A DNA stretch of 64,000 bases. It comes from Heliopora coerulea (lineage: Eukaryota > Cnidaria > Anthozoa > Scleralcyonacea > Helioporidae). Below are positions 1-64,000 of this stretch, in pieces (the first letter of the stretch is position 1; every line of letters begins with the position of its first letter). The stretch is from NCBI GenBank assembly GCA_030142905.1, contig JASJOG010000602.1:29074-93073 (forward strand), in the 5' to 3' direction. Made by a program: the position numbers and the translations under genes. The notes beneath the pieces are model-generated. The model was not told where the DNA came from, did not search any database, and saw only the letters and a program-made list of their open reading frames with translations.

Positions 1-219
1 ATTTTCTTCTGTAATTGTTTTGTCTAAAATTGATGAAGAAATTTCTTGATTTTGTCTTGGTCTTCCTCTATTTCTAACAAAAATTCGTTCATTTTGTCTT
101 TTTTCTGGAGGTAATGTTACTGGTCTTCCTCTATTTTCCCATCTTGGTCCTACAAAAGAACCAAAAGGATATTTTCTTGGTCTTCCACGACCGCGTTTTG
201 AATTATTTAAATTATTCAT
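1..219 (-). CDS. AT-hook-like basic protein, C-terminus cut by window edge
   Basis: The leftward frame opens at an ATG at 219 and is open to the window edge (73 codons seen). It contains three Gly-Arg-Pro cores (GRGRPRKY, NRGRPVT, NRGRPRQ), the minor-groove-binding AT-hook signature, in a Lys/Arg-rich chain. A role in binding A+T-rich element DNA is inference. The start lies just downstream of an ATATATAATAAAAG stretch like those at the other element starts. A decayed related frame (PRKYFTEEE) occurs in Polinton-2 near 41480. It is too short for the ORF-length cut-off but supported by motif and promoter context. Confidence 0.6.
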   Translation of the reverse strand, partial: MNNLNNSKRGRGRPRKYPFGSFVGPRWENRGRPVTLPPEKRQNERIFVRNRGRPRQNQEISSSILDKTITEEN

Positions 220-321
220 CTTTTATTATATATGGTTTTTTTTAAAGACAAAAAAATAATTAAAAAAAAAAAATTTTTTTCATGATTGGTCACGTGACTA
301 TATTGAAAAAATTATGAATGA

Positions 322-609
322 TTACTCGATCTTAGTAAAAACAAAAATATTAAATAATGGGGGTTCTATTTTTGATTGAAGTTTTAAAATAAGATGATAA
401 TGCATATAAATTTTTTCATCATTCTGGTAATCAACTTCAAAATCAGAAAAATAACAATCTTTTTCTTTATAATTTATTGTAAATTCAGTATGTGGTAATA
501 TTTCTTCTCTGCTAAGTTTAATAATTTCTTTGATAAAAGTATTATACATATTACTTTTTGTATATTTATAATTTTTTGGCACAAGTATTTCAATAATTGT
601 TGATGACAT
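322..609 (-). CDS. hypothetical Polinton protein, 95 aa
   Basis: This is an open frame of 95 codons in the leftward module. It is preceded by the TATATAATAAA-type start context shared by the neighbours and separated from them by about 70-100 bp of A/T-rich spacer. The chain is mixed acidic/aromatic without Cys pairs, membrane segments or a motif I recognise. The context makes it a likely real gene of the element; function unknown. Confidence 0.55.
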   Translation of the reverse strand: MSSTIIEILVPKNYKYTKSNMYNTFIKEIIKLSREEILPHTEFTINYKEKDCYFSDFEVDYQNDEKIYMHYHLILKLQSKIEPPLFNIFVFTKIE

Positions 610-676
610 CTCTTTTTTTTATTATATATAAATTTTCCTTTAAACAAAAAATTTTAAAAAAAAAAATCAAAATTTT

Positions 677-1024
677 TCAACAGTTATAAAAAACAAAAAA
701 TGTTTGCCCATTAATTTCCAAATCTTTTTTGGTTTTTATTCTATATTTTATACTTTCTGCATTAATATTAAAATTTTTTGCGGCAGATCCAAGACTTTTA
801 AAATTTAAGATTTCACCTGTTTCACTGTTTATAACTATTACTGGGATTGGATTTTTCATTTTTTCTCTACAATATTTTTCATACTTTTCATTTGGTTTGC
901 TAATTTCAAATCTCAGCATTTCTTCAAGTTGATTTTTTGTGTATCTTTTATAATATTTTATTTTTCTTTCTCTTGCAATATTCCACAATTGTTTGAATGT
1001 TTTTTGTTGACAATGGTCTTCCAT
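677..1024 (-). CDS. SAP/HeH-like plus NUMOD1-like DNA-binding protein
   Basis: Residues about 8-40 (TFKQLWNIARERKIKYYKRY then KNQLEEML) resemble the helix-extended-loop-helix of SAP/HeH modules. Residues about 60-112 (VIVINSETGEILNFKSLGSA and following) match the NUMOD1 pattern, a small DNA-binding module usually found next to HNH or GIY-YIG nucleases. No nuclease domain is present, so it may be a free-standing DNA-binding protein of the element. The start at 1024 has TATATAAATAAATGG immediately in front. Nuclease-derived origin is inference. Confidence 0.65.
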   Translation of the reverse strand: MEDHCQQKTFKQLWNIARERKIKYYKRYTKNQLEEMLRFEISKPNEKYEKYCREKMKNPIPVIVINSETGEILNFKSLGSAAKNFNINAESIKYRIKTKKDLEINGQTFFVFYNC

Positions 1025-1059
1025 TTATTTATATAATTATTTTATTTAAAGAAAAATTT

Positions 1060-1509
1060 TTAAATAAATTTATAAACTACATAACCACCCAAAAGACCGG
1101 CTGCAAAAAAAACAACATTTTGATATTCTTTCATTTCATCTGTAGGTTTATAATAATCTTCTAATTTTGGTTCTTTTTCATCTTCTTCATCCGCTTCTTC
1201 TTTTAAATATTTATAACGATTATTTATAGCTTGCTCGTGTTGCTGCGCTTCAGCAAGATTTTTCAAAGACATGTTTGTCTTATTTATATCAGCATTTGCA
1301 TCAGATAATTGTTGTCTTAATTTTTCAATTTCTTGTTTTCTTTTTACTTGATCTTCATACCATTTTTCTTTTTCCCTAGCAAGTTTTTCAATTGCTTCAT
1401 TATGTCTTTTTATTTCTTTTTCATACCCAGAATGATTTAATTTTGAAAATAAAAATCCAGCACCTGCAAAAGCAACTGCATTAAATAACCCACCAACTAC
1501 TGTTTCCAT
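1060..1509 (-). CDS. coiled-coil membrane-anchored Polinton protein (family A)
   Basis: The 149-aa protein starts with a hydrophobic segment (residues about 5-22), followed by FSKLNHSGYEKEIKRH, a long charged coiled coil (residues about 35-100), an acidic stretch, and a C-terminal transmembrane segment (VVFFAAGLLGGYVVYKF). A clearly homologous gene lies at 24585-24896 (shared FSKLNH..Y.KEI.RH core and heptads), again followed upstream by the family B gene, so the pair is conserved between two elements. The start has TATAAATAAATGG. A virion-membrane or assembly role is inference; the family is not one I can name. Confidence 0.7.
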   Translation of the reverse strand: METVVGGLFNAVAFAGAGFLFSKLNHSGYEKEIKRHNEAIEKLAREKEKWYEDQVKRKQEIEKLRQQLSDANADINKTNMSLKNLAEAQQHEQAINNRYKYLKEEADEEDEKEPKLEDYYKPTDEMKEYQNVVFFAAGLLGGYVVYKFI

Positions 1510-1530
1510 TTATTTATACATTTTTCTATT

Positions 1531-1764
1531 TTATGATTTGAAAGGATCAGAAGGAATCCATTTCTTATCTTGTGCATATTTAACTGCAAGCGATGATATT
1601 CCAACAGCTGCTGCAAGTTTTAAAGTAGGAACTAAACTAGATGGAGTTGATAAACCATCACTAATTACTTTTCTTGATATCATTCCAACTCCAACAGCAC
1701 CCAATGTAATTAGTGTAGAATCATATAATTCATTCATAACTTCTTTTCTATTCATTTCTCCCAT
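1531..1764 (-). CDS. small hydrophobic Polinton protein (family B)
   Basis: This 77-aa protein has two hydrophobic stretches (STLITLGAVGVGMISRKV and LKLAAAVGISSLAVKYA). It sits directly upstream of family A and has the TATATAAATAAATGG start. Homologous coding (LLITGVAVGVSM with the same spacing) is split by a transposon in Polinton-2 (25109/28482), so it is a conserved gene rather than a chance frame. Likely a small membrane protein; function unknown. Confidence 0.7.
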   Translation of the reverse strand: MGEMNRKEVMNELYDSTLITLGAVGVGMISRKVISDGLSTPSSLVPTLKLAAAVGISSLAVKYAQDKKWIPSDPFKS

Positions 1765-1796
1765 TTATTTATATACATAAAAAAAATTTTTAGAAC

Positions 1797-2276
1797 TTAC
1801 AGGTTTTCAATAGAACATGGCGGGGTTATTTTAAACTCATGACCTTCCTTCTTTCTTAGCTTAGCTTCACCGTCTTTTTCTTGTTTTTCTTGTTGATTCG
1901 CTGAAGACCCGCTTTGGTGAAGCATTTCTTGGTCTCTTTTGTCTTTTTTATATGCAAAGTATAGCCCTCCCAGCGCAGTAGCAACTCCCACCACTCCAAT
2001 CAAATACCCCAAAGTGGAAGGTTCAACGCCAAAGGTGTAATTATTTTCTTCATTTTCTTCGCTCCGCTGTCTTGCTTTTCTTTCTTTTGCTTCTCTTGAA
2101 ATTTTTGCCAATCTTTTTCCCAATTCTACTTTTCTTGGGTCTTTTGCTTTAGCATTTTCAGATTTTTCAACAGCTGTCACTTTATCAGCTGCACCTTTGG
2201 TGCTGGACCTGCGGTCCTGAGGACTTCGTCCGATGAGAGCTTTGCTCGATGTGCTGTTTTCACTTGTTTCACTCAT
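1797..2276 (-). CDS. single-pass membrane Polinton protein with an inserted hairpin-encoded peptide
   Basis: The 159-aa protein has a basic N-terminal half, a KRLAKISREAKERKA helix, one transmembrane segment (LGYLIGVVGVATALGGLYFA, residues about 90-110) and a charged C-terminus. Residues about 12-29 (KALIGRSPQDRRSSTKG) are encoded by the mini-hairpin cluster at 2191-2247. The homologue at 41545-41879 has the same KRLAAIS helix and membrane segment but no such peptide, so the cassette looks like a later insertion. The start carries TATAAATAAATGAG. Function unknown; a virion-associated role is inference. Confidence 0.7.
   Translation of the reverse strand: MSETSENSTSSKALIGRSPQDRRSSTKGAADKVTAVEKSENAKAKDPRKVELGKRLAKISREAKERKARQRSEENEENNYTFGVEPSTLGYLIGVVGVATALGGLYFAYKKDKRDQEMLHQSGSSANQQEKQEKDGEAKLRKKEGHEFKITPPCSIENL
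2191..2247. repeat. mini-hairpin cassette, four triloop hairpins
   Basis: Four consecutive perfect inverted repeats with 3-nt loops: GCACC-TTT-GGTGC (2191-2203), GGACC-TGC-GGTCC (2205-2217), GGAC-TTC-GTCC (2221-2231) and GAGC-TTT-GCTC (2237-2247). They lie inside the frame of the membrane protein and are much more G+C-rich than their surroundings. Confidence 0.85.
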
Positions 2277-2501
2277 TTATTTATAATTTTATTTTTTATT
2301 TAGAATTTATTCAAAATTATTTAAAAGTTATTTATAAATAAAATTAAATAAAAGTCAAGTAAATTTTAAATAACCACAAATGTTATTTAAAATTTATTCA
2401 AAGTTATTTATGAATAAAATTAAATAAAAGTCAAGTAAATTTTAAATAACATTTGTGGTTATTCAAAATTTATTCAAAGTTATTCAAAATGTATTTAAAA
2501 T
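2277..2501. repeat. non-coding spacer with 49-bp direct repeats and a flipped 15-mer
   Basis: This 225-bp gap is unusually long for the module. A 49-bp sequence at 2326-2374 recurs at 2402-2450 with one difference visible (period 76 bp). TAACCACAAATGTTA at 2371-2385 reappears as its exact reverse complement at 2447-2461, so one copy is inverted relative to the direct repeat. The remainder is A/T-rich repeats of TTATTCAAA type. It could be regulatory or replication-related; I see no coding sequence. Confidence 0.8.
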
Positions 2502-3656
2502 TTATTTAGATATATATTTTAATATTTCATCTTCGTCAAAATCAACACCATATTTTTTACAAAGAAGATAATGATTTAAAACAATTTCTAGGTATTTCAT
2601 TTTTCTTGTTGAAACATATACATATAATATTTCTCCATCCATTTTTCCGTGGTCTTTATTTTTTGATCCAAGATAAAATTTCGTATTTGAATTGTGAGAT
2701 AATTTACTATTTGTAATGAAAGAAACAATTTCTTTTCCATTCACATAAAGTTTTCCTTTTTTACCACCACTGAGGTTATTTTGGTCCCAATGTACAGAAA
2801 GACATATTAATTTGTTTATTTCTTTTGCATTTGCTTTCAATTGCCATCTACTATTTGAAATTGCAGACGCGGATGAATTTGTGATATATAATAATGAATT
2901 ACGATAAGAAATACCAAAATTAAAAGGAGTTGGTTGACTTACTGTTTCATTATCTATGATTTTAAACAACGATACCTCATTGTTAGACGAATTTAATGAT
3001 TTTAAACCATATACAAAATAAAAATTCAAGTGTTGATTGCTTAAAATATCTTGTTTACTAACTAAATGTAAATTGTTACTGTTTGATCCAAGATATTGGA
3101 CACAATAAAAATTATTATTAATTGTGGATTTTTTGAAAAATGGTTGTTTGTTTGTATCATCTTGTTTGAAATTCCAATCTTTTTTTCTTGACAAATTCAA
3201 AAGTTTTTCAACCTTTTTATTGCTTCCAGTATATTCTATATAATTATCATCATCTTTCACATCAAAAATTCCTTCATCATCCATTTGCAAATTATAAATA
3301 TTTGCAACCGTATTTGCCAATGAAAAATTTGTCACATATTTTTTAGTCACAACATGATTATCAGAAGATGGGGCATAATTTAATGCATGAAGAATATGAT
3401 GATTTCCCATATCCAAATCTCCTGTCATGTTTCCACCAGTCAGGGATAATTTTGTTTCATCTTGGTCATCAACATATTTTTTTCGAGCCAAATGTTTATC
3501 ATCTATAGGATCAATTGTTGAAATTATTTTATTTGTGTTTATAGTCAAATCGCCGGTCATCGTACCGCCTGTTAAAGATAATTTTTTATCAAATTCATTT
3601 AAAATGAAATTTTTCCTTTTTGAGCTAAAATCATCATCATTAAATATAACACTCAT
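2502..3656 (-). CDS. tail-fibre-like protein: two shaft repeats plus lectin/LamG-like head
   Basis: The 384-aa frame has two N-terminal shaft repeats of the form LSLTGGTMTGDL..(15-20 residues)..KHLARKKYVDDQ (residues about 27-60 and 71-105). This is the arrangement known from phage tail fibres (GGTMTGxIDMGxxKIxxxxDPxxxxxAxxKKYVD). The C-terminal about 230 residues look like a concanavalin/LamG-type beta sandwich (KLYVNGKEIVSF, KFYLGS, DGEILYVYV). A role as host-attachment spike is inference. It is a shorter paralogue of the neighbouring fibre gene, and its promoter TATATAAAATAAATGAG overlaps the end of that gene. Confidence 0.7.
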   Translation of the reverse strand: MSVIFNDDDFSSKRKNFILNEFDKKLSLTGGTMTGDLTINTNKIISTIDPIDDKHLARKKYVDDQDETKLSLTGGNMTGDLDMGNHHILHALNYAPSSDNHVVTKKYVTNFSLANTVANIYNLQMDDEGIFDVKDDDNYIEYTGSNKKVEKLLNLSRKKDWNFKQDDTNKQPFFKKSTINNNFYCVQYLGSNSNNLHLVSKQDILSNQHLNFYFVYGLKSLNSSNNEVSLFKIIDNETVSQPTPFNFGISYRNSLLYITNSSASAISNSRWQLKANAKEINKLICLSVHWDQNNLSGGKKGKLYVNGKEIVSFITNSKLSHNSNTKFYLGSKNKDHGKMDGEILYVYVSTRKMKYLEIVLNHYLLCKKYGVDFDEDEILKYISK

Positions 3657-3661
3657 TTATT

Positions 3662-5104
3662 TTATATATTTATAGGATTATGATCAACGTTGTATAAATT
3701 ACAAAGAACATAATGATAAAACAAAATTTCTTTTTCTGTCATTTTCTCGTGTTTTAAAATTGAAAAGAAAGATATTGATCCATCAAAAGGTGAATTTGTG
3801 TTGTTTTTTATATCACCAATTGTTAAAGTTGTATCTCCTAAAACAGTCTTGGTTGTAAAAGATGTTAACTTTTTTCCATTACAATAAACACTACTTTCAT
3901 TATTATTTGGTGTTGTATACATATCCCAATGAATACTTAAACATATCCATTTATTCAAAACTCCAGCATTTGCTTTTGATTGAAAAGCAGCAATTGGTGT
4001 TTTATGATTTACAGGATTTGAACCAATACCGAAAAAATCAACACTATCTCCAGCAATAACTAATTCTTTTGTGGATGGATTTGCAAAACAAACAAATTTA
4101 TCATAACCTCCATTATCATGTCCAAAAATTCCTCCTTTTAGCCAATCACTTCCAGATGAAGGAACAGAATTCAATTTATAAACAACAAAAACATTTACAA
4201 TATCTTTTTTCCCTGATATTGGATTAATGTTGGAATCTGAAATCATTCTATTGTTATTAAATTTTAAAAAATATTTATTATCTTCCTTTTCACTTTCTAA
4301 ACACAAGGAAGGTTGAAGACTTTTTGTTGTTTGTTTTAAATTGTTTCCTTCAATTCCATAATCAATTAGTTCTTTTACTTTTCCACCGTTTCTTTCAAAC
4401 AACAAATCATAAATTGAATTATATTCAACAAAATATAAATTATGAAATTTCAAAGAAAAATTATCTTTCAGCACTGAAAAACTAACATCTTTTTTGAGAA
4501 TGTTTAAATTATGATCAATACGGTCGCCGACGTATTTCTTCCTCGCTAAATGTGTTTCAAGTGTAGGATTTGTTGAAGAAATAATTTTATTACTTCCAAT
4601 TGTAACATCACCTGTCAATGTTCCACCAGTTAGGGATAATTTTTTAGAATTTTGATTATCTACATATTTTTTTCTTGCTAAATGTTTTTCACCCGTAGGA
4701 TCTGAAGCTGTTAGAATTTTATGATTTCCCATGTCAATATTTCCTGACATTGTTCCACCAGTTAAGGATAATTTTCTAGAATCTTTGGTCATCTACATAT
4801 TTCTTCCTACAAAGGTCTTTATCACTCGCAGGATTTGCAGTTGTGGAAATTTTATTAGGACCCATGTCAATATTTCCCCTCATTACACCCCCTCTCCTTG
4901 ATAAAAAATCTACATCTGTGTTTTTCTTACAAGGTCATCTACATATTTTTTTCTTGTCAAATGAATGGGTTGTGTTGGGTCAACTGATGTTATTATATGG
5001 TGTGACCCCATGTTAATATCTCCTGTCATATCCCCTCCTGTGGTAGACAGCTTTCCTGTTACATCAGATTCATGTTTGCTTTCATATCCATAAAATAAAC
5101 TCAT
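3662..5104 (-). pseudogene. longer tail-fibre-like gene, broken by stop and frameshift
   Basis: It begins at ATG 5104 with one shaft repeat (GGDMTGDINMGSHHI, then HLTRKKYVDD) and stops at 4910. A further shaft repeat continues in another frame across 4910-4795, and the frame from 4792 carries two more shaft repeats and a lectin-like head (KWICLSIHWDMYT, SVYCNGKKLTSF, FDGSISFFSIL). Four shaft repeats therefore once formed one protein. The stop and shifts make it a decayed or frameshift-damaged gene. The head is related to that of the 2502-3656 protein, indicating tandem duplication. Confidence 0.7.
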
Positions 5105-5842
5105 TTATTTTATAATAATTTCCAATAAAACATTTCCAATTGAAGATGAACCACCTGCACCTTTGGTGCTGAGACCTCCGGTCGATTGTGGCCCACTACC
5201 ATGGTTTCCTTCTACTTTGAATATTAATTCATTATAAATTCCATTTGATAATTTTATTCCTCCTCCCGGTCCTGTTTCTTCAGGCGGATAAATTTTAGAA
5301 ACACTTCCTTTTAGTGTTTGTTCAGATTCAATTGGAACTTGAATAAGTACATTACTTCTTTTACCATTTACAAAATTTTTACTTTTATCAATCATATTAC
5401 AGCATATGTTTACATATTCCAAGTTGTTATTAATATTTACTACATTGTCGCTTTCTGTTAATGTATTTGCTTGTATAACTTTATTTTCTGGAAATCCTAT
5501 GATTGGTCCAAATGTTTGTAAATTTAATTTTTTATCTGATTTTATTGTACATTTTCCAGAAAAATCAATTTGTTCCAGTTCAATTGCACCGACATTTTCT
5601 AATTCAGTTTTTAAAATATTAAAGGTATAATATCCATCTTTGAAGCCAATTTTTCTATTAGCACCTTGCGTATCATAACTAAAATGATGAATATTTTTAT
5701 ATAAATTATTAAAATTCCAAAAAATACTAACTGATTTTACAAACATCTCTGAACAATTAGTTAATATAAGTGGCTCGTCTAATGGAATTATTTTTTCTGA
5801 GTTTTCATCTTTTGTGATGAAGATTTTTAAAGATATTGTCAT
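5105..5842 (-). CDS. penton/minor-capsid-like jelly-roll protein
   Basis: The 245-aa protein has the layout I associate with Polinton minor capsid proteins: an N-terminal strand-rich part, GYYTFNILKTEL, FGPIIGFPENKVIQA, then LEYVNICCNMID, SNVLIQVPI and LIFKVEGN. Residues about 215-232 (GPQSTGGLSTKGAGG) come from a mini-hairpin pair at 5157-5183. Its TAA stop directly abuts the ATG of the fibre gene (TAAATG), so the fibre promoter lies inside its last codons. The assignment rests on pattern and neighbourhood. Confidence 0.6.
   Translation of the reverse strand: MTISLKIFITKDENSEKIIPLDEPLILTNCSEMFVKSVSIFWNFNNLYKNIHHFSYDTQGANRKIGFKDGYYTFNILKTELENVGAIELEQIDFSGKCTIKSDKKLNLQTFGPIIGFPENKVIQANTLTESDNVVNINNNLEYVNICCNMIDKSKNFVNGKRSNVLIQVPIESEQTLKGSVSKIYPPEETGPGGGIKLSNGIYNELIFKVEGNHGSGPQSTGGLSTKGAGGSSSIGNVLLEIIIK
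5157..5183. repeat. mini-hairpin pair inside penton-like gene
   Basis: GCACC-TTT-GGTGC (5157-5169) and GACC-TCC-GGTC (5173-5183), the same unit types as at 2191-2247, inside the reading frame. Confidence 0.75.
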
Positions 5843-5879
5843 TTATTTTATAATATATATTTTGATTCAAAACTTTGTT

Positions 5880-5938
5880 GCACCTTTGGTGCTGGACCTG
5901 CGGCCCGATGAGGACCTCGTCTGATGAGAGCTTCGCTC
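5880..5938. repeat. mini-hairpin cassette at gene boundary
   Basis: GCACC-TTT-GGTGC (5880-5892), GGACC-TGC-GGCCC (one mismatch), GGAC-CTC-GTCT and GAGC-TTC-GCTC follow one another, in the same order as at 2191-2247. The cluster fills most of the spacer between the 536-aa gene and the penton-like gene. Confidence 0.8.
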
Positions 5939-5940
5939 GA

Positions 5941-7551
5941 TCAGAGCACGTACCATGCGATTAAAATTCCACCAATTATTGATAAAGATAAAACAATTAA
6001 ATTATCACCCGTAGGGGCTGTGGCTGTTGTTATAGTAGCGCTTGTGCCGACTCCGCCGGTTTTCAACTGTTTGCTGGACCTTTGGTCCTGAGAACTTCGT
6101 TCGATGTTTTTTGTTACTTTAGCAACCAAAGGCTGTTTATTGGTCTTTGGTTGCTCTTCAGTTCCTAATGTTTCTAATTTTTTCAAGCCATGCGCTCCCA
6201 GTTGTTTTTTTACAGCGCTGGACCTTCGGTCCTGAGAACTTCGTTTGATTGCGTCGGCTCCGCCGTGTTCTTTAACCCCGTAATAATTTAAATTTTTGTT
6301 AATCCCAAAAATCATATTTTCTGATGAAACTTTTAGTTTATTATTATAACCATCTATTGGTTCTTTTAAAATAATTAAAGATGATGGAATTAACCATAAA
6401 GTTGGACTTATAGCAGTATTTAAAACTACATTAGTTGACGAAATTGCTTGATTCATATTATTAATCCATGTTGATGTATCATAATTTATAATAGAATCTT
6501 CAAAAATTTGCCTAAAAACTTTTTGTGTTTCCAATGCTGAAGCTCTATTTGAAACAATACTTTGTCTAGTTCTAGCTTGCGAACCAAGAATTGCATAAAG
6601 ATATGCTTCAATGCTTTGATTCAATAATTCAGTTCCATTTTTTATTAATCCATCTGAAATTTTTGGAATGAATTTTTTATAATCATTTTGTGTGTCTCTA
6701 ATTTGCCCTGGACCGTGTTTATATCCTGGCCATGGTGTACTCATATCAATTGCATGAGAATCTCTAATGTGCCTTTTTTTTCCTGAAATTTCTTGCCATG
6801 TCCATTTTGGGTAGTGATCTTTTAAAAAACCAGCATTAAATTTATAAAAGTTTTTATCATCACCATTTCTCAATTGCCACATAATTCTCCTAACTGTAAA
6901 ATATAGATGAAATCTCATAAATGATGTAATTTGTTTTGGAACATCAGCTGAAAATAATAAATGTTGTATTGAAATTCCACATCCATAAGTTGCAATCCAT
7001 GTTCCTATAATGCTTTGAAAATATGGTTCATTAAGTGACCATTTTGCATTATCATCTGTAGTTATATTCAATCCGGGTAAATTACTTTGAAAATAATCTG
7101 TATTGTTTACATAAATTCTAAACTGGTTAATAGGATAACTTAAAACATATTGTGTAGGAAAATTATCCCAATAATAATTTTTTCCTGTATAATCAACATG
7201 TCTTTTACCTTTTGGTAATTCTTGCACAGTTCCTCCTAGTTTCCAAATTTTTGGAAAATTTGGTTTTGGCTTGTTAATATAAAGATACTTTGCCATATTT
7301 GGGTCATTTTTAAATGTATCTGAATTTATATCTGTTGAAATATATGGTGAATTTTTAAACCAAACATGATAACCTTGAAAAACGGTGTTTTTATCAAAAT
7401 CAGCCTCAAAAGTGAATTTGGACATGTCTGCATATGGATATTTCTTTTTAAAATATTTTTTCTCCAATTCAACATCTTCTTTAATATTTTTCATAACATA
7501 ATCATAATTTTTCCCATAATATTTTCTTTCCATTTCTTCAGTTGAATTCAT
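5941..7551 (-). CDS. large Polinton protein, 536 aa, unknown fold, C-terminal membrane anchor
   Basis: An intact frame, first of the leftward block. The N-terminal 400 residues are soluble-looking and aromatic-rich (for example WSLNEPYFQSIIGTWIATYG, FRQIFEDSIINYDTSTW). The last about 20 residues are a transmembrane segment (IVLSLSIIGGILIAWYVL) after a low-complexity linker. The linker holds two hairpin-encoded peptides, RSSQDRRSS and RSSQDQRSS. A homologous stretch (QIFEDSVINYDTSTW) is found at 53790-54730, so it is a conserved element gene. Function unknown; a structural or membrane-fusion-like role is speculation only. Confidence 0.75.
   Translation of the reverse strand: MNSTEEMERKYYGKNYDYVMKNIKEDVELEKKYFKKKYPYADMSKFTFEADFDKNTVFQGYHVWFKNSPYISTDINSDTFKNDPNMAKYLYINKPKPNFPKIWKLGGTVQELPKGKRHVDYTGKNYYWDNFPTQYVLSYPINQFRIYVNNTDYFQSNLPGLNITTDDNAKWSLNEPYFQSIIGTWIATYGCGISIQHLLFSADVPKQITSFMRFHLYFTVRRIMWQLRNGDDKNFYKFNAGFLKDHYPKWTWQEISGKKRHIRDSHAIDMSTPWPGYKHGPGQIRDTQNDYKKFIPKISDGLIKNGTELLNQSIEAYLYAILGSQARTRQSIVSNRASALETQKVFRQIFEDSIINYDTSTWINNMNQAISSTNVVLNTAISPTLWLIPSSLIILKEPIDGYNNKLKVSSENMIFGINKNLNYYGVKEHGGADAIKRSSQDRRSSAVKKQLGAHGLKKLETLGTEEQPKTNKQPLVAKVTKNIERSSQDQRSSKQLKTGGVGTSATITTATAPTGDNLIVLSLSIIGGILIAWYVL
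6076..6102. repeat. mini-hairpin pair in the 536-aa gene
   Basis: GGACC-TTT-GGTCC (6076-6088) and GAAC-TTC-GTTC (6092-6102). The frame across it gives RSSQDQRSS. Confidence 0.8.
6220..6246. repeat. second mini-hairpin pair in the 536-aa gene
   Basis: GGACC-TTC-GGTCC (6220-6232), then a degenerate GAAC-TTC-GTTT (6236-6246). The frame gives RSSQDRRSS, nearly the peptide encoded at 6076-6102. Confidence 0.8.
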
Positions 7552-7572
7552 TGTTTATTTTAATAAAAATAA
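7552..7572. promoter_or_regulatory. 21-bp divergent promoter between the two gene blocks
   Basis: Only 21 bp separate the ATG of the leftward 536-aa gene (7551) from the ATG of the rightward integrase (7573). The spacer, TGTTTATTTTAATAAAAATAA, is nearly symmetric, giving an AAATAAAxATG-like context to each side. Both blocks must use start signals within or overlapping this spacer and the first codons. Confidence 0.6.
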
Positions 7573-8712
7573 ATGAATGCGAAGCGTGTGAATGAAGTGA
7601 ACATGAGTGATAAAGAAGTTGTTATTGAACAAGAGTTAAGAGACATTTACTACAACCCAGAAACAGGTTATCAATCTGCGGAAAGACTTTATCAAAAAGC
7701 AAAAGAAAAGGGATTAAAAGTCAGTAGAAAAATTGTGCAAGACTGGTTAAAAACACAAGATACTTTTACAAGATACAAACCAATTGTTAGAAGACATAAA
7801 TTCCAAAGAACATTTGTCAAAGATTTAGCTGAACAAATACAAATGGACTTGGTTGATATGGGAAAATACAGCAAAGCTGGTCAAAACCAGAACAAAGGAT
7901 ATTATTGGATACTGACAGCTGTTGAAATTCTAAGCCGTTATGCATTTGCCATTCCTGTTTACAGAAAAGATGCTAAAAACATGACAAAAGCTGTGGATGA
8001 ATTATTAAAACAATTTAAAGAAAGATTTGGTAAATACCCAAAAGTCGCTCAATTTGATGAAGGAAAAGAATTTTACAATGTAGGTGTAAAAGAACTATTG
8101 AAAAAACATAATGTTGAATATTTTTCTACAAACTCTGATAGAAAAGCAGCTATAGTTGAAAGATTTAACAGAACTCTAAAAACATCCATGTGGAAATATT
8201 TCTATAGCAAGGGAACTTATAATTGGATTAACATTTTGAGTAACCTTGTAGATAATTATAATAATACTAAACATAGTAGTATATTAATGAAACCTGCTGA
8301 TGTGAACAAGTCTAACAAAGATCAAGTGTGGATTACACTATATGGTCACCCATTAGGAGATTTACCTTTACCTAAATTCAGAATTGGTGATACTGTTAGG
8401 ATTTCTAAATATAAGAATATCTTTACTAAAGGTTATGAAGCTAATTTTACAGAAGAAATTTTTAAAATTGTAAAAGTATTCAGAGGTGATCCAAACATGT
8501 ATGAAGTGGAAGATTTAGAAGGAGAACCAATCATTGGGAAATTTTATGAACAGGAACTATCTGCTGTGGATAAAAAGGATGATATATATAAAGTAGAGAA
8601 AATATTAAAAAGAAAAAAAGTTAAAGGAAAAAATATGGTGTTGGTAAAGTGGTTAGGTTATGATAATAAACATAACTCTTGGATACCAGAAGAAAATATT
8701 CAAAACATATAA
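7573..8712 (+). CDS. retroviral-type integrase with C-terminal chromodomain (F54H12.3-like)
   Basis: The 379-aa protein has an N-terminal helical region, then an rve-type core with D-D-E residues in QMDLVDM (about residue 96), VAQFDEGKEF (about 158) and ERFNRTLK (about 197). The chromodomain is at the end (YKVEKILKRKK, VKWLGYDNKHNSWIPEENI). This is the Polinton integrase, inserting the element with short target duplications in the nucleus. The upstream ATG at 7573 is in the conserved start context, although a second Met at 7603 is also possible. The next gene's promoter overlaps its stop codon. Confidence 0.93.
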   Translation: MNAKRVNEVNMSDKEVVIEQELRDIYYNPETGYQSAERLYQKAKEKGLKVSRKIVQDWLKTQDTFTRYKPIVRRHKFQRTFVKDLAEQIQMDLVDMGKYSKAGQNQNKGYYWILTAVEILSRYAFAIPVYRKDAKNMTKAVDELLKQFKERFGKYPKVAQFDEGKEFYNVGVKELLKKHNVEYFSTNSDRKAAIVERFNRTLKTSMWKYFYSKGTYNWINILSNLVDNYNNTKHSSILMKPADVNKSNKDQVWITLYGHPLGDLPLPKFRIGDTVRISKYKNIFTKGYEANFTEEIFKIVKVFRGDPNMYEVEDLEGEPIIGKFYEQELSAVDKKDDIYKVEKILKRKKVKGKNMVLVKWLGYDNKHNSWIPEENIQNI

Positions 8713-8717
8713 AATAA

Positions 8718-10094
8718 ATGGATAAAGGTTTTGATGATATAGAAATGAGAAATAGAAACATAGAAGAAGAAGAGGAAGACCGTGAGGACCGTGAGGACGA
8801 AACAAGTTTTGGGGGAGATGATAATAATAGAAGTATAAATATAATAAACACAGAAAATCCAAGAACAACAAGGGTTAACCTTTGAAGAGAAACACCTGTA
8901 AATATATTAAGAAGAATGAGAAATGTAAAATCAATAATAACTACTGATAAAAAATCTAGTTTTAAAAAAATATTTAAAATTCAACTTGAAAAGAAAAATG
9001 GACCAAATAATAGTATATTGTTGGATAAAACTTCGTTTGTAAGAGACCAAAAAGGAAATGTTTCAATTATTTTCAAAGGTCAAAAAATTGGTAATGTCAA
9101 TTCAAAAAATGAACCAGAGTTATTTACCAGAAAAAATAAGAAATATGTTGATGAATTTAATGATTATATGGAAAAAGCAAAAAAAGAATATGAAAAAACT
9201 CCAAGTGCGGTAATAGAAAAAAGAATCAGCGTATCCGTCGCGGAGCGTGGTAACCTTGGTGGTCCGCTTCGCGATGAAGTTATTAATTCTATCACTGATG
9301 ATTCTATTTTAGAAATTCAAACTAAAATTGATAATATAATTGGTGAAAATAACTTAAAAAAATTCATTGATAATGAACAGGATCCAAGGCGAACATTATT
9401 TGAAAGAAATGAATTAAGAGAATTTAGAGGTTTGGTATATTTGGAGGATATTGGCTCCAATCTATCAGAAAATGAAAAAAAAGAAGTTATACGTGGAAAA
9501 ATTGATGGATTTGATAGAGAGCATCAACATTGGAAAAATCAATCTGATTTAGAAACAGCTGAACCCCAAAAAAGTATATATAAAAGTTTTTCAGAAATTG
9601 CAAAACTTCAACCAGATAAAATGAGACTTGAAAATAATGAAAGACCAATTAGTGAAGAAGGAATACAGATTTTAAATGAAAATGCTGAAGAATCTGACCT
9701 TGGAAGATTAGAAAGATTTAAAAAATGGGCAAAAGAAAATTTATTAGGTTTATCAGCAGTTGCTATTTCTGTAGCAGGCATAATTACAGCAATAGTTATA
9801 AGGGCAAGAAGTGTATTGAAACAAGGTGCAAATGCAGTTGGAAAATTGGGAAAAGCAATTGCAAATATAGGTAAAAATTTTGGTGCAGTCATTTCAGCAG
9901 TTTTAAATTTAATTTCTCAAATATTATCATGGGGTGCAAAAGGTATTGCTTTTCTAGCTAAAAATTTATGGATATTAGTTATTGCAATTACTTACTTTTT
10001 ATACAATGAATACCGAAAGGACAAAGAATACCGAAAGGACAATAAAAAAAACAGAATAGTGAGTGAAGTGAGTGCTTCTGATAAACAACCATAA
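8718..10094 (+). pseudogene. membrane-associated Polinton protein interrupted by an in-frame TGA
   Basis: ATG 8718 follows CATATAAAATAA, the standard start context, and the frame reads an acidic N-terminus until TGA at 8883-8885. The same frame continues open to 10094, with a Met at 8916. The 392-aa remainder has basic and helical parts, a hydrophobic segment (LLGLSAVAISVAGIITAIVI), a Gly/Ala-rich amphipathic stretch (QGANAVGKLGKAIANIGKNF) and a last membrane segment (NLWILVIAITYFLY). A mini-hairpin remnant lies near 9230-9275. Either a nonsense mutation or a later start at 8916 explains the data. Its role is unknown, probably virion membrane. Confidence 0.65.
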
Positions 10095-10134
10095 GTTGGT
10101 AAACTAAAAAATTTTTTTTTATATATAATAAAAA

Positions 10135-11374
10135 ATGAATAGAGTAAACGAATTATATCCAGGATATAAAAGATCAAAATTGAGTGAAATTAAAGGAAAC
10201 AGAACAAGACATGTTGTAACTTTGAATCCGAATTCAGCAAATCCTGAAGAAGACCTTTATATAGATATTCCAAAATTAAATCCTAATTTGTGTCTTGTTC
10301 CTGATTCATTAAAATTGTTATTTAATTTTAAAAATGCAAATACTAAATCGTGGTTTTTAAATAATTTATCAAAATTGTTAAAGAAAAGATTGGTTGTTAA
10401 ATTTGCTGGAGAAATTGTTTACGATAATAGTGGAGAATCTTTACTAGAAATTTACAAAGATCTTTGGAAGCCTGAATTTGAAAGAGCAGATATGGTTGAA
10501 TACGGCATCGCCCGAGAAAACCTCAGAAAATTAATTTCAAAAGATGATAGTGGAACAACAAGTGGAAATGTACAAAAAGTTAGTGATAAATTAATGTATG
10601 ATATTTATGGAACAAAACAGTGTTTAAAATTAGAAAAAAATACTTTCAGATCATGGGTTATATGCTCCTTATGGAATGATTAACAATTTTCAATATATTT
10701 TAACTTTTCCAAAAGCTAGTGAAATTATGGTAGCACAAAGTGGTCAAAGTGTTGCGGGATATAGTTTGGAAAATTTAGAACTAGAATATGAAACGATTGA
10801 AAATCAAGATTTAGCAATTGATGTTTTGGCAAATTACGCCTCAGGAAGATCATTGTCATATAATTATGTAACTTTGATGAAAACAGTAGAATGGGATAAA
10901 GACGCAACTTTACATAATGAAACCATAAATATCCCACGGAAAAGTATGAAAGCAGTTGTGTTGTTATTTAGAAATAAAACTATCGCAGATAGTGAACAAT
11001 TTGTTTATCCAAATATAACAGATGTCAAAATTAGTGTTGAAGGAGTTCCAAATAGTATATATTCCCAAGGTATGCCAAAAAGAAGATTTTTTGAAGAGGC
11101 ATTTAGAATATTTCACTGCGGATATTCTGACTGTGATTCAGTCATGAGTATTGAAAAATTTTATAAAGATTCATTTGCATTATGCGTGGATTTAAGAACA
11201 TTAGATGATAACTTTGTTTATGGGAATGGTAAAAAGTTAGTAAACACACAGTCTGGACTATTGTTAGAAATTAAAAAAACTGCCATTTCTGCAAATGTAA
11301 TGTGCCATATATTTGTGATAAGTGATGGATTGTTAAACATTGTAAATAAAGATTTGTCTTCAATTCAATTTTAA
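10135..11374 (+). pseudogene. major capsid protein (F54H12.2-like), one frameshift
   Basis: The first frame (10135-10683) and second frame (open to 11374) overlap and together have the double-jelly-roll capsid family pattern of Polintons: N-terminal SANPEEDLYIDIP, FAGEIVYDN, later SVEGVPNSIYSQGM and FALCVDLRTLDDN. The switch of frame is at an A-run near 10631-10638 and corresponds to one surplus base (the downstream frame is +1). The nematode homologue is annotated F54H12.2, beside the integrase F54H12.3. The gene sits between the membrane protein and the ATPase as usual. Frameshift could be decay or assembly error. Confidence 0.85.
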
Positions 11375-11395
11375 AAACAAGATGAAAAATAAAAA

Positions 11396-12070
11396 ATGAA
11401 TGACATCAACCGAAGGTCTCAGCACCAAATGTGTAGCAAATCTGAACACGAAGTGGGCAACAAAAAACCATTTAATATGATAATTGTTGGAATGACTGCT
11501 TGTGGAAAAACAAAATATCTTTTAGATTTTATAGAAAATAAATATAAAAATTATTTTGATTATATTTTTTTAATTTGTCCGACATTTGAATGGAATAAAA
11601 CTTATGAAAATTGGAAATATGATAAAGATGAAGATTTTATTGCCATTCCTTGTGATCAAGATAATGTTGAAGATTGGTTAAAATTTATAGTTGACTTTTC
11701 AAAAGGAAGTAAAAGTTTAATCATATTGGATGATTGTGCAAGTGGAAAAAATGTTAAAAATAGAACAAGTGAGCTGGTTAAATTGGGATTTAGTGCTAGA
11801 CATTATAATCTTTCTGTTGTTGTGATTACACAACAATTGACATCTATTGCAAAACCATTTAGAGAAAATATTTCAAAGTTGGTTACATTTTATAACCCGA
11901 ATAAAAAAGATATGACAACAATAATTCAAGAATATTTAGACCTACGGTCCGCAAGCGGTGTAGGCAACCGCACAGAATTGGATAAAATTTTAGAAACGTT
12001 AAAAACAAAAAAATATTCATGCTTGGAAATTAATTTAATTTTTCCATTTGGTTATAAAATAAATGAGTGA
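11396..12070 (+). CDS. A32/FtsK-HerA-type packaging ATPase
   Basis: The 224-aa protein has Walker A GMTACGKT (residues 32-39), Walker B SLIILDD (107-113) and a downstream VITQQ sensor motif. This is the compact ATPase that pumps the genome into capsids in Polintons, virophages and poxvirus A32 relatives. The length is normal. The first about 20 residues are translated from a degenerate hairpin cassette. The last codons contain TATAAAATAAATG, which serves the next gene, whose ATG overlaps this stop. Confidence 0.92.
   Translation: MNDINRRSQHQMCSKSEHEVGNKKPFNMIIVGMTACGKTKYLLDFIENKYKNYFDYIFLICPTFEWNKTYENWKYDKDEDFIAIPCDQDNVEDWLKFIVDFSKGSKSLIILDDCASGKNVKNRTSELVKLGFSARHYNLSVVVITQQLTSIAKPFRENISKLVTFYNPNKKDMTTIIQEYLDLRSASGVGNRTELDKILETLKTKKYSCLEINLIFPFGYKINE
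11939..11958. repeat. mini-hairpins within the ATPase gene
   Basis: GACC-TAC-GGTC (11939-11949), then CCGC-AA-GCGG sharing its last base, inside the reading frame near the ATPase C-terminus. Confidence 0.65.
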
Positions 12071-12614
12071 AAATAGTGAACATGTAGAAGTCCCGCAAAT
12101 TGAGACAAGTACAACCGCCAGTGAAGAAAAGCAAACGCAAGATGCTAAAAAAGGAGTAATGAAAAAACGAGAAGAATTGATAAAATTGTCTGAAGATGGG
12201 GAAATTAGCCAATCAGTACAAAATTTGAAAAAATCAAGTGATAAAGTTATATTAAAAATTTATGCTGAATATGAAGTAAAACAAGCAGAAAAAGCAAATG
12301 TATTTTTAACAGATTTACTAATTAGTAAATTTGCAGATTTATTAGGAGGGTTAGAAGCAATTGAAAGCAGTGAAGAATTGGAAAAAGAACTGGTGAAAGA
12401 TAAATTATTAAAAAGAGATGTAAAATCTGTAGTTGAAAAACTAAGCCCATATTTACCATATCTTGGAATATTATCTGGTGGAGTTACAGTTGGAAAACAT
12501 GTTATTAAAAAACATAGCAAAAAAGACGACATCGAGCGAAGCTCTCAGCAGCGAAGCCGCAGTGGGGCTGTCCGTCAAGACGGTAGTGAGCCGTCAACAA
12601 GTCAAACTGAATAA
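12063..12614 (+). CDS. helical Polinton protein, 183 aa
   Basis: Translation starts 8 bp before the ATPase stop, in TATAAAATAAATGAG. The body is helical and charged (SSDKVILKIYAEYEVKQAEK, KFADLLGGLEAIESSEELEK), with a hydrophobic hairpin-like end (LSPYLPYLGILSGGVTVG). The C-terminal 25 residues are translated from mini-hairpins (12534-12583). It is the last gene of the rightward block. Function unknown, likely structural. Confidence 0.65.
   Translation: MSENSEHVEVPQIETSTTASEEKQTQDAKKGVMKKREELIKLSEDGEISQSVQNLKKSSDKVILKIYAEYEVKQAEKANVFLTDLLISKFADLLGGLEAIESSEELEKELVKDKLLKRDVKSVVEKLSPYLPYLGILSGGVTVGKHVIKKHSKKDDIERSSQQRSRSGAVRQDGSEPSTSQTE
12534..12583. repeat. mini-hairpin cassette at a gene 3' end
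   Basis: GAGC-GAA-GCTC (12534-12544), a GC-GAA-GC core, then CCGTC-AA-GACGG (12572-12583). The GAA loops are the complement of the TTC loops elsewhere, so this cassette is in the opposite orientation. Confidence 0.75.
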
Positions 12615-12643
12615 TTTTATAATATATATTGTATTATAAAATT
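12613..12643. terminator. stem-loop between convergent genes
   Basis: AATTTTATAATA (12613-12624) and TATTATAAAATT (12632-12643) form a perfect 12-bp stem with a 7-nt loop in the 34-bp gap between the convergent 183-aa and myristoyl-protein genes. A bidirectional transcript-end signal is inference from position. Confidence 0.5.
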
Positions 12644-12648
12644 AAAAA

Positions 12649-12996
12649 TTATTCTGTAGATTCTGAAGATGAAGGTTTAACAACTGTGTCTTTTCTGGTT
12701 AATTTACTCATAAGTGTATTTATTATTTTATCTTTTTCTTTTGAGTTATTGTTTGTTGATACTTCATTTTCTAAAGATTTTAACAATTTTAAATGATTAT
12801 TATTTTTTCCAAACGTCATTCCGGCTTCAAAATCTTTCATTCCAATATCAACATGAGCACCGATTCTAAAACCGCTTTTTTTAATTTTTCTAAAATTTAT
12901 TGGAGGATATCGACCAATGGTGTAACCATCAAGATTTAAATCTTTGTTTGACTCATTGGAGTCATCTTTGCTTTTTTTCGATTTTGAATTACCCAT
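12649..12996 (-). CDS. probable N-myristoylated basic protein, 115 aa
   Basis: It starts MGNSKSKKSK, matching the N-myristoylation consensus (Gly2, small residue at 6, basic cluster). The middle GYTIGRYPPINF, FRIGAHVDIGMKDFEAGMTF looks structured; the tail is Ser/Lys-rich. The start context is AATAAATAAAAAAATGGG. Membrane targeting during virion assembly would fit, but that is inference. No family recognised. Confidence 0.6.
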   Translation of the reverse strand: MGNSKSKKSKDDSNESNKDLNLDGYTIGRYPPINFRKIKKSGFRIGAHVDIGMKDFEAGMTFGKNNNHLKLLKSLENEVSTNNNSKEKDKIINTLMSKLTRKDTVVKPSSSESTE

Positions 12997-13004
12997 TTTT
13001 TTAT

Positions 13005-13202
13005 TTATTGATAAATAACTTTTTCACAAATTTTACATCGAAATGTTCTAGGTTCTGAAATATAAATATAAAGTTTAAAAACATTATTCCAAAAAAATCT
13101 AAACAATTTACTAAATCTTAGGTAAAAATTTAGAATTTTCAAGCATTTTTTACATATTGTAAATAAATATCTATTAGTATTTCTTAAAACTATATCAAAC
13201 AT
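13005..13202 (-). CDS. small protein with two CxxC pairs
   Basis: 65 codons starting in TTTAAATAAAAATG. The pairs CKKC (residues about 18-21) and CKIC (about 56-59) could bind one zinc. The rest is aromatic and basic (FYLRFSKLFRFFW). It lies immediately upstream of the myristoyl-protein gene. Could also be a chance frame. Confidence 0.4.
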   Translation of the reverse strand: MFDIVLRNTNRYLFTICKKCLKILNFYLRFSKLFRFFWNNVFKLYIYISEPRTFRCKICEKVIYQ

Positions 13203-13229
13203 TTTTATTTAAAACAAAATTCTTAAAAA

Positions 13230-13252
13230 CGCTTCGCGTGCACCTTCGGTGC
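13230..13252. repeat. mini-hairpin pair, intergenic
   Basis: CGC-TTC-GCG (13230-13238) and GCACC-TTC-GGTGC (13240-13252). Confidence 0.75.
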
Positions 13253-13313
13253 TGTATCTTTATAGTGTTATTAGAGTTTTTACTTTTGTCTAAAATGTTT
13301 CCTTAAAATTCTG

Positions 13314-13589
13314 TCAAAAAAGGTAATTCCCCCGCCAGTCGTTGAGGGACTTTTCCCACATTCCATACATACCTAATCTCCCTAACAACGGAGCAAACCG
13401 AAAATAGTTTTTTTGTTGACATCGAGTGAGGCTAGTTGTTAGGGAGATTGAGCATGTATGGAATGTTTGGAATGTTTGGAATGTTAAGGTTATTCCCCAA
13501 GACAACATGTCAGCGAAGCTGTTTGAAACAGCTTTGTTTTGCGACTTCGTCGCTTGAGACCTCTGGTCGATGCTAAAGTTTTGACCCAT
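13314..13589 (-). CDS. doubtful 91-aa frame beginning MGQNFS
   Basis: The start resembles a myristoylation signal, but most of the frame is translated from mini-hairpins (13511-13568) and from the long inverted repeat at 13359-13465. The start context is only weakly like the element's promoters. It may be the broken 5' part of a gene invaded by repeats. Confidence 0.2.
   Translation of the reverse strand: MGQNFSIDQRSQATKSQNKAVSNSFADMLSWGITLTFQTFQTFHTCSISLTTSLTRCQQKNYFRFAPLLGRLGMYGMWEKSLNDWRGNYLF
13359..13465. repeat. 31-bp inverted repeat near the right end of Polinton-1
   Basis: Arms 13359-13389 and 13435-13465 match at about 28 of 31 positions and enclose 45 bp. They are followed by GGAATGTTT repeats. 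This could be a terminal secondary structure or a small inserted repeat. Confidence 0.65.
13511..13568. repeat. mini-hairpin cassette
   Basis: CAGC-GAA-GCTG (13511-13521), GCGAC-TTC-GTCGC (13541-13553) and GACC-TCT-GGTC (13558-13568). A further GAAC-GGA-GTTC lies at 13653-13663. Confidence 0.8.
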
Positions 13590-14116
13590 TTTTAAAATGT
13601 GTTTAAATTCCCGGTAACGTAATTAAATTCATGAAAGCGGCCGGAAGTGATCGAACGGAGTTCTCAGCGAAGCAACCGAAAGTTATGTTATCAAGGAAAA
13701 GGGTTTTCCCCGACTATTTTTTTGTCGATTGAAAATGTGTAAAATTTAACCAAATCCCAAAATGCGCTAGAATCCGGACATTACAGACTACTTCAGTTTA
13801 TTAAAATAAACAGATTACTGAAAGATATAGACTAAATCACAAATTTGAGTCATTACTTTGATATCGAAGTAGCCCAATGAACCACCTTATTTGACAATGG
13901 AAATTAGCTGCAATTTTGGACAAAGCTTGTTAACACTTCCATTTTTATTTCAAAATAGACAAGCCATCTTTCCTCTTGATGACTCTAACTCAGTAAGATT
14001 ATGGTCAAAACAATAAATGTGTTCACATTCTTGTCTAAATTTGTAGTTTGCCAAAAACCTTACAGCACAACTGATAAAAGTACTTTAATAAAGCTCTTCA
14101 AAATGCTCTAAGTAAT
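13590..14116. other. border region without recognised gene
   Basis: The transition from Polinton-1 to the HECT pseudogene. One mini-hairpin at 13653; otherwise no open frame, terminal repeat or motif that I can support. Confidence 0.4.
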
Positions 14117-16392
14117 TTATATTTTACCAAAACCTGGTGAACTAAAAATGCATTCAGTGAATTCATTCTTAAAAGATTGATAATTTTTAAGTACCTCAGA
14201 AACGGGAAAATTAAGATTGCATGAACAAGTGTTAACAGTGAGTGTCCTGTGGCATTCCACATGATCAAATGTGGCTGTCAAATGTGGGCATCCTGTTACA
14301 AACTGAAGAATATGTTCCAGTTCTACTTTACAAATTGTTATTTCATTGGTCTCTGGATCAAGGACTGTGGTAGTAATCTTACCAGCCTCAACATCTTCAA
14401 GGTAATGTGTAAAATTAAAGGCTATAGCTTCCTCACTGGGGCGCTTGTTGTTTCCTACTTCAAAAAAACAGAAATCAAACAGGTTGTCAACACTTCCGGC
14501 AGTGAGCCCTTGATCTTCATCAAACTGAAGCAATTTGCGAGATTTGTGAGGATTGCTCCTTATCATTTGCAGGACACCAAACGTTTTCAGCCCTTCAATA
14601 AACTGATCAATTTCTGACAATGTAGATAGTACATGGCAGTGTAAGCAAATGCACCTGATAAATTCTGCTTTGTTTTCAAAAGCCACTACAGGCTTGGTAT
14701 ATCCTGCCTCAAATCTGAAAGGTATATTAAAAGAAGCTTCTTGCTTAAATTTTACTGGATCATCAATGGCTACAAGCTCCTCTAACTTTGTCCTCACTTT
14801 CCCTTGGGGTAGATCACTAACTGATATGGATACTGCTTCCAGTTTACCATGTACAATATAGTCTACTATGAGGCCTGCAAACATTGCAGGACCAGGAGAT
14901 TCTTGAAACAATGACAGGGCAGAAATAATGCCATAAATGTTGTATTCCTCCCTCTGCAAGGCCATAACATTGTGTGTAAATCTCCGACATCTAGGTGGAC
15001 CTTCAAACAGACTTGATACTTGCTGTATGTGTTTGTTTATTAGGAAAAAAAAATTCTTTCCGTGGTCCTTCCTCATCTACAGCAGGTTCACCAATGAACT
15101 GGACAGTTACCAGACCATTTAACCCTTCTTTTTGTAGTCTTTTCATTGTTGTGACTGTATCTTCCCATATGTTACTTCTTTGTAATTTCAGTCTAATTTT
15201 ATTACCAGATTTTACACATTGCTGTGACAATTTCATCAATTTTGGGTAAATATTCCCTTGATTCTCCACACAGTGCTCCTGAGGTTCATTGACTTCATCT
15301 GATTCCCATAATTCAGCTTCATTTTCTTTAATCACAGATGAATAAGAATGAAATTGATCACATGAACCTCCTGTTCTATCATCACAAAGTTTTGTGACAG
15401 CAGCTTCAAGGTCTTCTGTATTCTGTAAAGCATTTAAGATTTTCCAGTCAGGCAAAACAGGAAAAATATCCTTCACCGACTTGTACAACCCACTGTTAGG
15501 GTTTTGGAATCCTGGAGTTGAACCTGATGGTTGGTTGCTACTCATTATGGGAGGCTTTGTGATGGTACATGAAGCCATCACAGTATCTGGGCAGAATCGC
15601 TTTGGTTCACATGCTCCAGTTCCACTGGAATTCTGGATTCTTGACTGAGTTTTGTTCAGGGTCAATTTCATTCTCATCCTCTATGTCATCATCAGTAAGA
15701 AGACTGTCTGCAATACCTTTCATCCTGTAACTAAGACAATCTGAAGTAGAACAAAGATAGAATGTTATTCTATTGTAAGGTTTCCCCAATTCAACTTTGT
15801 ATCCTTGCAAAGTTTCTTTCAACTTTTTGACTTCTGTCCCATCTGGGTACAGCAACTTGTAATTACCTGGTGTAGTGTTCAACATTTCGTTTGTGTTGTG
15901 CATTGAATGTTTTCCCACCGCTAGTTTGAATATCTCTTCACAATCTGCTGTTTTTCGAAGTTTCAAAGGTAGACTTTTTCCTCTGGTAGGTTTGAGCAAA
16001 TTTTCCTCATCCACATAATGCATAATTCCTATGTTAATTGTCACAGGCAGCTCTTTGCTTGTACTCCTGTTTTTCTTTGCTTTCTTAAAGCGTGAAACTC
16101 TGTCATCCTTTTTCTTTTCTATGATAGGGGCAAAAGTAGGAACAGATTGGCTGGAAGATAAACGTTCTGTTCTGGATGCAGCTCCAAGTTCACTGGCTGA
16201 GGCAGAAAGAGTATTGAAGCTTTGGACAGCAGGATTTCCACAATTCATGCAAAATTGGAAGCTTTCCTTCAATTGAGTTTCACAATGACCACAATACGTT
16301 GTTGAATTTTGAGATATACACGTCACAAAAATTGACATGGGAATTAGAATGGCGGACACTACACAGCAGTTCGAAACAACATGAGTAATCAT
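14117..16392 (-). pseudogene. HECT-domain E3 ligase-like gene (G2E3-like), frameshifted
   Basis: Three overlapping frames read leftward. 16392-15607 has a zinc-ribbon-like start (YCGHCETQLKESFQFCMNCG) and a basic region. 15677-15003 begins the HECT fold (FIGEPAVDEEGPRKEFFF). 15076-14117 continues it through LALSLFQESPGPAMF-like sequence to the C-lobe, with the catalytic-site cysteine region VNTCSCNLNFP and terminal SSPGFGKI. Frame changes lie near 15.6 kb and in an A-run near 15.05 kb, so the copy is probably dead. Such ligase-like genes are abundant in invertebrate and fish genomes and may be transposon-borne; I saw no flanking repeats proving this. Confidence 0.7.
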
Positions 16393-16592
16393 ATGCCTGT
16401 CTATTAAATGCGATTGGCTTCCACGACAGCACTGTCGCTGGTGTTACCCAACCAAATTGATCTGTGTTTTGTTAAACTGATTTGTGTTTTCGAATACTTG
16501 TTTGTGTTTGACACTTATGGGCCACAGTAGAAAACTCCAGAAAAGGTTAGATATAGGAAGCTGATCTTGATTATTTACTAGCACCTAAAAAA

Positions 16593-17270
16593 ATGAAAGT
16601 AAAAAAAGACATGGTATCTCCCTACTGCAAATCCATAGGCCAGGTTATGAAGTTAGTTCCAAATCTCAAAGACAAGACAAAGTACATATGTCATTACAGG
16701 ATTTTTACAGAAAAGCAGAAACACACAAAAAACAGCTTTGAGAAGGACTTCTTCAAGCTTATGAACGAGTCAGTCTTAGGGGAAAACTATGGAAAATATT
16801 TGTAAGAGAACCAATGTAAAACTGGCTACAAATGAAAATGCTTTGTTAAAACTAAACACGAAACCAACCTTCAAAATTCAACAATAACCTGGTAGCAGTC
16901 CACAAAATCAAAGAAAGTCTTTATGAATTGACTGATGTATGCAGGTATGTGCATTCTGGATCTATCTAAAGTCCTAACATACGAATCCATTACCTGTACA
17001 TCCAACTAAAGTAGAACATAAAAGCTAAACTGCTGTTCACAGATACAGACTTTTGGAATGACAAAGACCTATTTGACAATAGTGACCATCTCAAAGACTC
17101 TCAGTTCTTCAATAAATACAATAAGAGAGTGATCAGAAAATTCAAGGACAAAACTGATGGTATTTCAGTCACTGAGTTTGTTGGACTAAGGCCCAAAATG
17201 TATAATTATACAAAGGAGAATAAAAAACTGGCAAAGACTGGTAAGAGCATGTTTCCAAACTATTAACTTA
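16593..17270 (+). pseudogene. Polinton PolB C-terminal remnant (Polinton-2)
   Basis: The fragment SFEKDFFKLMNESVLG matches the KNAFEKDFFKLMN motif of the 55.9-56.4 kb polymerase. About 230 bp on, LLFTDTD marks the metal-binding palm motif C, then ISVTEFVGLRPKMYNYTKEN follows. Stops and shifts interrupt it throughout. The protein-primed family B polymerase replicates Polintons; this copy is non-functional. Rightward orientation next to the leftward Polinton-2 block suggests it belongs to that element. Confidence 0.75.
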
Positions 17271-18714
17271 AAAACAATAATTTCAACGTAATTTATAGTC
17301 AGCCTTATATGGTCATTGCATGACCAGACTTGATTGACAGATAGCATAGACAGTGTGGTTGTTTTGAGGGCGAAAAGAATATATATATTTATATAAAAAC
17401 CCATACACATAAAATTCTCATGTCTGGTTGTTTTGTATGAATTAACGTAGTTCTCATTTCGTCAAGAACAGGGTATTAAGAAGAACTTTGTTAATAAGGA
17501 CATTTGATTTGACGACTACAAGGACACTACTATATAGCAGGCAAATGTCTCAAAGAAGGATAACAATTATAAGTATGAAACATCCACTAAGCTCTCACGA
17601 GATACATCCTAGACATTTGAAAATCAGTTAATTAGAATAAATGGAGATGAGTGGAATTATCCACTGATTGCTATGCTAGTAATTGTGTTTACTCGCTTAA
17701 CTTATTTCCAATCATTTGTATCTTTGCCAATTTCTTTTGGCTGTTATTTAGAAAACTATGCTTGTTTTGCACAATGGCAGGTAGGTATTCATTATGCCTG
17801 GAACTCAGCCCAGAGATAAATTCCATCAAATCGGCAGTGCTCTCAAAAGTAAAAAAAAAAGGCATTAGCAACAAAGATCGGTGATAGCACTTATACTATT
17901 CAAAGTGCCAAACATTTTCTCCGATTTTAGGAAACTGTGCTTGTACCGCCAATTCCTATACTAGTGACACCAACACAGATTCTGTTATGATCCTTATGGA
18001 TATCAATTAATTAATCACGTTTCATTTACTGGAAAAACATCAGAAATTTGATTTACCAGGAGGACTCAGAGCTGATGAATGTATTTTGTTATACTTGTTA
18101 TATTCAGTATCTCTCTTAGACTTATTAATGGACATTAAGTCAATATTATGTGCCATATAAGTGTCACCTTCAACGTAATTATTTCAATCATTCTAATTAC
18201 AATTGTCCCAAATAATGTTATTTGCTAGTATGGGATTTAAGGTTGTGGGATACTAAAACATTAAAAGTTTCCAAACTCATCTCAGAATTTATTGCTACCA
18301 TCTATTTACCCACTTTGAAAGAAACTGTGTAACACCTTTATTTTATCAAGTGGTTGGCATGATAACCAAGTCACGCCCTTTAGAAGCCATTTTTAAGCCT
18401 TCACACCAACAATTATAGCTTCAATATTACATAACTTATGAGGTTAATATTAATAGGATATATTTTATGAAGATAGTGCTACGTAAAAATAAAATTTATT
18501 TATGTACATCTTTAGTATAGAAAACATTCAACTTTTTCTGCAGCCGTCGGCAATTGGGCCTCACCTAGTCTTGATTGATGGGTTTTATTACTGTTGTTTT
18601 TTTGGGTTTATTGTGTAGAAGCATCAATGAGGAACAATACCTGCAAAGTTCAATGCACTACCCTAAATACTTTAAGTGGGAGAAGTGTTAAGCTGTGAAC
18701 CGTTCCCTCAAAAT
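17271..18714. other. no recognised gene
   Basis: About 1.4 kb of A/T-rich sequence with only short, unsupported frames and no repeats or terminal structures that I recognise. Confidence 0.4.
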
Positions 18715-20430
18715 TTAATATGAAGAAAATGGAATTTTAAGGTTAAGTAATGTTTTGGCTTCAATGAAAGTACCTCTCTTTGTGTCTATACTAGTTAAAA
18801 TGTTCCTGCAGCATTTGTTTCCCCCTCTGCTTTTGTTTCTTTCCTCTGAATATCGTCCTTCTCTTACTTGAAGAATCCTTCTCCTTGCACTCAGCTGTGT
18901 AAATTCGCTCTTTATCCAGCACAGCACAACCTTGTTGGGTGTAGTTGCCATTGGGAATGTTTACCTTTTCCAATAGCTTAAGAACAGTTTTGGCTCCTAT
19001 GTTGAAATGGAAAATTGCATCATAGATCCAAATTTAAGCAGTTCCCTGCCAACAAAAACTTCCTTGGGTTCTAGCTGCCGTATCAGGCCATTCAGGTATT
19101 CATTTTGATTTTGTACTTTCCCATGCAGGCACTTCTGAAGGTCATCCTGGCTAAGCCTCTGGTAAATTGGTTTTACCTTGGCTATGTCCTCCAATGGTAA
19201 GGTAGAACCATGCTTATACTCCTTGGGCACCCCCTTTGCCTTGCCTTGTTGATACCTGCACCAACTTGACTCTCCAGGTGGGTAATGTTCATGAAGTGAA
19301 TGCTTGTCATTGGAAGCACAATGGAACAGACTGGCAGCTACTGTTTTCTTCATCTCTTCAAGATTGCCAACATTTTATCTGATGGCAATCCCATAGTAGT
19401 TCTGAAGTTTGTCTAACATATTATCTGTCAACTTTCCCTTGCAACTGAGTTGAGAATCTCCTTTTTTTAGCTTTCACAAAGCAGTTCCAACTCTTTTTTG
19501 GATGTGTTCAATGCATTCTTTGTTTTTTTGAACTTCAAATCCATCTGTTGAATGAATATCCTTTGCCTGCTGTCACCATCTGCATACAGTTCAGTATATC
19601 TGAGCTGGCTGTTTTCAATTGATCTTTCAAAAATCCTTTCTGCTCCTTCAGACTTCATAGCCAGAGCAGACCCAAAGTTTACACAATCTGCTTTCCAACA
19701 ACAATATTCTTCACTCTCTATTCATGTAAGAGTTAAGCTGTCAGAGTTTCTGCATCTAAAACTTTGCCTGATTCGATGGACTCAACAGCAATGCAACCAT
19801 TCAAAGACGAGAATGCTCACCTCTGCCAAGTTCCATCACATGAAACCCCACAGTTTACTACTTCATTTTCACTAGCACCCTCTGCATTTTGTATTTCAGT
19901 GGCAGCTTCTGCAATTGTCCAAGACGCTTTCCTGTGGACCCATTTCACAAGAGGTGGTGGCATGTTGATCAGAATACAGAATTTCTTTGCTCCACTGTGA
20001 CTTTTTGCCAAGAGATCTCATGGAATAAACATGATGCCTGCTCATTTCAAAGCTTTTGCCCTGCTGTTTTGGTGAACAAAACTCTTGTTTCCATTGACAG
20101 TTTTCACAGAGAAGCCTAAAACGTTTGATGTACAGCCTTTCTGAACCAAATGGTTTTCTATAAAGCCAAAGTGAAATTACCATATTTGGGGCACCTCAGG
20201 GAGGAGAAAATATCAGTAAGTAATTTCATGTCGACTAACCTGTATCCAGTATTGGATGGTGGATTGATTGTTTCATCTTCAATTCTGTTAGTGGGGCCAA
20301 CCTTCTTGAAGGAAACTGGCTGCTTGTTGTTCTTTACCAATATCAGTGCTTTCTTTGAATTTGGCATTATTACATTTTTTATGTTGATTTCCTCTGAAAC
20401 TTCTTCTTTGCACACTTTATAGTACTATGC
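18715..20430 (-). pseudogene. Mutator-like (MULE) transposase, decayed
   Basis: Read leftward: an N-terminal piece with GYRLVDMKLLTDIFSSL (20415-20158), then a Cys-rich middle, FCILINMPPPLVKW and VNCGVSCDGTWQR (first catalytic Asp, about 19820). After a shift come SEGAERIFERSIENSQLRYT with YADGDS (19658-19467), SLFHCASNDKHSLHEHYPPG, and QNEYLN (candidate catalytic Glu), and the tail near 18.8 kb. This order is that of the 'Mutator-like transposase' family common in cnidarians and arthropods. At least four frame breaks. No terminal inverted repeats were found. Confidence 0.75.
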
Positions 20431-20518
20431 TTTGCCATAATGCATACTTGTGGCACTAATTGTAAGCAAAAACTATAGGAAACATGGTCAAATTCTTTGA
20501 AGTTGAACGATGGAAGAA

Positions 20519-21567
20519 GGTTTTTTTTTGTTTTTTTTAATTAATTAAAGTAATTTATTTCTCCATTCTGGCTTTTCAGAAATAATTACAATTAATGATT
20601 ATGTACGTTACAAATCTATATTTACATTAACATCATTAATTACTCAACCTATGTGAATTTAAACTATATATTACAATTAATAACAAGATAAAAAGTTAAA
20701 AAGTTAAAAAGTTAAAAAGTTAAAAAGTTAACTATTCATGCAGCTATTCCAACATTCTTTATATAGTTTTTTCCTTATTAAAATCTTAAAAGTTTCGATA
20801 TTAGAAATATTCTTAATATCATCCTCAAGTTCATTCCATAGTTTAGTCGCCCTATATATAAATGAACGCTGCCCCGTTGCAGTTCGATAAAAGGGAATCT
20901 GTAACTCGCCTTTACATCTTGTGTCTCGGTCATGTGTTTGCGACCTGGATATAAATCTTCTGGCTAGATATGATGGGGCTAAGTCATTCAAGCATTTAAA
21001 TGTCATAACAGCATCTTTGTATTGTAACATATAATCAACAGGCATCCAATCTAATTGTTTCAGTGCAGGCGTGATATGGTCATACTTCTTTGTACCTGTG
21101 ACGATTCTTGCGGCAAAATTTTGTACACTCTGTAGTTTAATTATGTTCTTCGTAGAAGTATTTGCCCACACTGAGGAACAATAATATAGTTTACTAAAAA
21201 CTAAGGCATTTATAATCACTTTTAAGGTCCGATTGTCCAAAATGTGTTTGACTCGATTAATTTGACAAAGGGACTTTGTGTATTTGGAGACTACTTGGAC
21301 AATATGTTCATCATAACTCAGGGTTTTGTCAAACTCCATCCCTAAATCTTTCGCTGAAGAAACGGGCCGTAGTATCTTTCCAAGGAAGGGTACTCGAAAG
21401 TCCTGAACTTGACTTAACATTTGTGGGGTACCAAATAAAACGAGTTTAGTTTTTCCAGGGTTGATGAGTAGGCTACTAGAGCAACACCATGCAGCAACTC
21501 TCTTTAAATCGTTCTCAAATTGGGTTCCCCCAACACTGATGTTTTTCAATGAAAATGACAATGACAT
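20519..21567 (-). mobile_element. 5'-truncated CR1/Jockey-type non-LTR retrotransposon
   Basis: An intact 279-codon frame (20728-21567) covers the RT thumb and C-terminus (LLINPGKTKLVLFGT, LGMEFDKTLSYDEHI, YCSSVWANT, ITPALKQLDWMPV). After the stop come a (TTAAAAAG)-type microsatellite, an AATAAA signal near 20550 and an A-rich tail at 20521-20545 (T-rich on the + strand). The palm with the YADD box is missing, so it is a typical dead-on-arrival 5' truncation. Confidence 0.85.
20690..20731. repeat. AAAAAGTT tandem repeat
   Basis: About five copies of an 8-bp unit in the 3' UTR of the truncated retroelement. Confidence 0.85.
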
Positions 21568-22950
21568 GAAAATGACAAAAAGGTTGACTTTGAAATGTCA
21601 AGAGGAAAATGTCTTGTTTTGCCACTAATCATCAATACAACTGAGTCCTGGTCCAGTTGTCCTTCCCTACAAAACACAGGTAACCCATGTGAATACTTTT
21701 GTAGATTTTCCATAGAAGTTGAGAGGGTAAACAAACCTGCAGCCAAGCAACCAGGGTCCAAAAATCGCTAGAATTAGTATGAAATTCTACATTTTGCTAA
21801 AATCTAAGCATCCCGCACTAATCTGTAGTAAATATTGAGCTATATTTGACAAAATCAGAATTTTAGAATTTTCTGCAATTTGTTCCCAATTTAAGTATCC
21901 TGCCACCTTAAATGCACCCCACCTTTGTTTGAGGAAAACTCATATAATATCAGAATGTTCAATGATCAACTATCAATTCTGATTTGTTTAATCTTTTTTC
22001 ATTAGGCTTGCATCGTCTTCTCTGATGGTTAATGAAGATATTGACAATTTTACTGTTGGTGATTCTCATTTGATTTTATTTGCCAAGCTAATGATGCTCT
22101 TGGCTATCATTTGTGGATCACTATCCTTTAAATCATTTGTTTCAACATGAATTGCAATTCTATCAGAATTCTTTTCCATAGTTGGCTTAACATAATGTAC
22201 CACATCTTCTACTTGGCAGCCTGGAAATGACTTCACATTAACATTCCATGATTTAGACATTTTCCTTGGAATTAGGTTCTTCACAATAGAGTCCTCTAAT
22301 ATAATCAGTGAATCTCTTTTAAGCAGTGGACTGGTTATTTTCATTACCCTGATTTTCCAGCCTTATAATTTGACTTTCAACTTACTATTTTTCAGTCATT
22401 GTCATATGAAGATGATATCAGGCCATCTATTGTTCATGTTGTTCATCCTCCCACAATAGTCTTCATGGCTGTGAGGAGACTTTGTTTATCATTTTTAGGT
22501 TGAGTACCTCTTCCTTTAAATCCAAATTTTGTTGTTTGTAGTTAATAATTCTTCCTGCAGTTCTTTAACCTTTTCCAGCTATCTTTGTGATGGCAAGGGA
22601 TATAAGTTTTTTGTAGACTTGATTTGCTTATTTTCCTTTGTGTGGAGTGCATCATCAACAGTTCTTACTTTTTCTTTGAGATTTTCTAGTTTTATTAAAA
22701 AAAAATTTACAACAGCAAACAGAGTCATAAGCTTTACTTTGGTAATCCTGTAAAAGGACTTAAATGGTCCAATGTAACATCATTGCCTGACATTTGTTTT
22801 GATGATGAACCTTTCGCTTCTGTCTCCAAGATGACTTCTTTGTCTTTAACAAGGATAGTTTTGTTCACTTCTTGTTCATTACCTCAAAAAGTTTCTGTGG
22901 AGGTATGACGGCATCAGAACCCTGCAGCATTATTCATTTGGTTGTTGAAT
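21568..22950 (-). pseudogene. decayed ORF with SGNH-hydrolase-like domain
   Basis: The core frame 22344-22066 shows SLIILEDSIVKNLIPRKMSK, SFPGCQVEDVVHYVKP and IAIHVETNDLKDSDP, the block I, II and III pattern of SGNH esterases found in ORF1 of some non-LTR elements and in orphan invertebrate retroelement ORFs. The nucleophile context is GDS changed to EDS, and a degraded GGVHLRWQDT follows near 21.9 kb. Upstream coding-like coiled coil (near 22.65 kb) is interrupted. Probably retroelement debris. Confidence 0.5.
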
Positions 22951-23059
22951 ACCTTTAAATTATGTTGTCAGGTTCAGCAGTAAGTTGGTTAATATAACTG
23001 AATTAAACAGAAACTTTTCATAATAATCTGACACTGCCAAAGTCAACTGAAAAATGTTG

Positions 23060-23260
23060 ACTCAACCAGGATTTGAATTCACATCTTTGGGATACCAGTC
23101 CACGGGGATTGGAAGTGAGTTTTTATCCAGCTTAATGCTTATCCACGACAGGATGTGCAGTGTTTCAAGTCAGAATCATTCTCGGAGATATACATGAACA
23201 GAACTGAAGTCAACTGACAAAATGTTGACTTGAGTGGGATTTGAACTTGCACCTTTTGGA
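23060..23260 (-). repeat. possible tRNA-derived SINE remnant with two B-box-like sites
   Basis: On the minus strand, GAATTCAAATCCTGG (near 23085) and GCAAGTTCAAATCCCAC (near 23245) resemble Pol III B boxes, each followed by a GTCAAC-containing repeat. A boxes are not convincing. Weak support. Confidence 0.3.
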
Positions 23261-23532
23261 TCGTTGCTGCAGGAGAGTTCAGAAATTCTGTCACTGGTTG
23301 AAATAGGAACCCACCTTTTAATGGATGGCGGATGATTGGAATCGGTGTGGATAAAGAGCGGTGCATTTTCAGGTTTTCGATACGGTTAGTATGTCCCGTT
23401 AGTTAGGTTAAGGGGTATGTCGAGGTAGTTTACAATCTTTAGGTTGGTTTGGATGGTAATTTTTAAACCAAATTCAGCAAAACAGTCTACGAATCATTTC
23501 CTAACTTTGTTGGCAGTACGTGGCGCCATATT

Positions 23533-24097
23533 TCAGAATGCAGCTAAACCATCATCCCTGTACAAGCCGATATTCTCATTTTTAAAGACGGATTGCAGCT
23601 TGTCGAGTATCAAAAGCCCAACAAGCTTACAAACCTCTGCTCCATCATGGCTTCCCATTGTGACGTCGAACAGGTCTGTGTTGTCACGCTTGCACCATAC
23701 TTTGTTGTAATCGAATGGCAATGACTTTCGGGCATGCATGATTACTTCGATGTCCTCATCTGGAATGCTAAAAAATTTCTTGGCATAAGATAATGCTTCT
23801 AGTAGGAGGTTCGCACTTATAGACGGGTAAAAGTCCACAATGTCAAACATAAATGTCAAACATAAATGTCAAACATTACTTGTTGTTTAAGTCATTGAAC
23901 CAATCAATAACTGCAGATGAATTCCTCCATTGGCGGGCCCTGGTGTGCTGTCTAACGATGCTGTTAATTTTATCTAGAATCTGTTTGCTCACGATTCCCA
24001 ACTGGCTCTTAGCAGGGTTAATTAATCTGCATTTAAGGTTATTTTCAAAGTTTTCCTTATGATCTTTTAGAGTAATAAATGCGTTCGTTTTATTCAC
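23533..24097 (-). pseudogene. reverse-transcriptase fragment with YRDD catalytic box
   Basis: Two frames in order: LKDHKENFENNLKCRLINP, QWRNSSAVIDWF (24097-23876), then FMFDIVDFYPSISANLLLEA, TMGSHDGAEVCKLVG and ENIGLYRDDGL (23859-23533). These align with RT motifs from the finger region to the YxDD box, here YRDD. I know the family as widespread uncharacterised RT proteins of corals and other invertebrates; whether it is Penelope-related I cannot decide. A frameshift and truncation make it a fragment. Confidence 0.65.
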
Positions 24098-24098
24098 A

Positions 24099-24133
24099 CA
24101 GTGCTCGACACAACTTGATTGTGTCGAGCACTG
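24099..24133. repeat. perfect 15-bp hairpin
   Basis: CAGTGCTCGACACAA and its exact complement enclose CTTGA. It lies just upstream of the YRDD reverse-transcriptase fragment. Confidence 0.9.
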
Positions 24134-24162
24134 TCGTGATATTTAGTGGACATTGAAGTCTA

Positions 24163-24417
24163 TTAAGTAGATAGATAGATAGATAGATAGATAGATGGAT
24201 AGATATCCACCAAGTTCTCCACATTGTGGACAAGCATAATAACCATCTCTATGATAAAGACAATCAGTTTCACATTTATAACAAAATTCTTTGGTATAAT
24301 CTTTTTTAGAATATTAATTTCCACCTTTTTGTTTCTTTTTAAACATTCTTTTATTTCATCTGGATCATCATAGCCATATTCAAACAATTCCGTAGTCTGT
24401 TTTTCCAAATTATTCAT
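24163..24417 (-). pseudogene. zinc-ribbon protein of Polinton-2, frameshifted
   Basis: The frame starts with TATAAATGAATAA context at 24417 (ELFEYGYDDPDEIKECLK). After a one-base shift near 24300 it reads FCYKCETDCLYHRDGYYACPQCGELGG, two CxxC knuckles forming a zinc ribbon, before running into the TAGA microsatellite. This resembles transcription-factor-type ribbons of DNA viruses (VLTF3/TFIIB-like), but the match is too short to name. Confidence 0.5.
24168..24204. repeat. (TAGA)n microsatellite
   Basis: About nine imperfect tetranucleotide units. Confidence 0.95.
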
Positions 24418-24584
24418 TTATATTTTTATAATAGATAATAGTGATATTCTTTTAAGTGTGTTATAGTAAAAAATTCCATATGGTTAAATCAATTTATGAA
24501 TTAAATATCCTGTTCCAAGACCAACTACTCCAATAAATATCAGTTAATACTCTTTTATTTCCTCAAATGGTTGGCAGAAATCAC

Positions 24585-24896
24585 TTAGTTGGGCTCTTGC
24601 TTGAATTGTCTACATTTGTATTGTATTGTCTGAACACTTCTTAGTTTGTCTAATGCTTTATTCGTTTGAGAAATATCTTGATTTGCTTGACCTAACTCCA
24701 TACTTAATTGTTGAATTCGATCCTTCTTCGCGATTTCATTCTCATACCATAGTTCTTTACTTTTTTTAAGTTTTTCAAGGGCAAGATCATGCCTTCTGAT
24801 TTCCTTTTGGTAATCCTTGTGGTTTAATTTTGAAAAACGGTATGCAACTGCAAAGAAACTTACAGGATTGAATATTCTGTATGCTAGACTAGTCAT
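24585..24896 (-). pseudogene. family A coiled-coil protein of Polinton-2, C-terminus lost
   Basis: 103 codons homologous to the 1060-1509 gene (FSKLNHKDYQKEIRRHD, then a coiled coil). The start at 24896 is preceded by TTATATAA. The acidic stretch and C-terminal membrane segment of the Polinton-1 copy are missing from the frame; traces of a TM-like sequence appear near 24.5 kb in another frame. Confidence 0.65.
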
Positions 24897-24949
24897 TTAT
24901 ATAATTAAGCAGATTTAACTACTCTTAAAAGGATTTATGGGCAAGCATT

Positions 24950-25109
24950 TCCGGTCATGACTGTACTTTATCAACAATGAGCAAGCTTAACAACACTCTT
25001 AAGAGTCTCTGGAGTTCCTAATGACATGCCCAATACCTTCTTTCCTACCATACTTACACCAACAGCTACTCCTGTAATAAGTAATGCATCATAAGCTTTG
25101 TTCAATAAT
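24950..25109 (-). pseudogene. family B gene of Polinton-2, 3' part
   Basis: The minus strand encodes NKAYDALLITGVAVGVSM and a following VVKLAH, matching the Polinton-1 family B protein at 1531-1764, then hits stops. Its first seven codons lie across the ISL2EU insertion, beginning at ATG 28503. The halves meet in frame once one AT copy (25108-25109 or 28482-28483) is removed. Confidence 0.75.
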
Positions 25110-25260
25110 GGGCAGTTTGCAGCTATGATGTAACATATCATCATCTATGCTTGTGATTAGTTAAGGCATTTTGGTGGGCAACACAATCTGAAGCAAATAT
25201 ATTCTCTCTTTGTGATCTTTTGTAATATTGTGATAATTTTATGCATAATATTTAATTAAC

Positions 25261-26730
25261 ATGGTTTCCAGTTGTGCCGTTTCTCTATGCACGAATCGCA
25301 AGACCAAGGAATCAAATCTAAAGTTTCACAGGCTCCCGCTCAAGAACAAAAAGTTGTTAAAGTCTTGGCTTGCTCGTATACCATGCGATAGTATTCCAAT
25401 AAATACCCGCACACGAATTTGCAGTGAGCACTTTGAAGGGGGAGCAAAAAAAAAACAAAAACGACGTACCTTGCATTTTTGCTTGGACAAAAAAGGAAAA
25501 ATCAAGATCGACTGAAAGAATAAGAAAGAACAAAATACAACTACAAGCAGAGACTGCATCAGAATCACAAGCTCGATCTACTACGTACATGTCAGAGCTA
25601 CCAACTTGCAGTTCAACCACTGATGCATTGCCTAGTTCTGGTGTTGAAAATCTTTATCTTTTAGCACGAGTAGCCGAGACCGAGTCAGACTGTAATGTAA
25701 CGAATCCCTAAGGTTGTTCTGCTCTTAAAGTCTTAGCTGAGGTTTGCCAACAAGTCGTGTCATCTTGCAACAAGGAATGTCAGGTTAACTTTTGTGAAAA
25801 ACAGTTTAAAGAAAAACACGATGTTATACAGGAACTCAAAAGATGTGTTGAATTGTCTACAGAGCGAGAACTGAATGCTACAAATGTGAAGAGAAATCAG
25901 TCAAAATTAAAGTTTTATATAGGTTTTACAAATACTGAACTTTTTGATTGTTGTTTTGATTTTGTCGCCAAAGGAGAGTTTACACAGCACAGTCAAGCCA
26001 CCTTGTGCCTTGAAGATCAATTTCTGCTGGTGTTAATTCGACTGAGATTGGGCCTTTCAGAAAAACTTTTATCGTTTCTTTTCAGTGAAAATATTTCAAC
26101 CGTTTCAAGGATTTTCCTTCGCTGGATACAAGCAATGTATAGAAGATTTAAACTTCTCAATATATGGCCAACTAAAGATAAAATAATTAACACAATGCCA
26201 ACACGTGTTGCACTAAAGTACCCATCTTTAACTGTAACAATTGACTGCACAGAGATAAAAATCCCCAGACCCAAAGGACCAGCCAATCAACAAATCACTT
26301 TTTCAAATTACAAAAACTGCAATACAGCTAAAGCACTTGTAGGAGTGTCACCAGCTGGGGCCATTTCATTCATTTCAGACCTTTATGGTGGTATTATCTC
26401 AGACAAAGAAATTACCAAAAGGTCAGGACTGCTAGAATTAATGGATCCTGGAGATGTTATTATGGCAGACAGGGGCTTCCTTATTGAAGATATTGCTAAG
26501 CCATATAGTGTTAACATGAATATCCCACCATCAATTTGAATCACATGAAGTTGCCTTGGGCAGAAGAATTGCCAACACTAGAATTCATGTTTAGAGAGCC
26601 ATTGGTCAAATCAAGGAATATAAAATTCTAAGTCACATTTTAGTTCCACAACTAATTCCCTACCTTAATGACATATTCTATATTTGTGCTGTACTTACAA
26701 ACTTTAGAAAGCCACTAATGTAAAATAAAA
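25261..26730 (+). pseudogene. THAP-domain DDE transposase of ISL2EU copy 1
   Basis: N-terminal THAP zinc finger (CAVSLCTNRKTKESNLKFHR, ending RTRICSEHFEGG) in frame 25261-25515, then a shift to the frame of 25424. After a stop at 25708 the catalytic part runs 25757-26539: TVTIDCTEIKIPRP (Asp 1) and GDVIMADRGFLIED (Asp 2). After another shift the third motif reads HV-stop-RAIGQIKEYKIL; the catalytic Glu codon is replaced by TAG at 26592-26594. Non-functional. Confidence 0.8.
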
Positions 26731-26849
26731 ATTTCTTGAGATATGTGCAAAGATTTTCAACTGAACAAAATACCTATACTGTACTACATTACTAGTCTGT
26801 TGTTTAAAAATGAGTCATAGCAATCCTCTAGTTCTGATATTTTCTTTTC

Positions 26850-28283
26850 TACCCAGCCCATGTTCAACATTATCCTTTGAATAAACATATCTTCCTTTGT
26901 TGGAATGATAAAGTCACACCATTTGAATTTATCTCTTCCAACATAAAGCTGTAATTGGCATTGATGGGTAATACATATGTGTTTATTTTAGTAATTTCTG
27001 CTTCCTGCTTTCATCTTTGTGAAGACAAAAGTTACCTTTCTTGTTAATAATAATGTCATCTATATTTGAATCCCAGTTAGCAGCAGCTGCTTTAATCTCC
27101 ACACAACCAGTCCCATTTTTGCCATCTTCCGCTATTGCATCTGTAGAAGCACCCAACCAGCCTTTTTCTTGGTCAACAAGAAACCCAGCCCTTTGAACAG
27201 ATATATCAGGATAGCCATTGTTTCTTTGGTGTTCAAGGGTTCTTGTTGTTTACCAAAAAGAGTTGAAGCAGTCGTGACTGAAGAAGTACTTTGAAGTAAC
27301 TTCAGAAGAGATGTTGGATACATATCTTTTATGCGATTGACAATTCTACCACAAACAGAAGCTGTAACTCCTGGTGCTCTTTCTTTAAACCATAATTCAC
27401 TATCACTTTGATTTTTGGTATTTTCAAACAGGCTATTTCTTTCTTGCTCACTCAAGTTTAAACTCTGTTTAAATGACAGTCTCCTCTCTACTGTTCTAGT
27501 TTCTTGTTCAGGAAGAGCTCTGGTGTCTGTGTAGCTAGATGAAGTAAAGTGTATTTCTGTTCTAAGTTCAGTTGCTGAGGAGGTTGAGGAAGTACATGCT
27601 GTAGCCGCATTGTTGGTCTTGTGAGCACTTATAACAGAGAGAAAGACAGATTTTTGTCTTTGATGCTTTTTGCTGAAAGAATTCAATCTGGATATAAACT
27701 CATTAACAGCTTCATTGTCGAACTGTGTCACTTCACCTACAATATCTAAAGGGTCAATTTAGCAGATGATTTCTTCCTGCTAGTGCCATGATGATCAACT
27801 GAGAAATCGAGTTTGCTTATGCGTTGAGGATCTAATCTTCGTTTTTGAGGCTGATTCCATCTCATTAATTCATCAATGCAGGATAAAGACTCATCGTCAG
27901 GCAAAAATGTTTTGCTAAACTCTTCAAGAGCATAACACAGTGCAGCAATATGTTTGCAGGAGGCATTGCGTCCTTTTCCTGCAATGCAATCATTTTGCGA
28001 ACTGTATTTCAGCCGTGATTTCTTTCATTCTGAGAAGAATATTAGACACTCAATCCTTTTGCATTTCTGGCAGGCATGAGCACTTTACAATTAAATTTTC
28101 GTACCCATGTTTAAGCTCACGTTTCTGCACATGTCCTCCTTTGAATAGCTGGAAAGATGACTCTCTAAGTGACTTAAAATCTTTTGCTGGTTGCTTGTCT
28201 GCTGCAATTATTTCGACAAGATAAGCGATAATTTGTGCCATTGTGAAAGACTTAAGTGTACTAGTGATTGACTTAATTGACAA
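26850..28283 (-). pseudogene. SWIM zinc finger plus YqaJ-like nuclease of ISL2EU copy 1
   Basis: From 28283 leftward: ESSFQLFKGGHVQKREL, then (other frames) a SWIM finger CDCIAGKGRNASCKHIAALC near 27.95 kb. Next is the YqaJ core WFKERAPGVTASVCGRIVNR (27731-27132), and a degraded C-terminal piece HICITHQCQLQLYVG near 26.95 kb. Several stops and shifts. In this superfamily the nuclease partner accompanies the transposase; its exact role in transposition is not established. Confidence 0.7.
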
Positions 28284-28553
28284 AGATTCTTTGGTACTTG
28301 TAAAACCTGAGTCATCGAGCTTTCAATCGGCTTGCATTCTGATAAAATTCTTCTAAAATTCAACAACACACAATAGGCAAAGTTTTGTTAAAAGTGTCTT
28401 TAGATTGTTTTGCCCACCAAAGTGCCTTAGCCAATCACAAGCCTAGATGATGTCATGGTACGTCATAGCTGCAAACTGCCCATTCTTTTCCATCCATTGA
28501 CATATTATATTATACAGTATACTTAATTTTATGAAACTATTTATGATGATTAC

Positions 28554-28804
28554 TTAATCTCTTATTGCTTTGAATAATCTATCACAATACTGGCACTTTA
28601 TTTGGACATCTAGGAAATATCTATGAATTTCTCTATGTAAAGCATTGTAATCACATGAAACAATATATTTATAATTATTTAATTCATAACGTTTCAGGGT
28701 TTGTTTCTGGTTTTCAGATAATGCACCATCCCCTTTTGGAGTTTTTAATTCGATACATAAACCTTTATATTTTTTGTAGAGATTACCAATAATAATATCA
28801 GGTT
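28554..28804 (-). pseudogene. VRR-NUC half of BRO-N/VRR-NUC fusion gene (Polinton-2), 3' part
   Basis: The minus strand encodes PDIIIGNLYKKYKGLCIELK, PKGDGALSENQKQTLKRYE and YKYIVSCDYNALHREIHRYF: the VRR-NUC fold of the PD-(D/E)XK nucleases, with catalytic-type PDI and E-L-K residues. A CQYC pair and the stop (28554-28556) follow. The gene is cut at 28804 by the RTE-like element; the upstream half resumes at 40540. BRO-N domains bind DNA and VRR-NUC domains cut structured DNA, so a replication or recombination role is inferred. Confidence 0.7.
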
Positions 28805-29136
28805 TAATTGCAAGTTTATGACTTCAGGAATTGTTGACCCTGCCTACATGAGACTCAAGTTCAACTGGCTCCGGTTGATAGCACTTGGTATGGGCCCCTA
28901 CTCAGGGTGACAAGTTGCCTGCTTCCTTGTAGGTAATGCCTTTTTAGGCAAAGGCTAAGGGTCCTCCCCTAACAGAAAAGATTGGTGCCAGGAAGGGCAT
29001 CTGGCCATAAAAATCTCAAGCTTCAAAAACACTCAATATGGCAGTCAAGGAACATGGGCATGGTACAGCCCAAAATATCATGTAGGGGTCCCCATCTCCC
29101 CTCGATAAAACTCAAGATGGGGAACCCGAGAGAAGC

Positions 29137-30786
29137 GTGCATAGGGGAAACCCCATGCATGATGTACCACATAGACCTCGGCTCATAAGGTTTGGGTCAT
29201 GGAATGTAGGGAGCATAACAGGAAAATCAAGTGAAGTGGTGGTGTTGGAAAGGCGGAGACATGATGGAAGGGTGGAAACACAAAGATGGCGAGAGGAAAG
29301 AGTGCACGGTACAAGTTTCTGTGGCAAGAATGTCCTGAAGGGATTCATGGTGTGGAGGTGTTAGAGTCAGAGGAGTTTGTGGATAAGGTAGTTGAAGTGA
29401 AGTGTATGAGCAAACATTTGATGATGGTGAAGCTGGTAATTGGGAAATGTCTGATGAATGTGATATCAAGTTATGCGCCACAGGTTGGACAAACCCAGGT
29501 TGAAAAGGACATGTTCTGGAATGCTGTGTATGACTTAGTAGAAAGGCTGAAGAAGGAAGAGATGGTGGTTCTTGGTGGAGAGTTGAATTGGCATGTTGGT
29601 AGAGAAAGTGATGGGTATAAAGGAGTACATGGAGGGTTTGGCTATGGTATTGGAAATATGGAGGGTGAAACAATCTTGGAGTTTGGAGATGCAATGGATA
29701 TGATTGTATGTGGAACCCAATTTAAGAAGGATGACAACAAAATAGTGATGTATTCGTCAGGTGCATCAATGAACCACGATTGACTACCTGATGATACGTG
29801 AACAGGACAGGAAATATCTCTGGGATGAGAAAGCAATTCCTTGTGAAGAAGCAGTATCACAACACCATCTGATACTGGCCGATATGAAGGTGAGGAGTGC
29901 AGTGAAAGCCCAGAAGAAGAAATTCCAACCAAGGAGAAAGGTGTGGAGGCTGAATGATGATAATGTGCAAAGGCAATTCCAGGATAAACTGGTTATGGGG
30001 GAGGTGGGGCATCGTGATGCAAATGTGGTATGGGAGAAGACAAGAGATTGTTTGTTGAATGTGGCTAGTGAGGCATGTGGATGGACAAAAGGTCCACCAA
30101 GGCATTTGCAAACATGGTGGTGGAATGAAGAGGTTGAGAAGAAGGTAAATCAGAAGAAGTTGAAGTTCAAGGCGTGGTGTTGGGCAAAAGGTAATATTGC
30201 AGAAAAGGCAATGATGAAAGAGTATGTAGCATCAAAGAAGACTGCAAAGAAAACGGTTGCTCAGGCCCAGCAGTGGGAGAGAAAGAGATAAGGAGAAAAG
30301 CTCAACACAGAAGAAGGGCAGAAATCTGTATTCAAGATAGCAAAGCAGATGGCAAAGGAAAGGCAGCATATGGTTGGAGTGAACAGCCTGAAGGATGAGA
30401 GCAGAAATATAGTTGTGAAACCAGAGATCATAAAGAAGAGATGGAGGGAGTATATGGAGCAACTATTGAATGTAGAGAATGGTTGGGATGGAATTATAGA
30501 ATGTGGGATAGTTGAAGGACCAAGAGAACTTATCGCAGAGGTGGAAGTAGGGAAGGCGATAGGGCAGATGAAAAGTAGGAAGGCAGGGGTCCGACAGAAT
30601 TGGTGGATGAGATTATGTGTGCAGCTGGTCAGGTAGAGGTGAAGAAGATGACGGCGATCTGCAATATGGTAGTGGACGAGGAAAAGATACTGAGGGACTG
30701 GGAGCTGAATACCCTTTTACCCATTTACAAGGGGAAAGGTGATCCATTGGAGTGTGGGCCACATAGGGCAATAAAACTGTTAGAAT
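29137..30786 (+). pseudogene. RTE-like ORF, endonuclease and RT 5' part
   Basis: AP-endonuclease-type start RFGSWNVGSITGKSSEVV, VISSYAPQVGQT and a GELNWHVG box (GDxN expected) appear in two frames, then linker (TWWWNEEVEKKVNQKK) and RT beginning (EYMEQLLNVENGW; AIGQMKSRKAG; NTLLPIYKGKGDPLECG). Many frame breaks. The style is that of 'craniofacial development protein 2-like' endonuclease-RT proteins. The frame is interrupted at 30800 by PLE-1 and resumes at 35013. Confidence 0.75.
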
Positions 30787-30898
30787 ACAGGATGAAGGTA
30801 ATCGTAACAAAAAGATCAGAGCCCAGCTCAGAATTCTTAGGTGTATCGCCATAGTGAAATAGGCAAGTCAAAAAGTTTTAAAAACATATTTACTGACG

Positions 30899-30925
30899 TT
30901 TCGTTGCCTCGTGCAACATCTTCAG
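30899..30925 (-). ncRNA. hammerhead-ribozyme-like core in PLE-1 left arm
   Basis: Inverse copy of the motif at 34847-34873: CTGAAGA, 5-bp stem GTTGC/GCAAC, then GAAA. Confidence 0.4.
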
Positions 30926-31060
30926 AGTGTAGGTTTACAGGGATGAGAAAAAAAACTATATATATGAATCTATAATTACATATTAGAATAATTAGACGGC
31001 TAACCAATAGAAAACTGGGAGACGTGACAGGAAGTGACATGCATACGGAAGAGGAAAGCA

Positions 31061-32791
31061 TTAGAATAGAGAAAGAGGTGTGGAAGAGATATTTTCGTTG
31101 AGAGACGGTTTGTATTTGGAAATAAGTAAACTCTCACGAATGAGGAGTTCAAAGTTAGAGGAAGACCTGCACGAAGAAATAATGGAAAAGTCGTTGGGAG
31201 AAATGGCGTGATTAGTCTGGCGAGTATGAGCCTGGATAGTGGAAGTAGGAAATGAAGTGGTTGCTCGTTTCTTACCCGTCAAAGGCGAAACCCCCATGTG
31301 TTCTGAGATACGCGTGTGTAAGTGGCGCCTTGTTTGGCCAAAATACAATGCTCCGCAGCATTGACACGTATATTTGTAGACAACACGCGATCTCATTAAC
31401 ATGGGGGTCCTGTCCTTGAAAGGGAAGAAACCAGACAACCGTCTTCCAGATTGAAAAATAAAGCGCAAAGTAACTTGTGGGAAAGCAGATGAACATAGTT
31501 TAGAGACCTGTGTTCGGATCTGTAGAGCATGTGATCCTGTGAAAGGAAGCTTAAAATAAATGATATTTTTCGGAGGTGAATCAGAATCTTTTGTGGGGGG
31601 ACAAAACAGACGATCAAGAAAACGACGGATGCAGCGATCAAGAAAAATCTCAGGATAACCATTCCTAAGCAATAATTTCTTAAGTTTAAGAACTTCAGCG
31701 TGAAAGTGGTGAAAGGAAGAGCATATTTTAAAGTAGCGATCAAGTAGAGTATAGACGAGACCACGCTTATACGATAACGGAACAAAACTATCAAAACTAG
31801 TGAATAAACCGGTAAAAGTAGGTTTCCGATAAACCGAAGTTGAAAAACCATCAGAACGATCAATCAAAGTGTCCAAAAAAGGAAGTGTAGAATCAATTTC
31901 TAACTCACTAGTAAACGTAATATTCGGATGCTGTGAGTTGAGATAATCTAGAAAAGGACGAACATGATTACGAGAGCGAAAAACAACAAAACAATCATCA
32001 ATATAACGACGAAAGAAAAGAGGTTTAAATTCTAGAGGGCAGTTGGTTAACCAACTACGTTCGTGGAAAGCCAAGAAGATATTAGCAAATAAAGGACCAA
32101 GCGGGGAGCCCATGGCCACACCATCGACTTGTTCGTAGAGTGAGTTGTTAAATAAAAAATGACCATTCTTAACACCTAAACATAACAATTTACGTAATTG
32201 AGAAACGGAAAAGCCATGATAAAGAGTGGCATTCTTAAAAGCTTTATTAATAATAATGTCAATGGTCTCGTCTAGTGGTACGTTAGTAAAAAGCGAGTTA
32301 ACATCAAAGCTCGCCATAAATATGTTATTAGTATCAAGGTTAGAAGCACGTAACTCCTCGAGGAACGAAAACGTATCGGAAATTATAAAAGGACTGCTTA
32401 AGAGAGGTGTGAGAATAGAAACGAGAAATTTAGAAAGGTTATAAGAGTGAGTTGAGATGGCAGAAAGAATAGGTCTAAATGGAAGGTTAGCTTTGTGCAC
32501 CTTAGGTAAGCCGTATAAAATGCCTGGTCTAGAGCCTGTTGGAGTTAAACGTTCGTATAGTTCCTCAGAGATTATGTTGTCCTTCTTAAGAGAGAGCAGG
32601 AAGTTGCGCAGGTGTTGTTCTCGGCGAAGCGTTGTCTTCAGCGGGTCGGATAAAAGTGGCTTGAATTTCGAGGTGTCGGCAAGAATGTCACTCATTTTAT
32701 TGTGGTAAACATCTTTGTCGACCAAGACGATTCCATTCCCTTTGTCTGGTTTCATGATTAAGATATTTGGGTCTTCTTGGCCTAACAACAA
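31061..32791 (-). CDS. PLE-1 reverse transcriptase/GIY-YIG protein, 5'-truncated copy
   Basis: 576 codons open. RT motifs FDVNSLFTNVPLDETI, GVAMGSPLGPLFANIF and YIDDCFVVF, then GIY-YIG nuclease (VVYKYTCQCCGALYFGQTRR..RISEH) near the end. It lacks the first about 88 residues of the plus copy; its first codons (MLLGQE) are created by the junction. Against the plus copy I noticed one amino-acid difference (Val/Met in GLPKxHKANLPF), so the copies are very recent. Confidence 0.85.
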   Translation of the reverse strand: MLLGQEDPNILIMKPDKGNGIVLVDKDVYHNKMSDILADTSKFKPLLSDPLKTTLRREQHLRNFLLSLKKDNIISEELYERLTPTGSRPGILYGLPKVHKANLPFRPILSAISTHSYNLSKFLVSILTPLLSSPFIISDTFSFLEELRASNLDTNNIFMASFDVNSLFTNVPLDETIDIIINKAFKNATLYHGFSVSQLRKLLCLGVKNGHFLFNNSLYEQVDGVAMGSPLGPLFANIFLAFHERSWLTNCPLEFKPLFFRRYIDDCFVVFRSRNHVRPFLDYLNSQHPNITFTSELEIDSTLPFLDTLIDRSDGFSTSVYRKPTFTGLFTSFDSFVPLSYKRGLVYTLLDRYFKICSSFHHFHAEVLKLKKLLLRNGYPEIFLDRCIRRFLDRLFCPPTKDSDSPPKNIIYFKLPFTGSHALQIRTQVSKLCSSAFPQVTLRFIFQSGRRLSGFFPFKDRTPMLMRSRVVYKYTCQCCGALYFGQTRRHLHTRISEHMGVSPLTGKKRATTSFPTSTIQAHTRQTNHAISPNDFSIISSCRSSSNFELLIRESLLISKYKPSLNENISSTPLSLF

Positions 32792-34709
32792 ACTGGACTT
32801 TTGCGACTTTCTCGTGCCTTTCGAGTTCCTTCACAGACAACTTACGAAAGAAGAAATCTATAAACACTCTGGTTTTAACGAAGATCACTTCAGGACCAAA
32901 CTGAAGGACATCGCCTTATCAGGTTACCGAAACTTCTCACCACCAAATTTTTTGTTGACACGCGAAGACTACCAGATTTTGAAAGGACTAAAAGAAGACC
33001 CAAATATCTTAATCATGAAACCAGACAAAGGGAATGGAATCGTCTTGGTCGACAAAGATGTTTACCACAATAAAATGAGTGACATTCTTGCCGACACCTC
33101 GAAATTCAAGCCACTTTTATCCGACCCGCTGAAGACAACGCTTCGCCGAGAACAACACCTGCGCAACTTCCTGCTCTCTCTTAAGAAGGACAACATAATC
33201 TCTGAGGAACTATACGAACGTTTAACTCCAACAGGCTCTAGACCAGGCATTTTATACGGCTTACCTAAGATGCACAAAGCTAACCTTCCATTTAGACCTA
33301 TTCTTTCTGCCATCTCAACTCACTCTTATAACCTTTCTAAATTTCTCGTTTCTATTCTCACACCTCTCTTAAGTAGTCCTTTTATAATTTCCGATACGTT
33401 TTCGTTCCTCGAGGAGTTACGTGCTTCTAACCTTGATACTAATAACATATTTATGGCGAGCTTTGATGTTAACTCGCTTTTTACTAACGTACCACTAGAC
33501 GAGACCATTGACATTATTATTAATAAAGCTTTTAAGAATGCCACTCTTTATCATGGCTTTTCCGTTTCTCAATTACGTAAATTGTTATGTTTAGGTGTTA
33601 AGAATGGTCATTTTTTATTTAACAACTCACTCTACGAACAAGTCGATGGTGTGGCCATGGGCTCCCCGCTTGGTCCTTTATTTGCTAATATCTTCTTGGC
33701 TTTCCACGAACGTAGTTGGTTAACCAACTGCCCTCTAGAATTTAAACCTCTTTTCTTTCGTCGTTATATTGATGATTGTTTTGTTGTTTTTCGCTCTCGT
33801 AATCATGTTCGTCCTTTTCTAGATTATCTCAACTCACAGCATCCGAATATTACGTTTACTAGTGAGTTAGAAATTGATTCTACACTTCCTTTTTTGGACA
33901 CTTTGATTGATCGTTCTGATGGTTTTTCAACTTCGGTTTATCGGAAACCTACTTTTACCGGTTTATTCACTAGTTTTGATAGTTTTGTTCCGTTATCGTA
34001 TAAGCGTGGTCTCGTCTATACTCTACTTGATCGCTACTTTAAAATATGCTCTTCCTTTCACCACTTTCACGCTGAAGTTCTTAAACTTAAGAAATTATTG
34101 CTTAGGAATGGTTATCCTGAGATTTTTCTTGATCGCTGCATCCGTCGTTTTCTTGATCGTCTGTTTTGTCCCCCCACAAAAGATTCTGATTCACCTCCGA
34201 AAAATATCATTTATTTTAAGCTTCCTTTCACAGGATCACATGCTCTACAGATCCGAACACAGGTCTCTAAACTATGTTCATCTGCTTTCCCACAAGTTAC
34301 TTTGCGCTTTATTTTTCAATCTGGAAGACGGTTGTCTGGTTTCTTCCCTTTCAAGGACAGGACCCCCATGTTAATGAGATCGCGTGTTGTCTACAAATAT
34401 ACGTGTCAATGCTGCGGAGCATTGTATTTTGGCCAAACAAGGCGCCACTTACACACGCGTATCTCAGAACACATGGGGGTTTCGCCTTTGACGGGTAAGA
34501 AACGAGCAACCACTTCATTTCCTACTTCCACTATCCAGGCTCATACTCGCCAGACTAATCACGCCATTTCTCCCAACGACTTTTCCATTATTTCTTCGTG
34601 CAGGTCTTCCTCTAACTTTGAACTCCTCATTCGTGAGAGTTTACTTATTTCCAAATACAAACCGTCTCTCAACGAAAATATCTCTTCCACACCTCTTTCT
34701 CTATTCTAA
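32715..34709 (+). CDS. PLE-1 reverse transcriptase/GIY-YIG protein, longer copy
   Basis: 664 codons. An upstream region (FLHRQLTKEEIYKHSGFNED) precedes the RT: catalytic YIDD near residue 350, GIY-YIG domain near residues 560-590 with GALYFGQTRRHLHTRISEH. The first about 25 codons are translated from the truncated partner read backwards, so the true start is probably missing or near 32.8 kb. The rest appears intact. The GIY-YIG nuclease is thought to nick target DNA for reverse transcription. Confidence 0.88.
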   Translation: MSTKTIPFPLSGFMIKIFGSSWPNNKLDFCDFLVPFEFLHRQLTKEEIYKHSGFNEDHFRTKLKDIALSGYRNFSPPNFLLTREDYQILKGLKEDPNILIMKPDKGNGIVLVDKDVYHNKMSDILADTSKFKPLLSDPLKTTLRREQHLRNFLLSLKKDNIISEELYERLTPTGSRPGILYGLPKMHKANLPFRPILSAISTHSYNLSKFLVSILTPLLSSPFIISDTFSFLEELRASNLDTNNIFMASFDVNSLFTNVPLDETIDIIINKAFKNATLYHGFSVSQLRKLLCLGVKNGHFLFNNSLYEQVDGVAMGSPLGPLFANIFLAFHERSWLTNCPLEFKPLFFRRYIDDCFVVFRSRNHVRPFLDYLNSQHPNITFTSELEIDSTLPFLDTLIDRSDGFSTSVYRKPTFTGLFTSFDSFVPLSYKRGLVYTLLDRYFKICSSFHHFHAEVLKLKKLLLRNGYPEIFLDRCIRRFLDRLFCPPTKDSDSPPKNIIYFKLPFTGSHALQIRTQVSKLCSSAFPQVTLRFIFQSGRRLSGFFPFKDRTPMLMRSRVVYKYTCQCCGALYFGQTRRHLHTRISEHMGVSPLTGKKRATTSFPTSTIQAHTRQTNHAISPNDFSIISSCRSSSNFELLIRESLLISKYKPSLNENISSTPLSLF

Positions 34710-34846
34710 TGCTTTCCTCTTCCGTATGCATGTCACTTCCTGTCACGTCTCCCAGTTTTCTATTGGTTAGCCGTCTAATTATTCTAATATGTAATTATAG
34801 ATTCATATAGTATATAGTTTTTTTCTCATCCCTGTAAACCTACACT

Positions 34847-34873
34847 CTGAAGATGTTGCACGAGGCAACGAAA
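34847..34873 (+). ncRNA. hammerhead-ribozyme-like core in PLE-1 right arm
   Basis: CTGAAGA (canonical CTGATGA with one change), perfect 5-bp stem GTTGC/GCAAC closed by ACGAG, then GAAA and CGTC. Hammerhead motifs in Penelope-like terminal repeats are established knowledge; the changed core base means activity is doubtful here. Confidence 0.45.
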
Positions 34874-35012
34874 CGTCAGTAAATATGTTTTTAAAACTTT
34901 TTGACTTGCCTATTTCACTATGGCGATACACCTAAGAATTCTGAGCTGGGCTCTGATCTTTTTGTTACGATTACGCTTTCCGCCCGGAAAATCAATAGAC
35001 AGGATGAAGGTA

Positions 35013-35952
35013 TTTAAAAGGGTTCTCGAGAGAAAGTTGAGAAGGGAAGTAAATATTGATAGCATGTAGTTTGGATTTATGCCAGGGAAGGGGACAGCAG
35101 ATGGGATCTTTGTGGTATGACAGATGCAGGAGGAGTTTTTGGCAAAAAAAGAGACCATTATATTACACATTTGTGGATCTGGAGAAGGCATTTGATAGGA
35201 TACCAAGAGAAGTGGTTAGGTGGGCATTGAGGATAATGAATAAGAAAGTGAGAACATTGGTGAAAATGAAGCATGGAAACAGTGAGGAGTTTGAGGTGAA
35301 GGTTGGGGTACATCAGGGATCGGTTCTGAGTCCATTACTGTTTGTGGTTGTGATGGAGGTGCTGATGCAATATGTCAGGGAGGGCCTGCTGTGGGAGGTG
35401 TTATATGCTGACGATTTAGTTCTCATGGCTGAGAGCATTGAGGAACTTAAAGGGAAAGTGCTGCGGTGGAAAGAGTGCATGGAGGCGAAAGGGTTGAAGA
35501 TGAACGTTGGTAAAACAAAGGAGATGGTGTCAGGGACGAATTGTCATGATGTTGAAAGACTGGGGAAGTGGCCATGTATTGTATGTGGAAAAGGTGTTGG
35601 GAGCAATTCTGTCAGATGTACGGGATGCAGTGGATGGGTACACAAGCGATGCTCAGGTGTGAAGGGCTCTCTGGTTAGAACTGAAGATACGTTTGTGTGC
35701 AAAATGTGTGAAAGAGCAAGTAATGAAGAGGATAGGGTCTGGGAAATGGAGTTTACTTAGAGAATGTTGGAAAGGTTTGATACCTGGTTGATATGCTGAA
35801 TGGGGTGGAGGAGCGAATTCTGCATCTGTGGCAAGGGTGCGTTGTGTGTGGGGGAAGTTTAAGGATTTATCAGGGATCTTGACAAGGAAGGAAGTGTCAC
35901 TTAAACTGAAAGGGAAGCTTTATGTGACGTGTATAAGGAGTGCAAAATGGTG
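35013..35952 (+). pseudogene. RTE-like ORF, RT 3' part with PHD-like zinc finger
   Basis: Begins with FKRVLERKLRREVNID directly after the PLE-1 target duplication. It then reads YYTFVDLEKAFDRIPREVV, GVHQGSVLSPLLFVVVMEVL and YADDLVLMAES (catalytic box), and a C4HC3-like finger, CIVCGKGVGSNSVRCTGCSG then CSGVKGSL and CKMC. The long frame (35056-35760) is intact, but the start region has stops. Interrupted near 35952 by the CR1-like element. Confidence 0.8.
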
Positions 35953-36071
35953 TTCCGACATCTTCCGCACCATCTCGAACTGGAGTAAAGATGGTGGTTT
36001 ATCTTGCTCTCTTAAAAATTTAAGTAATTTTCAAATTTTCTTGTATACATATTCCTTAATTTTACTGAATT

Positions 36072-36542
36072 ATGGATCAAACGTCATTGGAGCAATTAAT
36101 GAGTAAACTTTTGGATAAAGTTGATAAATTGGAAGAGTCGATCACTTTCTTGATTAAGGAATATGATGATTTCATTCTGAAAATAAAGAGTCTAGAAGAA
36201 AAGAATACTCGTCTTGCTGAAGAGAATGTATGCCTGAAGGCTGAGTTACAAAATGCAACCAACAACCTGAAGATAATCAAACAAGAATTGAATAATGCTG
36301 AAAAATATTCAAGAAGAGACTGTATCGAGATTAAAGGAATACCCATTCAAAGAAATGAAGTTTATAATGAGGTGGTTAAAAAAGTTGGTAATCTAATTGG
36401 CATTGAAGTCAAAGACCAGGATATCTCGGTAATTCATTGCCTTGCTGCTAAGTCGAACAGCCATGCGGGTGCCTTAAGGAATGATTCAGCAATAATAGTG
36501 AAATTTGTTCAAAGAGATGTGCGAGATAAATTCTATACTTGA
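36072..36542 (+). CDS. CR1/L2-like ORF1: coiled coil plus RRM-like domain
   Basis: The N-terminus is a long coiled coil (LLDKVDKLEESITFLIKEYD through KSLEEKNTRLAEE). Then YSRRDCIEIKGIPIQRNEVY, the start of an L1-ORF1/transposase_22-like RRM, is followed by a CTD-like stretch (AIIVKFVQRDVRDKFY). It ends early (156 aa), and related coding continues past the stop, so probably truncated. Likely an RNA-binding chaperone of the element. Confidence 0.65.
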   Translation: MDQTSLEQLMSKLLDKVDKLEESITFLIKEYDDFILKIKSLEEKNTRLAEENVCLKAELQNATNNLKIIKQELNNAEKYSRRDCIEIKGIPIQRNEVYNEVVKKVGNLIGIEVKDQDISVIHCLAAKSNSHAGALRNDSAIIVKFVQRDVRDKFYT

Positions 36543-36789
36543 AGGAAATATCTTCGAGGAAAGTCGACAAAAGATATTGGACTGACGAGAGTAACAGAAC
36601 ACAAAATATATATTGGAGAAAGTCTCACACACCAGAATCGTAAACTGTTTTTAATTTATGCTTAAAGCGTAAGAAACATCTAAAATACAAATTTATTTGG
36701 ACATCAGTTGGAAATATACTATTACACATGGAAGAAAATAGTCCAGTAATTACTGTCTTGGAAACAAAGGACCGTGACAAAATCCAATA

Positions 36790-39700
36790 ATGAGCCTGAC
36801 GATTGAGATGCGTATTGTATATTATCATAATTGTATGAAGCCATTTATTCTCCTGAGCTACAAGATTAATTTACCTCAACTGGACTTGATTCAAGTTTTG
36901 AAATGTCAAAATAATATTTCTAATCTTGATCCTGATCTAAATATCCCAAGTCAGTCTAATTTTAAATATTATACTACTCATGAATTTCAAACCAATACCA
37001 TACATGAATGTATCTCATCTGTCCATTTTTCAGTCTTACACTCTAATATAAGAAGTCTAAATTCTAATTTTGATAATTTCATACAAATGTTGTCAGAATT
37101 TTCTTCCAACTTTTCGATAATAGGTCTACCGAAACCAGATTGAAAATGACTCAGGAGAACTTGTGTAACCAATTTTTAGATGGCTACACATTTGTCTCTC
37201 AACCTAGTCTATCTAATGCTGGAGGTATTGGCTTTTTTGTAAATGATAGTCTTTGTTATAATGTCAGACATGATCTCTCTGAAACAGTGGTAGGGTATGA
37301 AACTCTTTGGATTAAAATCCAAAGCAATCTTAACCATAATATTATTTGTGGTGTGATCTATAGACATCCACATAGTGATATTTCAACTTTTATGACCTCC
37401 TTAAACAAAACTCTTGACAGGATTAATAATGAGTAAAGGTTTGGTGTTTTGATGGGTGATTTCAACTTAAATCTGCTAAATTGTGACTCCCATGCACCTA
37501 CAGAAGAATTTTTAAGTACTTTAGGTACTTATTTCTACAACCCTTATATAGTTCAACCTACATGTATAACTCATCACTCAGGTACTTAATTGATAATATT
37601 TTCTTAAATTCTTTAAGTCACCATAAAATCAGCAGAAATGTTATTTATGATTTATCAGATCATCTTCCTAATTTCCTTATTTTAAGTAAATTGTCCACTT
37701 TACCTAAACATTTTGAACTATTTATAAGAGATTACTCTAAATTTAATGAATTGAATTTTGCCCAGGATGTGCAGGCTGCCGATTGGGCCAATAACTCCTC
37801 TAATAATGATGTAAACTTATCAAACATTTTTGATAAACACATCCCAGTCAAGAAAATGAGTAAAAGGCAAATTAAGTGCTTTTCTAAACCATGGATAGCT
37901 CTTGGTATTAGAAAATCTCTATAAATAAAAAATAATCTCTATAGGAAGTTTATCAAATCACAATCAATTTATTATCATTCCAAGTTTAAGTTGTATAGGA
38001 ATAGATTAAGTCATCTTGTACAAATTAGTAAAATTAATTATTATAATAACTACTTTAGTCATAATAAAGCACATATTAATAATATTTGGAAGAGGATTAA
38101 ACCAATAATTTCTTTGAAACCTTTGAGGAAAAGTATACCATCTAAGATTCTTGTTGACAATAATGTAATAACCGATGTGTATTTAATAGCTAATTCGTTT
38201 AATGCTTTTTTTATTAATATTGGCAATAATCTTGCTAACAGTAGCCCAGCAACATATGCATCTCCTTTGTCATTTATGCCAGAATCTAGACAATTTAATA
38301 CTTTTTTTCTAAATTCAATTACTGCAAATGAAATTGCTGAGGAAATAAGTTACCTTAAGACTTCAAAGAGTAGTGGTCCATTTAGTGTGCCGGTAAAAGT
38401 ATTGAAATTAATTAAAAAACATATATCTATACCCTTAGAAACAATATTTAATTGCTCTATCTCTACCTGATAAATTTAAGATTGCTAGTGTTATTCCGGT
38501 TCATAAACAAGGTTCACAACTCATTCTTAATAACTATCGACCCATCACATTACTTTCAATTTTTAATGGACTCCTTGAAAGGCTAGTCTGCAGACGGCTA
38601 AAGGGCTTTGTTGCTAAACATAATTTACTATATGAAAAGCAGTTTGGTTTTAGGTCGAGTTATTCTACACTGCATGCAGTCCTTTCCATTATAGATAAAA
38701 TTCAAAATGCCATTGAGGATGGCAAATATTCTTGTGGAATTTTTTTTGACTTATGGAAAGCATTTGACATTGTGGACCACCAAATTCTATTACAAAAGCC
38801 TGAATATTATGGAATCAGAGGCATGGCAAATGATTGGTTTAAATCCTACTTAGATAATAGGAAACAGTTTGTTTCTCTGGGCAGTGTTAAATCTGACATG
38901 TTCCGTATTTCTTGTGGAGTACCGCAGGGTTCGGTGCTGGATCCTATTCTTTTCTTCCAATTGCTCCGAAATTTTAGATTTTCATTTGTTTGCAGACGAT
39001 TTGAATATTTTTTATACTGATAATAATTTATTGAGTTTGGAGTTATCTATCAATGGTCAAATGAAATGTGTTAGTACATGGGTATGTGCAAATAAATTGT
39101 CACTCAACATCGAAAAGTCTAGTTTTATTATTTTTCATCCAATTCAGAAAAGAATAGATATTAGTTTTCAGGCGATATTAAATGATCAAATTCTAAAATG
39201 CGAGTATAAAACAAAATATTTAGGTGTAGTCATAGATTGCCACTTGAATTGGAGGTATCATGTTTCCCATATATCAAAGAAAATTAAACATAATATTGGT
39301 GCGATTTCAAAAATTTTTCATTTTGTTAATTTGGATATTCTTAAAGGCCTTTATTATGCTTTGGTGTATCCATACTTGACTTATTGTTTAATTACTTGGG
39401 GTAATACTTACCATTGTACATTAAATCCACTTTTTATATTTCATAAAAAGATCGTTAGGTTAATTACATTTTCTGATTATCATGATCATACTAATCCTTT
39501 ATTTATAAAACTAAAGATTATTAAGCTGTATGACCTTGTTCACATATTTACTGCTGTCTTCATGTATGATTATCGTTATGGAATTTTGCCGAAATCATTT
39601 GACACTCTTTTTCTAGATATAAAACATGGCCATGATACAAGACTTGCCTCTAGGTCTCATATTCAATTCCAAAAAATAGAACTAATTATGGAAAATTTAA

Positions 39701-39830
39701 TATAAGATCTGTTGGTGCAAAGACTTGGAATTCGCTCAGTGAATCTACGAAAAAACTTACAAAATTTCGGTTTAAAGCGGATTTGAAAAATGGTATAATT
39801 AATCAGTATATCGATTCTAGTTGAGATGTT
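36790..39830 (+). pseudogene. CR1/L2-like ORF2, endonuclease plus RT, several frameshifts
   Basis: Frames in order: SVLHSNIRSLNSNFDNF (endonuclease start), GVIYRHPHSDISTFM, GVLMGDFNLNLLNCD, YDLSDHLPNFLIL (catalytic SDH). RT follows with NNYRPITLLSIFNGLLERLV, FGFRSSYSTLHAV, GVPQGSVLDPILF and FADDLNIFY, and the C-terminus to 39705 and beyond (TYCLITWGNTY). At least five breaks. Not functional. Confidence 0.8.
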
Positions 39831-40139
39831 AAACTAAATATTTATTTATTATGTACATTGTAATTTTCTCCTACTCTTCAGTTATCCATAGTTATTTTTA
39901 ATATTGTTCAACTTTCGATGACGTGTTCTATCTCTCTTGTTATTGTAATTTGTTATTTTCTTTATTTATACTAATTTATTAGCAATTCTCCAGTCTTACG
40001 TATGATAATTTTTGTGAAAAGCTAACTGTCTAGATTAGCCCAATTTATGGTTATTGCAATTAGCTTGTCACCCATTCATATGTTTCTATTATTAATTAAA
40101 TTTATTGTATAATTGTTAGGTGATTAATAATAAAATTGA

Positions 40140-40528
40140 ATTAAATTAAAAATTGAGTATGGGGAAGTGAAACGTGGTCCATGATTTCGGAAATGATGGT
40201 GAGATGGATCTGTGATGTATCGTTGAGGAAGACTGCTGAGGGAGAGAATGGAGATTGAGTCAGTTTCTGACACTGTGAAAAGGAATAGGTTAAGTTGGTT
40301 GGGACATGTGCTGCGGAAGGATAATGATGATTGGGTGAAAAAGATCATGTCATTTGAGGTGGAAGGTAAGAGAGGATGACATGGAGCCAGGTGGTAGAAA
40401 GAGACATGAGAGAGTGCAGGTTGGAAAGGAAAGATACGAAGGACAGGGAGAGATGGAGAAGGCTGCTGTGTAGAGCCGGCTGCCAACCCCTGGATAAGCA
40501 GAAAAAACGGCCGTAAAACGACTGTTTT
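40140..40528 (+). pseudogene. RTE-like ORF, C-terminal tail
   Basis: In changing frames: GSETWSMIS, MVRWICDVSLRKTAE, RLSWLGHVLRKDNDDWVKK and MRECRLERKDTKDRERWRR, the usual C-terminus of endonuclease-RT proteins, followed by a short 3' end. It completes the element begun at 28805. Confidence 0.75.
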
Positions 40529-40539
40529 AATATCAGGTT

Positions 40540-41015
40540 GTTCTGCGATATATCCTTTTTTATATGCATCTATTCGCTTATCTGGTGTTGTTTAATGTTC
40601 TCCAAGACCTGGAATAATTAATGCATTTAACCACTTGATAATGAAGATCGGTTTCATTTAAAAGCATCATTTGGTTGTTTTTTAGTTTTGGAAGTTGATA
40701 GGCACCAGTTTTTCTTATTGATGGCAGCACTTTATGAAAAACCCAATTTCTGAATTTTTTAGCTGATTCCAATTTTGAACCAAAAATTAGAGAATAAATT
40801 CCTGCTTTGTTAATGAATTTAGCATTTCTAGTGAGGGGGCTAGAATTTACCTGGGTCATTATAATGTCTTGTTTCCAAACATGGTTTCTTGTTGCTTGTC
40901 TAGTACTGATATAACCTAGAATTTTTGCAACTGTTTCTGCTCTAAACCATATTTCATTACCTTCCTTTATTGCAATTATTGGTTGATCATCAAATTTTAC
41001 TATTAATTTTTCCAT
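40540..41015 (-). pseudogene. BRO-N half of BRO-N/VRR-NUC fusion gene (Polinton-2), 5' part
   Basis: Starts at 41015 with TATTATATAG just upstream. Residues 20-110 carry the BRO-N pattern: EIWFRAETVAKILGY, ATRNHVWKQD, AGIYSLIFGSKLESAKKFRN and HKVLPSIRKTGAY. Then LNETDLHYQVVK and, after a one-base shift, GLGEH..RIDAYKKGYIAEQPDI lead into the VRR-NUC half at 28804. BRO-N domains occur in virus and phage antirepressors and DNA-binding proteins. Confidence 0.75.
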
Positions 41016-41044
41016 CTATATAATATTGCAGATTTAATTTTGAG

Positions 41045-41247
41045 GATGGATATTTCCAAAGGGGAATGAAACGGTCCCCTTCAATTTTTGGTAATTAATT
41101 CTATATTTTTTATCAACATGGTCACTTATTGCTTTTTTGGTATTCTCATATCCAAGAATGGTTGTTATAGATTTTGCTCTAAAGAATATTTCATCATTGG
41201 TTTTTATTGAAATTGAATTTCAAAATTTTATTATTAATATGTTCCAT
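41045..41247 (-). pseudogene. second BRO-N fragment (Polinton-2)
   Basis: Begins at 41247 in a TATATAGATGG context. After a shift it reads DEIFFRAKSITTILGYENTK and AISDHVDKKYRINYQKL, a partial BRO-N domain similar to but distinct from the adjacent one. A decayed tandem paralogue. Confidence 0.6.
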
Positions 41248-41399
41248 CTATATAATAGAACAGATTTAATTTTTGTTATAAAAAACTGACCTATTCAGTA
41301 GACGGATTAGGTTATATTGTCTCAAATAAATTATTTTTATGTTTTTGAGTCTTAAAATAGAGAAATTTATATGAAAGTGCCATCTCTTTTACAGAATAT

Positions 41400-41522
41400 A
41401 CACAAAACCATCTTTTGCGTTTTATACACTCTATAGTTTGTTTATGCTTCCAATATTTTTCTCTTCTTCAGTAAAATATTTTCTTGGTCAACCTCTGGTT
41501 TTTTAACTGATAACTTTTCCAT
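41400..41522 (-). pseudogene. AT-hook protein fragment (Polinton-2)
   Basis: One frame contains PRKYFTEEEK preceded by RG and a stop where Arg would be expected, resembling the AT-hook gene at 1-219. Short and damaged. Confidence 0.35.
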
Positions 41523-41544
41523 TATATTATACAACATATTTTAT

Positions 41545-41879
41545 TTAATCAAATGAATCCAAATTAGTTTTCTTTTTTGTTGGAACGTTTTGTATCGGTT
41601 TATCCGTTTCTTCAATTTCTTTCTCTTGCAAAAAGAATCGTTTTCTCGTATAATATAAACCCATAATAGATATAAGCAAACTGCTCAAACCAAAAATATA
41701 CGTGTAATTTATAATGACTAGAATTATTCTGTTGTTCGTTATCCATTTTTTCTTTCATTTGTTCCATCATCTTGTTTACTGATGGCTGCCAATCTCTTTA
41801 ATGCTTCTACTCTTCCAGGGTTCTTCTGTTTAACAACAGTTGTTATCTTTGGTGAATCCTGTTTTTCTTCACTCATCAT
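41545..41879 (-). pseudogene. single-pass membrane protein of Polinton-2 (homologue of the 1797-2276 gene)
   Basis: Start MMSEEKQD with TTATTATATGATG context, then GRVEALKRLAAISK. After a one-base shift come KEKMDNEQQNN and a membrane segment IFGLSSLLISIMGLYY, ending TNLDSFD. It follows the domain order of the Polinton-1 gene but lacks the RSPQDRRSS hairpin peptide. Confidence 0.6.
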
Positions 41880-42344
41880 ATAATAACTTATATTTTATTC
41901 ACAAGTTTTTCAAACTAGTTCTTTGCAAGTTATTAATAAGTCAACCTTATCAATTCTTGAATTATTACTATGGTTTTTAAGAACATCAATGTATGATGTA
42001 TTTATTTATACTAGAAATACGTGTACTGCAATAAAAAACCCACAATATTTGGCCCCAAATATTAACAACCCAAACCGGAAATTATTTTACATTCACACTG
42101 CTTGTTGTTATATTTACGTTTAAAATTTCTATTCTGTTTTACTAAAGCAAAACGTTTGGTGAGAATAAGCTTTAACGGTTTCACAAATCGTAAGAGATCC
42201 ATTCTGACAATTCTACTTCTTATCAATAGATGTTCATAGCAAGACCATGCATTAATTGCGATCTTGAGATATTTCGAGTCGTTTTCCAATCAAACTTTTC
42301 ACTCATTTTGCTTTAAACAAAGGTTTTTTTATTAGATAGCCAGG
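41880..42344. other. Polinton-2 edge, no recognised gene
   Basis: Contains a 75-codon leftward frame (42289-42062) beginning with ATGGAAAACG and a degraded ATGAGTGAAAAG start in another frame. No domain recognised. Confidence 0.35.
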
Positions 42345-42764
42345 CTTTCCGTCTTAAAATTGGATCATTCTCGAAGGCTACCAGTAGGATATCAGCATCA
42401 CGGACAGCTCATGAGTGAGGAAATTTTGTTGATTTTTTGTCTTAAAAAACTGATAAATTTAATATTATCTCAAAGTTGGTTAAAAATGTCTATTAGAAGT
42501 GCTATGAAGAAGATTTACTGTAAATGATCGATTAAGCGCCACGGCACTTATTTACATTCTTCTAGTTAATGATGCGGCGTTTATTCAAGAGCGGCGCTTA
42601 TTTCAAAAGTGGGTAAAACACTGATTAAAATACACCGGTATTCTAATCTAGTGAATGAAGAGGCGGGAACTAGGCATACTCAAATTACTAAATATAATCA
42701 AGTACTACAAGATGAACAAAACACATTTTATTATTTACTGGTACAAGGATAAATCTCTCTAATT

Positions 42765-44112
42765 TCAGTCAATGTCAATGTCCTCATCACTTTCTTCATC
42801 ACTGTCAATGATCTGGCTTGGGTCGTTGGCGTCTTCGACATCCGATTCGGTTATGATGAAGGGATCCTCATCGGCTTCTAGCAGCATCGATACCTGAACC
42901 TTAAGCATTTCTCTACCCATGGAGCAAGGACTGGTCATTTCGAAAACAAACGATCTTGAATCACAGTTCGCCTAGGAGGCGATTTCAAATTCCCATCAGC
43001 GGTTTCGCTGTGGATTCCTACCTGACCCATCCAATCATCATATTTTTCTGTGCAAGAGGATTTGAATGGTTTATTCCACAGAACATCAGGTGCTTGAATA
43101 TATTTTGTGCATCCTCCGGGCACAATGGCTGCATCGACCTTCTTTGCATTTGAGGGATTGTATGACGCTGTCTTCCATATGACACTCATAGGAATCCCAA
43201 GCTAACTGACGACGACCAAATGCAAGCGAACCTAGGACGCTATTAACCCATTCGTTTGTCAGTTCTGTCATCATCCAAGCATTTGATGAGCTGGCAATAT
43301 ATGCTTGTGACTTAAATTCCTGACAAAATACTGCCACTTCTCGTTTGGCCCCCTTAAAAACAATCATCGGTTTCAGCTTTGTACCATCAGCTTTGGCAGC
43401 GAGACAGACTGAAACTCGACTTTTTTGTGACCAGTTGTTTTAAGAGTTACAGTTTTTTTCCCCCGTTGTATCGACAGTGGTTTTGGATACCATATCGCTC
43501 CAAACTGGCGTCTCGTCCATCGCAATAATATTGGATGGGCTTTAATTATTTTTTGACTGCAGTCGTCTAACACGCAATACATAGGAGACAATTTTGGCAA
43601 CCAAACGATCTGGATCTTTTTGGGCGACGGACGTTTTCCGGCGGAGGGAGAGATGATTACGGCGCATAAGTTTATTTAGCCAACCGTTCGAAGCCTTGAA
43701 TTCCTCCTCATCATTGATATTGTCTGTTCGTGCCGTTTTCGTATCATCGTATACGACTTGGGCTTTTTTCATGATCAATTTCCTTGACACACGCAAACCT
43801 CTTTCTCGTCGACTTGTAATCCAGTCTAGAACCACGTCATCTACAACCTGGAATTGAGGTTTTCTGCCCCCCACCTTCCCCATGTTTGCGTTTCTTTCCT
43901 GCCGTAGAAGCATTAAGCGTTAAAAACGATGCTTTCTTTGCCAGCCATTCTTGTATGCGGCTTTCATCAACATCGAATTTTCTTGCCGCTGAACGATTAC
44001 CACTCACCTCTGCTTCGGCGATAACTCTTAGTTTGAAGGTAATGGTAAACGAGTGAACTCGTTTTCCTTTGTGGAAGGAAATATTGTCGGGATCGCACAT
44101 TGCAGAGGCCAT
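42765..44112 (-). pseudogene. pogo-like transposase (DDE_1), frameshifted
   Basis: Start at 44112 (MASAMCDPDN). N-terminal helix-turn-helix ITFKLRVIAEAEVSGNRSAA with VDESRIQEW, a CENP-B-type second helix-turn-helix (KASNGWLNKLMRRNHLSLRR), then catalytic-core pieces IIAMDETPVW-like, TTGHKK, and PMIVFKGAKREV, DSYECHM. An acidic tail ends at 42765 (DSDEESDEDIDID). Four frames are needed, so inactive. Confidence 0.8.
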
Positions 44113-44254
44113 GGTTTTTATTTCGCTGCCTGAGAAAAGAATTGGGAAACTTGATACCAGACTAACAGACATTAGGCATAGAGTACCGAAGTGTGACGTC
44201 ACGCTACCATGACAACGGTTTTGCTGGAGACAAACAAACCAACGTAAGTCCAAC

Positions 44255-45607
44255 ATGACGGCGTTGTCGATCACTGCTCTCGCTTCGTTCTTCCACGATG
44301 AGCCTAAATCTATATCGAGAGGTGAAAACCATTACTCATCTGGTCACATAGAATCGTTTTCATATTCTGATGGTACTTTGCGAGGAATTGTGAAAGCTAG
44401 TATGAAAGATAAACGATACAATGTTACGGTAAGAGAATCTCTGTGTTTCACTGACATACTCACGATACTTTTTCATGATTTTCTCATTTGTATTTATTAA
44501 ACGTGTCTTTAAAAGGATTCTTTTCTTCTTTTGGTTAGATTTATTTATATGACAGTCAGATAAAGTCAACGGATTGTGAATGCCCGCGAGGAGCGTACAA
44601 ATGTAGCCATGCGGCGGCTTTGTTTATACATGGAATCCATAACCTTAGCCGGACTGATGTTGAATGTGCTTGGAAAAAGCAAAAAACCCAAGACATAACC
44701 CTTAGTGTGGAGGAGATGTATCCTTCTCCAAAAGAATACAATCCTTTTAAAGAAGATCTTTCCGAAGCAGATCGCGCCAGCTTTTATAACGACTTGAAAG
44801 CATATGGCCAGTTCACTGGACTTGGATGGCTTCTAAGTCCTGAGCCAGTTAACAACATAAACGACCTCCCTATAAAGACTGTGGAGGAAATAATCTTATC
44901 AAAGGAGTTTATGGACAGTGGTTTGAGCTTAGACTTTCTATTAAGTAAGCTGCAAATCACTGACGAAGAACGGGTGGCAGTGCACGAAGCAACAATTGGG
45001 CAAAGAGATAACCCGAACTGGCACATACTACGAAGAGGACGACTAACTGCAAGCAACTTTGGCCATGTTCTGACGGCAAAACGGGCGACACCATCCCTTA
45101 TTAAAAGAGTGATGGGACAATACAACCTTTCAAGAGTAAAAGCCATTTCTTGGGGAATAAGTAATGAAGATGAAGGAGTAAAGGCATTCGAATCTGCAAT
45201 GGAGAAACCTGTGCAATATTCTGGCTTCTGGCTCACAACTTCTGGCATACTGGGAGCATCTCCAGATGGGCTGATTGCAGACAATGGGATCTTAGAGATA
45301 AAATGTCCTTTCAGAGATAAAATGTCCTTTCACCCAAAGAAACATGACAGTTGAAGAAGCTGTAACTACCTGCAAAGATTTTTTTTTGTTTAAAGAGAAT
45401 GACAAGTTCAAGTTAAAAACTCAACATGTATACTTGCACCAGGTGCAGGGACAACTTCATATAACTCAGAGAGAGTTCTGCTATTTTGTAACATGGACAA
45501 CTAAGCAAACTGTTATTTTTATTGTTAAGAAAGACCCAGCCTGGGCAAGCAATCTGGACCTCTTGGAGGACTTTTTTAAAATACATCTGTTCCCACAGCT
45601 TCTTTAA
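44255..45607 (+). CDS. SWIM zinc finger plus YqaJ-like nuclease, one intron, late frameshift
   Basis: Exon 1 is 44255-44428, GT-AG intron 44429-44538 (phase 0), exon 2 from 44539. SWIM finger DCECPRGAYKCSHAAAL spans the start of exon 2. YqaJ core: NWHILRRGRLTASNFGHVL, SGILGASPDGLI, LEIKCPF (nuclease E-x-K). A 19-bp tandem duplication (45296-45314, 45315-45333) shifts the frame; the tail HVYLHQVQGQLHI runs on to 45607. Except for this duplication the gene would be complete. Confidence 0.75.
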
Positions 45608-45942
45608 AGTTAATCTTTAATTATTGATTCTTATAGCTTCTTTGTACAAAGGCTTCATGTTAAATAATAAAAGTTAAGTAACAATATGAAACTAGTTTTC
45701 TACGACATGTATTGTTCTTCATTAGGTCTATGGTTATTCCAAAACTTTTTTTAAAAAATTAGTTGTCTTGTATATTTTTAAGTGAAAAAAATATTCATTA
45801 TTGATTTTATTCACATGGCTAATAGTCACTAATATTATGATTCTCACTATGATTGTAATGTCACCTAAGCTAACGTTACCTAATGTTACCTAATAGCATA
45901 TGTTACCTAAGTTCACTCCAGGTTTGTAATAAATAGACAAAT
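45608..45942. other. spacer between convergent ISL2EU genes
   Basis: 335 bp, A/T-rich, 3' UTR-like for both genes, with three GTTACCTAA units at 45875-45910. No gene. Confidence 0.5.
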
Positions 45943-47214
45943 CTAATCAAATTCTATAGTGTTAGATATTTCCTTTATAAGAGGGTTTTGAAGATTCACT
46001 AAAGCTGCACAGAGTTGCACTGTTATGTCGGCATAACACCTTAAATATGGAGGAATGAAACTTAATATTCGAAAATCTTTCAACCTTGCATTGGCCCTTT
46101 CTACATGTATCCTACACTTTGCTATACTCTTAGTTAACTTTATCTCACTTTCAGAAAACTTCCCATTGTTTAAAAATGGTGGAATATTTACAGATACCCC
46201 ATTCGGCATTATATCATGGATTAAAAACCCCTTATCAGCTAGTATTAAATCACCATGTTCAAAAACATTTGCAAGTCCTGAGTCTTCTACTATTGCCTTA
46301 TCTGAAACTGACCCGGGATAGAGTTTGCTTACGAAAGTTATAACTGCATTTGGTGCAACACCAAGAAGAACTTTGAATGAATTCATGCCACGATATATGG
46401 AATATGTGAGCTTCTGCTCACTCATAAGTGCAGGTGCTGCTACTTCAATATCTGTGCAGTCAAAAATCATTCTACAGTTTGCAAAAATATTAAAAGAATT
46501 GGGCAATGAAGTTGAATTTTTTAGCCTTGATGGCACATTTGACATGCAATCTTTGTAAAGAAGCTTATTAAGAACATGAAGAAAAGTAATTACAACATTA
46601 GAAATTGTTCTAGTACTGCACGCAAAAAGCTGAGCCAAATGAAGATTAGTATAGTTCTGTCTTGCTTTCATTAAAGTTATCAGCACTTGATCCTCAATAG
46701 AGAGTGACTCCACCTTCCAGCCTGCATGATAGTTGATCTTGCACTTTTCAACATATCTAACCACAATGTCAAATACCTGTCTGTTTAGACCTGTTTCCAT
46801 TCTTATTGCATCTTCGCCAAGTTTTGCATCGGAGAAGATTGCTGATTTCATTGCTAGTTGGTCTTTAAGGTCTTGAAGTTCTCTTTCCTTGTTTGCTAGT
46901 TCAGCCTTAAGAATTATATTATCGATTTCAGCCGGGTGTCTGTTTGGTGTGGGACTGATTTCATCTACATTTAAGCTTGAAGATGTCTGATTGTCTGGTT
47001 TTTCGCTAAATGTTTTCTGCTTCTTTTGTTTTGGGGTCTTGACTTCATCTACAGGAAATAGTTTTCCTTCATTCCATTTGAAAAGTTCGGGGCCATTCGC
47101 TTTGTTTCCCTCGCGAAAATGGCAGCTACACACTCTCACAGTATCATCAGGATCTCGATCTTTTCGTCTAAATAGATACAAAAAACTCCCGTTAGGCTTC
47201 AATAAACCATTCAA
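45943..47214 (-). CDS. THAP/DDE_Tnp_4 transposase of ISL2EU copy 2, apparently intact catalytic core
   Basis: 423 aa. The N-terminus retains the end of a THAP finger (DTVRVCSCHFREGNKANG); its first cysteines would need an upstream exon I cannot place. Catalytic residues: MIFDCTDIEVAAP, GDLILADKGFLIHD and CRIHVERANARLKDF supply Asp, Asp and Glu. A coiled coil (residues about 100-125) precedes the core. No internal stop, so a recent and possibly active source. Confidence 0.85.
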   Translation of the reverse strand: MNGLLKPNGSFLYLFRRKDRDPDDTVRVCSCHFREGNKANGPELFKWNEGKLFPVDEVKTPKQKKQKTFSEKPDNQTSSSLNVDEISPTPNRHPAEIDNIILKAELANKERELQDLKDQLAMKSAIFSDAKLGEDAIRMETGLNRQVFDIVVRYVEKCKINYHAGWKVESLSIEDQVLITLMKARQNYTNLHLAQLFACSTRTISNVVITFLHVLNKLLYKDCMSNVPSRLKNSTSLPNSFNIFANCRMIFDCTDIEVAAPALMSEQKLTYSIYRGMNSFKVLLGVAPNAVITFVSKLYPGSVSDKAIVEDSGLANVFEHGDLILADKGFLIHDIMPNGVSVNIPPFLNNGKFSESEIKLTKSIAKCRIHVERANARLKDFRILSFIPPYLRCYADITVQLCAALVNLQNPLIKEISNTIEFD

Positions 47215-47640
47215 TGTTGATTATCGAAGTAAAACGGCGAAGATTATTTGGCTTTGTGTTAAATAACAAAGACTGTGATCTCACAAAGCGTGTGCATTGT
47301 GACTCGATGTCACGAACTTTCAAACAGTGTGACGAAATCACTTCTTAAACTCACCTAATTAAAGTAATCCATCTTTTTCTTTCAGTAGGAGCTTTAGGAA
47401 ACCGAAAAAACTTGCAGCAGTGACTTAATTGCGCGTGATTACACTCGGGGACGAAGCAATAGACCATTTTTTTCCCCTCATGAAGACTCTATTTCCGCCA
47501 TTTCGAATTCACGTTGGTTTGTTTGTCTCCAGCAAAATTGTTGTCATGGTAGCGTGACGTCATCACTTCGGTACTCTATTAGCGGTATGTTCCACAAATA
47601 GATCGCATTTACGGAACGAAATTTGATATACCGGTATATG

Positions 47641-48147
47641 CAGCGCAAAGTTGATGGATGTAAAATGGCTCGAACAGACGCAATGGATTTTAAGATGGTT
47701 TACAAGCTGGTATTTGAAACTGTTATCCGCGGCCATCATGTTTACAAAGCAACCTGGAATCCCAACATAGGTGAACACTTGGAATGCCACAAAGACACGA
47801 GAAAAGAAGCGAAGGAATACGATGAACATGCTGTTGGCGTTTTTAAAGCTTCAAGCCAAGGAAAGAAGATTGTTGTTGGGCACGTCCCTACGGAATTTTC
47901 AAATCTACTAGATTATTTTCTTAAGGCAGACGAATCAAATAAACTCCTGGCTGAGGTCACGGGAAAGAAAATGCGCGAAGTTGGGCTGGTAGTTCCCACC
48001 AAGTTCACAGCATGCACGATGAATCAACGACATGCACAAGTGTTAAAAGCAGAGTTAGTCAAGAACAAGGAAAAATTTAAACAATTACAACTATTATATG
48101 AACCCGGTTGTAAACGATATGCTAGAATAAAACTAACTATATACTGA
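47641..48147 (+). CDS. HIRAN-like protein carried by the pogo-like element
   Basis: 174 aa. YKLVFETVIRGHHVYKATWN, GEHLECHKDTRKEAKEYDEH, AVGVFK and KIVVGHVPTEFSNLLDYF follow the HIRAN pattern (conserved Gly, E/D..A(I/V)..V, then vG.vP). HIRAN modules bind DNA 3' ends and are found in HLTF-type helicases and some prokaryotic proteins. Start could be the ATG at 47665. It lies inside the pogo-like terminal repeats, beyond the ISL2EU insertion, convergent with the transposase. Accessory role is inference. Confidence 0.6.
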   Translation, partial: QRKVDGCKMARTDAMDFKMVYKLVFETVIRGHHVYKATWNPNIGEHLECHKDTRKEAKEYDEHAVGVFKASSQGKKIVVGHVPTEFSNLLDYFLKADESNKLLAEVTGKKMREVGLVVPTKFTACTMNQRHAQVLKAELVKNKEKFKQLQLLYEPGCKRYARIKLTIY

Positions 48148-48299
48148 CTATGATCTACTTTCTCAATCGTGTTATTATCTCGGTGGGGCGTTTATTTATA
48201 AAATCTCAAATTGGCGCAGCGGCGCTTATTAAATTGTTTTTGGTAGAGATGGGGCGTTTATTCGAGAGCGGCGCTTAATCGATCATTTACGGTATGCCA

Positions 48300-49340
48300 A
48301 AAATTTATCTGACGGTACAACACTTTGTTGACGAAGATGAAACGCATGAAATAAACAAAGACAACATGAATGAATTCTGTATTTTATCCCTGACCAAAAA
48401 TCGGAAAGTACAAAACATAAAACAAAATACGACAAGCAAACCTTGTGCAAGTTTTGTCGAAAGAAGAACGAGAAGAGGGAAGTAAAAGACGTACTTTTTC
48501 TACGGTAAAACTCTTGCATATTTTCAACTAAGCATTCAGTGGCACCTCAATACAAACGGTTTGATGGTAAATTTACGCAAAGACGACTTTAAACTTTCTT
48601 AAGAGGTTTTAAAATCCTGATAAAAGCATTACTGGTCGAATATAGTAAAGGTAATCATGCACAAATCACTCTCGAAGTGACAAAGACTGGAGCGGACAAC
48701 TGTTTTGGCGAAGGATAATTTGGTGTCCAAAAACAAGTAGCTTTGCAGCGAGTTACCTGGTGGCTGTTTACTTTGCATTTTTCGATCAAAAAGTACATCC
48801 TGACTGTGGCAATGAAATTTTCTGTGGAAAGTGGAGAATGCATCCAAAGATTTTCATGGCCTGGACAACGCTTTTGGATGATGAGTGTGCTAACCCACTT
48901 CTCAAACAATTGACCATGAACGTTGTCCGGTTAAATACTGCAAAATGTTCAAAAGTGATCATCCTACAGAGATAAATGAACCAGAATCTTCACCCTACTT
49001 TACCAGTAAACACCAGACTATAATATTTGGTACAAGAAGTCTCCCTTAGGGAAGAATGAAGTCGGGAAGCTACTTTCGAAAGCTGCTCAAAACAATTCCG
49101 TTTACAGAACTTGTATTTCAAAGCTACTTGATTCAGACATAGCTGCGATCGTGTAACTCAGGTAAGTGGTTACCTGAGCGTGAAAAGTCCCAAGATTTAT
49201 ACAAATCGGCATCTATTCAACTTGAACGACGAATGTCGTTTTAATACACTTAGTTGCTTAGCAAATGTCCTGACAGCAAGCGAGTTCCTTTACGTCTTTT
49301 GTTCATATAAATCAGAAGTAACCAAGACAAAGCATTGCTG
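48300..49340 (+). pseudogene. Crypton-type tyrosine recombinase, copy 1, decayed
   Basis: Pieces in several frames: INKDNMNEFCILSLTKNRKV with KQNTTSKPCASFVERRT (SAM-like N-terminal helix region), WRMHPKIFMAWTTLLDDECA, then YKKSPLGKNE and a degenerate catalytic end. The pieces follow the second copy at 57592-58785. Function lost. Confidence 0.6.
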
Positions 49341-50023
49341 CAAAAAGTGAACAGTTGGGAAATACATATTCCAAGGAGCTAACTTTGAGAACTGCTCTTT
49401 CAAGGTATAAATTGTGCAGTTACTGAGGTGTCCCTAAGAAGCGAAACCAGCCACAGGCACCAAGAAAGCCATTTCCTTTGCTTCTCTGAAATAATTTACT
49501 GGCTTCAGTGTTCAAATAATGTAAACAACTTGCGAGAGATCCATACAAGTGAAAAAAGGAGACCAAACCGATTTGTTTCAGTACGGTACCTAAGTATGGT
49601 TTGGTCAACAACATAGCAGTCCCCGAGCTTGCACAAGGCATTTTTGAGTGACCGTAATCCATGATATATATAAAGATAGATACACAAATCGAAAATTTTT
49701 CTCCCTAATCACGACACGTGTAACAGGACTCCATGCACGTTGAGATTAATATGCTCGCATGGTGGGTGAGGGATAAACAGAGAATTTTTCACCGTAGTCA
49801 CCACACGGGTAAACAAACTCCATGCACGTCGAGATTAGTACCCTCGCCCATTGAGGCCTTAGGCTTTGCCACCGCACTTTGTACAGTGGGCAGGGGGATA
49901 ATACTGGTTTCATTAAAAATCATTACCCAAAATGGACTTGGCAAAAGCTTTTACATACAGAAGATCCAAACCGTGGAGTAGCACCACAACATTACTGCAG
50001 GCTTCAAAGTTAATATACTAATA

Positions 50024-51712
50024 CAGTATGTCTCAAAAGTGAGTACACCCCTTCTGATTTTTAAGAAAAAGTAACTTTTTTCACAAATAAAACAGACATA
50101 GTAAACAAGATCTTAGATGCAGTAATTTGCAGTCAATTGTGATCTTTTATTTATATTCAAATATTAGAAATATTTACACGCAACGTGTCTGTGGCTAGTT
50201 TTGTAAAATGGTATTGTTTCAAGTGATTACACCCCTGACAAGGTCATCTAAAAAAACGTTTAATTTGGGGCTCTTTCGTCATTCTTAAATTATCACATAA
50301 CGTATATCGTTGCATTTTGATAATAGTGAAACCCTTGATTACTTTCAGAGACTATGATAGCTTTCATAAATTGGTGATTTTATGCATTTTTTTTTGTACT
50401 TCGACCGTTTTGGTCAATGGGTTCAGTCATTGCACCACATGGTAAAGAATTGTCACTTGATCTTAAGAAAACTATTGTTTTAATGCATCAGGACAAGCAG
50501 GGATACATTAAAATAGCTAATACATTAAAACTCAGTAAAAGCACTGTGGCAAAAATTGTACAAAAGTATGAGAAGACTGGTACACTTGTAGCCGTGAATG
50601 GTCGTTCAGGTCGACCAAGAAAATTATCAGTCCGATCAGAGCGTTATGTGGCTACAGTGATCGATCAATATCCAAGGGAGAGTGCTCCCAATCTCGCTAA
50701 CGTTGTCTCTGAGGCTACCGGTATTAGTGTTTCAACTTCAACTGTACGACGTACCCTCCATCAAGTAAACCTACATGGTAGACGACCTCGCAAGAAGCCT
50801 CTTTTAAAGCCGAGACACAAACTAGCCCGTTTACAGTTTGTACAAGAGTACAGCGATAGGCCAATGTCAATTTGGGAGTCTATATTGTGGTCAGATGAGA
50901 TCAAAATAAATCATTTTGGTTCTGATGGTGCGAAAAATATGTGGCGTCACCCTGGGGAAGAATACAGCGAAAAAAACCTGGTACCTACCCTTAAACATAG
51001 TGGTGGCAGCTTGATGGTTTGGGGTTGTACGAGTGCCCAGGGTGTAGGCGAGCTTCATTTTATAGAAAACATCATGAATGCAGACATGTACTGCAAAATT
51101 TTGAATAGAAAAATGATGCCATCCCTGAAACGCCTTGGCCGAGGAAAAATTATTCAACATGATAATGACCTCAAGCATTCCGCTAGAGTCACATCAGCTT
51201 TCTTAAAGAAAAAGAAAGTAAAGGTACTTGATTGGCCAAGCATCTCACCCGATCTAAATCCTATTGAGCACTTTGGAATGTGCTTAAACGTAAAGTTGAA
51301 CAACGCAAGCCCTCAAACATTGCGGAGCTAAGGGACGTTATTACCATAGAGTGGAAAAATATTGAACCAAGCACTTGCACTAATCTAGTCCATTCAATGC
51401 CAAGGCGCCTGACAGCTGTTATTAATAATCAAGGCTCACACACAAAGTATTGAAGGAATATTGACAAAAAAAAGAAGCTTTATACCCTGACCCTTGTAAG
51501 GGGTGTACCCACTTCTGAAATGGAACCATTTAACAAAATTTACCATATATAAGTTGTGTGTAAACATTTCTATTATCTCAATATCAATAAAAGATCACAA
51601 CTGATTGTATGTTACTATATTTAAGACCTTCGTTCTTACTTTTGTTGTATCTGTGAAAAAATTACTTTTTCTTAAAAATTACGAGGGGTGTACTCAATTT
51701 TGAGACATACTG
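50024..51712 (+). mobile_element. Tc1-like transposon with IR/DR ends
   Basis: TA duplications at 50022-50023 and 51713-51714. Inverted ends of roughly 210 bp start CAGTATGTCTCAAAA. Each contains an outer (AGTACACCCCT) and an inner (TACACCCCT) direct repeat, about 185 bp apart: the IR/DR layout of the Sleeping Beauty/Minos type. Confidence 0.92.
50417..51453 (+). pseudogene. Tc1-type transposase with one late frameshift
   Basis: Paired-like helix-turn-helix domains (TIVLMHQDKQGYIKIANTLK, GRSGRPRKLS) are followed by the DDE core: LWSDEIKINHFG (Asp), KIIQHDNDLKHSA (Asp) and SISPDLNPIEHF (third acidic residue, Glu). Just after it, near 51275, one base is missing and the last about 50 codons continue in another frame to 51453. 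Otherwise full-length (about 345 aa). Confidence 0.88.
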
Positions 51713-51714
51713 TA

Positions 51715-53745
51715 TATTTAATCTTATTTAAAACACGGTGGCCTTTCAGGAAGTCTGATTTTCAAAGGGCTGTGTGAATGTTCTATGTACAGACATTAAC
51801 TTAATATATAACATACATATGTTCCCAACTATATATAACTATTTAAAAAATAAAATGAATGAACTATTCACTCTTTGCATAACTGATTTTGAATGTTTTC
51901 AAAGTTATAGTATTTATGTTTCTAACTATATTTTCATCTAACCTATTCCAGCACACAGCTCCTCTATAAGAAAAACTTCTCCTTAGGAAATTAGTTTTTG
52001 GCTTTTTTAATGTAAGATTTGTGTTTTTACTCCATAGGTTATAATACTTGTTATCACAAATGTTGAACAATTGTGTCAAATAGTTTGGTGCTAAACCCTT
52101 AAGCAGTTTGTACATCATCGATTCACGTTTATTCAAAGTATTGATGATGGGAGACCATTTTAAGTTATTAAAGATTTCAACTGACCGGATTTCATATTCA
52201 GGTCCAGTAATGATCCTAGGTGCGCGTTTCTGCAGTTTGAATAGGTTATCTATAATAGAATTGTTGCCATCATGCCATACAGTAGAACAATAATTGAAAT
52301 GGGGTAATACCAGTGCATTATACATGGTAATTAAAGTATGTTGAGGTCCAAATTGTTTGGCTTTTTTTAACAAGCTAATGTTTCTAGATATAGTTTTGCA
52401 TTGCACTTCAATGTGTTTGTCCCATTCCAGCTGTTCATCGATGATTACACCTAACACCTTTTTATTTGATGCTCGTTTAATAGTCTGCTGCCCAATTGTT
52501 AAGACTGGATCATTATCCAAGAATGCTTGTAATCTTTAACGTGATCCAGTAATCATGTACTCAGTCTTTTCTTTATTCGAAGTTAATTTGTTTGACAACA
52601 ACCATTTATGGACGTTTTCACAATCTGAGTTAAGCTTTTCTTCGATTTGAAAAGAATCGCTTCCCTTGCATGAGAAGCTAGTGTCATCGGCGAATGAGAC
52701 TGTATTTGTTTTTTTTAATACAGTTTGGCAAATCATTGATATATAGCAAAAACAGTAGCCGCCCAAGGTTTGACCCTTGCGGTACATTGTAACTTACCGT
52801 CTTCATTCCTGTCACCGCTTCATTTACTTTACAAACTTCCTTATGGTTGTAAATGCATGACTGAAACCGCCAGAGAGCAGTTCCTTGCACACCATACATT
52901 TTAAGTTTGGATATAAGTATGCTGTGGTCAATGGTGTCGAACACGTTTTTTAAATCAAGAAATAAAACACCGTTCACAAGACCATTATCCATATTGACAA
53001 GCCATTGGTTTGTGGATTGAAGAAGTGCATATCATGCACTTCTTCAATCTTCAAAATGAGTGAGCGAAGGCTTGTATTCGTTTTTAACTTTGCGGTACCC
53101 AATTGGAGTATGTTTGTCAGAGACTTTCAAAAATTGGCTTTTCCAAATTTCCCAAGCAAGATTAGGGGCTGAAATTGCATTAATTGAAGTGAAGGCATGC
53201 CTTAGATCATCCTGAAACCTAGTCCTACTGAAATATTTAAATTGTCTAGACTAGAAAAATTTAAACTTTTCTTTAGGAATACTAACTTTCCTACATATGT
53301 AGACCAAATTGTGATCACTGATCCCAAGATCAATAACCCCAGCTTCTATAATTTTGTTGTTGTTAATTTGTGAGAAAATTACATCTATAAGGGTTGCAGA
53401 ATTTAATGTTACTCTAGTAGGACTTTTGATATGTTGCTGGAGCTGGTAAATATCCATGAGATCCTGTATTTTATTTAGTGATATGCTATTTTCGGAATGT
53501 AAGAAATTGCAATTTAGGTCTCTGGTTATTAAAAGCTCTTTTCTGTCGTTGTTGGCTTGTTGTAAAAACAATTCAAAATCATTAAATAGTTCCATTTTAG
53601 TATCCGGTGGACGATACCAGGTAGCAATGAGAAAAGGTTTACTTTTTGGTTTTAAAATCTCGATACAGACTGCCTCAAGATAACTTGGTATCAAATTAAC
53701 GTTACTCTATGTAAATTACAACTCCTCCTCCATTTCTGTCATGAT
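51715..53745 (-). mobile_element. CR1-like non-LTR retrotransposon, internally deleted
   Basis: Leftward: endonuclease piece (53694-53251, with ATWYRPPDTKMELF, LNCNF and DLGISDHNLVY), then an abrupt palindrome (53015-53049). RT pieces follow (FLDLKNVFDTIDHSI, NVPQGSNLGRLLFLLYIND, FADDTSFSC) and a C-terminal frame (52520-51864, with VIIDEQLEWDKHIE, YCSTVWHDG). RT fingers are missing, and several frames are needed. The 3' part reaches almost to the Tc1 element. Confidence 0.8.
53015..53049. repeat. perfect 16-bp palindrome at the deletion point
   Basis: GATTGAAGAAGTGCAT, ATC loop, and its complement, exactly where the endonuclease-RT linker jumps to mid-RT sequence. Confidence 0.85.
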
Positions 53746-53789
53746 CTTTTCAGTTGGCAAATAACGGTAGTTTGTCGACAGGAGATTTG

Positions 53790-54730
53790 TTTGTTGAGTC
53801 ATCCTGGTCCTGGTTCTATTAGATATGTGAAAAATGATTTTAAGAACTTCATATCAAAGACTAGTTATCGAGACTCAGATGGTGAGCTAAGGTGCAAATT
53901 TGATATATATGTGCGACCTAAGCGGAAGCCACTATATATTAATAATGATTGAGGTAGTTTGATGTTTGAGAAGACGTGAGAGCTTGGATATGTTGAGGTA
54001 GATAAACGATCCCCAAGCTCGATACTCAGAAAATGACCTCCGAGCCCGAGACGGGGATCGAACTCGCAACCCTCCAATGAACCGTCTGGGGCTCGCTTGG
54101 GGATCGTTCATTTACCTCAACATATCCAAGCTCTCACGTCTTCTCAAACATCAAACTACCTCAATCATTATTAATATATAGTGGCTTCCGCTTAGGTCGC
54201 ACATATATATCGAATTTGCACCTTCGCTCACCATCTGAGTCTCGGTAGCTCAATGGTTAGAGCGTCTAACTGGTCATCGGAGGGTTGCAGGTTCGATTCC
54301 AGTCTCGGGCTCGGAGGTCATTTTCTGAGTATCGAGCTTGGGGATCGTTCATCTACCTCAATATATCCAAGCTCTCACGTCTTCTCAAACTACCAAAGAC
54401 TAGTTATGGCTTCACGAAAATTGGTTTGAAGTTAATAAACCAGTCCATAGAAACATATATACTGCATTCTTGGTGCTCGAGCTAGATCTAAACAACCCAT
54501 TTTAGGTGATAGAGCTTCATCACTTGAGGTTCAACAGATATTTCGACAGATTTTTGAAGATAGTGTTATTAATTATGATACAAGCACTTGGATTGACAAC
54601 ATGAATAGAAGCATCTCAGTGACAAATGTAGTTTGGAATTGGCTATATCACCATCATTATGGTTAATCGCAAGTAATTTAATTATTTTAGAAACTCAAAT
54701 TATAGGGTACAATAACAAACTAAGGAGTAG
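53790..54730 (+). pseudogene. 536-aa-protein homologue (Polinton-3), split by SINE array
   Basis: Before the SINE: HPGPGSIRYVKNDFKNFISK. After it: YGFTKIGLKLINQSIETY, then in other frames FRQIFEDSVINYDTSTWIDN and AISPSLW-like debris. Same order as residues about 275-400 of the 5941-7551 protein. It begins where the CR1-like element ends and is non-functional. Confidence 0.75.
53869..54393. mobile_element. tRNA-derived SINE array in inverted arrangement
   Basis: CAAAGACTAGTTAT flanks it (53855-53868 and 54394-54407). One SINE lies on the minus strand (from 53869), and an inverted copy of its tail follows (to about 54236, arms of about 150 bp). A third unit starts with a tRNA-like head at 54239-54312 (A box TAGCTCAATGGTTAGAGC, B box GGTTCGATTCC). 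All share the GATCGTTCAT..CTACCTCAA tail. Confidence 0.8.
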
Positions 54731-54739
54731 TATATATTA

Positions 54740-55026
54740 GGGGGGTATAAGCACACTTTTCACCACCCCAAAATATCCTGTACCCCTGCACGGGAAAATC
54801 ACTCCTTTTAAAGCCATTTTTTGATTTTCCGAAAAACAGTTGTCAAAATCTCCAGGGCTCATCTGGTGGATCATACTTATGGACATATCCCCCTATTGTA
54901 TACTACTCTTACCTATTCAGTAAAAAACTCCAAAAAGTGCACCAAGGTACGATCTAAATTTTTGACAAAAACTTTAATGTGCTTAATTTTCATCTTCTAA
55001 ATATCTTTATTTCCAGCAATAAATTT
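54740..55026. other. Polinton-3 spacer
   Basis: No gene recognised; A/T-rich with one C-rich patch (54740-54795). Confidence 0.4.
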
Positions 55027-55251
55027 TTATACAAGTTCAAATGAATATAATGTAGTTGCAACTTTAAGTTCTAATAATGGATAACTGTCACGTTCTGTTT
55101 CCAATCCAATTTCTGCTATAATTTTTTCTGTCATATATAAAATGTTTTTCAATACAAAATCATTATCAATATCATCCTCTTCTTCTAAAAGTTTTAAACA
55201 ATCTTCAATAATTTTTTCTAATATATTATTGTACTTCTCAAGTTGCTCCAT
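55027..55251 (-). CDS. small acidic hypothetical protein (Polinton-3)
   Basis: 74 codons beginning MEQLEKYNNI directly after TATAATATATATGG on the minus strand. Helical, Leu/Glu-rich (EEEDDIDNDFVLKNILYM). It lies beside PolB. No family recognised. Confidence 0.45.
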   Translation of the reverse strand: MEQLEKYNNILEKIIEDCLKLLEEEDDIDNDFVLKNILYMTEKIIAEIGLETERDSYPLLELKVATTLYSFELV

Positions 55252-55307
55252 ATATATTATAAGGAAGATTTAATATTTTTATAATTTCCATTGTGTACAT
55301 TACAATA

Positions 55308-55511
55308 TCAGCTTTTTTTTAAATGGTCACAATAATACTCTGAATACAAATTATTTATGTTGTTGTCTACATATTTTTTTCTTATTGATATAATATCTTT
55401 TAGATTGTGAACAAGTTCACACTTTAGTTTTGTTGGTTTGCCTTTATAACAGCTTAGCTGTTCTCCATTAGATGGAAAGAAGTTATCATGATATTTCTCC
55501 ATTTGTTTCAT
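55308..55511 (-). CDS. hypothetical protein next to PolB (Polinton-3)
   Basis: Starts MKQMEKYHDN near 55511 with a TATATATG-like context. Contains CYKGKPTKLKCELVHNL and IRKKYVDNNINNLYSEYYCD. It may be a separate small gene or a detached PolB tail; I cannot tell. Confidence 0.35.
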   Translation of the reverse strand: MKQMEKYHDNFFPSNGEQLSCYKGKPTKLKCELVHNLKDIISIRKKYVDNNINNLYSEYYCDHLKKS

Positions 55512-57146
55512 ATATACTGTTATATGCATAACTTTTAATACCATCCTCAAGAATATAACGTTTATCATAAAAGCATTACAGTAAGACTTTATTGATCTCA
55601 TAACTGCTTATTTCATGACAGTTACTTCTTATAGTTTTCATCTTATGATGCATTTGTTGTTTAGAAAACAGTGTTTCTTTATAATTAATATGGTTAATAT
55701 CTTTTTTAATAACTGTCTTTTTAATTCCTTTCGCTGTTTTTCCACCCTTATTGTCGTCCTTCAAATAACTGTACATCTTACTTTGAAGACCAATAAACTG
55801 CACAATTGGAACACCTGCTCTCTCATCTTTCATCTTACCGATAACTTTTTTTGTTCTCTTTAAAGTAATATGGTGAATCGGGATAATCACTATTATCAAA
55901 CTGCTTTTCTCTCATGGAGATCTTTATACACATCTTCCGTGGTTATTTCATACATTAAACTGTCAGTATCAGTGAATAACAGCTTAGCATTTTCACCATA
56001 CAATGGTTTTATTATGTTGTAATGGAAATCATACATAAGAGTTTTTGATAGTTCTAATTTGCACATTCCTACATATGCTGGTCTATTTAATGTTAATACT
56101 TCTTTTGCCTTGTGAACAGCTTCAAGGTTCTTATTAAACATCTTACTACTAACATATGTTTGTTTTGACACCCATTCAATAAGTTTCTTTTCATCTGTTA
56201 TTAATCCAACATCCACTCTTTTCCTTAAGTTCTCCATCGTTTTTCCATAAACGGAACTATTCATTAATTTAAAAAAGTCTTTCTCAAAAGCATTTTTAGC
56301 ATTTGTTCTTTTCTGTGTGTTAAAATCGATATATTGTTTTAGCCATTTTGATTGGTTGAATTCCATAGCTCTATGAATTTTCTTCAGTTCCATACCAAAT
56401 GAGAGATATAATTTTAGATTTTCATGATGTACAATGTAATTTTTCTTATCATACAGTGTTGTTACTAATTTACTTACTTGTCCAGAAGAAATGCCTATAT
56501 ATTTGACTAATTCTTTTACAATATGAGGATAATTCTTCTTTACTTATTGTTCTTTTCTCTGGAGCAAACGGATAATCATTATGCAGATCATGCAGTTCTT
56601 CAGGATAATCCAAATCTACTTCTAACAATAGTCCTTTATCAGAATCTTTATGGTAACAGCTAAGGTTAACATCTTCTGGTTCTTTCCATATAAATCCATC
56701 TGTCAGAAGTGATTGACTCATTGCCCATCCATACATATTATTAGCGTCTAAGTACATGATGTATTTATCAGCTTTATTACTATCATACTGACTCTTCATA
56801 TTCTTGTTATTTGCATTACCATATCTATTCGCAATATAAGAAATACCACCTCTCATTCCTTTCTTAACAAATTGATACATAACATCATCCATAAGTTCCA
56901 ATTTAATCCCAGTCATTTTCAACATAGCATCCCATGCAAGTCTAGGAGATGTAAAGTAATGGCATGGATTTAACCTATAATATTCCATACAAGTTTTTCT
57001 AAAGTTCTCAAAAACATCTGCTAACAGAAGGATATCACTCTTCAAATATAAGTCATGATATTCTTTTAAGTTCTGCATATTGAAAGTGGTCCACACATTC
57101 TTGACATGTTTATATGAATCATCTGGGATATGTTCGTCATTTAATC
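55512..57146 (-). pseudogene. protein-primed DNA polymerase B, C-terminal part (Polinton-3)
   Basis: From 57156 leftward: EYHDLYLKSDILLLADVFENF (exonuclease III region), HYFTSPRLAWDAMLKMTG, YIMYLDANNMYGWAMSQ (palm motif A, DxxxLY-type), KNAFEKDFFKLMNSSVYGKT (motif B), LLFTDTDSLMYEI (motif C, DTDS) and FIGLQSKMYSYL near the end. Frames 57156-56470, 56393-55896 and 55899-55576 are separated by shifts. It replicates Polinton DNA when intact; the first codons shown at 57156 belong to the Crypton junction. Confidence 0.88.
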
Positions 57147-59078
57147 CCCTCGCCAACCGTGCGAAGCGCGATGCAAGGGTACTAATCTTGACGTGCGTGG
57201 AGTCCTGTTACACGCGTGGTGATTACTGGGGAGAAAAATTTTCGCTTTGTATATGTATCTTTATATATATATAGATATATATATCCATGGATTCCGGTCA
57301 CGCAAAAATGCCGTGTGCCAGCTCGGGGACTGGTATGTTGTTGAACAAACCGTACTTAGGTACCGTATTGAAGCAAATCGATTTGGTCTCGTTATTTTTT
57401 CCCTTGTATGGATCTCTCACAAGTTGTTTACATTATTTGAACACTGAAGCCAGTAAATGATTTAAGACCGGCAAAGGAAATGGCTTTCTTGGTGCCTGCG
57501 GCTGGTTTTGCCACCTCAGTAACTGGACAATTTATGACTTGACAGTACAGTTCTCAAAGTTAGCTCCTTGGAATATGCATTTGCCAACTGTTCACTTTTT
57601 GCAGCAACGCTTTGTCTTGGTTCTTTCTGATTTATATGAACAAAAGACGTAAAGGAACTCGCTTGCTGTTTGGACATTTGCTAAGCGACTAAGTGTATTA
57701 AAACGACATTCTTCGCTGAAGTTGAATACATGTCGATTAGTATAAATCTTGGGACTTTTCACGTTATGGTAACCACTTACCTGAACTGCACAATCGCAGG
57801 TAAGTCTGAATCGAGTAGCTTTGAAGTACAAGTTTTGCGAACGGAATTGTTTTGAGCAGCTTTGAAAAGTAGCTTCCCGACTTCATTCTTCCCTAAGGGA
57901 GACTTCTTGTACGAAGTATTACCGCCTGGATTTTGCTGGTGTTTATTGGTAAAGTAGAATGAAGATTCTGGTTCATTCATCTCTGTACGACGATTATTTT
58001 TGAACATTTTGCAGTATACTAACCGGACAGCGTTCATGGTCAATTGTTTGAGAAGTGGGATAGAACACTCGTCATCCAGAAGAGTTGTCAAGGCCATGAC
58101 AGTCTTTGGATGCTTTCTCTTTCTCAATCAAGATTTTTTTTGCCATGAAATGTCACCCCATTGAAGACATTAGGATGTATTTTTGGCTCGAAACAAAAAT
58201 ACAAGGTAAACAGCCACCAGGTAACTCGCTGCAAAGCTACTTGTTTTTGGTCACCAAATTATCCTTCGGCAAAACAGTTATCCGCTCCAGTCTTTCTCAC
58301 TTCAAGAGTGATTTGTGCATGATGACCTTCACTGTATTCGATCGGTAATGCTTTTATCAGGATTTTAAAACTTCTCAAAAAAGTTTAAAGCCGTCTTTGT
58401 GTAAATTTACTGTTGAACCCTTTGTGTTGAGGTGCCACTGAATGCTTAGTTGAAAATACGCAAGACTTGAGGTTTATACGCCATTTTTCATTTTTATTGA
58501 TGTTTTGCCTTGGAAAAAGTACGTCTTTTACTTCCCTATTCTCGTTCTTCTTTCTACAAAACTTGTTAAGGTTTGCTTGTCGTATTTTGTTTTATGTTTT
58601 GTATTTTCCGATTTTTGGTCAGTGATAAAACTGCAGAACTCGTTCATGTTTTCTTTGTTTACTTCGTCGATTTCGTAACTCATTTCATCTTCGTCACCAA
58701 AGTCTTGTACTTTCGGATGAATACTTATCACATCAGATCTTAAAGATATTTGTAACCAACTTTGAGGTAATGTATAATTTATCAATTTTTTAAGTCAAAA
58801 AAATGTCAGAAAAATATTCAATCATGAGCTGTCTGTAATGCCGGTATCCGTTTAATAATCTATGAGAATGCTCCACTTTTAAGACGGAAAGTGTGTTTGG
58901 ATTGTTGTTTATTTGCGGTCAAGTTCTGTGTGGTACTTTTTTTATTGCATGTCCTCTTCCAGTTATAATCAGGAGGATTTGTCTTTTTGAGAATTTTGAA
59001 AACTTATCATTGTTACTTGGATTCTCCAGAGATATATTAAAAGGGTGGGCAAGAGGTTGTTGCGTGCACGTATTTCTA
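57147..59078 (-). mobile_element. Crypton-like element copy 2, inserted in PolB
   Basis: It separates the PolB pieces ending at about 59079 and resuming at about 57146. The internal sequence matches copy 1. The outermost about 200 bp (58880-59078) are not seen in copy 1, so either copy 1 is truncated or this part belongs to another insertion. Ends carry no inverted repeat. Confidence 0.7.
57592..58785 (-). pseudogene. Crypton-type tyrosine recombinase, copy 2, decayed
   Basis: N-terminal piece VNKENMNEFCSFITDQKSEN with KHKTKYDKQTL (58785-58528). C-terminal piece LLDDECSIPLLKQLTMN, KKSPLGKNEVGKLL, NSVRKTCTSKLLDSDLPA and, shifted, VQVSGYHNVKSPKIY. The last two correspond to the H-x-x-R and LSGHxNxxSxxxY boxes of tyrosine recombinases (Crypton/KIAA1958 type). 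The His/Arg/Tyr set is partly altered. Inactive. Confidence 0.7.
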
Positions 59079-60816
59079 GTATGCTATAAAATTCTTCTTT
59101 CGCTGGTAACTTTGTTTCTTCAAATCTGCAGAACTATCCATGTAATCATATGGATAAACACCTTTTTGCTTCATAAGTTTCATTTCATCTTCATTAAAAT
59201 CTTTTGAAGTGTATTTAAATGCATCTTCTGGAAGATTACTTACCAGTCCTTCTAAACTACTGGACAAAAATTGGAAACTATCCAAGAATACAAGATGATC
59301 TCCTAACATGAATGACATGATCTTTCGATATTATTTGGTATAATATTTATTTTCCTTTTGAATTTACCAATCTCATGCATTATAAAATGACTATCATATC
59401 CACGTAAATTATGGAATATTACTGGTATTTTCTCTGTCAATTTATAATTTATATTACATTTCTGATGTTCAGAACCTGTGTATTTACCAGTGATATGACA
59501 ATGATCTCTAATTCTAACATCGGTTGGATCATATTTCTTTCAGCAAATATGACATTCATCTGCCTGTTTAAAATTCTCTTCATCTTCTTTTGTCATTTCC
59601 ATTTGTTTGTTAAAATGCTTCTTCATCCAACATTCTTTCTATGAACTTATAAACCGCATTTTCTCCACTATACAATTGTAACGGTTTACTGTACTGGTCA
59701 TCATAACAACATACCACTTTATAAACATAACTGCAATCCTTATGCTTTTGATATGCATCAGTGTACGAGTTATCTGCATTATTTTTAACACCATGGATTT
59801 TCTCCACAATAGCTTCAAAATCCGCATAAATTACAAATGGTACTTGTAATTGTTTATTATAGTGCTTAAATTGCACTTTTTTCCCTTTATTGGGCATATT
59901 TATTGCTTGCTTACCATATATTGTTATACAGTTCTTCTTATGTTTTTCAAGAGTATGTTCACTGCGAAAACATTGCAAACAATACATGCAAAAGTGTTTC
60001 TCTTCTTTGTGTTTTGTTTGACAGTACATGAGTCTGTTAAAATCATAAATCAGTACATAATGGTCTTTTATAGGTAATAAATTCATGGCATCATCATATC
60101 TTTCGTTTGATATATAAATCGGAAATGGTTCACTATTTTCATAACCAAAAACGTTTATATTTATTTTGTTCTGTTGTTCAATTTTACAGTAATCTTTTAC
60201 AGAAACGGGAAATTCCACATTACTGTAATCTAACTGACAAATAAATTTTTTGTCAGTGTTTTTAATTCTTTGATGATTCTTATTTTGTGGATTTAAATAT
60301 ATAATATGATACCATCTAAAACATTCATTATCCTTATTTTGTAAATTAATAAGACTTTTTCTATGATGTAATTCCTTAGGTAATTTCACATATGAACTGC
60401 CTTTTAATGGTTTATATTTAGCAAAATTAATGAAATGTTGATCAACAATTTTAATAGCCCATCCTGAGCCTTCTGATATCCATACATCAATTCTATTAAG
60501 ATTTCTTCATTTGATTTAAGCAAACTTTCCTTAATATTCGTGTTATTTATTATTGTCTTTGGTTTGCTATTAAAATATGCCCTTTTAATTATTTTTAGTT
60601 TTTCAAATGTAACAACTAATGTTTGAATATATTTATAATGTTTTATTTTTTTAACAGCTTAGCTGTCAGCTTAATTATTGCATCCTTAACACCACTAAAT
60701 TGCATTTTTGGATCTTTTGAATTTACAATTTTGACATTATAACTTCAAACAAATCTTTTTAATGCTTGGTAATAATTGCATTCTCATCAACAGTGAAAAA
60801 ATCAATCTCATGATTT
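59079..60816 (-). pseudogene. DNA polymerase B, N-terminal and exonuclease part (Polinton-3)
   Basis: 60389-59610 has a zinc-finger-like HFCMYCLQCFRSEHTLEKHK and Exo I PFVIYADFEAIVEKI. 59600-59320 in other frames shows a DHCHITGKYTG finger and a FHNLRGYDSHF Exo II box. 59318-59076 continues with HLVFLDSFQFLSSSLEGLVS and PEDAFKYTSKDF. Shifts separate all three. Upstream coding continues to the PLE-2 target duplication at 60817-60827. Confidence 0.85.
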
Positions 60817-60913
60817 ACTATTCTATAAAGAATAAAACACAGACCGAAAATTGTCATCTTGTGACTTGATATTCAAGTTGGAACAAGAAACAGACAAGTT
60901 GAAAACGGTAATA

Positions 60914-60942
60914 TTTCGGCTCTATTTCAGAGTCATCATCAG
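60914..60942 (-). ncRNA. hammerhead-ribozyme-like core in PLE-2 left arm
   Basis: Inverse copy of the 63192-63220 motif (CTGATGA..GAAA). Confidence 0.5.
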
Positions 60943-60969
60943 ACCAAGATGTTTATAAAGCTCACTACG

Positions 60970-60970
<1 letters not shown>

Positions 60971-61011
<41 letters not shown>
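60971..61011. repeat. (TA)n microsatellite in PLE-2 left arm
   Basis: About 20 TA units, mirrored at 63119-63163. Confidence 0.97.
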
Positions 61012-61014
<3 letters not shown>

Positions 61015-61253
61015 ATTACAAGGATGATGTCATCGGTTATTAACAACGAAATTAACATAGTCGGATATTAACACATGTGAGATTGACAGCTAGACGAGAG
61101 AAAAGCCAGACAATTGTCGAGTGGCTGAGAGATATGGAAATGTCGGATCAGACGAAAAGTGAAAGTTCTTTGCTGTCCTTTAGGCCACTGTTCATTCTCG
61201 GCTTGTTAAGTTTGATTAAGATAGGTTCGAAATACTGAATTTACAAGAATGAA

Positions 61254-61754
61254 TTATCTTACAGTTATTAAAGATAAAATTATTGAGATATGATTGGGAA
61301 GGCGGAGAGGAGTTGTTAAGATTATCAAAGAGAGAATTGAGGTTAGTGAGATAGTGGGCATGTGGACATCTGAGAAGATGTTGTAAGAGTGTTCCGAAAG
61401 GCGGGTTTTTAGACAGCGCTCTGTTTTGCCAATATATTTGTCATTACAACCAGGACAAGTGATTTCATAAATGACGTTGTTTCGAGAAAGGTCGGGTATT
61501 TTGTCTTTATTGCAAACGAAAAAGGCAGTTTTTTTGGTTTGATAAATGACAACAAAATTAACTTTAACTTTTAAGTTACGCCGTAGTTTTTTAATTAAGT
61601 TTCGAACAAGAAACTCACCTTGTTTACCAAGGTAGGGAAGTCTTAGCCAAATTTTGGGATCATTGTCATCAAAGGGCTTGTTGGAAGAGGTGGTGTTGCC
61701 GAAATGCTTGCCTTTGAGTTTTTTAATGAGCAAGTTTCTAACTTTGGCTGGCAT
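61254..61754 (-). CDS. PLE-2 truncated copy: GIY-YIG C-terminal part
   Basis: 166 codons identical over their length to the end of the plus copy (apart from the first residue): WLRLPYLGKQGEFLVRNL and the GIY-YIG pattern VIYEITCPGCNDKYIGKTER, RLSEHS. Lacks RT. Confidence 0.75.
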   Translation of the reverse strand: MPAKVRNLLIKKLKGKHFGNTTSSNKPFDDNDPKIWLRLPYLGKQGEFLVRNLIKKLRRNLKVKVNFVVIYQTKKTAFFVCNKDKIPDLSRNNVIYEITCPGCNDKYIGKTERCLKTRLSEHSYNIFSDVHMPTISLTSILSLIILTTPLRLPNHISIILSLITVR

Positions 61755-61925
61755 ACAGTTTTTTTCCTCTGAAAAAAACTGTAAACATAATTTTAAAGCG
61801 TATTTTTGCCGAAAACCAAATACAAACTACTCTTACCAAACGCACCTTAAAAGAAACTAATTTTGGGCTCTTGCGCTAAAACCACTTTTTCCTTCAATAA
61901 ATAACTATACGAACAAGTTGAAGGC

Positions 61926-62876
61926 GTGTCCATGGGGTCGTCATTAGGTCCTGTTTTAGCCAATATTATTCTTATGGAATTTGAAAAAGAAGTGGTTTCC
62001 GAGTTAATCAAATCTGGCATCATAAAATTTTACCGATGCTATGTTGATGATACTTTGGCGCTCGTTAAACCCGGTGATATTCTTTTCGTATTATCCAAAT
62101 TTAACAATTTCGACAAAAACCTAAAGTTCACGGTTGACAGCTTTTCTGATGGTAACACTCACTTTCTTGATTTAAAAATCTCTGACGATGACATCGATGT
62201 GTATCGAGAAGATACTCACACCGGCCAATACACCCACTATTCCAGCTTTGAACCCTTTAGTCGCAAAGTTACTTGGATAACTCTTTGTTTTACCGCGCCT
62301 TCAAAATATACAACAGCTCTTTGTTACTCAACCGGCAAATTCATTCTCTCAAATCCTTTATTGTCTTGGAATGGTTTTCCAGCCAAAGTTAGAAACTTGC
62401 TCATTAAAAAACTCAAAGGCAAGCATTTCGGCAACACCACCTCTTCCAACAAGCCCTTTGATGACAATGATCCCAAAATTTGGCTAAGACTTCCCTACCT
62501 TGGTAAACAAGGTGAGTTTCTTGTTCGAAACTTAATTAAAAAACTACGGCGTAACCTAAAAGTTAAAGTTAATTTTGTTGTCATTTATCAAACCAAAAAA
62601 ACTGCCTTTTTCGTTTGCAATAAAGACAAAATACCCGACCTTTCTCGAAACAACGTCATTTATGAAATCACTTGTCCTGGTTGTAATGACAAATATATTG
62701 GCAAAACAGAGCGCTGTCTAAAAACCCGCCTTTCGGAACACTCTTACAACATCTTCTCAGATGTCCACATGCCCACTATCTCACTAACCTCAATTCTCTC
62801 TTTGATAATCTTAACAACTCCTCTCCGCCTTCCCAATCATATCTCAATAATTTTATCTTTAATAACTGTAAGATAA
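61926..62876 (+). CDS. PLE-2 reverse transcriptase fragment with GIY-YIG domain
   Basis: 316 codons. Starts inside the RT (MGSSLGPVLANIILMEF), catalytic box CYVDDTLALV, then FLDLKISDDDI and the GIY-YIG domain (YEITCPGCNDKYIGKTERCL). The RT N-terminal half is missing; the preceding EQVEG codons are in the same frame, but nothing upstream. Non-autonomous. Confidence 0.8.
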   Translation: MSMGSSLGPVLANIILMEFEKEVVSELIKSGIIKFYRCYVDDTLALVKPGDILFVLSKFNNFDKNLKFTVDSFSDGNTHFLDLKISDDDIDVYREDTHTGQYTHYSSFEPFSRKVTWITLCFTAPSKYTTALCYSTGKFILSNPLLSWNGFPAKVRNLLIKKLKGKHFGNTTSSNKPFDDNDPKIWLRLPYLGKQGEFLVRNLIKKLRRNLKVKVNFVVIYQTKKTAFFVCNKDKIPDLSRNNVIYEITCPGCNDKYIGKTERCLKTRLSEHSYNIFSDVHMPTISLTSILSLIILTTPLRLPNHISIILSLITVR

Positions 62877-63115
62877 TTCATTCTTGTAAATTCAGTATTT
62901 CGAACCTATCTTAATCAAACTTAACAAGCCGAGAATGAACAGTGACCTAAAGGACAGCAAAGAACTTTCACTTTTCGTCTGATCCGACATTTCCATATCT
63001 CTCAGCCACTCGACAATTGTCTGGCTTTTCTCTCGTCTAGCTGTCAATCTCACATGTGTTAATATCCGACTATGTTAATTTCGTTGTTAATAACCGATGA
63101 CATCATCCTTGTAAT

Positions 63116-63118
<3 letters not shown>

Positions 63119-63163
<45 letters not shown>
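63119..63163. repeat. (AT)n microsatellite in PLE-2 right arm
   Basis: About 22 AT units. Confidence 0.97.
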
Positions 63164-63164
<1 letters not shown>

Positions 63165-63191
63165 CGTAGTGAACTTTATAAACATCTTGGT

Positions 63192-63220
63192 CTGATGATG
63201 ACTCTGAAATAGAGCCGAAA
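63192..63220 (+). ncRNA. hammerhead-ribozyme-like core in PLE-2 right arm
   Basis: Canonical CTGATGA (63192-63198), imperfect stem around GAAAT (CTCT/AGAG), then GAAA (63217-63220). Position in the terminal repeat matches the known hammerheads of Penelope-like elements. Confidence 0.5.
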
Positions 63221-63353
63221 TATTACCGTTTTCAACTTGTCTGTTTCTTGTTCCAACTTGAATATCAAGTCACAAGATGACAATTTTCGGTCTGTGTTTT
63301 ATTCTTTACTTTTTCAAATTGTCCTCTGGTTGTGGTTTTTGGACTATTCTATA

Positions 63354-63619
63354 ATCTCCATCTAAATCGAAATAATTAAGGATCTCATTATTGGCTTTTG
63401 TTAATATTTTTCTTGCAGATGACTTATTTATTATTTTTCTTGCATTGCTAGTAAAAGTTTTTTTTTTCTTCTGTCACCATTTACAGAATAAGCTTTAATT
63501 GTTACAATAAAGTTTTTACCTTTGTTATTCTTTACAAGTTCTATAACGCTTGCATTAGTAAATCGAAATTCTTTTCTGAGATCTCTACATTTTACTGCAA
63601 ATATCTCATAGGAATCCAT
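63354..63619 (-). pseudogene. probable PolB N-terminus (Polinton-3), cut by PLE-2
   Basis: Start at 63619 after a TATATTATAG context: MDSYEIFAVKCRDLRKEFRF. After a shift in a T-run near 63460 comes SARKILTKANNEILNYFDLD, and it runs to the PLE-2 target duplication, beyond which coding continues at 60816 (HEIDFFTVDENA). The order and start context support one PolB gene. Confidence 0.6.
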
Positions 63620-63639
63620 CTATAATATACTAAATGATT

Positions 63640-64000
63640 ATTTCCTTAAGCCCCTTTAAGCCACTTTAAAAAGTGCAGACAATTACAATCTGTATTCCAT
63701 TCTAAATAATCGGTCATCAAATTTCTCCTTCGTCTTGGATTCAATCAAGTGTTTTAAATGACAATTTAATGGAATTCCTCTTCTACTACAAAGTCTTATA
63801 ATGTAATAATTATATCTTGCTACATTCCTACCACTTATTTATTTTTCCTTTTTCATAATGTCTACAACTTTCATAAAATGATCTATAATAATGTTAATAT
63901 ATTGACTATCGATACATTCTCGCAGTTTTTTATACATCCATTTGCTTCTAGTATGGACAGACTTCTTCTATTTCATCCATATATTTTCAATCCATTCTCC
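63640..64000 (-). pseudogene. coding-like Polinton-3 remnant
   Basis: Minus-strand pieces such as NVARYNYYIIRLCSRRGIPL and LIESKTKEKFDDRLFRMEYR are interrupted by stops. No family recognised; lies directly upstream of PolB. Confidence 0.3.

Follow-up and report, generated by a model that had tools for sequence, protein, structure and literature searches.

A probably mobile 30-nucleotide hairpin pair within one Polinton family of Heliopora coerulea

Polintons in the genome of the anthozoan Heliopora coerulea carry a unit of 30 nucleotides (nt) that consists of two adjacent small hairpins. It was recognised in a window of 64,000 nt, the whole stretch of DNA analysed (contig JASJOG010000602.1, positions 29,074 to 93,073). 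The mobility of the unit is well supported. The data support its presence and absence between Polinton copies, its size, a target preference, covariation of the stem arms, nesting and the swapping of modules, as well as, within the sample, a restriction to one Polinton family. These observations are read here, with a probability of about 0.6, as the work of a structure-defined, non-autonomous hairpin pair that moves on single-stranded replication intermediates.

What is the unit, and how common is it? The core module begins with 14 nt that contain a triloop hairpin of 5 bp and continues with 16 nt that contain one of 4 bp; its constant letters are T-G at the start, TGA in the linker and GA at the end, after which comes a T. 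An earlier note on this DNA had described a partly conserved order of small hairpins, which turns out to be this pair and to be more regular than first described. With the arms left free, the module pattern has 431 matches in the 430-Mb genome, distributed across many contigs, versus none in a reversed control. The 13-mer GCACCTTYGGTGC alone gives chance matches (11 + 5 in the reversed control), and the GCACCTTYGGTGC loci L032, L050, L051, L054 and L060 (L numbers denote fetched loci) are without Polinton genes. Four 31-nt strands, one of them a reverse strand, take the drawn shape when folded with DNA parameters (-5.9 to -6.8 kcal/mol); in one of five folds the z-score is only -1.8. Rfam at gathering thresholds returned only the tRNA at 54239-54311 and no known RNA or ribozyme identity for the units, and the unit patterns had no exact match in IMG/VR or in prokaryotic genomes. 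Hairpin inserts shorter than the module, 12-24 nt long, are also genuine indels, but they are excluded from the counts because they share no single grammar and some may be remnants of deletions. By the chosen cut, 62 of 200 indel clusters are hairpin-rich, a set distinct from the 62 flank-defined sites described below.

Triloop hairpins (stem of at least four pairs, at least three G/C among the four loop-closing pairs) number 21 in window positions 1-13700, whereas 30 dinucleotide shuffles gave 1.5 on average and never more than 5. The remainder of the window has a milder excess (23, with a shuffled mean of 11.6 and a maximum of 20), and the strict module pattern has no match in the window past 13.8 kb. 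Random sequence of the same dinucleotide composition thus does not reach the equal hairpin density that the earlier note had named as evidence against its proposal. Nine of the ten hairpin clusters listed there hold at least one qualifying hairpin; the tenth, at 13653 (GAAC-GGA-GTTC), falls short in G+C only. Exact modules in the fixed letters were found by script at 2204-2233, 5156-5185 and 6075-6104 on the forward strand and at 12532-12561 on the reverse strand, and a script search also gave a one-mismatch module at 6219-6248. Reading of the sequence added the outer arms at 2190/2234 and 5879/5925, together with a worn copy at 11406-11435 (reverse strand).

The inserts described next lie on the forward strand unless stated. 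At 2190-2249, a 60-nt nested cassette consists of hairpin A (2190-2203), a complete inner module (2204-2233) and hairpin B (2234-2249); it lies in reverse orientation and in frame inside the 1797-2276 gene, to which it adds the peptide RSPQDRRSS. The single 30-nt module at 5156-5185, in the 5105-5842 gene (peptide STGGLSTKGA), is also filled in L018, L037 and L044, while L022 is empty. An intergenic nested cassette at 5879-5940 has its hairpin A at 5879-5892 and its hairpin B at 5925-5940, with a worn inner module between them (5893-5924, 32 nt), missing from L022 and L039. Two single modules, at 6075-6104 (RSSQDQRSS) and, with one mismatch, at 6219-6248 (RSSQDRRSS), encode parts of the low-confidence C-terminal tail of a 536-aa protein. 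The region 2502-4792 has tandem repeats of its own, unrelated to the modules.

Further along, a 12-nt single triloop hairpin at 7869-7880 in the integrase gene is missing in L012, L021, L022 and L042, among others, and at 11939-11956 in the ATPase gene an 18-nt hairpin insert is present in 4 of the comparable loci and absent from 14. The worn module at 11406-11435 (reverse strand), near the start of the ATPase gene, has a better-preserved counterpart at L011:3828, for which L036 is the best empty match (50/60, slightly below the cut). In the tail of the 12063-12614 gene, the single module at 12532-12561 (reverse strand) has a second hairpin unlike that of L036 at the same site. Two single hairpins near the right end, ACGC-TTC-GCGT and GCACC-TTC-GGTGC (13229-13252), are adjoined by a 30-nt module in L046 and L047. 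Finally, 13511-13570 holds the hairpins CAGC-GAA-GCTG and GCGAC-TTC-GTCGC together with a B-type module at 13555-13570, and in seven fetched copies an extra module (net 29 nt by best fit) stands between the hairpins.

Empty alleles give the clearest view of what is inserted. Sites defined by 14-nt flanks number 62, a definition under which nested units from different places may be merged (in the largest group, of 10 units, the wider flanks are only 33-53% alike). Another copy is empty at 29 of these sites, where the insert comes to a net 30 nt at 26, to 29 nt at two and to a tie between 29 and 30 nt at one; the other 33 have no empty allele at the chosen cut among the fetched loci. The earlier suggestion of a tiny mobile or copying repeat is borne out by these alleles. 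A single unit, gained or lost, distinguishes L043 from L031, two copies with 99.3% identity across 1543 nt. The target preference SY^TS is found at 31 of the 62 sites, compared with a background of 2.05%, and spans both sides of the joint. The T at +1 is one of the 15 letters used to find relaxed units; where it was not so used, T is present in 69 of 69. There is no target duplication beyond one T, and a 1-nt duplication of T is indistinguishable from a unit ending in T. A tendency to insert beside existing hairpins is weak (9/62 versus 6.8% at random positions, p 0.02). Local donors find no support: unit pairs at different sites within a locus differ by a mean of 6.80 letters, with 0 of 65 identical, and pairs between loci by 6.29, with 1.4% of 6255 identical. 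No donor was traced, because units resemble one another no more closely within a locus than between loci.

The stems vary in a manner that keeps their arms paired. Stem cells are paired in 97.7% of cases versus 78.2% after shuffling, and 44 cells are altered on both sides and 2 on one side, while 7 are unpaired. Two further measures of covariation are weaker: pairs changed on both sides number 5 versus 4.0 in shuffles (reached in 33 of 500), and pair types 13 versus 9.8 (reached in 9 of 500). At orthologous sites, one-sided stem changes (6) are nearly as frequent as two-sided ones (8) in 20 comparisons. Second hairpins are exchanged in place at sites 92-96% identical, and modules nest, a new unit coming to lie at the junction of an older unit's two hairpins.

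Are the units adapted to protein genes? In tblastn alignments spanning the unit, a method that favours in-frame cases, each of the 33 coding sites that could be scored keeps the frame and is open. The in-frame placement and peptides reported earlier stand; the idea that the repeat is tuned to stay in frame calls for caution, since inserts of 30 nt also occur at sites scored as noncoding (L043:2991, L046:1892 and L074:290). Thirty nt thus seems to be the unit's own size, and its equality to ten codons a coincidence. On the reverse strand of the module all three frames are open in 45 of 46 distinct modules, whereas one forward frame has a stop in 46 of 46. Given this size and the near absence of stops on the reverse strand, a gene that receives an insert can retain it as ten additional codons; selection then removes inserts that bear stops. 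Coding units are reverse to the gene in 27 of 33 cases (open frames alone predict about 64%), and the three reverse frames, counted from the peptides, are used at 12, 7 and 8 of these 27 sites. As all three are used, the peptides look like by-products and not like conserved coding sequence.

The carrier of the units is a family of Polintons with at least 150 ATPase-bearing copies in the genome, and 20 of 20 newly sampled unit places lie within it, on large contigs. Pfam identifies a Polinton integrase (rve and chromodomain) at 7573-8712 and an A32-like packaging ATPase at 11396-12070, both on the forward strand. Another gene of the carrier, a putative PolB-like gene by its motifs, contains Endonuclease_7; searches of Pfam, PDB sequences and PHROGs gave no match for the PolB-like open reading frame of L017. 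A related piece of this endonuclease-bearing gene is also present in the Polinton remnant at 59 kb, where no unit was found. The label of major capsid protein was considered for the 5941-7551 open reading frame and withdrawn because its low-confidence AlphaFold model (mean pLDDT 61, pTM 0.50) consists mostly of helices, one of them at the C terminus. Searches of IMG/VR by peptide patterns, with one sequence each, gave no relatives of the ATPase and the 536-aa protein. The homologue in a second Polinton that the earlier note had placed at 41545-41879 could not be confirmed: a tblastn search with 19 protein pieces, in which the piece for the 12650 gene was misframed, found relatives only at about 16.5-17.2, 24.5-24.9, 49.9 and 54.4-59.6 kb.

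Could such a pattern arise without a mobile element? Polymerase template switching at quasi-palindromes might both create and maintain hairpins. Arm homogenisation and spacer inversion are described, in the part of the literature cited, as signatures of this process (PMC8604942), and in the present units stem arms change together, loops occur inverted (a B loop of GAA in 4 of 69 units) and modules change in place. A local switch would copy adjacent sequence, however, whereas the empty site contains neither hairpin of the unit, and many sites share one 30-nt frame and the same ends. Template switching accounts better for upkeep and diversification than for spread, and as a full explanation it is rather unlikely. 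Another proposal, that the units are ancestral coding or regulatory repeats conserved in Polintons, draws on the positions filled in several fetched copies (seven near the right end, four at 5156). It is contradicted by the empty alleles, by the use of three reverse frames and by the absence of the units from the distant homologues examined: among the 120 matches listed for the 12063 protein, none of the 70 below 70% identity has the cassette peptides. This origin, whose signature the earlier note had defined as the same peptides at the same sites in distant Polintons, is very improbable. Chance or an assembly artefact, for which the chance matches of the short 13-mer might speak, is practically negligible in view of the 431 full units versus 0 over many contigs.

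Two other proposals concern the means of movement. A Y1/HUH single-strand transposase acting in trans, as for IS200/IS605 and REP elements, would suit the two hairpins, the precise ends, the target preference and the lack of target duplication beyond a T. However, both sides of the joint contribute to the preference, not the 5' side alone, and the 19 proteins queried in Pfam, which cover part of the Polinton genes and no host genes, include no transposase other than rve; this route is improbable. Copying through RNA, by reverse transcription of a short hairpin RNA, has been suggested for Allomyces hairpins in the sections cited (PMC2800124), and the absence of flanking duplications and the excess of reverse-oriented coding units are compatible with it. 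Part of that bias is accounted for by the stop-codon filter, one-sided or G-U-type changes are few, and the same 19 queries include no reverse transcriptase, which together make the RNA route less probable still.

How, then, would the preferred structure-defined hairpin pair move? The letters of the stems are free provided that the arms pair, the unit being defined by its structure. A new unit is placed precisely, without target duplication save one T, preferably at SY^TS; among these targets is the joint of an older unit, from which nested cassettes result, and single hairpin modules are also exchanged in place. Movement probably takes place on single-stranded Polinton replication intermediates, where hairpins can form, and not on chromosomes, with joining by a putative enzyme or by a hairpin-guided template switch. 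A more far-reaching version, to which we give slightly less than even odds, is that of a gene-free minimal transposon of 30 nt, defined by shape and parasitic on a virus-like parasite. It would multiply only on replicating Polinton DNA, keep its stems by copying arm to arm, nest within itself and generate ten-codon additions.

Through such units, protein tails can lengthen in steps of ten residues. Compensatory change of this kind may also originate at the level of DNA, which is a caution against taking covariation as proof of RNA function. For organellar hairpin elements and GC clusters, the mode of movement is left open in the passages cited (PMC2800124, PMC4478555, PMC2670323). The nuclear set offers 431 copies of exact unit size, numerous empty sites, a target preference and near-identical Polinton copies that differ by the gain or loss of a unit, and so allows the process to be dated and each step to be put to the test.

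Palindromic inserts in protein genes are known from bacteria. The palindromic elements of Rickettsia are likewise placed in frame, but they are far longer, at about 100-150 nt. IS200/IS605 and REP/BIME elements of prokaryotes are bounded by hairpins and make no target duplication; they require a Y1 transposase and insert 3' of a fixed tetranucleotide, whereas the present units favour the two-sided SY^TS and no Y1 gene was seen among the 19 Pfam queries.

Of the systems found described, those nearest in kind are hairpin elements of mitochondria and plastids. The double-hairpin elements of Allomyces mitochondria (Paquin et al. 2000) are described, in the accounts cited, as hairpins with presence/absence variation and no flanking duplications (PMC7218506, PMC2800124). 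By that description they share with the present units adjacent hairpins, variation between relatives and the lack of flanking duplication. The present units differ in residing in nuclear virus-like DNA instead of organelle DNA, in their fixed 30 nt and SY^TS preference, and in lying in frame inside protein genes. The GC clusters of yeast mitochondria, compared here by description, are also mobile G+C-rich hairpins that merge and shuffle; they have a putative AG target-site duplication (PMC4478555), whereas the present units have at most one T. The repetitive hairpin-forming elements of sponges (PMC2800124) and the palindromic repeats of Volvox organelles (PMC2670323) are short hairpin repeats too, located, in the excerpts cited, in intergenic or intronic organelle DNA; the Volvox repeats have loops of 3-5 nt and occur in both orientations, and their nuclear copies are said to appear inert (PMC2670323). 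Template switching at quasi-palindromes shows the same arm homogenisation and loop inversion, but in the descriptions cited it edits existing palindromes and does not spread a unit to new sites (PMC8604942, PMC3820800). In Nematomorpha mitochondria, coding palindromes of up to 284 bp are, like the present units, tolerated inside protein genes, and the part of the source cited does not describe them as a repeated mobile unit (PMC6649704).

Short hairpins are denser than chance predicts, against the random-sequence outcome that the earlier note named as a refuter: window positions 1-13700 hold 21 triloop hairpins with perfect, G+C-rich stems, against a mean of 1.5 and a maximum of 5 in 30 dinucleotide shuffles. 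Genomic matches to the 13-mer GCACCTTYGGTGC number 136 + 127, and those to the reversed pattern 11 + 5. From among the matches listed, which include further places, 60 loci were fetched, 40 of them 5-8.5 kb long and the other 20 of 0.5 kb. Most of them share a unit grammar, TGNNNC-NNN-GNNNC followed by TGAGNNC-NNN-GNNCGA (14 + 16 = 30 nt), and the next letter is T. With arms and loops left free, this grammar matches 69 times in the fetched loci and the window's own Polinton copy, with no match in the reversed control or in the window past 13.8 kb. Genome-wide, units with T-Y-Y-type loops number 221 + 210, against 0 + 0 for the reversed control. First and second hairpins of different arm types occur together freely; the most frequent first hairpin is joined to four types of second hairpin.

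In what DNA do these units reside? The carrier encodes an integrase (rve and chromodomain; 7573-8712) and an A32-like ATPase (11396-12070), both identified by domain matches. It extends leftward past the window edge into L089 (contig C560, 24500-29073), where a search found no units and where a PolB-like gene with an Endonuclease_7 domain is located. This domain (PF02945) lies at L089:1648-3126 (minus strand) and in another fetched locus at L017:3-566 (plus strand), scoring 25.6 and 36 bits against a cutoff of 23.6. The gene is named PolB tentatively, from sequence motifs; PolB was not matched in Pfam (L017 and L089 pieces), PDB sequences or PHROGs (L017 piece). Since at least 150 genomic copies of the ATPase were scored, a lower bound out of 1122 first-look candidates, the mean is fewer than three units of the exact pattern per scored copy. 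Close to the right end of the element, a 41-nt inverted repeat (13349-13475; 83% complementary, 45 nt apart) may be part of that end. The overlapping ORFs 10135-10683 and 10676-11374, with no match in Pfam, may form a single gene. Fibre-like genes with repeated LSLTGGTMTGD blocks (2502-4792 and 4784-5030) have a Laminin_G_3 match under the cutoff (24.9 versus 27.6 bits), and intergenic DNA in this region holds additional repeat copies.

Twenty places from the genome-wide T-Y-Y-loop search, in stretches not examined before, were fetched, and for every one of them the remaining Polinton loci covered 517-601 of its 601 nt. Five loci (L032, L050, L051, L054 and L060) carry GCACCTTYGGTGC without a second hairpin; because none of the Polinton proteins tried matched them and nucleotide matches to Polinton loci reach at most 84 nt, these occurrences were rejected as true units and attributed to chance. 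Other Polinton-like elements have left remnants at 16518-17209, 24487-24896 and 49900-59614 of the window; these hold relatives of the PolB-like protein and of two further Polinton proteins (the 1060 and 536-aa proteins), and the strict unit pattern is absent from them. At L013, L016, L018, L022, L041, L044 and L048 there is also another group of G+C-rich hairpin indels, 12-24 nt long (CCGC-NNN-GCGG, ACCC-NNN-GGGT and similar), some of which have an arm lying in flanking sequence; these are possibly remnants or another unit type.

Do the units move? Allowing up to two mismatches gave 114 relaxed units, grouped by 14-nt flanks into 62 sites; this grouping can fuse nested units of different places (the largest group has 10 units, with wider flanks 33-53% alike). 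When joined flanks were compared with all fetched loci and a match of at least 51 in 60 letters was required, 29 of the 62 sites had an empty allele and 33 had none. With 24-36 nt allowed, the best net insert length was 30 at 26 sites, a 29/30 tie at one and 29 at two. Around one unit, which L043 has and L031 lacks, these two loci align over 1543 nt with 99.3% identity. The tiny mobile or copying repeat proposed in the earlier note is supported by these empty alleles and by this pair. L029 is filled where L011 is empty and, 16 nt further, L011 is filled where L029 is empty; L023 and L016, 98% identical, differ in nested units. The existence of homologous proteins without cassette peptides makes gain of units more likely than loss.

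Insertion joints across the 62 sites prefer SY^TS, with S at -2 in 47, Y at -1 in 54, T at +1 in 62 (the relaxed search had this T among its 15 letters) and S at +2 in 48. All four letters are present at 31 of 62 sites, against a Polinton-position background of 2.05%, and T at +1 follows all 69 units of the strict search, which did not require it. Within an existing unit the two hairpins meet at GC^TG, a joint that itself matches SY^TS and is the commonest insertion context (10 units, 6 variants). One gene site is found in three states: a simple unit in L011, a second unit inside it in L036, and empty in L019. The window copy of this site differs by 15 nt and, from its sequence, may be a unit that lost an internal part.

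Single alignments to Polinton proteins span 33 of the 62 sites, and every one of these is in frame and open under a criterion that is biased toward in-frame cases; the in-frame placement described in the earlier note is confirmed. Of the remainder, 18 are located at the edges of genes or where an alignment ends, 11 were classed as noncoding, and no frame jump was seen at any of the 62 sites. The 33 coding-site units run in reverse to the gene in 27 cases and forward in 6. Read forward, each of the 46 distinct units contains a stop in one frame, and read in reverse 45 of 46 are open in all frames, so this strand bias is partly due to selection. In the 536-aa protein (ORF 5941-7551), both cassette peptides fall within a low-confidence region (414-518) of the predicted structure, and the motif RSSQD.RSS is absent from all 120 listed homologues. 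Cassette 6-mers occur in two of 240 fetched database proteins, P0127 and P0001, each with about 73% identity to its counterpart in the window; in P0001, which is homologous to the 536-aa protein, the cassette-like peptide sits at a different position. Ancestral coding, the alternative named in the earlier note, is spoken against by distant homologues of the 12063 protein (gene 12063-12614), where cassette 6-mers are found in none of the 70 below 70% identity among the 120 listed.

The units vary in sequence while keeping their stems. Variable arm positions are paired in 200 of 207 and 136 of 138 cases, and pairing holds in 97.7% of the stem cells of 34 distinct units (78.2% in shuffles), with 44 cells changed two-sidedly, 2 one-sidedly and 7 unpaired. 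Two other covariation measures stand out less: 5 pairs with two-sided change versus 4.0 shuffled (33 of 500 shuffles reach 5), and 13 further pair types versus 9.8 (9 of 500). Second hairpins are swapped in place between L015 and L029, L055 and L022, and L036 and the window, with flank identities of 92-96%. Coupling of the stem arms is strong across the family but weaker within sites, since there 8 stem pairs changed two-sidedly and 6 one-sidedly (20 comparisons, flanks at least 70% alike).

A specific joining step behind unit insertion is suggested by the precise ends, the target preference and the lack of target duplication. Polintons replicate by strand displacement. The restriction of units to Polinton DNA suggests that they might move during its copying, when hairpins would form in single strands. 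Donors of units did not prove to be local. The Endonuclease_7 family acts on branched DNA, which makes this domain a candidate cutter; against this role, a related gene piece is found in a Polinton remnant without units. Template switching may maintain the hairpins, because stem changes are paired and loops inverted, both of which are given as template-switching signatures in PMC8604942.

None of the papers listed by the literature searches describes hairpin elements in Polintons, as judged by titles and abstract openings in a library with few subscription papers. The hairpin pair is real, recently active, structure-defined and mobile, and within the reach of the literature searches it is new in its place and manner. 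It is of the same general kind as the double hairpins of organelles.
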